Part shown: piece after piece, positions 1 to 64,000 of the stretch
Layout: each line of letters starts with the position of its first letter
Numbering within the stretch: the first letter of the stretch is position 1
Assembly: GCA_026745465.1 (NCBI GenBank)
Contig: JACYXH010000479.1
Span: 5,115,011 to 5,179,010 of the forward strand
Source: Lota lota
Lineage: Eukaryota; Chordata; Actinopteri; Gadiformes; Lotidae
DNA: 64,000 bases
Direction: 5' to 3'
Made by a program: the position numbers and the translations under genes
The notes under the pieces: generated by a model
Told to the model about the DNA's origin: nothing
Database searches by the model: none
The model's input: only the letters and a program-made list of their open reading frames with translations

Positions 1-326
1 GACGTCGTGCTTTTCACCTCCAGCCAGGAGCTGAGGATCTCCGAGTTGGACTCCACACCGGTCTGCTTCTGGGGGATGACAAAAACCTCATCTGGGAGGA
101 GGTAAAGACCGTCTTCAGTGGTCTGACACTGGGAGTAACTGAGGTCCATGACCCGACCCATGTCCATGTTCCTCAGGTTGTCCCAGCCTCCGCCGGGCAG
201 CACCTCCAGGGCCGTGATAGAGAGGTTGGCCCGGCACTGGCTCAACCCGTTGGTCGGCCGACCAACAGGGTGAAGGTAGCAGGAGTGGAGGAGAGAGAGA
301 ATGAGCGGCGCTGCTCTCCATGCCAT
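1..326 (-). CDS. mpeg1: mpeg1 copy 1, exon 1 (partial, runs off the window)
   Basis: This is the 5' coding part of a macrophage-expressed gene 1 (perforin-2) copy, a membrane-anchored MACPF pore former of phagocytes. The start codon is the complement of 324-326, and the frame stays open to base 1. It encodes a hydrophobic signal peptide ([16 protein letters not shown]) followed by the N-terminal MACPF region ([20 protein letters not shown]). It aligns base for base with copy 2 exon 1 at an offset of 5799, with only a few substitutions. The rest of the exon, the intron and exon 2 lie outside the window, so whether this copy is functional cannot be judged. The family call is certain from the alignment to copy 2. 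Confidence 0.9.
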
Positions 327-3300
327 GGTTGGATCAGATATGAATCTGGAGGTGCTTTCGTTTCGAGTATTTGTGGACCTTGGCCAGTTCCTCATTCTAT
401 TTGAGTTGACAATAAATCACGTGATGTAGATGAAGCCATTGGGGTAATCACTTCCTTAATGTCTTACTAACCGAACTCAAGCTGACCTATCTATGGACCG
501 CCATATCAAACATAAAATATGCATCCAGTATTCATGTGTATTTGCCCCACTTGATAAAATTCCTTCGTCCTAGGGTCCAATGTGGTTTCTTCAGAAATTC
601 CGAAAGAATTTGCTCTTACATGATTCAAGAGCATTTGTTACCATGTCGCATCTACAACCAATTATCTCCAGAACTGTAAAACAACAACATAGACAGTAAG
701 AAAATCATAAATAACGCTGACAAAGAAGTACAGTGTGCATTTAATGTTCACGGTTCATTTACAGATTTGATCAAGTGTGTTGATATGGAGAATAAGCTAC
801 AGCAGTGTTATAATGTTCCGCTAACTGTCAATTTCTTTTCACTTCTTAGCAGAAGTAAGTTCTAGATCCTGAAAAACAGTGTGTGGGAGCGTGTGTGGAT
901 GATGGCTGGTTTAAGCAGCCTCACCTGGCCGAGTCTGATTGGACTCTGGGGCTGGGTGAGACCTGTTGCACATTGAGTAATCAGTGTGTACAGGTTAAAC
1001 TAGCGATCTCCACGCACACTCTGGGAGAGTTCTCATAGATGGCAACATGAAACACCAGGCCATGTATCATTATCAACAAACCTTTACGATAAACCGGTCT
1101 ATCAACATCCCCACCCTGCGTCTTTTTGTCTGGAGGAGCCCGAGAAAAGTCACCTAGGTGGAGTGTGGCAGCCACCTCGGTGGCGTGTAGCATGGACATT
1201 GCTATACAGTGGTTGCCAACCTTTTTTGGCCAGTAACTCCATTTAAAATACTTTAAAGAGCCAGTTAACCCACTGTTTCAGCTGGAATTCAAAAAAAGAT
1301 GCGAGGTAAAAATAGTCAAACACTGCAATTGCACTTTTTCAGAAACAAAGGCTTGGATGGAAAATTTTCTTGGGAGATGAGGTGTGGATATATTTTTTCC
1401 ACATACAGCAAAATTGGAGTCGCTCGAAAAATGGTTAGGGTATGAAACACATTTGAAATAGGCCTAACTATCAAGCACACGCAAAGCTGATTATTTATAG
1501 GCCTATACAGGTCTAGGCCCAGATATGGCTGCATGCTACTACATGTTCATTAAGATGTGTTATTATGGGCATTATCAATTTTCCATATTGAAACAATCTC
1601 CCAATATTTCCACATCTGCATGGAGCCAAGGTGCGCTTCTTTAGCCTATTCCATATGCTCGCTATTATGTTTTAACATTTATGTGGGAGGCCTACCAATG
1701 TTCCACTGTATCTCATTTTGAATTTGTTTTGAATTAAATTGACCTTTGTTAATTTTATAACACCCTTCTGCCTTTGAATGCTTATTTTTCTATGTAGAGG
1801 CCTACTATAATGAAATATGTCACTTCATGGTTGGGTGCACAGCCATAATGCTATACATCTAGCTGAAGACATGAGAAATCGAATTAAGAAATTGAACAAC
1901 ATGCCTCTTATATCATGTCTTCAGTAGCGGGAACAGGGCAGTTGCACATTAGCCACCAGGTAGCAAGATAGGTACAATTTCAGGGGAATTCTGTACTACA
2001 TTCATAAGAGATGGTGCCAAACATCCAATTGGATTAGTGAAAATCCTCATAGTAGTAAAGACACATTCCGTTCTGAACAATAAACCGGTTTAGCCAAAAG
2101 TGTTGATGTTCCAATTTGGTTGAGCTATGTCTTCCTCCTACTGTTATGTGAATTAAAATTGTATCTGTTGTATGGTAGAAGAAAAAAAGTAGCAATAGAA
2201 CAAACACACACACACACACACACAGTGCTCTGAATTTACCTTGACAAATGTGATCCTTTTCTCAGTGAGTAAAAGTACATAGTAGCCTACCGTAATAATC
2301 GAAGCGTTATAGTACTTTTTCAGTATATTTCAGTATTCAGGATGCTTTACACCTCATTCAACATGTGCTTAAATGTACTACCAAAAACAAATGTAAACAC
2401 TTCAAATAAGTCTGTGGTTAAACTAAATGTACTGAATCAATTCCAGTTTTTGGCTGGGGTTGTATAGTATTTTTTGCTTAGGAAGGTTCCTATCTGACTA
2501 AGAGGATCCAGAAGTATTTAAGTGGCAGCCATGATAAGAGCTGTTCGAATTCTCTTCATGCTAAGGAAAGGTGCTTCAATGCTTCCTTTCTTTTCTCCTT
2601 TAACATAGGTAACACTGTACCATCCTTTACCAAAGTAAAGGAGATAATAACATCCCACAATTCCTTGCGGTAGGAACCTTTAAAAGGACACACCATTCGT
2701 CCATTTACAAAAACAAACGATCAACATGTCCGACAATTATTTTCATACAATCATACTTATTGGGATATAACTCCATACATACAAGTGGACAGGAGTATGA
2801 GCGTGAGAAACCATTTTCAATTTGACAAGTATTATAGAATTGCAATTTTATCTTTATATCTTTCAAATAAATGAAAGAGAGAGGGTAAATTACACCATAT
2901 TTTATTTAGTAAGGACTATACAGAGTTGATTGGAAGAAACAGGCAAACATGGTAGATACAGGCAGCATAATATTCAATGGTTAATATTTAACCACGGAAT
3001 TTTCAAAAACAACAAAGTTATGAGAAAAGTCATTTGATTGACAGTATAAATGATTGCCCCTCAAACCAATTATCAACAGCTTTCACCTATAATTCTAAGC
3101 TTTTCATTACATCTTTTTTTTTTCTTCATATTTTCATCTTCTCCCATCTTCAATCTATTGCATGTAACACCCAGTAGATGATACTGCTATTTAGTTAAAA
3201 ATCAAACAGGAAACTGGAATGATTCTAAACCTCTATTCATCAAGTTCCGGTCAGTTGGTCGATATGCACTTATATACACTAAGACCAAATCCTCATTGGT

Positions 3301-3865
3301 CGGACAATCGCTGGTGTTACTTTCATATGGTAAAAATCCGCTTTATAATCCATTATTTTTCGGGGCGGGGGGGACATGCAGACCGATGTGTTTTATTTTT
3401 GAGTGATAGGCTATATTGTGTTAGAAATAAAATTAATTAAGAATAAAAATAATTTGGAAGGCTCCGTAGTTTCAGTTTTAATAATCATATGTGTGATTAA
3501 ATTTAAGACTTATAAGACAGGAGGTAAAAACCCACAGTTTTTCACAACTTTGAACATCTTAAGGAAGACTGCTCTTCGTAATTTACTGAACATTTACTCT
3601 GCTCCAAACTAGTGATATCAAATAATCGTAGGTTTGGCAGCATTTGGTTAAAAAGGACGAGAAAAATGTATGTAAAGTGTAAAATAAATGAAAGTATGTA
3701 AGCATTTCATCTAAAATCGGAAGGCATAAGTCCGTTTTTTCATGTCTGTGATTCTCCGTAAACCTTCGTGTTTAACGCTCGATAGGCTTTGAGTGTGAAC
3801 TTCCTCCAAAGAAGCACTTGCATGATATTTAGGCTAGCAGGTAGAGTAGAATGCCCTGTGGCCGA
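327..3865. repeat. mpeg1 tandem-duplication spacer, copy A
   Basis: This spacer lies between mpeg1 copies 1 and 2. From about 1530 to 3865 it is nearly identical to about 7208-9558, with an offset of roughly 5680-5693 and scattered substitutions and short indels. The part next to the copy 1 start (327-880) is the probable 5' flank and promoter of that copy. An LTR occupies 882-1206. A short CA run lies at about 2204-2223. No open frame with recognisable protein similarity was found, and the short frames here are not conserved as proteins. Confidence 0.85.
882..1206 (+). mobile_element. Solo LTR, family A, upstream of mpeg1 copy 1
   Basis: This 325-bp element begins TGTGGGAG and ends ATTGCTATA. 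It is flanked by 5-bp direct repeats CAGTG (877-881 and 1207-1211). The same element, inverted, sits at 58418-58746 with its own target-site duplication TTCAG and a canonical TG...CA pair, so the terminal TA here looks like a C-to-T change. The equivalent locus elsewhere in the window (about 11990-12010 and 19155-19170) lacks it, showing an empty site. TG..CA ends, 5-bp duplications and an AATAAA signal in other copies indicate a solo LTR. Its parent retrotransposon was not identified. It lies about 560-880 bp upstream of the mpeg1 copy 1 start, in opposite orientation to that gene. Confidence 0.75.
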
Positions 3866-6125
3866 TTAAATTAATCTTAATCTAGAGCTAGAGGCCCTTT
3901 TTCTTACCAGGAAAATCACTCCTGCAGCCAGCAACCCCAGCAAACCAATGATCCCAAAGGCCAATCCTGCCTTGGATCCTGCCGTCATCTCATTAGAGTC
4001 TAGTTGAAGCTTCTGTACAACATCCATAACATTCTCTGACCTGACCGGTGTCCACGTCTTGTTTTGTCCTACTCTCACCCAGCTCTGCCCCCCCTCACTC
4101 ATCACCACCACCATCCTACTCATAACCATTGTGCCAATCAACGGAGGCAGAGTGAAGGGGGGAAGGTAGATTGGCAGCAGTTGCCCACCTGTGAACAGTC
4201 CCGACTGGACGCAGTAGAGGATGTCACAGCCGTCGCTGACTGTGGCGAGGTGTTGGCTGAACTCTGCAGGGCAGCGCCTCTGGTTCCCTGCCAGCGGGTT
4301 GGCTGACTCGCAGCTGATGAGGCCCCCAAACGGTACAGAGTATTCAGTAGCCATCTCGTAGTCGTTACTCACACAGATCATCAGACCGTCAGACAGAAAC
4401 TTTAGTGGAATGAAGTATAGAGGGCAGCTCTTGGTTTTGGTTATGGGATTCAGAAGGGAGGGTCCGTAGATCCCTCCAAACAGGAACCCAGCATTTTCTG
4501 GGGCCTCTCCATCAACAGAGCACCAGTAGGTATCGATCCTCGCTTTGCGCACGTGGTAGACATTGCCACACACCTCCCTGTCACATTTGAAAAACAAATG
4601 GCAACGGTCAGCTTCTTCATGACACTCGTAGTGATAGTAACCCTCTTGCCTCACTTCTGAACGCAGTGGAGTGGGGATGTATGGCGAACGGCAGGAGAAG
4701 TCCCCTGTGTCTGGGTTCTTCTGGGCTAGGGCCTGACACAGTGGCTCTGCATCTGAGGTGAGCTGACTACACTGCTGGTAGACACCACCAAAGCTGAGGT
4801 TTGTGGCCGGACCCTGGCACGACTTGTCATCCACGTTAGCCTGGAAGTTGAAGTTCTTGGAGTTGACGTCGACACAGCCCTGGCGTGTGTTGACTGCGTA
4901 GTAACGGTTTATGGCGCGACTCACTGATAGAGCCACCCTGCCGACCGTGGGCTGTGGCATATCAGGGAAGGTTTTGGTGTTGATAAAGTAGTGTAGTGGA
5001 AGCCCCGTGCGGTCAACGGCGACCAAGTTGTTTGTGGTGCTCTCCTGCCACTTCTGCAGGGTCATGCCAGGGTAAAAGGGTATACCTCCGTGACTCTGGG
5101 TGAGAGAGTACGAAATGTTGGACTGATACTCCTGGAGCGCTGAGTTCTGTGTGGTGTCTTTGCTGTTTATGTCGAACTTAAGTTTGTCGTAAAAGTTCAA
5201 CCCAGCCAGGGCTGAGACGGAGGTGATTTGCGACTGACTGTCAGCCACATATGAGGATCGAAGGTAGTCCTCCTGGACTAAAGAAGCCCCAGCATCAACA
5301 CCAGTGATAACATGGGTTCCATAATCAAGCACCATCTTCTCAGAAAGATATGCTGCACGCTTGGTCTGGTTGTTCTCAATGGCGTCTGCTATCTGTTCTG
5401 CCTGCCGAGCAAAGCTGGAGTCCACGGTGAAATCGGGATGGGCCTTGGCAGTGTAGACCAAGTTGCGGACCTATGAGAAACAGAGTTCCATACAAACAGA
5501 TTGTGTGATCAGCTTTAATTAGGTGTCTTTCCCTCTCCTGAAACCCGAAGGGCTTCTGGTTTCAGGAGAGGGACGCCCAAAGTGACTCAATGAGGTCCAT
5601 CAATAAATTTAGGAAGTCCAGAAAACACTTGATATTTATTTTTATTTTTATTGATTATCTGAATCTTGACACAAAACTAACCTGTACTCTCACTGCAGTG
5701 GATGAGTCTTTAACCTGGTGGGTTTTCAATCTCTGGTTCTCCACAGAAAACTTTGCATTCAGCGCAGAAAGAAAGGATATGTCCGTGTTGATAGTATGAG
5801 ACGTCGTGCTTTTCACCTCCAGCCAGGAGCTGAGGATCTCCGAGTTGGACTCCACACCGGTCTGCTTCTGGGGGATGACAAAAACCTCATCTGGGATGAG
5901 GTAAAGGCCGTCCTCAGTGGTCTGACACTGGGAGTAACTGAGGTCCATGACCCGACCCATGTCCATGTTCCTCAGGTTGTCCCAGCCTCCGCCGGGCAGC
6001 ACCTCCAGGGCCGTGATAGAGAGGTTGGCCCGGCACTGGCTCAACCCGTTGGTCGGCCGACCAACAGGGTGAAGGTAGCAGGAGTGGAGGAGAGAGAGAA
6101 TGAGCGGCGCTGCCCTCCATGCCAT
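3866..6125 (-). CDS. mpeg1: mpeg1 copy 2, perforin-2, complete
   Basis: Two coding exons: 6125-5682 (148 codons, start ATG at 6125-6123) and 5470-3866 (534 codons plus stop). They are joined by a 211-bp phase-0 GT-AG intron, and the product has 682 residues. Visible parts are a signal peptide (residues 1-15 or so); a MACPF domain with the signature YGTH near residues 198-201 followed by a run of Gly, Ala and acidic residues; a cysteine-rich middle region; and a P2-like part. A transmembrane helix follows at about 649-670 ([21 protein letters not shown]), then a short basic tail. MPEG1 family proteins are about 700 residues, so the length fits. The known role is to oligomerise in phagosomes and permeabilise engulfed microbes. 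This is the only copy in the window that reads through without lesions. An in-frame ATG further upstream (6179) exists, but the chosen start places the hydrophobic signal at the N terminus. Confidence 0.92.
5531..5572. repeat. Perfect 15-bp inverted repeat in the mpeg1 copy 2 intron
   Basis: CCCTCTCCTGAAACC (5531-5545) is matched by its exact complement at 5558-5572. The 12-base loop can pair four further bases (GAAG/CTTC), giving a strong hairpin. Sequence shared with copy 3 ends at about 5529 (equivalent to 10614), right beside this hairpin. No protein is encoded here. Confidence 0.85.
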
Positions 6126-9100
6126 GGTTGGATCAGAAATGAAACTAGAGATGTTTTTGTGGGGCATGGCCAATTTCATTCTGTTTGAGTTGAGAATAAA
6201 TCACATGATGTAGACAAAGGCATTAGGGTAAGCGCTTCTTTAATGCCTTAGTAACCGAACTCAAGCTGACTTATCTGTGGACTGCCAAATTCAGAAAAAT
6301 ATGTTCCAAGATTCAAGAGCGTTTGTTACCATGTCACATCTACAATCAAATATCTCCAGAACTGTAAAACAACAACAACCACTAATAAGGCTAATAAAGA
6401 AGTACAGTGGGCATTTAATGTCAAACAAATGTAAAACAAATCTTTACAAATAAACCGGTCTATCAACATCCCCACCCTGCGTCCTTTTGTCTGGAGGAGC
6501 CCAATAGAAGTCACCTGGGTGGAGTATGGCAGCCACCTAGGTGGGGTGTAGCATGGACATTGCTACAAAGTGGTTGCCAACCTTTTTTGGCTCGTGACTC
6601 CATTTTAAAAACGTAGTTAACCCTCTGTTTCAGCTGGAATTCGAACACTATCAGAATTTTTAAAGAAACTGTTTTTTGGGATGAGACAACAAAAAAATTT
6701 GAGGTAATAATATTCCAACACTATCAGATAAAAAAAAAAGATTTGGGATGAGAACAAAAAACATTTATCATATTATGTGCGGAAAATGCTTTTCAGAGCG
6801 AGAGAATCACTTTTTGAACACAATGTGTTTCTGAGCATGAAACGTGGTGTCTAGTGTTAAAAATGATGACGCTTCACCAGTTGATGATGCTATAAGGTCT
6901 TTACAACCATTCACAGGCTTAGTAACACGTTTCCATTTAAAGTGTGAAAAAGCAACATTTCTCACGGTGTGCGGAAAATGCTTTTCAGAGCGAGAGAATC
7001 ACTTTTTGACCACAATGTGTTTCTGAGCATAAACAAATACTTGGATTGAAAATTGTCTTGGGAGATGAGGTGTGGTTACATTTTTTCCACAAACAGCAAA
7101 ATTGGAGTCACTCGAAAAACGGTCACGGTATGAAACACGTTTAAAATATGCTTAACTATCAAGCACACGTGATAATTTATAGGCCTATACAGGTCTATGC
7201 CCAGATATGGCTGCATGCTACTACATGTTCCTTAAGATGTGTTATTATAGGCATTATACATTTTCCATATTGAAACAATCTCCCAATATTTCCACATCTG
7301 CATGGAGCAAAGGTGCGCTTCTTTAGCATATTCCATATGCTCGCTATTATGTTTTAACATTTATGTGGGAGGCCTACCAATGTTCCACTGTATCTCATTT
7401 TGAATTTGTTTTGAATTAAATTGACCTTTGTTAATTTTATAACACCCTTCTGCCTTTGAATACTTATTTTTCTATGTAGAGGCCTACTATAATGAAATAT
7501 GTCACTTCATGGTTGGGTGCACAGCCATAATGCTATACATCTAGCTGAAGACATGAGAAATCGAATTAAGAAATTGAACAACATGCCTCTTATATCATGT
7601 CTTCAGTAGCGGGAACAGGGCAGTTGCACATTAGCCACCAGGTAGCAAGATAGGTACAATTTCAGGGGAATTCTGTACTACATTCATAAGAGATGGTGCC
7701 AAACATCCAATTGGATTAGTGAAAATCCTCATAGTAGTAAAGACACATTCCGTTCTGAACTATAAACCGGTTTAGCCAAAAGTGTTGATGTTCCAATTTG
7801 GTTGAGCTATGTCTTCCTCCTACTGTTATGTGAATTAAAATTGTATCTGTTGTATGGTAGAAGAAAAAAAGTAGCAATAGAAAAAACACACACACACACA
7901 CACACACACAGTGCTCTGAATTTACCTTGACAAATGTGATCCTTTTCTCAGTGAGTAAAAGTACATAGTAGCCTACCGTAATAAACGAAGCGTTATAGTA
8001 CTTTTTCAGTATATTTCAGTATTCAGGATGCTTTACACCTCATTCAACATGTGCTTAAATGTACTACCAAAAACAAATGTAAACACTTCAAATAAGTCTG
8101 TGGTTAAACTAAATGTACTGAATCAATTCCAGTTTTTGGCTGGGGTTGTATAGTATTTTTTGCTTAGGAAGGTTCCTATCTGACTAAGAGGATCCAGAAG
8201 TATTTAAGTGGCAGCCATGATAAGAGCTGTTCGAATTGTCTTCATGCTAAGGAAAGGTGCTTCAATGCTTCCTTTCTTTTCTCCTTTAACATAGGTAACA
8301 CTGGACCATCCTTTACCAAAGTAAAGGAGATAATAACATCCCACAATTCCTTGCGGTAGGAACCTTTAAAAGGACACACCATTCGTCCATTTACAAAAAC
8401 AAACGATCAACATGACCGACAATTATTTTCATACAATCATACTTATTGGGATATATGTCCATACATACAAGTGGACAGGAGTGTGAGCGTGAGCAACCAT
8501 TTTCAGTTTGACAAGTATTATAGAATTGCAATTTTATCTTTACATCTTTAAAATAAATGAAAGAGAGAGGGTAAATTACACCATATTTTATTTAGTAAGG
8601 ACTATACAGAGTTGATTGGAAGAAACAGGCAAACATGGTAGATACAGGCAGCATAATATTCAATGGTTAATATTTAACTACGGAATTTTCAAAAACAACA
8701 AAGTTATGAGAAAAGTCATTTGATTGACAGTATAAATGATTGGCCCTTAAACCAATTACCAACAGCTTTCACCTATAATTCTAAGCTTTTCATTACATCT
8801 TTTTTTTTTTTTCATATTTTCATCTTCTCCCATCTTCAATCTATTGCATGTAACACCCAGTAGATGATACTGCTATTTAGTTAAAAATCAAACAGGAAAC
8901 TGGAATGATTCTAAACCTCTATTCATCAAGTTCCGGTCAGTTGGTCGATATGCACTTATATACACTAAGACCAAATTCTCATTGGTCGGACAATCGCTGG
9001 TGTTACTTTCATATGGTAAAAATCCGCTTTATAATCCATTTTTTTTCGGGGTGGGGGGGGACATGCAGACCGATGTGTTTTATTTTTGAGTGATAGGCTA

Positions 9101-9558
9101 TATTGTGTTAGAAATAAAATTAATTAAGAATAAAAATAATTTTGAAGGCTCCGTAGTTTCAGTTTTAATAATCATATGTTTGATTAAATATAAGACTTAT
9201 AAGACAGGGGGTAAAAACCCACCGGTTTTCACAACTTTGAACTCGCCCATCTTAAGGAAGACTGCTCTTCGTAATTTACTGAACATTTACTCTGCTCCAA
9301 ACTAGTGATATCAAATAATCGTCGGTTTGGCAGCATTTGGTTAAAAAGGACGAGAAAAATGTATGTAAAGTGTAAAATAAATGAAAGTATGTAGGCATAT
9401 CATCTAAAATCGAAAGGCATAAGTCAGTTTTTTCATGTCTGTGATTCTCCGTAAACCTTCGTGTTTAACGCTCGATAGGCTTTGAGTGTGAACTTCCTCC
9501 AAAGAAGCACTTGCATGATATTTAGGCTAGCAGGTAGAGTAGAATGCCCTGTGGCCGA
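6126..9558. repeat. mpeg1 tandem-duplication spacer, copy B
   Basis: This is the second copy of the intergenic spacer, between mpeg1 copies 2 and 3. It is nearly identical to copy A from about 7208 to 9558. The part next to the gene (6126-7200) is rearranged relative to copy A. It has lost roughly 330 bp, including the front half of the LTR, and gained a local repeat: the run from GTGCGGAAAATGC through TTTCTGAGCAT occurs at about 6777-6838 and again at 6969-7029. A longer CA run than in copy A lies at about 7886-7911. No coding sequence is recognised. Confidence 0.85.
6435..6567 (+). mobile_element. Truncated solo LTR, family A, upstream of mpeg1 copy 2
   Basis: This is the 3' part of the LTR seen at 882-1206. 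It keeps a canonical AATAAA (6449-6454) and the end ATTGCTACA. The 5' half is missing, together with flanking sequence. It starts about 310 bp upstream of the mpeg1 copy 2 start codon, within likely promoter range, and its polyadenylation signal points away from the gene. Its presence in the same place in copies 1 and 2 means the insertion came before the tandem duplication. Confidence 0.75.
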
Positions 9559-10561
9559 TTAAATTAATCTTAATCTAGAGCTAGAGGCCCTTTTTCTTAC
9601 CAGGAAAATCACTCCTGCAGCCAGCAACCCCAGCAAACCAGTGATCCCAAAGGCAAAACTGGCCATGGATCTTGCAGTCATCTCACCAGAGTCTAGTTGA
9701 AGCTTCCGTACAACATCCGTAACGTTCTCTGACCTGACCGGTGTCCACGTCTTGTTCTGTCCCACTCTCACCCAGCTCTGCCCCCCCTCACTCATCACTA
9801 CCACCATCCTACTCATAACCATTGTGCCAATCAACGGAGGCAGAGTGAAGGGGGGAAGGTGGATTGGCAGCAGTTGCCCACCTGTGAACAGTCCCGACTG
9901 GACGCAGTAGAGGATGTCACAGCCGTCGCTGACTGTGGCGAGGTGTTGGCTGAACTCTGCAGGGCAGCGCCTCTGGTTCCCTGCCAGCGGGTTGGCTGAC
10001 TCGCAGCTGATGAGGCCCCCGAACGGTACAGAGTATTCAGTAGCCATCTCGTAGTCGTTACTCACACAGATCATCAGACCGTCAGACAGAAACTTTAGTG
10101 GAATGAAGTATAGAGGGCAGCTCTTGGTTTTGGTTATGGGATTCAGAAGGGAGGGTCCGTAGATCCCTCCAAACAGGTTCCCAGAATTTTCTGGGGCCTC
10201 TCGAAATGTTGGACTGATACGTCTGGAGCGCTGAGTTCTGTGTGGTGTCTTTGCTGTTTATGTCAAACTTGAGTTAATCGAAAAAGTTCAACCCAGCGAG
10301 TACTGAGACAGAGGTGGTTTGCGACTGACTGTTAGCCACATATGAGGATCGAAGGTAGTCCTCCTGGACTAAAGAAGCCCCAGCATCAACATCAGTGATA
10401 ACATGGGTTCCATAATCAAGCACCATCTTCTCAGAAAGATATGCTGCACGCTTGGTCTGGTTGTTCTCAATGGCGTCTGCTATCTGTTCTGCCTGCCGAG
10501 CAAAGCTGGAGTCCACGGTGAAATCGGGATGGGCCTTGGCAGTGTAGACCAAGTTGCGGAC
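9559..10561 (-). pseudogene. mpeg1: mpeg1 copy 3, exon 2 pseudogene
   Basis: This copy aligns to exon 2 of copy 2 at both ends. At about 10203 the sequence jumps, losing the counterpart of roughly 4508-5111 (about 604 bp, not a multiple of three). The loss covers the later part of the MACPF domain and the following cysteine-rich region. A stop codon (complement of 10274-10276) also closes the 5' part just before the deletion. The splice acceptor and the YGTH region are kept, and the C-terminal frame with its transmembrane helix remains open. No exon 1 is adjacent: sequence shared with copy 2 ends in the intron at about 10614. It is a broken copy that cannot make the pore-forming protein. Confidence 0.92.
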
Positions 10562-11234
10562 CTATGAGAAACAGAGTTCCATACAAACAGATTGTGTGAT
10601 CAGGTTTAATTAGGTGTCACACAATGTCCCATTACTAGCAGCGTAATTTAGATTCATTGTTATTTGAATAATTAAAGGTACACTACCTAATTATTTTAAC
10701 ATTTTCAAACAATTCAAATGATTTAACTGCTATTAAGCTGCTATCGTTGATCCTCAACAACTCCCATCCCTTTTGCCGTAACTGGTTACTGCAGCCTTTG
10801 GCCCACAAATGAGCTACCTTTTCGAATCCTTTAGCACAAATACAACATCTCTGACGTTGTACCAAGTGTTGAGTGATGACAGTGATAGATTGAAAGCGAT
10901 ATTTAAAATCTAGACAAAATAAAATATTTATAAATATTGTGTTATGTACCGTTGAAAAAAATGGGAATTCTCTACCATTACATGTGTTGCCAAGTTATTC
11001 AAATAATAGAATGTGTAATTAGAGACTTAAACCAATCAAACCACAATCTCATGTCACAATATGTGACTGTTTTAGCACCATTGATGTATGCTGTTTTGAG
11101 ATGAAGATACAGACATTTGTTATTTATATTGAGTGTACATGTAAAGTATAAGTGAGGCCCAAGACACTAGGGCTGTGTCTTTGGGATGTATTCACTTACA
11201 AACAGTGGGACGGTACTACCATACTAAACCCACG

Positions 11235-11274
11235 CACTCATGCATAGAAAGCTACAGCTATCTATGCATGAGTG
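11235..11274. repeat. 14-bp perfect inverted repeat
   Basis: CACTCATGCATAGA (11235-11248) is repeated as its exact complement at 11261-11274, with a 12-base loop. It is a local hairpin in non-coding DNA with no identified function. Confidence 0.8.
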
Positions 11275-12002
11275 TGTATAGATATACCAGATGACACAGA
11301 TAGTGTCTTTATGTACTTTCCTATGTATTTATTTAGATTAATCAAACGATTGTAAAGGTTTTCTGTGTCACGGTCCTTCCCAACATTGTGTACTTCTGTT
11401 TTTTCCTGTTCCTTGATTGATAGATAGCCTACATACATTTGGCAACCTCAACTAAATGTATCTATTATAATTATGTATTATTATTATTATGAATATTATT
11501 ATATAGAAAACTAATCATTTATATTATTATAATATAGAAAACTGATCATTAAAATGTGCTGTAACTAACTACAAAATCCTAAGGAAAATCATTTCTGGTA
11601 TTCAATAACCAGTTGTGGCATGGGTCTCCATTGAGCGAAGAAATGATACGGAAGGGTTATGTTTGGGTGAAATGCTTGGTGTTCAGCTAAGCAACGCGAG
11701 CACAACCACATGCCCAGGCATGCCCACAAAGACGACAAACATTCAGATAAGACAGATTAACGGTATTTGGATACCAAATAGCTCCAAAACTGTAAAACAA
11801 CAACAAACACAGTAACAAAAGTCATAAATAAGGCTAATAAAGAAGATTTACAGTGTGCATTTAATTTCCCAGATTAATTTACAGATTTGAACAGTGTGTT
11901 GATAATGGAGAAGAAGCTATAGCAGTGTGATAATGTTCTGCTTAGTATTTCATTCAAAGGAAATTCACTTCTTAGCAAAAGTTAGCACTACACCATGAAA
12001 AA

Positions 12003-12155
12003 CAGTGGTTGCCAACCTTTTTGATATGTGACTCCATTTTAAAACCTTTAAAATGATGTATGTTTACTAACGTTTATCAAATATCTCTATCTAATGTCAG
12101 CAATCTCTTGCGACCCCATATGCCTATCAAGCGACACCAAGTTGGGGAACCACTG
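12003..12155. mobile_element. hAT-like miniature element
   Basis: The ends CAGTGGTTGCCAAC and (complement) CAGTGGTTCCCCAAC form a terminal inverted repeat of about 14 bp with one indel. The roughly 153-bp body is non-coding. CAGTG starts of this kind are common in hAT elements. The left half recurs at about 1207, 6568 and 19164. No clear 8-bp target duplication was seen, so the family call is tentative. Confidence 0.5.
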
Positions 12156-12937
12156 CTGTAGAACCTGTTGAAAACCTATTTCAATCCTCCATGAAATCCT
12201 TGAATTCAACAATATATTTATGAAGCTCTTAATTAATTAATAATGGCCCCCGTATTTAAGGCTCCATTGCTTGTGTGTTCATCAAATTAAGAAACAAATC
12301 CAAAAGAGAGGCAGTTTTCTTTCCCTGAAATCACCTGATTCCACAGCAAATTAAAACAAACATGGTCATGGTTCCTGTAAGTGGAGGGGAATACCGTGTT
12401 CTGACCATGCGATGAAAACCACTTCTCTTTTGGAAAAAATGTTTATCAAGCAAGTTCAAAACTCGCCCCAGGCAAGGCATTGAGCGCCGCAGACAGCGGC
12501 TTCAGTCTGGTCAGTTTGAAAAGGAAGTAAAGGCGTCAGTAATGTTCCGGATTTAAAGTAGTGAACTGAAACTGGCACGCCACAAACATTGTAGCCAGGG
12601 GAACATGTTTCAAGTGTGCGATGATGTGAGGATGAAGCAATATGTGTGAGTTTGAGGGTGGGTGGGTGGGTGGGGTGGGGGTGGGGGGTTTACAATCCTC
12701 AACACCAGGGCTGGACTGGCCGTCTGACAGACCAGGGACTCTCCCCGGGCCGACGTGCCTTTTGGGCCGACGACACACCGGTCTATTTTCATAATTGTAT
12801 ATATTTTGGTCTGACCGGCCCATGAAACAGGTAGATCCCCCCATTGTTTTTTTGTTTTTTTCTTAATTGACACTGGCTGGCCCAATCACATCTCGGAGCC
12901 TAAAAACACCCAAATCACTCAATGACCTGTGACACTT

Positions 12938-13455
12938 TAGCCTGGCATCGCCAGACAAATTGCCAACTGCAATCAGTCTGGAACCTCTCCATTCTTTTTC
13001 GATTTCCAAAGGGCATCACCAACGGGCGCAGACAAAAATGCCTCTGGACGCATTTGGATGGGCCTACAACCAAGCATAGCAACGAAACGGTTGACACAGC
13101 CCTGAGTGACGAAAATAAATGTTTCTTCTCAACAAAAGCTCTAAGTGCAGTCGTTCGTTCTTCTTTTAGTGAAAACATACAGTTCAGTTCGTTTAATACT
13201 GTCTCCATAGCGTAATCAACAGACAGTTCTACATCAGCGGCAGCCATCTTTGTTTTTGTTGAAAACGCCTCTAGGGCGCTCCTCTGCACCTTCATCGTAT
13301 TTATCCTGCCTCATATTAGATAAACGGTTGTGATTGGTCGGTCTATCTCATACCAGGCAGAAATCATTTTGTATGGGAGGGGAGCCAAACTTTATTTGCA
13401 ACGCAAATCAAACATTTGCTCTGCAAATTGCGAGATTCGTCTGGTTCCCAGGCTA
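12938..13455 (-). mobile_element. Non-autonomous inverted-repeat element, copy A, with helicase-like frame
   Basis: The ends are TAGCCTGG and its complement, with a longer imperfect match (TAGCCTGGCATCGCCAGAC against TAGCCTGGGAACCAGAC). Flanks are GTGACACTT (12929-12937) and GTGGCACTT (13456-13464), a likely 8-9 bp target duplication, which suggests the hAT superfamily. Inside, on the minus strand, a frame from 13295 starts with MAAADVELSVDYAMETVLNE after a short leader. It continues with FSLKEERTTALRAFVEKK, which resembles the segment just before the Walker motif in RecQ-type helicases. No helicase motif I follows, so at most a gene fragment is carried. A second copy is at 19538-20041. Confidence 0.65.
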
Positions 13456-13539
13456 GTGGCACTTCTCTTTATATGAAAATCTTTGATATGGGTTTTAAAT
13501 GAGGAGGTCTTGGGTGCAACTCAGACAAAATTGGAACAA

Positions 13540-13860
13540 CTCCAATGTGCTTCTAGAGCAGATGTTGAGGATGCCACCGGCACCCTACTTACTATGGTCC
13601 TGGATCACCTGGATGCTGCAAATAATTATTTACGATTGCTTTTTATTGTCATCTCCTCAGTTTGCAACTGTATCCAACTTCACATTTTAGCAGATGGATT
13701 TACCAGCATCAACAAATTTGACCTGGGATTAATGTATTGGCTAGTGCCTTTTTAACTGACCGGTCTCAAAAGTGCGGAGTGTGTGTTGGGAGAAAAGCTG
13801 AATTCGTCTCAGCTTTTTAATAACGTTACAGCGCAACAAGGCCTCCTAGTGCCTCAGTTA
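13540..13860 (+). pseudogene. L2/Rex-like LINE reverse transcriptase fragment, copy A
   Basis: The frame 13483-13755 contains LTMVLDHLDAANNYLRLLFI followed by a degenerate SSxxNxIQxHILAD segment and LDLGLxYWL-like residues. The next frame starts with LTDRSQK and ends in a degraded QQG-like stretch. This order matches the central reverse-transcriptase region of L2/CR1-group LINEs (usual consensus: VRLLFxDFSSAFNTIQPHxL, then FLTDRSQxV, then SPQG). The catalytic FADD is absent and the frame is broken, so it is a dead fragment. It is duplicated at 20045-20310. Confidence 0.7.
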
Positions 13861-16204
13861 AGCGACGTATCCTCATACAACGGTGCGTATGATATATCGT
13901 ACAAAACGTTATGCAACATTTTTCGTAAGATTCCTATGAATCTCCAGCAACACAAGCGATTAGTGCACCTGCACACAAAAAAAAGGTGGACATGGCTTTT
14001 ATTCTCAGTGGAAAATGCTATATTTTGATAGATTCGGCATTAAAATGGGTTTTGATAACATTTCTACCGAGAAATATGCATTTAATTGTCATAATCTTCA
14101 TTCAGTGATTGTAAACGTTTAGTTTGTAAGTTATTATGAATATTATTTTGGGTCTCGCTAGAAAATTGTTAGAATGAAAACCAAACATGGCTCATTTTAC
14201 GCTTGTTTCAGCATTAAAATGCGTTTTGATAACATTTCTCGCAAGAGATTTTCCTTTTATTGTTATAATCTTCATTCAGTGATTTTATATGATGTTTAGT
14301 TAGTTAGTTAAACTGCTCGTGGCGTTTTTCATGGTCATTTGGGGTTTTGAGGGAATATTATTGGGGTAGGTTATATTCTGTTTAAGAAATAACCAAAATT
14401 ATATATTACACACAACACGTATTTCAAACATGTGGAACCATGAGCTACATTTTTGTTCGGAATCCCCACGCCCCCCAGTTCTTGTAAATATCCATATGCG
14501 CTTGTTAACGACCTATGGCCATTATTTCATTTTCTGTAACGTGCAGGCATATATCCTGTATTTAATACATGAATGTTGTAACATCCTTAGAACTTCCTGT
14601 TGGAATGTTCTGTTAAACCGGATGTATAAAGAAAGATACAGAATAATGATGGCAGCGCCGTTATGGCTAATTGATGAGTAGTCTAGTCGTATCTTTTATA
14701 CAAAGATAACATTAAACATTACAAATGTGAACATGTAATATGAACACAATATTCTAAACAACCCCCGAAATGATTGATTCTGGGTTCCTGTGATAGGAGC
14801 GGGACGATGTGATGAGGTACATGTATACAATGGAAGCACAGTTCATGTTGCTTACGAGTTTATGAGTTCTATATAAAGGTTCATTTATACAAACCTAGAT
14901 GAGGATTTATCACCAATAGTGCACTTTACTCATTTACTAATCTAAAGATAAATGATTTAGCCGGCTTTTACTCCAAACCAAAGCGCACTGGTTGCCATAA
15001 CGACGTTACGTGTGGCAGCAGAGCTGCAGTCAATGGTTTTGTTTTTGGCATAAACTAGGTTCCGCTGGCTAGGAAATATATACATATTCTAAGGTGCATT
15101 TGGAAGGCAAACCGCGGTTAACAGTTAAAAATTTTTTCAAATCACTGTCTGAGGGCTAGTTACGTCACTCCGAAAGATGTGTTTGCATGGACAAATTTAG
15201 TAGTGACACAACATATACTCATATATTAGAACAAAATATACTAGAATGATCGATTAAGAGGCCGTAGCCCTACAGGAAATAATGCAATGAGGTGAATTAG
15301 GGATCAAGGACACTAACAAGTGAGCTATAGACCTGGGGTCTCTTTTATATCAAAGAGGGTCTCAAAGGACATATATGATTCTCAATTTGGGGGCTCCGGC
15401 CCTACAAGAAGTGACTCACAAAGTCTCAGCAAATGCCCCATCTTGTGGCGCCTCACCCAGCGGCTCGCTTGCAAGATTGTGAGCTGGAGTTCTTCCCAGA
15501 CCTACATCCTACCCATCCAACATGCATATCTGAGAAGCAGACCTCTATTTCATAACAAAAAAAGGTTATGAGCAAAATGCACATGAATGGCTCTATTTGA
15601 TCTTTTGACCCCAGACTTGAAAAATGTGTCCGCAGGCTAGCTGTGTTTACACGCCTTAAGGCACAAATTTCCATCTCCATCCCACCGAAAATGGGGAACT
15701 AGAAACGCCCGCTGTTTTATGCCCATTTAACAGTTGGAGGTCACGGTCCTTTTCCCACCCTTTGGAGATGGCTAGAGATGCTAAAATCCATACACTCGTT
15801 CCCCTGGGTCCTGGGAACAACATATATTTTTCTAGTGCTTATATAAAAAAGGTTTACCCAAACGTGTGGTTTTTTGACAAAGCCTCTCAGAAGTGTGGCC
15901 CGCAAGACCTAGTTTATCAGAATGTGGTGTAAAAGGCAGTTTTGGAGATAGAAAGGTCCTAACTCCCTGAGATTTGACAACCTTATTCTAGGGCCTGGAC
16001 ACCGAACCTTGGCCCTCTCGGGCCCCGAGGGCAGGGGGTGGGTCCGTGGTTTAAGGATAGGGTTAGGGTCCGCCTTTTCGCTAAGCAACCCAAGATTTTC
16101 ACAGAGCAATCCCAAGATACCCCCTGGTTGAAAGGTCTAATGGCCAAGTTCCTATCTCTTGTCTACGAATTTAGATTTGTTTATAGCAACTGCTTGTGTT
16201 TCCA

Positions 16205-16560
16205 TATAATTTTAGCAGACCTTAATGCCCTTATTCATATAAAAGAGACTAGCCGTCTCTCGTATTCACAAGTCATTCTAGGCTCACATTAATGGTGTGT
16301 TTTTTACATCTTCGTATGACTTCTCATGGAGGGATTACATCACTTCCGGTTGGGCTGAACCCACCAAATTGATAATCTTGTATGTCCTTTAGGCGCTCTT
16401 TCATATAAAAAGAGGCTCAGAAGCTCATTCCCAAGTGTACCAGACCCCTAGATCACCCACCAATTCCGTCACTTCCGGTTGGCCTAGAGTCTCCAAACAT
16501 TTCATTTTAGTAGAGTTTAATGCCCTCATTCATATAAAAGTGTTCAATAGGAGTGCAACG
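16205..16560 (+). repeat. Degenerate tandem repeat with TTCATATAAAA core
   Basis: The block TTTTAGCAGACCTTAATGCC followed by CTTATTCATATAAAAGAG (16209-16246) recurs as TTTTAGTAGAGTTTAATGCC plus CTCATTCATATAAAAG at 16504-16539. A third variant with CTCTTTCATATAAAAAGAG lies at 16395-16414. The phrase CACTTCCGGTTGG appears twice (16341, 16470). Spacing is about 120-160 bp. The structure is satellite-like and decayed. Confidence 0.55.
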
Positions 16561-17448
16561 GGCCCCCCCTATAATTTGTGACCATAACGGGGGGCCTTGC
16601 TGTCACCCATGGGCCTCAATAACTTGACCTTGGACATACACACACACTCGGGGAACATACACACATGTTCCCCGGTTCTGCACTCCTTGGGGCAGGCACA
16701 CTGATCACTCGTGTTGCCGGACATTCGTGGGAATCTTATGAAAGATTGTGCAGGCATTTTTGTAAGATATCATGTGAACGTTGTATGAGACCAGCCTGAG
16801 CTAAATAACACTTCTCTTATTTTTTTAATTATCATGTTCTCAAACTTGTATGGTAGTCAAAAGCAATCACATCCTAATGTGTATTGATATGTTTAGAGGG
16901 AGTTAAAAGGAAGGAATGTTTATAAATTCTGAAATTTAATTCATGGTGGTTTAAGTAACCCAATGGTGATTAAGGGCCTAAGTAATCCGAATTACTTAAT
17001 GACTAAAGTAATCTTTATGACTTTCAGATAGGACAGAAGGAAACAGACGGGTGAATATCAATAATGATTAGGGAAGCACCGATTCCACTTTTTCTCAGAC
17101 CAAGTACAAGTACTTACATTTGAGTACTCGCCGATACCGAGTACCGATATGAATACTTAATAATACCATTACAGTTTAAAGAGCCAGTGAACCCACTGTT
17201 TCAGCAGGAATTCAAACACTATGAGATTTTAAAAAAAGTGTTTTGGGCTGAGAGTTCTAGGAAAGGGGGGGGGGTGTTATCGCCATGGTTACGGCCCACG
17301 GCAACTTTGTGATACTTTTTTAGTACCATCGTTGTGTATGAGCGTTACAATGAGCGATGTTGTACATGAAATGAGCCACACACCGTAGCAATATACTATA
17401 GGTGTCCGGGAATCCTAACCCTCGGATATTAAATAAATCGCTGTATAA

Positions 17449-17494
17449 ATTATATATATATATATACATACGTATATATATATATATATATATA
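17449..17494. repeat. TA microsatellite
   Basis: An imperfect run of TA dinucleotides interrupted by ACATACG. It is a simple repeat with no gene nearby. Confidence 0.9.
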
Positions 17495-17585
17495 TCCGCA
17501 ATAAATTAATTTAATAAACTCAGAAATATGAAAAGCATGTCAAGCAGTTTGTCTGTGCCCTTTCCTTAGTGTTGTCCTAGTCACC

Positions 17586-17705
17586 ATGGTTTTCTGTGCT
17601 GCACCGGGATGCTCAAATCGCTCTGAGAAAAGGAGTACAAATGTATGGTTTCCCCACTGACACAAAAGGAGAAAGAATGGTTTGCTCAAGTCAGCAGAAG
17701 CAATC
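17586..17705 (+). pseudogene. THAP-domain fragment
   Basis: From ATG at 17586 the frame reads MVFCAAPGCSNRSEKRSTN. Then, in shifted frames, a FPTDTK segment and an RRK...W-like segment follow. This matches the start of a THAP zinc finger (C-x4-C after MVxxC, then FHxFPxD and a WL segment) found in P-element-derived and THAP proteins. At least one frameshift and a stop break it, and no further exons are visible. It is a decayed fragment, either of a THAP gene or of a P-like transposon. Confidence 0.6.
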
Positions 17706-18282
17706 TTACTATAATCAAACATTACAACAGCCCAAAAATATGTGAGGTAATCATATTCAAACACTTCAATCGCATTTTTTCAGAAACAAAGACCGCACCA
17801 TTGGGAAGCTTAAAGAGCCAGTAAACCCACTGTTTCAGATGGTGTAACTGTTATGAGCGTTATAATAAGCGATGTAGTATATGAAATGCGCCACACACCG
17901 TAGCGTTATAATATAGGTGTCCGGGAAGCCTAACCCTCGTACGCGGGTATTAAATGAATCACTGCTCAGACCAAAAAAAACTGGCTCTGGCTCTTTGATG
18001 GTTTTTTTTGTGTTTTTTTAAGTAATCGGGAAATGCTTGCAAACCCCTGGGAGTTGAGACTCATTGGGTGCGATGGTGCTGTCTCATTGAAGGGAGTCTT
18101 CAAGCTTCCATTGAAGGATTGATAGTTCCGGGAAACATTGAGAGGATCTACGATCCGCCATTGCTGTAAACAAAAAATGGTCCATCGGAGATAAAGGAGA
18201 TGACGCGACTCTCCCTCTAAATGACTCTGGGTACTACCAAACCCGGAAGTTGGTAGACTACAAGACAGCGGTGCCATCCTAG

Positions 18283-18448
18283 TGTCCATGTTCCTCAGGT
18301 TGTCCCAGCCTCCGCCGGGCAGCACCTCCAGGGCCGTGATAGAGAGGTTGGCCCGGCACTGGCTCAACCCGTTGGTCGGCCGACCAAGGGGGTGAAGGTA
18401 GCAGGAGTGGAGGAGAGAGAGAATAAGCGGCGCTGCCCTCCATGCCAT
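18283..18448 (-). pseudogene. mpeg1: Orphan 5' half of mpeg1 exon 1 (copy 4)
   Basis: From the ATG at 18448-18446 the sequence encodes the mpeg1 signal peptide and the N-terminal segment through DNLRNMD. It is nearly identical to copies 1 and 2 but ends abruptly at 18283. Unrelated sequence follows in frame, so the open frame runs on to 17966 as a 160-residue chimera (signal peptide, about 56 mpeg1 residues in all, then a novel tail). About 100 bp of 5' flank (18449-18560) also resembles the other copies. It may be the displaced first exon of copy 3 or a remnant of another copy. No downstream mpeg1 exon in correct order is nearby. Confidence 0.85.
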
Positions 18449-19537
18449 GGTTGGATCAGAACTTATTCTGGAGGTGTTTTACTGAGTATTTGTGGGGCAT
18501 GGCCAGTTTCTCTTTCTGTTTCAGTTCTCAATACATCACATTAAGGCATTAAGGCATTAGGCTCCTTAATGCCTTCCCTCCCGAACACAAGCTGATTTAT
18601 CAGTGGACCGTCATCATATGTAAAATGTCCATCTTCTATTCATGTGTATTTGCTCCACTTGATAGAATTCCTTAGTCCCTATGGTCCCCTGTGTTTTTTT
18701 CAGGAATTCAAAACGATATGTTTCAAGATTTAAGAGCATTTGTTACCACATGTTGCATCTACAACCAAATGAGGGGCCAGACAATGGCCGTCTGAGCGAA
18801 AAGAGAATGCGGGAAGGTTATGTTTGGGTGAAATGCTTGGTGTTCAGCTAAGCAACGCGAGCACACCCACATGCCCAGGCATGCCCACAAAGACAAACAT
18901 TCAGATAAGACAGATTAACGGTATTTGGATACCAAATAGCTCCAGCACTGTAAAACAACAACAAAGACAGTAACAAAAAACATAAATAGGGCTGACAAAG
19001 AACATTTACAGTGTGCATTTAATTTCCCAGGTTAATTTACAGATTTGATCAGTGTGTTGATAATGGAGAAGAAGCTACAGTAGTGTGATAATGTTCCGCT
19101 TAATATTTAACTAAAAAATGTTTCACTTCTTAGCAGAAGTTAGCACTACATCCTGAAAAGCAGTGGTGTCCAACCTTTTTGGCCCATAACTCCATTTTAA
19201 AACCTTTAAAATGATGTATGTTTACTAACGTTTATCAAATATCTCTATCTAATGTTAGCAATCTCCTGCGACCCCACATCGGGGGTGGGGGGGTTTACAA
19301 TCCTCAACACCAGGGCTGGACTGGCCATCTGACAGACCAGTTACTCTCCCTGGGCCGAAGTGCCTTTTGGGCCGACGACACACCGGTCTATTTTCTTAAC
19401 TGTAAATATTTTGGTCTGACCAGCCCATGAAACAGGTAGATCTCCCCATTGTTTTTTTTTTCTTAATTGACACTGGCTGGCCCAATCACATCTCGGAGCC
19501 TTAAAACATCCAAATCACTCAATGACCTGTGACACTT
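18449..19537. repeat. mpeg1-like 5' flank and segmental duplication, copy B
   Basis: The first 300 bp resemble the 5' flanks of mpeg1 copies 1 and 2. From about 18790 on, the sequence matches 11640 onward, including the block with GGTTATGTTTGGGTGAAATG and the truncated hAT-like end at 19164. This shows that the region beside copy 3 and the region beside the orphan exon derive from one duplicated ancestor. There is no coding sequence. Confidence 0.7.
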
Positions 19538-20041
19538 TAGCCTGGCATCGCCAGACAATGAAATGCAATTACTCTGGAACCTCTCCGTTCTTTTTCGATT
19601 TCCAAAGGGCATCACCAACGGGCGCAGACCAAAATGCCTCTGGACGCATTTGGATGGGCCTACAACCAAGCATAGCAACGAAACGGTTGACACAGCCCTG
19701 AGCGACGAATTTTTTTTTTCTTCTCAACAAAAGCTCTAAGTGCAGTCGTTTGTTCTTCTTTTAGGGAAAATATACAGTTCAGTTTGTTTAATACTGTCTC
19801 CATAGCGTAATCAACAGACAGTTCTACATCAGCGGCAGCCATCTTTGTTTTTGTTGAAAATGCCTCTAGGGCGCTCCTCTGCACCTTCAACGTATTTATC
19901 CTGCCTCATATTAGATAAACGGTTGTGATTGGTCGGTCTATCTCATTTTCTCAGAACTCTTTTTGTATGGGACGGGAGCCAGACCTTATCTGCAGAGCAA
20001 ATGAAATATGAGCTTGCGAGATTTGTCTGGTACCCAGGCTA
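19538..20041 (-). mobile_element. Non-autonomous inverted-repeat element, copy B
   Basis: This 504-bp element begins TAGCCTGGCATCGCCAGAC and ends CCAGGCTA. It is flanked by a perfect GTGACACTT on both sides (19529-19537 and 20042-20050). It carries the same minus-strand frame as copy A (from 19890, FSLKEEQTTALRAFVEKK). Identical flanks outside both copies show it was copied by segmental duplication rather than by two insertions. No transposase is present. Confidence 0.7.
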
Positions 20042-20044
20042 GTG

Positions 20045-20310
20045 ACACTTACTATGGTCCTGGATCACCTGGATGCTGCAAATAATTATGTACGATTGCA
20101 TTTGATTGTTCTCTCCTCAGTTTGCAACTGTATCCAACTTAACATCTAAGCAGATGGACTTACCATCTAATTAATATATTGGCATGTGCCTTTTTAACTG
20201 ACCGGTCTCAAAAGCCCTGAGTGTGTGTTGGGAGAAAAGCTGAATTTGCTTCAGCTTTATAATAACGTGACACAGCACAACAAGGCCCCCTAGTGCCTCA
20301 GCTAAGTAAC
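20045..20310 (+). pseudogene. L2/Rex-like LINE reverse transcriptase fragment, copy B
   Basis: This is the duplicate of 13580-13860. It encodes TMVLDHLDAANNYVRLHLIV and, after breaks, LTDRSQKP. It lacks about 130 bp present in copy A between two ACTT motifs. It is frame-broken with no catalytic motif. Confidence 0.65.
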
Positions 20311-20444
20311 ACTTATTTTATTTATTTTGTCAATATTTTATCAAACTTGTATGGTAGTCAAGAGCATACTAATGTGTATTGATATATTTAGAGGTAGTGA
20401 AAAGCAAGATTTTTTTTTTAATTCTGATTTGTTTTCTATTCTTT

Positions 20445-21060
20445 TTATTCATCTCTCTCTAGGTCGTCCTCGGATGAGTCCTCCAGCAGTGTTTCTGATC
20501 TTCTCGATCCTCCATGCAACTGGCTAGTTTGCCAGTGTTTTCTGCTCCTACATCTTTCCACAGTACATCCACGTATGTTGGTGTGGGACGCCCTCGTGAT
20601 CGATGCCCGTGTGTTGGTTCCCACAGCACCAGCTGTCTGGCTGGGAGCTCCCGGTGTCTCTGGCAATGACCGGCCAGTCTCATTCTTCTGGATGCTACCT
20701 TCTCACTCAGCTCTGGTAGCCCTCCCATACAAATGCTTGTTGGTAACATGCTCGATCTGGTCGATGTTAAGTACGGCATGCAGCATTCTGGTGTAGCACC
20801 CATCCAGAGACTTCTGTAGGGTGGGCTTCAGGGTCCAGGTTTCACTGCCATATAGGAGAACAGACTCCACGGTCGCGTATGACAAGCTAAGCTTGATGTT
20901 TTGGAGGAGGTTGGAGTTCCATACACTGGCCATGCCGTTCAGGGCCCTCCAAGTGAGCGCCTTCCTCACTTTAAGGTATTGCGTTGATGAGTTAACCCAT
21001 GAGCCCAGGTATTTGAAGTCATTGACTTCCTTCAGAGCAATTCCCCCTTGCTGTCATTAA
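20445..21060 (-). pseudogene. Non-LTR retrotransposon 3' end (C-terminal RT region), fragment
   Basis: Overlapping minus-strand frames read LLYGSETWTLKPTLQKSLDG, YTRMLHAVLNID, then RRMRLAGHCQRHRELPA and GRPTPTYVDVLWKDVG. This is the usual tail of endonuclease/reverse-transcriptase LINEs (YGSETW..., R.LR..GH..R, GRP...T..D.L..D). The frame shifts at least once (near 20760). The catalytic part is absent. The plus strand here has no gene. Confidence 0.75.
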
Positions 21061-22469
21061 AGGTGGATGGTCCAGGAGGATGTTGTGATTACCTTGGTTT
21101 TCTTGGCATTTAGCCTAAGACCAACCTTGGCACACTCTGTCTCCACTCTGGTCAGTGACGGCGGCACCGTATTGTCACAATATACAGCTGAATATAAGCC
21201 ATGACAAATCGAATGAAGAACTTGAACAACATTTCTCTTAAATCATGTCTTCAATAGTGGGGATATGACAGTTGCAAAATAGCCACCAGGTGGCAGTATA
21301 GGATTGCATATATGTATACCCAGATAGCAAAGAGCCGGTGGGCCACCGGCGGTCCAGCAGCGGCACAGTTGGCGGCCCACCGGTGGTTGAACCGGCGGGC
21401 CACTGGCGTTTTGCACATCGTTTAACCAGCGGTCCACAGTCGGACCACCAGCTTTTTATGGGCTATATCCTAGGCCTAGGCTTATGTTCTGGCTTTCTAT
21501 TGCTAGCCTACCTACAACTACGTTTTAATTAACAGTTTTACATTAGAATGCAATTCAAAGCACGTTTTCTATGGATTACATTTTTTATATAGGTTATCTA
21601 TTGAATAAAATACATTTTATTTTTTCAAAATAAATCACATTTTTATTTAGTTTTGTTCACTCCACTTCTCCCGGATAGACGGACACGGCAAGGGCAAGTT
21701 TCTCTATTCTCTTGTTTTACAAGGGCGACGAGTCCCGCCCAATCAAATAGATGATTGGTTGCCTGTGTTTCACCGGATTCTGTGACCCACCGTAAAGTGT
21801 GACCCCAGGGGTCGCTGTTGCACATTTTCTGCAACATGCACGAGTTGGAAGTGTCGACAGGCATGAAGTCGTTCACGTGCGGAAACATGCACGAGCTTAA
21901 AACTAAACATTGTATCGCCATCGCTCCCTCGGGATGTTTTTTTTTTAATGGAGTTGGTCAATTCTAAACAGCATTTTACACAGTAGCCTATAGTAGTAAA
22001 TGCTCAAAGGTAAATCAACGTAATCAAAAACTGATTGTTGCTTCTTATGGGGAAAGAAGCAACGGTGGTGGACCGTACTAAACGCCCCATCCATAGTATG
22101 TCTGTAAAATGCTAATCAAATCAAATGTATTTATAAAGCACATTTAATAACAAGGGCATGGGGGAGAGATCTTTCTTCATTACGAGCCCCTACTGCTCAA
22201 ACTGTGGTTATGTTTTTGTTATAATGCCCACCGTTTTTTTATTACTGCAGTTTATGAAATAAACTATGAACTAATGCCTGTATAGGTGTGAATTGTGTGT
22301 GATTGCAGTGACTTGGGTGGATTTGCAGCGTAAGGGTGATTTTAGTGACTTAAGAGCACAATTTATTAGGGAACCAATTTGGTGCGATCACAACCACATG
22401 CCACAGTGGTTGCTTCCTCTCTTTACCTGGTCTACTTAGTCCTTTCCGTTGCGTTTGCTCAGCGAATGC
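21061..22469. other. Non-coding spacer
   Basis: A GC-rich block at 21328-21460 repeats variants of CCGGTGGGCCACCGGCGG and GGCGGCCCACCGGTGG, an imperfect inverted repeat. The rest is AT-rich with no recognised gene. A CAAATCAAATGTATTTATAAAGC phrase at about 22118 resembles a dispersed fish repeat end. Confidence 0.5.
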
Positions 22470-22474
22470 GGGTG

Positions 22475-22941
22475 TGTCACGCCCCCCTCTGCCACCACCT
22501 AGTGGCGCCGGCTGCCATTTCATCACGTGCACTCTACAGTCCTTTTCCCAATCAACAATCATCGCACCCTATTTCTTCCTCGTTCCCCGAGCAGCTGGCG
22601 CCCGTTCGTTGTATACACTTCTTGAGTCAGTAACTACGGGCCAGCATTATAGATTCCTGTTTCATTCACTTTGCTTGCTCCTAAACCTGCCTTTCCTTGT
22701 GCCCATTTCCTTCCCGGATCCTCGCCTGTCCTACCCAGTCTGCCTGCCTGCCGCCGAACCTCCGCTCGCTTGACTGCCCGCCTGTCGCCCTACTCTGTCT
22801 GACTGTTTGCCTGCCTGCCGCCGAACTCCTGCCTGCCCGACTATGACTTGCATATTGCTCCGATAAATAAATCCCTTTAAACCCATTCTCCATCTCCGCC
22901 TTGTTGTGTCCACGTCTGGGTTCCCCGGCCGTACCGTAACA
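22475..22941 (+). mobile_element. Solo LTR, family B, upstream of tspan36
   Basis: This 467-bp element starts TGTCACGCCCCC and ends CCGTACCGTAACA. It is flanked by perfect 5-bp duplications GGGTG (22470-22474 and 22942-22946). An AATAAA lies at 22866-22871, followed by a short R/U5-like tail, in the expected LTR order. No internal retroelement sequence is present, so two LTRs have probably recombined to one. The CTGCCTGCCTGCC and CCGCCGAAC(C)TCC phrases repeat inside. A Ty3/gypsy origin is likely from the ends but not proven. Confidence 0.85.
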
Positions 22942-23222
22942 GGGTGTCTCTGTTCCAAAGTCCGAGGTCCTTTTGCCAACGTTTGGTGTCGTGCTGGGGC
23001 GATCTGAATCCCGCTGTCCACTGTAGAACGAGAGCGCAGAGCCGACAGTATTGCGCCCTGAGTATGGTGGCCACTGAAGCGGCAGTAGCCTATTGTTCCA
23101 GTGGAAGCACCCGACAGCAACCTGTTTTTCATTTGTCATCCTGTATAATTATTCATGTCTGCGATCATCAGAGTCCACACGCAACAGGGAACAATCCACG
23201 ATAGCTGGCCGTCGTGTTCTGT

Positions 23223-23350
23223 GACCCCACTGTAAATGCAAACTATAAAGGTAATAATTTTGTACGCATACAGATATGAGGATGCCAAATGACCTCAAAA
23301 CATTTGGTTGGGGTTTTGATTCATTTTATTATCGCATTTACAGTGGGGTC
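23223..23350. repeat. 128-bp inverted-repeat element (MITE-like)
   Basis: GACCCCACTGTAAATGC (23223-23239) is the exact complement of 23334-23350. A 94-bp AT-rich interior contains no frame. It is probably a very small non-autonomous transposon remnant in the tspan36 upstream region. No target duplication could be settled. Confidence 0.6.
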
Positions 23351-23362
23351 CGTGTGACTGTA

Positions 23363-23386
23363 TGACGTAAGAGCGCTCATACGTCA
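23363..23386. promoter_or_regulatory. Palindromic bZIP/CRE-like site upstream of tspan36
   Basis: TGACGTA, GAGCGCTC and TACGTCA form a 24-bp palindrome broken only by an A/A pair. The outer arms are CREB/ATF-type half sites. It lies about 150 bp upstream of the TATA box and 215 bp upstream of the start codon. The regulatory role is inferred. Confidence 0.5.
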
Positions 23387-23534
23387 GGCGATAGGACCGC
23401 TCAATCACTGCGAGCAACATGTGACTGTTGTGTGTAAGCGAAAAGCGGTCACGCTGGAAGCAGTGCAGCCAGATTCTCTGAACTTGTGATCTAACCCCCG
23501 TTAACACGCCACACCAGCTAGCAGCTAGGACACC

Positions 23535-23540
23535 TATATA
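23535..23540 (+). promoter_or_regulatory. TATA box of tspan36
   Basis: TATATA lies 60 bp upstream of the ATG at 23601, in the context CACCTATATATTGACAGCC. Transcription would start near 23565, giving a 5' leader of about 35 bases. Confidence 0.55.
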
Positions 23541-23600
23541 TTGACAGCCAAGGCCGCCCTTCGTTCCTTCTCTTCAGTCCTCAAAACGACATCGCTCAAG

Positions 23601-30486
<6,886 letters not shown>

Positions 30487-31537
30487 GGCAGTTCCTTCTC
30501 CACCATGCATTTAGCTAATAGAAGCTCCCTCAGTATTAACCTTTCCCCTCTCTCTGAAGCAGTACCTGCTCCACCGTGCCTTTAGCTAAGAGAAGCTCCC
30601 CTCAGTCTTAACCTTTCTCCTCTCTCCTCCCATGGCTGCCTGTTACGCCCCTGCTCCTCGTCATAGGAATTCACACACTTCCCCTGAGTCACCATTAAAC
30701 TGCAGTCAGAAGGAGACCGTAGGACCACGACCTTTTAGTATACTAGCCCTTTTTATAGAATTTACTTAAAATCATTTTATATGGGCAAACCTTTTTTTTG
30801 CGTAAAAATAATTTTATAGATGAGGACAAATTATGTGACACGTTTGCATTTGTCACACGAACATGAGTTTTTAGCAACTGGTACTGGCTAACTGTTTTCC
30901 TATGCGTTATGCCACTTTTAAAGCAGCCGATTCCTTTCCAACCTGGACACAATTCACAAAACGCTTAACTATAAAGAAATGAATTCACAAAACACTTCAC
31001 TTTAAAGAACTAACTTCACGAAACACTTAACTATAAAGAGGTAAATACGAACATGTGGCTCTTTCCTCACTAACGGTTTTTTGAACGCCACAATGAACAT
31101 GGTTTGAAAAGACAAATGGCATGTTTATGACATTGAGCTTTACATATGCCCGGGCAGGAGTTTGTTTTCACAAAGTACTGATAGACTTGTATTTCTATAT
31201 ATCTACTGAACACAAAATAAAATAAATGGTTATTTTATTTAACATGATACAAGGGTAAACCATTATTTACTTTCATCCTTGGGGTTTTAGTGAATGCCTC
31301 TGTGCTGCTTTTACATGCCAAAACGAAACCACTGTTTAACAAGGCTTTTACTCCAGCTATAGGGAAGCTAATATGAGGAAAGAATCACTCACATATGAGG
31401 TATTGTATACGCTGTTATGTATTGATTTTAAATAGACATGATTCAGAGCCTTAGATTATAGTTTGAAAATGTATCTCTATTTCAATCTATTTCCATATTA
31501 AATGTAATGGGATTACTGTATATTTTATTGCTAAAGT

Positions 31538-31543
31538 AATAAA
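31538..31543 (+). terminator. Probable tspan36 polyadenylation signal
   Basis: AATAAA, followed about 20 bases later by a TGTTTTGTTGTTGT U/GU-rich stretch, about 1.05 kb after the stop codon. An earlier candidate AATAAA lies near 31220, so a shorter 3' UTR is possible. Confidence 0.5.
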
Positions 31544-33187
31544 CGATGTTATGAAAACGATTATGTTTTGTTGTTGTAATCCTTGCTGGGACACTGCAAG
31601 AGCACTGCAAAAAAAAATACAATTAGTAGCAAGTCAGTATACTTATTACGTTATGTACAGGAGATAACAATTTGTGCCATGAATTGTACATTGAATTTTT
31701 TCATAACTAATTTACTTATTTCCAAATAACTTAAAGGTAGGGTAGGCAATTTGGAGAAAGCAAAATTTAAAATTAAAACTTTAAATAAGCCGGAGATGGA
31801 CCATCTCCGAGGTCGGGCCAAAGCGAGCCCGACCCGTTCATTGAAATAGGACAGATTTCTTTCAGATTAGTCTTGGTCTAAAGACTGGACATTGGACAAT
31901 ATGTCACACTATTAGATCACTGATATGGATATTCAGCGTGTTTTTTTCCTAATATCAAGGACATCATGTGGCACTCTGGGAAATATGTGTGAAACATTGT
32001 CCAATGTGTAAACCGTTATAATTTGAAATAAATCGGTGAACTATTGAGATTAGGAAGCAAAGAAAGGGCAATATGGAACGTCAAACTGAATTCGTCATCG
32101 CAGATATCATTGTGTGTGTCGCCGTCCATCTTAAACAACCCAAATATATGAAATGTCTCTTTAACGAATCAATCTGATTTTACGGTAGACTATAATATAA
32201 AACGAAATAGGCAATACAAGTGTGTGTGTGTTGTTGTCATCGAATCAAGATGAGCGTCATCAGTTAACGACACACCTTCAAGCGGCTAGCCCGGATATAA
32301 TGGAAATGCTAAACTTATCCACTCTGGGCTGCTGTGCCAAGAGTACAGGCAGGTAGCAGGGTAGATAGGTAGACCGACAGGTAAGTCAGCCATTTTCATT
32401 TGGGCCAAATGAAGTGAATCACTACCACAGAACCAGATTTGTTTTTCTTTAGTCAGAGCATTTGATTTATTAATTGCTGTCGGGATGTGAAGACGTTTTT
32501 TAAACAAATATCACATAAAAATGCATAATAAATGGCCTACTCTACTTTTAATACATTATTTATACTGTAAGCCACAAATCTTTAACTCGACAAGTGCTGC
32601 CAAATTTGCATTTTTACCACACCTTCTCCACCAATTTTGTTATTCCCAATCCTTCCTACATTAAATATTCATAATTTGCATTCGTTTGCAGAGCCTTCTT
32701 TCTGACATTACACAATGGTTAGAAGTTAGAACTCTATCTTTGGTGCAGTGAAAGCAAAAAACCAACAGATGGTGCTAGATTTCTGTTATTTACTAGGGTC
32801 ATATAATCCCAATGTGCTGGGCTTTTTGGAAAGTATGTAAAAAGTTGACAGAGCCCTACCGGGAACTATGGGCTTCAAATGGGGCGGGTCAACCTACATA
32901 CTCCAATTAAGGATTTTATTGGAAAACGCATTGGCCAAATAATACTAAAGGTTATGCTTCACTTTGTGTGTATGGCAATCCAGTAAGCCCATTGGCTAGA
33001 TGAGTTCTCCTGTCTCTGGTTCTGTTTGAATGCATTTACATTAAGTTAATACTTGGCATTGTTACTAGATGCTGTGTTGACATTTAGCCGCACAGCGCAG
33101 TTTTCTTTTTCATGGGGCACGGTCCGAAGTGGAATGGCCTGAAAAACCATCAGAGATGGGCTTCTATCTCTGCTTCTCTTCTCTGCT

Positions 33188-33270
<83 letters not shown>

Positions 33271-34280
33271 ATGTGTGAGAGCTCTCAACTAATGTCTCTA
33301 GCAGTATTTTCCTGGTCTTTTTCTCGTTTTCCACCTTTTGTTTTTTCACCTGGCCTTTTTTAGTGTTGAGTTGGTGGGTGGTGGTGGAGCAACCAGGTAT
33401 CTGATAGTGGAGCAGAGGGGTATGGGTCTGGTTAGTAATGAATACGCTCTCCACTCCTGCCATTGTCCAAAGAATGCAGGCCTGTAACATTAATAGACAG
33501 GCCATTACATGTCAATATAAATATCTTTATCCTACGAGAGATCACTGCGAAATCTGGATTTGTGAACCTTGGGGAATTCAAAATGAAACGGATAGTCAAT
33601 AGTTGGTGCAAGATAAAATACTCCAAATGACAAAATAATATAATGCTTTCTCTATGACTACATGGTTGTAATATTGTGATGCACTGTAGCTAGAGATAAG
33701 CATTTTCAATACAAACTTCAGACAAACCTGGTACTTTTCTTGACATTTTAATATTTCTTTTATATACACGAACACACAAGCAAGCACGCGCGCGCACACA
33801 CCCTCGCACACAGTCAGCAGAGTTCGATGTCATCACAGGGAAACTTCAGACCTCTAATTTATTTAGTCTCTTGTGCTCGGATAGATATGTTCAGGAGGGG
33901 TAATCTGAGGAGGACACACACACACTGACATTCACAAATACACTCGACTACATCCGCACGCAGGCAGACACACACGATCAGTCCCTTGTGTATGGCAGCA
34001 TGTAGCTGATCTGTCTAGTCCATGGTGTGCACTTGGGAACAGAGAGAGACACACAGAGCGAGAGTGAGAAGAGAGAGGTAGACACAGATGTTTTTCACTT
34101 CTCCTTGTTTCCCTTTCCTCTGACATAACTATGTATATTCAATTTGGCAATATTAAATAAGGATTTTTTTCTCCAACATAGGACAAGCAAGCAGAATATG
34201 GAGTAATCAATTTATAATCTAAGACACACACACACACATTCCATTGTTTTGATAGATAAGCACACCGTGTCAAGACTAAA

Positions 34281-34337
<57 letters not shown>

Positions 34338-34593
34338 CCTGTAAATAGCAAGCTACCAGAGCCACTGATGTCTCCCATTATCATACCTAATTAGAGATAA
34401 TAACAGAGGAACCAGGTGAAACAGCTGAAATCATTGCAAGTGATTATCAAACATAGTATCTGGCTTCACTGATCTACTGTAAACCCTATTGTTAAATCCC
34501 TATTTATATATAGACGTGTATATATATAATCACAAGCAACATGGTAACACCCGAGTTGCTCATATCACATACTGCTCCCCTCCCCCCCCCCCC

Positions 34594-34656
<63 letters not shown>

Positions 34657-35992
34657 CCCACCCACAATGCTTCACTGTTTTACTATTTAGCGGTTTAGCA
34701 GATGCCTTTATCCAAAGCAACCTACATTGATTCGTAGATGTATGTCGATAAGGACGTCACAAGTAGATGGTAGATATAGGGCTTTGAACCCAAAACCTTT
34801 GAGTCAAATCCATCAATCACAACGAGACTAGCCTGGTTGTGGTGCCATTCTACCTTTGGTGGCACACGTTTTATACCAATTATCTGCAGGAATTCCCCTG
34901 GCCCGCCACCCAGTTCTCTATATGTGTCTGTCTCTCTTTCTCTCTCTCTCTTTCTCTCTATCACATTTCCCTTAATCCCTGTCATTATAGGACCTCATCC
35001 ATGATTATCTCATAAACTGCCAACTGCTCTGTGTTCTCTTTCTCTTTGTCTATTGCTCTCTCCAGTTTCTTTCTTGGGTGAATCCTGTGTTCCAAATACT
35101 GTCAGTTAATCGCAATTTAGACATGATAAGCGTGTGCATTCAGTTTGTTTTCAGCTCTAAATTTAAATAAGTCTGAATTAGACATTTCATGGATGGTGTA
35201 TCTGTTCCATGTTTCAATTTGCAAACCACCTCTTTGCCAGTTCTAAAGTTTGAACCTGTCGTTTATTAATACGGTGACTGTATGTGCTCTTCTTTCTTGG
35301 AAAACACATCAACAAGGTACATATCGGCAATCCCGAAATTAAAACAATGATGTAATTCAATCCAAATAAGGTTATAGTCCCAAATGAGGTTTCTGGAATT
35401 ACACAAATTAGAGTTTCTCAATGTCCTTTTGAAGTACAGCGAATTTGAAATTATTTTGACATTATATTGTTTCTTGACAGATTGGAACTGGCCAACTCAT
35501 TGCCAATATCTATAGTGACCCAGTAACCGTGGTGTGGTTGTAGAGATTGGCCTTAACCTGCTGGGTCCCTATTTTATGCCAGATACAATTATGAGTTGGA
35601 AATCATTCTAATGCCAGGTAGTTCAATAGTAATAGATGGCAGACACTTTAATCCGCTTCATACACGACTATACACGACAGGTCCGTCAGATGTCCGTAAA
35701 CAGCAGTCGGCTTTCAACACAACGGCCGGACAGTGGAACAAAAGTGACGTCAGGTCGGGAGTCCACGAGTGTCGAAGTTCCCTTCCAAAGACACACGGGG
35801 GAGCGGACGGGAGGAGAGGAAGGGAGATGTACGAGGAGATGGGCACGTATTCTTCATTCGGGGGGCAACCTTGTGGAGCAAAACAGGCGAATATGCAAGT
35901 ACAGCACGCGGATCCACATTTCTAAGACTTTATTTAATCCCTTCTGATTTGACGTGATCGCTAGGCGTAGGCATTAAGTGAGCTGTCCGGGT

Positions 35993-36088
<96 letters not shown>

Positions 36089-36932
36089 CGTCCACCACGG
36101 CTTCCTATCTGTGCTTCTCACCCAACTGCCCGCCTCGCTGTTGCCTCGTTATCTCCATCAGATGCACTTTCTTTGTTGCTCGTCCATTGAAACCACGGAT
36201 TATATCAAAAATACCGATCTTTTTTTCTTCTTTTTTTTTTTTTTTAAAGGTGGTTTCTTTTTGTATGACGGGTGGCGGGCTGCGGCATATGCTCCGGTGA
36301 GTGTTGCTGTTGCTGTGTCTTGCTTTGTAGTTTTCTCCCTGAACGGGGCGATCGGTTTATAGACGAATAGATGACGTTACTATCGCGATGCGGGCCTACC
36401 AGATACCGGTGTACAGTAGGACTGCGTTATTCCATGCTTTGCATGTGAACTTCACGGAGATGGATCTTTAGTGTTGTAGCGTTCACTTAATGTGTCTCTT
36501 TCTATTTGGGGGTGAGGGGGGGGGGGGGGGGGGGGGGTGTTTTGTTCTTGACACGGGCGGTTCTATAGACACAAAGGCAGCTGGAGAGACCGGGCTGCAA
36601 CACGACTCACATCAACTACTGGATACAGCTGTGCAATGCGAGAAAGCGAAAATGCTTTCCATAAAGTGGAATGTTTATTTCACATATACTATTGTTCTTT
36701 GAATGGAATAGAAAATTCCATTCATTCATACAATTGTGAAAAACGACATCGGCCTATCGCATGCGCTGCTTTATAAAAACAAGTGCTCCATGTCCATTCT
36801 TATTCGTGTTCCATTGTTAGAAAATAGAAGACATAAAGGCAGAAGAACAACCAAAGCCCACATCCAATGGTTATACATTATTTATAAAGTTAGCCCACCA
36901 TTGCACCGCCCGCTGGCAATGCTCTCTTTCTC

Positions 36933-37020
<88 letters not shown>

Positions 37021-37178
37021 ACACACACTCTCTCTTTCTCTTTCTCCCCATATTTGAGACCAACACACACTGATTTGTAGGCTGCATGGAAGAAGAAATG
37101 CGTGTGTGGAGAGTTCCATGCAATACAGGAATAAACGAATAAAGCATGTCTACAGAAAAGTTCTCTGTCATCAACAAT

Positions 37179-37246
<68 letters not shown>

Positions 37247-37405
37247 CTGTAATATTTTTTGTAACCACTGCTTTTTTATTTCCATCTCTCCATTTTCTTC
37301 CCCATCTTTCTCTCCGTTCTTAATTCTCCCTCCCTCCCTCCCTTCTCCCCACTCCTCCCCCTGCCACCCTTCCCCCTCCCCCTTCCCCTCCCTGTGTGCG
37401 GACAG

Positions 37406-37861
37406 CAGGCAGCACAAGTCCGATGTGACCGAGAGTCTGCAAGACGCTCCTGGCAGTGTCCCTCCACAGTGACCCTCCAGGGTGAAGTCGGAAAACCCCA
37501 GGTTGGCGAGAGCGCAACGGGAAGCAGATTACCGAGGGATTACACACGCTCAGACACGCCAGCGTGCGCACACGCCTGCACTCAGTATCGATGTCCAGTG
37601 AATGGTGGGAAGCGGATCATCTACACTGTGAATGGGCTTTTCGACTGAACTGTCTGATTGATTGACTATAGTGATCCTCACTGGTCATGGAGGAAGAGGC
37701 GGAGCCCACCATCAACTGTTGGTGAATGAAGTGTATTTAATTCAATCATACCCACCACTACCGCCACTACTACCAGCACCAGCACCAGCACCACTACCAC
37801 CACCAGCACCACCACCACGAGGCTGAATGAGAGCGGAGGTTTTGAAACTAATCTGAGATAA

Positions 37862-37904
<43 letters not shown>

Positions 37905-38782
37905 GAGAGAGTCAAAAGAGAGCGAGAGATTAAAAGGAAAGTGTTGGATAAAGAACAAAAGTAGAGCCGCTGTCTGCGGTCCCACGGTGCTGTATCCACG
38001 GGATCCCGGCGCGCGAGAGGGCTGTTGTTGCCATGGAGACCAATGGCCTGTGCCCCGGTATCGTCTGTGTGGTGTTATTACAACCATTTGAGTGTGGGCG
38101 CCTGGTATCTGCCGGGTCAGGATGCTTAAGAAATTAAAAGCACGAGTGTATAACTAGCTTGAACACGGCTGCGTTCGTCCAGCATCAAGAAAACCAATGT
38201 TACCGTGGAGACAGAGGACCAACTACCTTCACCCACACTGCAGGACATTTATTGTGAAAGGTCCACCCGCACTACCGTTAACGGAACCAAATGTTTGATT
38301 TCTGCCCGACTGGTTTTATTTATTTTGATCCGTTCTGAGCATCCTGAGCAGTGAGATACGCTTTTTGTCGAGGTTCACTCGAGAGCATGTTGACAATGTA
38401 ATCCCAGGAAATCCCAGTGTTTCACCGACTTTATGGAATTAAAACAGGGCTAAGCTTGGAGAAAACACATGGCCTACTTACTAAAAGCATGGTAGTCGGG
38501 AATGAGTGCAGCAGAACGAGGAGATGTAGATAATAGTTTCTCTCTTGCCTCCGGAGAAGTTAGTTGTATCCGGCTTCAACTAAAATCCCTTTTTAATGTA
38601 AAACGGTATTTCCTGTAGAAAGCTCCACCCTGATGTCGCCCCTGGGACCTGACCCTGGGGAGAGGCTGCCCTCGGTACAATGCGAAACGGCAACACCAAG
38701 TCTGGTCCGTTTTTTTATATGAACACATTGAACGTGAAGTCGAGCGGATTGCCAATCCCACCCGGCCTTCGTAGTGCGTACT
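37406..38782 (+). other. mapk4: Possible mapk4 5' UTR exon sequence
   Basis: A long pyrimidine tract (about 37262-37395) ends in TGTGTGCGGACAG, a strong splice-acceptor pattern at 37405. No obvious donor was chosen between here and the mapk4 ATG. The exon could therefore run into the coding exon, or this stretch could contain further non-coding exons. This is inference only. Confidence 0.3.
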
Positions 38783-47864
<9,082 letters not shown>

Positions 47865-50522
47865 GTGAGCATTAACCAAAGGGTCTCCAACTCTTGATGT
47901 CAGCTAGGTCGGTTGCTTTTGGACATTTTGAGCTCTGCTCTCAAACACAAAGCGACACAATAACAATAAGTGAATGAAAGAGCTGTCAATGTTTTACAAG
48001 GGTTTACTACATGCCGAGTGTTATTTCTCGTCTGACAACTCTTACAAGTTAAAAAATTTTGTTTCGTTATTTTTACTTTGAGGTTTTTATGGTAATATCA
48101 CTCTCAAACCAGCTTTTTGCGAGGTACTCTCTGGTTCCTAACATATCTCCTCAAAATGAAATTACTGAAAGGTTGTTAGTATGGCACTGTTTATGTTACT
48201 TGAAAGTCAAACAACACCTACGTTTTTGCAGGAACTGGGCCGATGCATGGTGCATAGTAATGACTTAAGAATGAACATGTTTTCAAAAACACAACCTCTT
48301 GGTTTAATGGTAAATCCTGTGATAATAAAATAGTCTTCCAGCGATGAAATTGTGTCTCTAAAGGAGCCATTAAGCATAAAGGATCTGAATATACTGACAA
48401 TATAATCAGTTAACGGAGTTCAAACTCATTAAGTTCGCACCAATGATGTCATTATTTTGATCAGAATGCTCCCACAGTGCTCTCCCGAAGCAATATGTCT
48501 GTACATTTGTATCATATCAAATTCTTTATCATCTTATTTAATGCTCTGTTGTCTAACTATGGTATTCTGTGTTCACTACTGAGTTAACTTGTGTTTTTGA
48601 TTTGCAACTGTGTTGTTTTAAGTAAGACATTCTTTTTCTTTCAGCAAACTTTTCTTATACGTCTTTCTTGATGGTAAAGACATAACCCCATGTTAACCCG
48701 TCTTAACAATGACCCACAGATATGCCATTACCTGCTGTACTCTTGGGACATATTGAATGAGATCACTTTGTTATTGTGCTAAACAGCTCATTACAGTAAG
48801 CCACTAACAGCTTTGATCAAAATGGTACATTCATCTCACATCCTCTGGAGAATATAGACAGCGTTGATCTTTACAATGAAGAAAAATATATTGTACGTAA
48901 CAAATTTCTTCCAATTTGCTAATTAATCACTTAAAGTCATACATCCTCTCACTGAGAATTATTTGTTCTTCCAGACTTTAAGGAAGTATACCCACATGAT
49001 AGACAATGTTCTGATATGTAACAGCATACAGCAATTGTAATGTATTATTATTAGCAACAGGGGTGACCGTTTTGAAAGTCTACTATTGCCTTTGCTCAGT
49101 TCTTTTAAACAAGACTCCTCTGAGTAAGAGGTGAATATATTGGAGGTAGCAAACCTTTTCTCCGTCTGGGCAAGTCTTCAGCCACAAATAAGCAATTTAT
49201 TTATTCAATACAATTTGACCAGTAATGTATATTATTTGCTCACATCTGGGGACAATATCCCTTCTTTGGTGACTCATCTGTGTCATTAGACCTTCTGTAC
49301 ATACAGGATCATAGACTGAAACACTGCCAACACAGAACCATTGCCTGAAAATGGAATCACTACCAGACTGTCCCCTGCACAATAGGGTTCAATACATCAC
49401 ATGTGACTTGTCAAAATGTGTAATGGTTAGCATCAGTGCTACACCTAGTCTATACAAAAAGGCAACAACTAAAAAAAACACCACACATGTAATGCAGTTG
49501 ACTTATAAGCTAGCAAACCCTGCAATGTATGTATTTACATTAATAACTGGGATTGTATTCCACAGTAGGCCTCGATTATAAAGCGCTAGCATGTCAACAT
49601 AGTATTTTCCTCTATTGCTGCCCTCAACAATTGTATTGAGATCTGAGACAATCCTTCTGGCTGAGTGTAGTGTTTATGCCTACTGTTTATTATCAAGTAG
49701 CCAATGAAGTAGCTAATAAACAGACACACAAAGCATTGTATCACCCTTTAGGAGATAGACAGCTGCTGAAGGGCTTCACTCAGAGTTGTTGTGTTGGCAA
49801 ATAGCATCAAGAGCTAAAAAGCACATTTTTGTATTCCTAGCACATCCAGGGATACAGTTTTCCACAGTCACAATTAAGTAGGCCTAGATATTTGTTACCT
49901 AAAGACGTTTGCACCAATATAAACAATTATCTTGAACTTGGTATAAACAGTTTCTTAGCAGTTATTCAACTGAATAAAAACTGCCGAACATACACATGTT
50001 CGTTTATGATTAACAAAACAGCAACATGGCTTTGCATTGCTTTAGTTGCATGTAAAAGGTATTGAAAAGGAGGTATAGCAATCAAAATCGAATGTAACAG
50101 TTGATATGTGTCTAGTCATATCAATTTAATCAACAGGTTACACACACACCTAGCAATCATTTAATTAAGACATTACGCAGATGTAAACACTCACAGTTGG
50201 GTAATGCCTTTCTTCTTTTTAAGTGTATAAAGCTATGTGGACATAGTTCCTCAGTACACCCCAATGCTTCCAGCTTACTGAATGTTTAACATGTCCTCGC
50301 TGCACGGCTTTTTAAAACGAATGGTTAAGTGTTCAGTCAGACCTGTGTGAGTTGCTCTTCCTTTGTACGGACAGGCTTTAAGTAGGCCTCAGCTTTTATG
50401 AGAAACAGAGAGCTTTTTAATGCTCGTTATTGACTTTTTGTAGGCTTTGTTTTTGCGGACAAATATGTAATAAAATTGATAAAACACAACTTTATTTTGG
50501 CAATGATTGAGTAAAGTACACA

Positions 50523-50582
<60 letters not shown>

Positions 50583-51102
50583 TACCAAATAACCTTCAGT
50601 TTAAAGCAGGGCATCTTCTCACTCAACGATGACGCAATGATGACTATGCATCTGTTAGCAGAGGTGTGTTCAGCCTCTTCTAGGATTACTACCCTGACCA
50701 CGTTTGTTATCTAAAGGTAGCTGTTAAAGTCGTAGACAGGAATTGTTTTTTCAGTTTTATGACGCCCACTCATGCACACTCACTTGCTATTTTTAAGCGG
50801 GTAGTAACTTTCAATTTTTTTTGCTGCTCTCTAGTGTTTATCTAACACAACTACAGTGCCCAGTTATAAACCTAATATTACAAATTCCCTCGCTTACCAT
50901 ATTTTACTATTGTAGATAGGTATGTTGTTGGTAGACAATTTTGCAACACAATTATATTATGTGACCTGTGTGGGCATATCTACTGGTTGCATTTAAAATA
51001 AACGTACAAAACGCAAATGTTTAGTTATTTGCAGAAAATAGTTACTATGGATGTATTATAAGAAGTTAGTGAAATGCCCTGCCTGTTGTGTTGAGTATTA
51101 TA
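47865..51102. other. Non-coding region downstream of mapk4 exon 7
   Basis: AT-rich sequence with no recognised coding frame. The expected short final mapk4 exon was looked for by its conserved ending and not seen. A CA run lies at about 50520-50579. It is probably the last mapk4 intron or intergenic DNA. Confidence 0.6.
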
Positions 51103-52679
51103 CACTGCTCAAAAAAATAAAGGGAACACTTAAACAACACAATGTAACTCCAAGTCAATCACACTTCTGTGAAATCTAACTGTCCACTTAGGAAGCAACA
51201 CTGATTGACAATAAATTTCACATGCTGTTGTGCAAATGGAATAGACAACAGGTGGAAATTATAGGCAATTAGCAAGACACCCCCAATAAAGGAGTGGTTC
51301 TGCAGGTGGTGACCACAGACCACTTCTCAGTTCCTATGCTTCCTGGCTGATGTTTTGGTCACTTTTGAATGCTGGCGGTGCTTTCACTCTAGTGGTAGCA
51401 TGAGACGGAGTCTACAACCCACACAAGTGGCTCAGGTAGTGCAGCTCATCCAGGATGGCACATCAATGCGAGCTGTGGCAAGAAGGTTTGCTGTGTCTGT
51501 CAGCGTAGTGTCCAGAGCATGGAGGCGCCACCAGGAGACAGGCCAGTACATCAGGAGACGTGGAGGAGGCCGTAGGAGGGCAACAACCCAGCAGCAGGAC
51601 CGCTACCTCCGCCTTTGTGCAAGGAGGAGCAGGAGGAGCACTGCCAGAGCCCTGCAAAATGACCTCCAGCAGGCCACAAATGTGCATGTGTCTGCTCAAA
51701 CACTCAGAAACAGACTCCATGAGGGTGGTATGAGGGCCCGACGTCCACAGGTGGGGGTTGTGCTTACAGCCCAACACCGTGCAGGACGTTTGGCATTTGC
51801 CAGAGAACACCAAGATTGGCAAATTCGCCACTGGCGCCCTGTGCTCTTCACAGATGAAAGCAGGTTCACACTGAGCACATGTGACAGACGTGACAGAGTC
51901 TGGAGACGCCGTGGAGAACGTTCTGCTGCCTGCAACATCCTCCAGCATGACCGGTTTGGCGGTGGGTCAGTCATGGTGTGGGGTGGCATTTCTTTGGGGG
52001 GCCGCACAGCCCTCCATGTGCTCGCCAGAGGTAGCCTGACTGCCATTAGGTACCGAGATGAGATCCTCAGACCCCTTGTGAGACCATATGCTGGTGCGGT
52101 TGGCCCTGGGTTCCTCCTAATGCAAGACAATGCTAGACCTCATGTGGCTGGAGTGTGTCAGCAGTTCCTGCAAGAGGAAGGCATTGATGCTATGGACTGG
52201 CCCGCCCGTTCCCCAGACTGAATCCAATTGAGCATATCTGGGACATCATGTCTCGCTCCATCCACCAACGCCACGTTGCACCACAGACTGTCTAGGAGTT
52301 GGCGGATGCTTTAGTCCAGGTCTGGGAGGAGATCCCTCAGGAGACCATCCGCCACCTCATCAGGAGCATGCCCAGGCGTTGTAGGGAGGTCATACAGGCA
52401 CGTGGAGGCTCACACTACTGAGCCTCATTTTGACTTGTTTTAAGGACATTACATCAAAGTTGGATCAGCCTGTAGTGTGGTTTTCCACTTTAATTTTGAG
52501 TGTGACTCCAAATCCAGACCTCCATGGGTTGATGAATTTGATTTCCATTGATAATTTTTGTGTGATTTTGTTGTCAGCACATTCAACTATGTAAAGAAAA
52601 ACGTTTTTAATAAGATTATTTCATTCATTCAGATCTAGGATGTGTTATTTTAGTGTTCCCTTTATTTTTTTGAGCAGTT
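51103..52679 (+). mobile_element. Tc1/mariner (Tc1-like) DNA transposon, near-complete
   Basis: This 1577-bp element lies between TA target duplications (51101-51102 and 52680-52681). The terminal inverted repeats share CTGCTCAAAAAAATAAAGGG followed by AACACT, differing at the outermost base. A single transposase frame lies inside, in the same orientation. Inner terminal regions differ in sequence between the ends, so the inverted repeats are short (about 29 bp). Confidence 0.95.
51400..52421 (+). pseudogene. Tc1-like transposase, DD34E, two inactivating lesions
   Basis: From ATG 51400 the frame reads a helix-turn-helix paired-like region ([20 protein letters not shown]) and a basic GRRR-type AT-hook-like segment. 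The catalytic core follows: the first Asp in LFTDESRF, the second in LMQDNARPH, and the Glu in LNPIEH, with 34 residues between the second Asp and the Glu. One base is missing at about 52219 (CCAGACTGAATCC), creating an immediate TGA. A second lesion, TAG at 52293-52295, stands where CAG is expected. The remaining frame runs to TGA 52419-52421. Tc1 transposases cut and paste at TA. This copy is inactive but could be mobilised in trans through its ends. Confidence 0.9.
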
Positions 52680-52681
52680 TA

Positions 52682-53624
52682 CTACTAAGAATGTGGTTAG
52701 TATGTGTGGTGAGTGGAGAGCACAGTGATGTCTTTTTCTTGGTTGTGCAGTACTATTCTTTCTATTTTTATATTTGCAATCAATACATTACACCGAACAG
52801 CATGATATCGAGAATTGCTAATGTTTCATTAAAGGATATCTGTTAGATTCAGGTTAGACAACAGTGAGCCGACTTCCTGTACACGTGACGTGAACGCAGG
52901 CAATCGGTGAAAAGGAAATTCCGTTGTGTGATTGGTTAAACGGTGACATTCTCTTACAAGCGGTCTTTGTCTTCTCATCTATCCACTGCCGAGCCTTCCC
53001 ATCTGTCGCATCTCTAGACGGGCAAACTAAGCGGTCATACACAAGCGTTCCCATGAATAGCAGACATTTGCGACGTAATCGAAGTCCGACGGAAGATCTT
53101 TTTCAGGAGATCATCATATAAGCGAGGTAAGAAACCTCATTATGACCTACGCTGAGACACTTTAAGTTGACTATCTGCTTCTAGAAGTCATGGCTAAACA
53201 TAGCAGCCGCAAAGGCAATAATCGTCGTTGACTTAGAATGTTTCCAACATGTGATACTGATTTTTTTTATTACATTTAATTTGCACAATGCGTACATGGT
53301 AACTGAAGTTCAACATAGCCTACTACACGATATAGATATCTTAGCTGTAAGCTAGCGGCTCCTTGCTGGGTGGTCGCGGCTAGCGTCTCAGTTAACTTAG
53401 TGTGTTGTATATTTGTTATTAACCGGTTGTTATTACCGGTTATACTTACATACACCGCTCCAGTCCTGCCTGCATACATATGATGCATACATTGATAGAT
53501 TTTGCTACATTCATGCATCACAGCATTGTTTTATAGAGGTCCTCTAAATATCGAACCCTTACTGTGTCACAACTGTAAGTATTTAACTGAGATGTCAGGT
53601 CGTGAATACAGCAGCAACAAAAAC
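52682..53624 (+). promoter_or_regulatory. Possible promoter and first exon of an unknown gene
   Basis: About 52870-53130 is less AT-rich than its surroundings. It holds CACGTGACGTGA (E-box plus CRE-like), a CCAAT-type box in inverse form (TGATTGGTT, about 52929), and a sequence ending ATATAAGCGAG followed by GTAAGAAACC, a good donor at about 53128. No coding start fits convincingly and no downstream exon is recognised in the window. The rest, to 53624, shows no feature. Confidence 0.3.
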
Positions 53625-53742
53625 AAATAGGAGTGCAAGCAGTCGCACAAGGAATTCACAGCCCACGCACCGCCTTCCCCAGCCACCGTCTTTCCCAGCA
53701 TTCCCTTTTCGAGCCACGTCTCGCAAAATGCACGGTCGAGGT

Positions 53743-53845
53743 CGGACTCGAACCGGCGACCCCGCGTCCGTGCCGGGTCTCAAAAATGGTATGGTCGAGG
53801 TCGGATAAGCTTGCGTGGCAGAAGCTATACCACTACACTACTTGG
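53743..53845 (-). repeat. tRNA-like (SINE head-like) sequence with split A and B boxes
   Basis: On the minus strand CCAAGTAGTGTAGTGGTATAGC contains a perfect A-box match (TAGTGTAGTGG). GGTTCGAGTCC (complement of 53743-53753) is a perfect B box. They are about 85-90 bases apart, against roughly 45 in a tRNA. CCGACCTCGACC occurs twice in between and at the end, suggesting an internal duplication. It is not a functional tRNA as it stands. Confidence 0.5.
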
Positions 53846-53973
53846 ACATGTGTTTTGCAAAAGTTCAAATCATCCTATGTTTTGAGGGGGAGCGGTCTTC
53901 CAATAGTGGCAGATGTATGACTTTTAAACCGGGTTACTGGAAGTAAGCGCATCTAAATAATCAAAGACATAGA

Positions 53974-53974
<1 letters not shown>

Positions 53975-54049
<75 letters not shown>

Positions 54050-54087
54050 ATCAAAGACATAGAGACACACACACACACACGCACACG

Positions 54088-54141
<54 letters not shown>
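53975..54141. repeat. Duplicated CA microsatellite block
   Basis: Two CA runs (about 53977-54047 and 54067-54140) are each preceded by CAAAGACATAGAGACACAC. They lie inside a larger local duplication: the segment from GTTCAAATCATCCTATG (about 53863) recurs from GTTCAAATCACACTATG (about 54205). Confidence 0.9.
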
Positions 54142-54143
<2 letters not shown>

Positions 54144-57100
54144 CACACTCAGACATACAGAGAGACAACGCAGACAGAGACAGACAGACACGTGTGTTGC
54201 CGGGTTCAAATCACACTATGCTTTGAGAGGGAGCAGTCTTCCATACGTGGCGGATACAGTGAGCTTGGTAGGTGCGGTAAAATGGCATTTGTAGGACTTA
54301 TAAACCGGTTTACCACAGATCATGAATCTGCAATCCGTTTTTCTTGGGAAGCTCTGGTTCTGTAGAAGAAGATTTTTGAAGGTTTCCTGAAATCTTCACT
54401 GTACAGCAACATCTATCATGATTGACTTTATGGTCCCAGAGGATGAAATGTTCAGCATGTGAAATAAGGCATATACACTAAGTTTCAGAAATCTTCATCC
54501 ATAGGGGTGGACGTGCCGATCGTTTAAATTTGACCGGTGGTTATAGCGCCACCTATGCGCAATTCGCCGGCAGACTTTTTCGAGACCTGAATATCAGGGA
54601 TATGTATAAATCCCCCACATTTGAAAACGTTTGATTAATGCACCACGGAAATGTACGCGTTACCAATCCGGAATAATAATACCCAACCGCGACAATAACA
54701 ATAGGTATCCACAGATACACTGTGAATACCTAACAAAGTAACACTTTGTGTGTTTGTATAGGTCTTAGTTTACCTATGCCTTTGATTGGTAATTCAAAAC
54801 ACTGCCTTTTGGTTTGTTTTTGCTAGCTGTTGACTAAGGTGACAGACATGGCTAAACTGTCACCTATCATTCTCCCTATCTAACCATTCGGCTTATTGAT
54901 ATGAAATACAGTGTATTGTTATGTGTTTAGATTGCCTTCTTCTTCTGTACAACTTTTTTGTCCTATATCTATAGATGAACCAGTAGCTTTACACTGACCT
55001 GTGCACTATGACCCTCTGCTCATCGGCTATAAAACATGAATTATGTGAAACTCAACAATGATCTTCTTTCTTTAAGCTCTACAGAGGAGTGGCCTTTTGT
55101 TTGCACATTTCCTTAGTGAAACCTATCCGTTTGGCATCAATCCTAGTCTGTGATTGGTTTCTCCATATAAATACGATTACCTCCAATTATAGACCATACG
55201 ATTACTGTATCAAATATTTCGATTATTGTTATGAACATGGAATAATATAGTATAGATTTATGGCTTGATTCACGTTTGGCTGTCATAGATTTGTGTGCTT
55301 GGCTGTCATAGATTTGTGTGCTTGGAAAGTAACAGAGTGGCCTTGGAGTTTGGCAGCCACCAATCTTCATTGCTTAAGGAACTGTAGCAAATCATAACTT
55401 TCAGTTTGAGTGAGTCACACTTCCCTAAGTAAGACTTTAGAGTTTGCCTTTATATGTCTGCTAGTGTTTTTAGCAATCTAACTTACAATAATGATAACAA
55501 CACAGTAACATGAAGACCCAACATGCTGCCTGGTACTTGTTATGTGTTTTATTAAGGTTTACAATTGCAATTGTCTCCTAAAGCATTTTACATTCTCAGA
55601 AGGCAAAGTCCTTCAGGTACAGGTGCTGAGAAGCAACTACTAAGCCACACAAATTTGATATTTAATGACGATTATTTTGGTGATGATTGCACTGATGCCC
55701 TATGAGAAATATGACCTAGCATTTAAAATCTGGGGTTTTGTTCCACTTATATTGCCTTATTGCGGCAATAAAGTCAGATAGTGCTTGTGTAGGATTTTGA
55801 AGCACCTTCAATGAATGATGTAGTAAAATAGGAATGTTGACTGTCTATCGGCGTCTGTTGTTGTTTTAACTAGTCTTGACTCTGCTACCCAAATCGGTAT
55901 CCACAGACGCAGTGTGGTTAGGTCTCAATATGGCTGCTACTGCTACAAAAAGGAATGTTATCTATTATATATACGGTATAATATAGATTTTATATAGAAG
56001 TTTCTGAAGTTAGGAAAGAAAAAGCTTGTTTATATAAAAGCTTCATTGTTATTGTACTGAGGCTATTGACTGGACAAATTTAATATTTTATTTTGTCATT
56101 CTTTTACAATTCCCTGGCTTAATAATAAAATGGTATAATTTGTCCCCCAGCAAACAACCCATAGTTGGTGGCTTTTCAGATGTGGCTTACTGCGCAGAAA
56201 CTCCCAGAAATGCAGTTTATTTTCGGTTCTTTTATTTCCCCGACACAAATAGCTTACAGCTACAGTTCCATTTCCTCTCAGATGTCACCACCAGCCTTCT
56301 CAAGCTAGCTTATGTCAAAACCAAACGTACACTTCCTATCTGTACTTTCTTGCCATGCCGCCCTTAGTTTAATGTATGTTGTTTGAATGAACAGCTTTAG
56401 TGAGTGTGTGAATTAATCCTGCCAAAACACAGAGCCGACGAATGGTCCTATACATTACCATGGCAAACTTAGAATACTGCGATTGGCCTAGTTTTACTTC
56501 TACCACAACCCACCACAGCCTTGGCAGGAAACAGAAGCCCTCTTCTCAGAGGGCTCTTACCGCTGACATGCTGGCTACAATGAGGGAGCCCTTACAATGC
56601 CATCCATGCTGTACGCAGCATTAAGGACCATTAATGAGTAAGCCAAGTATATGTTGTGTGTATAAATATACGTCATGAACCACCACCATATGTATGCAGT
56701 GCATTATAACCCGCCTCAAGTCAGAATCAGAAAGAGTTGTATTGCCAAGTAACTTAAGCCAAATGAAGGAAGTAGCTGCAGTGCATTGGTGCATAAAAAA
56801 AGTTTTTAGAATATGTTTGTGTATGTAGTATTATGGGAGACAGTTTTGATACGAAAGTAAACAGATCGTTTAACATTGCTGAGCACACAATAACATCTGC
56901 TTGACAACCTCACTTTTCCAATTTCCTGAAACTAAATTTAAGGAAGCCACACACATAGACAGACTCTTCTGTACACAGTCTACTGGCCTACAACAAAACC
57001 TAGAATCTCTATGCGTGTTAACTTGAAAGCAAGAAACAAACATCTGTCAGTCTTTCTCTGCCTGCATCTTTCTACTGGCCTTTACTTGCTCCTTACAGAC

Positions 57101-58417
57101 AGGATTAGGACGATCTATTATGGGCGCTGTTTTTCAGGATTAGAAACTCTAAATTATTTGTCTTTGACTCTAGATAACAGATTCTCAATTGCTGTCGTCA
57201 CATACAAGCCATCTGTGAAAATGCATGCTTTTATGCGACTCATTGTAGATGCTTTCAGTATTTGGTTTTGCCCTCTTTATTGTACTATGCATATTGTTAC
57301 AATGAGTGGGTCTATTCATATTTCAGGATACTTGTGTGTACTAGTCCTATACTGGTGAAATACCAGAGATTGTACATCCCATGGTGGAATTGAAGTGTGA
57401 ATAAGTGCTTCTTTATGTGTCAACTCAAAAGGCGTATGACGACAAATCTTTTTATCCAAAACAGCTTGAGGGATTTCCGATACTTGGATCAGGGTTGGGA
57501 TTCTTGCTCAAGGAGGCCTACAGGTTATTCTGCTTATTAGGTATTCACAGTGTAGCTGTGGATACCTATTGTTATTCTAGGGTTTGTGTATTATTATATT
57601 GGATTGGTAACGCCTATATCTCCGCGGTGGACTGGTTAAAACTCTAATTTCGGGTTTATATACATATCCCCGGTAAACAAGTCTCAAAAAGTTTTGGTGT
57701 CGAAATTCCCATAGGAGGCGCTATAACCTCCGGTCAGAGTTAAACGACCGGCACGGCCGCCCCGATGGATTAGAAATTCAGAAACTTGGTGTACATGCTT
57801 ATTTTGCATGCTGAATAGTTTTGCCATTTGGACCCATAATGTCCATTAAGATAGATTTTGCTGTACAGTGAAAATTTTGTGAAAGCTTCAAAAATCTTCT
57901 TCAGAACTATAGCCTTAAATGAAAAACTGATTCAATATTCATGATCTATGGACTTGCCTCATTAAAATCCCAAGGAATGGTTTTGATTGTGTAAAACATG
58001 GCAGATTTATGGCAAATTCAATAAATGCTAATAAGCTAACATTATTCCATCAAGTGTGTGTGTGTGTGTCTGTGCGCGCGTGGGTTATGGGAGTAAAAAA
58101 ACGAACAGTGCTGAAGAACAAAGACGAAGGCATAGGAGTAATGACCACCCGTGATTCGCTTGAAAATGGTGACCGCTGGGATAGGCGCTGTGTGGGCTGT
58201 GAATACCTTGTGTGACTGCTTGCAGTCCTAGTTCTATTTCATGTAGGCTACGCCGTCTAGGCTTCGCCTTATGGGCTTGTCCCGTGCGCGCACTCACGTG
58301 CACTGAAAACTTTCAGCAATGCACCAATCAACGTGGGCACCGGCAAAAATGTCTGTGTATATAACACTGTGTATATAACGCGGCGCACAGCTGTGTTCGT
58401 CCTCCCTTTTCTTTCAG

Positions 58418-58746
58418 TGTAGCAATGTCCACGCTACACGCCACCTAGGTGGCTCCCATACTCCACCTAGGTGACTTTCCTAGGGCTCCTCCAGACCAAT
58501 GGACACAGGGTGGTGATGTTGAAAACTGGTTTATTGTTAAGGTTGCATTGAATGAAGCATGCAGATGGTGCTGTCATGCCGGAGAGCTCTCCTCGAGTGT
58601 GTGTGGTGGTGGCTGGTTTAACCTGTGCACACTGATTGCTCAATGTGCAACAGGTGTGCAGCCCCACCCAGCCCCAGAGTCCAATCAGTCTGACTCAGGC
58701 CAGGTGAGGCCGCTTAAACCAGCCACCATCCACACACACTCCCACA
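58418..58746 (-). mobile_element. Solo LTR, family A, nested in the DIRS leader
   Basis: This 329-bp element reads TGTAGCAATG...CTCCCACA on the plus strand and is flanked by perfect TTCAG duplications (58413-58417 and 58747-58751). It is the inverted relative of 882-1206 and 6435-6567. AATAAA on the minus strand (complement of 58530-58535) sets the orientation. It separates the DIRS TATA boxes from the gag start at 58788. Confidence 0.8.
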
Positions 58747-58787
58747 TTCAGCATTTGCCTGAACTGATCAACAAAAAAACTACGAGA

Positions 58788-60130
58788 ATGAAGACTTCTA
58801 GCAGCAGCGGCGTGGTGGAGCCAGCGGAGGTACGGCCCTTTTCAGGGCCTCTATGCTCCTCTTGCCCGGCGATCCTCTCTCTGGACAACGGGCACGTTAC
58901 GTGCTTCCATTGCCTCTGTGCGGAGCCCACCATGGCAGCCTTTTCATGCTCCGGTTCCTGTGCCGCCTTGCCTCGAGAGGTGCTGCACTCGAGGCGCCTG
59001 TTCTTTTCCCCGTCGGTGGAGCTTGCGGACGCCATCGATATCTTCGACGCCGTGGCGGCACCGTAGGAAGACGAGGACTACGACCTCGACGTGGACTCCG
59101 CGTCGGGGACTCTTCTTCATGGCCTTCGGGGGTTTTGCCCCCGGAGAAGTCGCACCGTTTCACCGACCTGTTCGGCGAGATCATGGGCGAGGCAGCGGCC
59201 ATCAAGGGCATCGCCATGCCACCTCCACCGCCCTCCCCGGAACTGGACGATATGCAGGGGGACTATTTTAGACCTCCTTTGTCGACCAGAAGGCCAACCC
59301 TATGCCCTCTGTTCCCACCCGTCCAGCGGTATCTTACCGCGGCAGCTGGGGACCCGTCCTCCCAGAAGGCCCCGGTGAAAGCGTTCACCGATTTCACCAG
59401 GGCGAAGGGGTGGTCCGCCACACAGGCGAGGGGGATACCTCGCCTGGAGCCTCCTTTGGCAGCGCTCCTCTGTCCGGACGCCGGATGGCGTCCGAACGAG
59501 AAGCCGCTGCCCCCCGACCGCCTTCTTAAGCAGCTCGCTGCCTTGTGGGACAGATCTTTTGTCTATGCCTCACAGGCTGCGGCGGCTGTGAACAACATTG
59601 CCCTACTCTCCTCTTCCCTGTCGGCCATGACAGTTGGTAAGGATTCGTTCGGGCAGAATAACGTGGAGAAGGTCGCTAGATTCTCTGGCACTATCCTCCA
59701 GCTTGCCAGCCGGTGGCGGTTGCTGCTGGACGTCAGATGGTGTGGGCGACCATGGGTCATCGAGCCATGTGGCTGTCCTTCACCTCTGTTCCTGACAGAG
59801 AAAGGGCGGGCCTGATCCAGGGTCCATTAGCCGCGGACAGGCTTTTTGGATCTCGGTTCGCAGAGGTTCTCGCCCACCTTCAGTCCGTCCGTGAGAATCG
59901 TTCCCGGTTCGGACCGATTCTCACGGGCTCCCCCTACCAGGCCAGCGGGAGCAGTCGGACCAGCAGGAAGCGGGGTCGACCACGTGGTCGACGGGCCAGG
60001 ACGCCGCCTCCAGCGCCGACGCCTCCGCAGCAGCGTCAGGCAGCGAAGGGGCAGAAACTGCGGAAGCTGGCGCCCACGAGGGACCGACCAGCGTATATTT
60101 TTCCCTCCCTAATAAAGATTCAAAAGTCTG
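58788..60130 (+). pseudogene. DIRS gag-like region
   Basis: From ATG 58788 the frame encodes KTSSSSGVVEPAEVRPF, then a cysteine cluster (CSSC, CFHC, CSGSC) typical of DIRS gag N termini. It ends at a TAG at 59064-59066, where the following codons would read on as an acidic DEDYDLDVD stretch. Later pieces lie in other frames (RSWGPV-like near 59340, WDRSFVYASQAAAAVNNIAL at about 59547-59606). The segment ends with basic RKRGRPRGRRARTPPP. At least two shifts break it. Confidence 0.65.
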
Positions 60131-60627
60131 TTTGACCGAACGGCAGTACATCTTTAAAGAGCTATGCCCTTTATGCCGACCGCGCCCTGCGCCTATCGTG
60201 CATTCCTCTTCCCCTCAGCCTCTTCCTCCCTCTCAGCTTAGTGGCTGTGGGGCGGCTACTAGACGGTGTAGTATAGCCAGGGGTTCGTTCGCTTCTTTGC
60301 GGAGTCCCCGTGCGCTTCATGAGCGGGTTGAAGACTCATCGCACGAGGCCGTCTATGCGGCTTCGTGTTACAGTCTTCCAGACCCCGACTTTGCCCCCTC
60401 AACCTCCTCTCTACAGTCTGATGACTGTGGGGAGACGTCAGAGCTGTTCGCCGTGAGCACGGCGAGCGAGCTGCCCGTCGTGAGCACGGCGAGCGAGCGA
60501 GCTGTGAGTTTGCCTTCTGCAGCGGGTTTCCTGCTCGCAGGGGCTCCCCTCCCTTGGTTCACACGCAGTGTGGAAGCGGTAGGGGCCGAGGAATACAGCT
60601 CATTCCTGGACAGCTTTCCTCAGCTGG

Positions 60628-61865
60628 ATGCTCACCCTCTCTCCGAGCGCCAGCATGTTGGTGAGAGCGATGCATTTTACCAACGTGGTTGGACAACACT
60701 TTGAGGTGGGGCCACCCCATACTGTTCAAGCACCGTCCCCCACCCTTTATGGGGGTGGGGGAGACAAGGCTGCAGGATACAGCGGCGAGCACGGCTCTGG
60801 CAGCGGAGGTGGTCCGTCTCTTGGGGAAGGGGGCTGTCTCCGTCGTTCCCCCCCTCGAGTCACACCTAGGGTTTTACTACCGCTACATCCTGGTTCCCAA
60901 GAAGTCAGGGGAGATAAGACCATTCTGGATCTTCGCGTCTTCAACAAATTTGTTGCCGCAAGGAAATTCAGGATGCTCACCACCAGAGCGTTGCTCCGGT
61001 GTGTGAGAGAGGGCAACTGGTTCACATCCCTGGATCTCAAGGATGCTTACTTCCACGTCCCCATTCTCAAGGCTCACAGGAAATCTCTCCGCTTTGCCTT
61101 TATGGGCGTGGCATACGAGTACCAGTGCCTGCGCACTTTTCTAAGTGTGTAGAGGCAGCGCTGGGGCCGCTCAGGCGTCAGGGAAAGAGAGTTCTCTTTT
61201 ACCTCGATGACCTACTGATTCTGAGCGACTCAGAGGAAGCTGCGAGAAGAGACACCATGACGGTGATAAATCATCTCTCCTCGTTGGGTTTCGCCATCAA
61301 CTGGGTAGAGAGCTCCCCGCTCCCCAGCCGCCGGCTAGTCTACTTGGGGCTTTGCCTAGACTCCGTCACGTTCACAGCGACGCTCTCGCCTCCCTGGCGA
61401 GATGCCGTCCTGTTGGCGCTCTACCGTTTTCACATTCGCAGGAGCGTGACCGCACTGTCCGTCATGCACCTGTTGGGACTGATGGCAGCTGCTCACCCTG
61501 TGGTGCCCCTGGGTCTGCTCTTTGTGCGCAGACTACAGCAGTGGTTTGCTCGCCAGAGACTGGATCCCAAGCGGCACAAGCGCAGGATGCTGTCCGTACC
61601 TTGCTTAGTGTCGCCAGACCTGGAATATTGGGGGAGTCCCCCGGCTCTTCTCAGAGGGTTTCCCCTAGGCAGAGTCACGTCTCACATGGTGGTCTTCACG
61701 GACGCCTTGTTGACGGCTTGGGGAGGAACGTGCCTTTCCCACTTGGTCGGAGGCGAGTGGCCGACGTTCCCCACTCCACACATAAATGTGCTGGAGCTCA
61801 CCACGGTGAGGAAAGCGCTTGTACATTTCTCTTACCTGGTGTACTGCCGCCACGTTCTGATCTGA
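60628..61865 (+). pseudogene. DIRS reverse transcriptase region
   Basis: Frame 60628-61152 gives GDKTILDLRVFNKFVAARKF and FTSLDLKDAYFHVPILKAHR, then the frame slips near 61140. The usual PFGLSLAPR-type segment is missing there, apparently by a short deletion. The next frame gives KCVEAALGPLRRQGKRVLFY, the catalytic LDDLLIL (about 61202-61222) and LGLCLDSVTFTATLSPPW. An RNase H start (VFTDALLTAWGG) follows at about 61690. It is inactive. Confidence 0.85.
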
Positions 61866-62483
61866 ACAGACAGCGTGTCAGCGGCGGCTTAGATAAACAA
61901 ACAAGGGGGAGTGCGCTCCGCTGCTTTCCACCGAGCAGCAGTCGAGCTCTGGCTGTGGGCTCATCAGAACCTGCTCAGCCTGAGAGTCCTGCATATCGCG
62001 GGCGCCCTGAACTTTGGGGCGGACCTCATGTCTCGCGGCGGTCCCCGCCGAGACAAGTGGCGGTTACATCCCGACATTGTCCGACTGATCTGGCAGAGGT
62101 TCGGGATGGCTCAGGTGGACCTTTTTGCGTCCAGAGAGAACACCCACTGCAGTCTGTGGTTCTCTCTCAACCCCTAAGATCATCCCCCGTTGGGGGTAGA
62201 CGCGATGGCGCAAGCACCGTGGCCGCGGGCTCTCTTATATGCATTCCCGCCGCTTCAACTGATCCATCCTCTCCTGAAGCAGGTCAGGCAGGAGGGATTG
62301 TCCCTCATTCTAGTGGCCCCGGAGAACCGCTCAGCTCTGTGGTTCCCAGAGCTAGCGGCGCTCTCTTGCATGGAGCCCTGGCCGGTACCGATCAGACCGG
62401 ACGCGCTTTCACAGGCGCACGGGACGGTGCACCACCCGCCCGATGTGGCGGGTCGGTTGTTGGTTTGGCTTCTGAGAGGTTGA
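61680..62483 (+). pseudogene. DIRS RNase H and connection region
   Basis: The segment runs from VVFTDALLTAWGGTCLSHLV to LELTTVRKAL, then a TGA at 61863-61865 and a TAG just after (61890s) interrupt TDSVSAA-INKQG. The same frame resumes with LRVLHIAGALNFGADLMSRG and WQRFGMAQVDLFASRENTHC. A further stop at 62175-62177 precedes DHPPLGVDAMAQAPWPRALL. Order and motifs match DIRS pol. Confidence 0.8.
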
Positions 62484-62674
62484 TTCTACAAGGCAGAGGT
62501 CTGCCAGGAGCAGTTATCAACACTATTCAGAGCTCTTGCGCGCCTTCCACTTCCTCCCTTTATGCGGTGAAGTAGGGCGCTTTCTCTACGTGGTGTGACC
62601 TCAACCACATTGTCCCATCTCTCTGTGAGGTGGGAAGCGTGCTTGGGTTCCTTCAGTGTTTGCTGGAGTAAAGT

Positions 62675-63610
62675 TTGGCTTTCTCCACTATCAAAGTCTA
62701 TGCGGCAGCCGTTTCAGCTGGCCACGCAGGATATGACGGAAAACCGGTTTTCAGTCACCCACTGGTCAAGACATTCTTGCGTGGGGTTAGACGTGTTAAA
62801 CCTGTTTCTCATGTGCTTACACCACGTTGGGATCTTCCCACCGTGTTGCGTTATTTATCCAAGGACCCTTTCGAGCCTCTGTCTCAAGTCCCTTTGGATG
62901 TCCTTTCCTTTAAAACGGCGCTCTTATTGGCTTTGGTTTCTGCCAAACGTGCCGGCGAGTTGACCGCGCTGTTAGCCCGAGCTGCTTGTTATTGAACGAG
63001 GACAGCTCCTTCGCGCTGCTTAGACCCAATCCTGCGTTCCTTTCCAAGAACACTAACAGTTATTTTCGATCTAGGGATATTGTGCTTAAGGCTTTTCACT
63101 CCCCGCCTAATACTAGTGAGGCGGAAGCGGAGTTGTATCTCCTGTGCCCGGTGCGGGCATTGGCTATGTACGTGAAACGCTCGGCTGCGTTCCGTTCCAC
63201 ACAACAGTGGAATGTGTAATGTGTGTGTGTTGTTTGTGTCGAGATGAAATGTGTGGTGTTTTTCTTTTCTTTCTTCCAGCGTCGCTATAACACACAAACT
63301 TGTGTTATAGCAACGCTGCCAAGGGCCGCGCTCTTTCAAAACAGCATCTGTCTCGCTGGATATGTGAGGGTGTCTGCTAAGCCTACACTCGGCAGGGCTT
63401 AGCTTCACCGTTGGGTGTTAGAGCTCACTCTGCACCGTGGCCGCTTCATCTGCCCTATTCAAGGGGGTTTTGGTGGAGGACATTTGCGCGGCTGCGTCAT
63501 GGTCTTCCCACGGTCCTTTTATCCGTTTTTACATGTTGGACATTTCCAGGGGCTCACTCGGCCACTCTGTGTTGCAGTCGGGAGCCCTTTCTACGGATTA
63601 GATATTGAGT
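62675..63610 (+). pseudogene. DIRS tyrosine recombinase
   Basis: The N-terminal part reads STIKVYAAAVSAGHAGYDGK, and KTALLLALVSAKRAGELTAL carries the first catalytic-box Arg (KRAGEL). The middle part (62986-63219) ends VKRSAAFRSTQQ. It resumes after about 90 bases with NAAKGRALSKQHLSRW, then a stop, then GLASPLGVRAHS. In a shifted frame LVEDICAAASW and a segment with the catalytic Tyr (IRFYMLD) follow at about 63470-63535. It has several stops and shifts and is inactive. Confidence 0.8.
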
Positions 63611-64000
63611 TTGTCACTCAGATTATTTTCTCTCTCCCTGCTGTCACCCGGTGGTGTTTCAGCGTGGGTACTGAGCTCAGGAGTGACCGGTTACTATTGC
63701 TTTGATTACGGTTCGTAACCGGCGTTTTAATATCCTGTCATCTAATATTGAACATTGCACAACATCGTCCCTCTTTTTGAGCGGATGTATGAAGGGCCTT
63801 GTTGCTTGTTGCTATTGGTAGCTTGGTTCTTCTGCCTAGTTCCGCCCCTATGGTAGCAGATGTAGGAGATGCCTTGTTGCTCTGCATTCCTCCTTTTTCA
63901 TGTTTCAATTAAATACGGGTTGAGTCAGAGTTACAGACTCACTCTATTGTCTTGATCATCGCTTTGCGTGTTCTTAAGAGAATTTAGGGTTTCTTATTTA

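What the first reader, a model, noticed from the sequence alone, without database searches (positions are those of the whole stretch)
1..18448. mpeg1 birth-and-death cluster: four traces, one intact gene
Copy 1 (edge), copy 2 (intact), copy 3 (604-bp deletion plus stop) and an orphan exon-1 half all lie on the minus strand. Copies 1-3 share long near-identical spacers, so the array is young, while one member has already decayed. More copies may lie to the left of the window. This is a natural record of copy-number change in a pore-forming immune gene.
Basis: partly seen in the sequence, partly recalled or inferred. Interest (0 to 1): 0.7.

Follow-up and report, generated by a model that had tools for sequence, protein, structure and literature searches.

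The report
Fish perforin-2 genes with swapped hairpins
A fish chromosome carries a row of near-identical copies of the bacteria-killing pore gene mpeg1, three whole and three broken, and the whole copies differ most sharply in the small loop that is known in mammals to grip membranes.

Summary
The tandem mpeg1 (perforin-2) traces are real, but 'one intact gene' comes from the window edge. The window lies in a 14.7-Mb contig. Searches of the assembly found no other mpeg1 exon. prf1 flanks the array.

A+B and C+D are copies of a 12.2-kb two-gene block, 98.0% identical over aligned columns. One breakpoint lies in the end of a Tc1-like transposon, the other in an inverted repeat in the mpeg1 intron. 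B therefore probably lost exon 1 at birth. E and F belong to an older layer.

The unexpected result: A and C differ at 22 of 111 nt in one stretch but at 13 of 1455 in the rest of the shared exon 2. That stretch contains the P2 beta-hairpin, the membrane-binding element of mouse perforin-2. D has a third hairpin. Synonymous sites are raised too, so I favour import of a diverged hairpin by gene conversion. No donor was found in the assembly.

The parts
1..326 (-). The gene continues left of the window: exon 1 to contig 5114893, exon 2 contig 5114070-5112400; 148+556 codons, intact. Beyond it on the same strand: B exon 2 (contig 5108793-5107189) and gene A (exon 1 contig 5103111-5102668, exon 2 contig 5101930-5100260), intact.
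   Evidence: tblastn and translation on the contig; genome searches
327..881 (-). Upstream flank of gene C, parts of it shared with the flanks of D, E and F
   Evidence: self-comparison
577..3865 (-). Spacer between D and C including D's 3' flank; 65 differences in 3173 aligned columns against the B-A spacer (indels left out; one 99-bp indel lies near 2853)
   Evidence: block alignment; self-comparison
3866..5470 (-).
4538..4648 (-). Hairpin patch of gene D (exon 2 codons 275-311), containing the P2 beta-hairpin; 20 of 111 nt differ from A and 26 of 111 from C
5471..5681 (-). Gene D intron, phase 0, 211 bp. It holds an inverted repeat with arms of about 15 bp; the block breakpoint lies in the matching repeat of B
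5682..6125 (-). Gene D exon 1, 148 codons
7028..9558 (-). 3' flank of copy E, near-identical to the 3' flank of D
9559..10561 (-).
10562..11610 (-). Remnant of E's intron, about 70% identical to the A and C introns in its matched part; exon 1 and the segment just upstream are missing
11632..13862 (-). Upstream flank of E, duplicated at 18793-20306 in three aligned pieces (84-91%)
18283..18448 (-). F, orphan first 166 bp of exon 1, followed by DNA with dispersed partial copies
18793..20306 (-). Upstream flank of F, duplicate of 11632-13862; approximate right limit of the duplicated material

Best explanation
This is a tandem array of the teleost mpeg1 (perforin-2) gene next to perforin (prf1). 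It grew by repeated tandem duplication and is reshaped by gene conversion. An older round left E and F. The latest round duplicated a 12.2-kb block holding two genes. One breakpoint lies 18 bp inside the terminal repeat of a Tc1-like element and the other inside an inverted repeat in the mpeg1 intron, so B was most likely created without exon 1. Three genes (A, C, D) encode full-length membrane-anchored pore proteins. A and C are 99% identical in their outer 3' flank and in exon 2 outside one patch, but inside the patch, which contains the P2 beta-hairpin, they are 20% diverged. I infer that after the duplication one of them received a diverged functional hairpin by gene conversion from a donor not in this assembly (another allele, haplotype or lost copy). 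The likely outcome is one pore-forming body offered with three membrane-gripping hairpins and two cytoplasmic tails. Shown: array, gene models, breakpoint letters, concentration of differences in the hairpin. Inferred: gene conversion, the order of events, any change in membrane specificity.
For: Array and gene models. Fish MPEG1 has one CDS intron and lies beside perforin in the same orientation (PMC3477005, passages); both hold here. Block duplication: 221 differences in 10945 aligned columns; A/C outer 3' flank 29/2993; breakpoint letters. Hairpin patch: A-C 22/111 against 13/1455 elsewhere in the shared exon 2, B-D 1/111. In 2000 shuffles per pair none reached the observed clustering in 5 of 6 pairs; 3 of 2000 did for B-D, whose patch has only one difference. 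The patch contains the stretch aligned to mouse Y427-V452, whose truncation abolished lipid binding (PMC6989145, passages; alignment). Four cysteines are kept in the hairpins of A, B, C and D; random substitution keeps them with no stop in 1.6-4.4% of trials (4 settings).
Against: dN/dS in the patch is not significantly above 1 in any of 6 pairs (0 to 1.87), so positive selection is not shown. No donor hairpin was found in the assembly: 4 matches to C's patch, all in the array. Clustered mutation in one copy would also raise both classes of change. The rest of the A/C pair is not uniformly 99% identical: exon 1 8/444, intron 28/735, 5' flank 13/252 aligned columns differ, so other tracts may have been replaced too. 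One other 111-column window in the block scores higher (31), but it spans a 99-bp indel where the alignment is unreliable. Expression, function and population frequency are untested. The breakpoint reading assumes one simple tandem duplication.
Confidence: 0.7

Rival explanations
1. Ordinary birth-and-death with old divergence: the three hairpins descend from three old genes, and everything around the hairpin has been homogenised by gene conversion while selection kept the hairpins apart.
For: Exon 2 is alike across array members whose introns or flanks are older: E's intron is about 70% identical while its exon 2 is about 96-98%; A and D 3' ends are about 76% identical while exon 2 is 96.5%. 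Synonymous divergence in the patch is high (0.14 to 0.48 in the 5 pairs other than B-D). A and C are less alike in the intron and 5' flank than in the outer flank.
Against: A and C are 97.6% identical over 5.2 kb, including flanks outside the gene, and their outer 3' flank differs at only 29 of 2993 columns. They look like one duplicated segment, so the hairpin should have been the same at birth.
Confidence: 0.2
2. Local hypermutation or error-prone repair in one copy produced the patch without any donor.
For: No donor found in the assembly. Both synonymous and nonsynonymous sites are raised.
Against: In the patch A, C and D all keep the frame, four cysteines and a hydrophobic tip; random substitution keeps cysteines and frame in 1.6-4.4% of trials.
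Confidence: 0.1
3. Assembly artefact: haplotypes of one or two loci laid end to end.
For: Only an assembly was available; no reads. Blocks at 98% identity could in principle be two haplotypes.
Against: 14.7-Mb contig, no N in 124 kb. The block junction joins transposon-end letters to intron letters, as a real duplication would. E and F have their own breaks and older divergence. No further copy of exon 1 or exon 2 was found elsewhere in the assembly.
Confidence: 0.08
4. B is not a relic but an alternative last exon: transcripts starting at C exon 1 skip C exon 2 and splice to B exon 2.
For: B exon 2 is fully open (534 codons) with an intact acceptor in phase 0, downstream of C in the direction of transcription.
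Against: No transcript data. With so few B-specific changes (15 B-only sites in exon 2) an open frame is expected even without selection. B lies about 3.6 kb beyond the end of C.
Confidence: 0.1

Closest known systems
Zebrafish mpeg1, mpeg1.2 and mpeg1.3
   Same: Several mpeg1 paralogs in one fish, one of them thought a pseudogene or silent (PMC7593815 and PMC7937864, passages)
   Different: The passages I read report no hairpin-limited difference and no two-gene block duplication; the zebrafish primary paper (PMC6738794) was not held
Orange-spotted grouper mpeg1 pair
   Same: Two mpeg1 copies in a teleost (PMC7937864, passage)
   Different: Arrangement and hairpins are not described in the passage read
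Cnidarian Mpeg-1/perforin-2 paralogs
   Same: Multiple duplications of the same gene family within species (PMC7424014, passages)
   Different: The passages read contain no mention of the hairpin or of tandem arrangement (both terms 0 occurrences)
Perforin-1 birth-and-death families in vertebrates
   Same: Amplification and pseudogenes in the sister gene (PMC3477005 passages; PMC7574235 search listing and abstract start)
   Different: Here the amplified gene is mpeg1 and the differences concentrate in the P2 hairpin, an element of perforin-2
Mouse and human perforin-2 P2 beta-hairpin
   Same: Same position, four cysteines and hydrophobic tip; residues along the hairpin are said mostly not to be conserved across species (PMC6989145, passages)
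   Different: Here hairpins vary between adjacent genes of one genome, are 4 residues longer, and have net charge -1 to -4 against +4 in mouse and 0 in human (K/R minus D/E)

Membership tests
MPEG1/perforin-2 | MACPF domain | tested here: met
   D exon 2 matches PF01823, 103.6 bits against cut-off 21.5; A, B and C also above cut-off
MPEG1/perforin-2 | P2 domain after the MACPF domain, collinear with solved MPEG1 | tested here: met
   D aligns with human and mouse MPEG1 through the P2 domain
MPEG1/perforin-2 | C-terminal transmembrane segment | tested here: met
   Hydrophobic segment followed by RKR in the A, B, C and D translations, by inspection only; no predictor was run
MPEG1/perforin-2 | Single CDS intron, as in fish MPEG1 (PMC3477005) | tested here: met
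   A, C and D have exon 1 of 148 codons and one phase-0 intron with GT..AG; no transcript evidence
MPEG1/perforin-2 | Neighbouring perforin in the same orientation, as in fish (PMC3477005) | tested here: met
   Minus-strand open frame left of the array matches Perforin-1 chains
MPEG1/perforin-2 | Acid-triggered pore formation | not testable with these tools
   needs protein
Birth-and-death tandem gene array | Several near-identical tandem copies with intact and broken members | tested here: met
   3 intact, 3 truncated
Birth-and-death tandem gene array | Copy number varies among individuals or species | not testable with these tools
   one assembly only
Gene-conversion mosaic | Short tract with divergence unlike its flanks | tested here: met
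   22/111 against 13/1455 for A-C
Gene-conversion mosaic | Donor sequence identified | tested here: not met
   only the four array copies match C's patch
Gene under positive selection | dN/dS above 1 in the variable patch | tested here: not met
   0 to 1.87 in 6 pairs, no pair significant

The most novel reading that the evidence does not exclude
The array is a hairpin-cassette system. Gene conversion from a diverse pool of hairpin alleles swaps the membrane-gripping hairpin of perforin-2 between otherwise homogenised genes, so that one fish deploys several membrane specificities of the same pore. B may serve as a donor or as an alternative last exon.
Probability: 0.3. Interest if true: 0.8.

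Novelty: new variant of a known kind. Interest (0 to 1): 0.55.

Why it matters
How perforin-2 chooses the membrane it attacks is debated (PMC6753088, PMC6989145 and PMC9713709, passages), and the P2 hairpin is central to it. Natural proteins that are about 96% identical (25 of 670 residues differ between A and C, 14 of them in the 37-residue hairpin patch) are a ready-made comparison of hairpin function. If hairpins are exchanged as cassettes, an innate pore protein would be diversified in the manner of a recognition gene. The block junction also records one tandem duplication to within a base or two and shows a gene copy that was probably born truncated.

Tried and rejected
Rejected: 'one intact gene' (window-edge effect). 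Not shown: positive selection by dN/dS in the hairpin. Considered: a hairpin donor elsewhere in the assembly, none found; mpeg1 copies elsewhere, none found. The 12 fetched stretches holding the MACPF hits outside the array, plus the prf1 stretch, show no mpeg1 similarity beyond one weak MACPF-motif match at E 0.40. The genome tool scores only its best candidates, so absence is not absolute. A scan of viral contigs for relatives found none, so no other fish sequence was available for comparison. The source of the 650 bp that replaces the long tail in the short-tail copies stayed open because the genome search did not complete four times. The structure job for D's P2 domain had not finished and was not used. 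In one search my exon coordinates were one base out, so its translations were in a wrong frame; redid it correctly.

Paper searches touching mpeg1 copies, tandem arrays, positive selection or gene conversion: 20 of 90 papers listed; 20 of 3044; 20 of 156; 20 of 2390; 20 of 331; 7 of 7; 8 of 181. None of the rows listed is titled as, or begins its abstract as, a report of hairpin variation or hairpin exchange in mpeg1; unlisted rows were not seen. Papers seen only as passages: PMC3477005, PMC7593815, PMC7937864, PMC6753088, PMC6989145, PMC7424014, PMC9713709. PMC6738794 is not held.
Full report
Coordinates are window coordinates; for places left of the window, contig coordinates on C479 are given (window base 1 = contig 5115011). 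All mpeg1 copies below are on the minus strand.

THE OBSERVATION. Self-comparison of the window shows repeated mpeg1 segments at 1-544, 1340-5527, 5800-6325, 7028-10618 and 18283-18768, plus a separate pair of duplicated flanks at 11632-13862 and 18793-20306. Copy 2 (here D) has exon 1 at 6125-5682, a 211-bp intron and exon 2 at 5470-3866. Its two exons match human and mouse MPEG1 chains, and in the best chain exon 1 stops at residue 134 and exon 2 starts at 135. Copy 3 (here E) has lost 602 bp of exon 2, has a TAA at 10276-10274, and has no exon 1. The orphan (here F) is 166 of 444 bp of exon 1.

BEYOND THE WINDOW. The window is contig C479:5115011-5179010 of a 575-Mb assembly in 867 contigs; the contig is 14.7 Mb long. 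Sixty kb to the left were fetched; the 124 kb examined contain no N. They complete copy 1 (here C: 148+556 codons) and add B (exon 2 only, 534 open codons, contig 5108793-5107189) and A (148+556 codons, exon 1 contig 5103111-5102668, exon 2 contig 5101930-5100260). Genome-wide, exon 1 matches 4 places and exon 2 matches 5 copies in 6 pieces, all in this array. To the left lies prf1 on the same strand: the open frame at contig 5092258-5091242 matches Perforin-1 chains; further exons up to about 5093994 are assigned by recall, with one MACPF hit among them. This agrees with the fish arrangement in PMC3477005 (passages). To the right, from 38.7 kb, lies a protein-kinase gene whose best solved relative for one tested open frame is MAPK6; I take it for mapk4 from recall.

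TWO KINDS OF TAIL. A and C end with a 34-residue tail after FLV; B, D and the 3' part of E end with 12 residues. The two kinds agree up to about codon 528. The short-tail copies then have about 650 bp of unrelated DNA (in D, 3239-3887) before similarity to the A and C 3' flank resumes at about 75-77%.

THE LATEST DUPLICATION. Block 1 (contig 5097240-5109401, holding A and B) and block 2 (from the same junction into the intron of D, holding C and D) align over 10945 columns with 221 differences, 98.0%; six indels of 15 bp or more, the largest 646 and 535 bp, are not counted. By segment the A/C side differs at 29/2993 (outer 3' flank), 40/1671 (exon 2), 28/735 (intron), 8/444 (exon 1) and 13/252 (5' flank), the B/D side at 65/3173 (spacer), 36/1605 (exon 2) and 2/73 (intron). 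The left edge of block 1 lies 18 bp inside the right terminal repeat of a 1.63-kb Tc1-like element at contig 5095626-5097258, whose ends are perfect inverted repeats over the 27 bp checked and whose transposase frame is interrupted (the name Tc1-like is recalled, and no family search was run on this element). At the B/C junction the first 18 bp of that repeat pass straight into B's intron, at the inner end of one arm of an inverted repeat (arms of about 15 bp) that A, C and D still have whole. The simplest reading is one tandem duplication with these two breakpoints. B then lacks exon 1 because the breakpoint lay in the intron.

AN OLDER LAYER. E's intron is about 70% identical to those of A and C (545 columns, which include 21 bp of exon 2), while its exon 2 differs at 21 to 38 of 964 positions from the others. 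F's exon fragment differs from A, C and D at 3 or 4 of 165 positions, while the whole F stretch with its flank is 82.5% identical to C over 504 columns. Exons are thus more alike than the DNA around them, which points to gene conversion, selection or both. F is cut by DNA with 37 further partial matches in the genome.

THE HAIRPIN. Exon 2 differences are not spread evenly. Codons 275-311 (111 nt) hold 22 of the 35 A-C differences, 20 of 55 for A-D, 26 of 56 for C-D, 21 of 53 for A-B, 27 of 53 for B-C and 1 of 36 for B-D, in the shared 1566 nt. In a scan of the whole block alignment this patch scores 22 per 111 columns. One window scores 31, but it spans a 99-bp indel; the next two score 12. 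Shuffling differing codons never reached the observed clustering in 2000 trials for five pairs; for B-D 3 of 2000 did, and its densest stretch is codons 481-510, not the hairpin. The patch includes the stretch aligned to [26 protein letters not shown] of mouse perforin-2. By its length and its ends this is Y427-V452, the hairpin whose removal abolished lipid binding in PMC6989145 (passages). Later structures agree that the hairpin tip holds the membrane in pre-pore and pore (PMC9713709, passages); PMC6753088 (passages) assigns lipid binding to the same hairpin. The four hairpins here keep four cysteines and a hydrophobic tip (LLF in A, LFF in B and D, FFF in C); the arms differ, with net charge -4, -3 and -1.

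WHAT THE HAIRPIN MEANS. Nonsynonymous and synonymous changes are both raised in the patch: synonymous divergence is 0.14 to 0.48 in the five pairs other than B-D (0.05), against 0.02 to 0.04 elsewhere, and no pair has dN/dS significantly above 1. The counts are small and use a simple counting method. The pattern argues for a tract of older sequence, not fast change in place. Since A and C sit in copies of one block that is otherwise about 95-99% identical by segment, the change most likely came after the duplication, by gene conversion from a hairpin outside this assembly; a genome search with C's patch finds only the four array copies, at 84-87% for the other three. Two further clusters are visible: 10 of the 18 D-only changes in exon 2 lie in codons 77-114, near the second membrane-inserting segment of the MACPF domain (placement from recall), and 10 of the 15 B-only changes lie in codons 480-509, before and in the transmembrane segment; E shares those ten with B. 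These were not tested separately.

HOW IT LIKELY WORKS. Each intact gene should give a type-1 membrane protein that forms a ring in phagosomes and opens a pore on acidification, as in mammals (established knowledge of the family; not tested here). The three genes would offer the same pore with different hairpins and two tails. Whether this changes lipid or pH preference is open.

LIMITS. One assembly, no reads, no expression, no other fish sequence for comparison. The structure prediction did not finish.

Noticed in passing
contig C479:5095626-5097258 (L013:616-2248): Tc1-like element of 1.63 kb with matching inverted ends at the left edge of the array; its transposase frame is interrupted.
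   Followed up: partly
window 3239-3887: About 650 bp in the short-tail copies stands where A and C have the end of the long tail; its origin is unknown because the genome search did not complete.
   Followed up: partly
exon 2 of D, codons 77-114 (window 5242-5129): Ten of 18 D-only substitutions cluster here, a second divergent tract in the MACPF domain.
   Followed up: partly
exon 2 of B, codons 480-509 (contig 5107356-5107267): Ten of 15 B-only substitutions (against A, C, D) cluster before and in the transmembrane segment; E shares them.
   Followed up: partly
window 51313-52221: Open frame of 302 codons matching transposase domains HTH_Tnp_Tc3_2 and DDE_3.
   Followed up: no
window 58449-62963: Run of long overlapping open frames; one (60583-61152) has only a weak reverse-transcriptase match, below the Pfam cut-off. 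Parts of 58417-58746 also lie between mpeg1 copies at 882-1207 and 6439-6567.
   Followed up: no
window 12915-13310 and 19717-19946: The duplicated flank holds a 131-codon open frame with no Pfam match.
   Followed up: no
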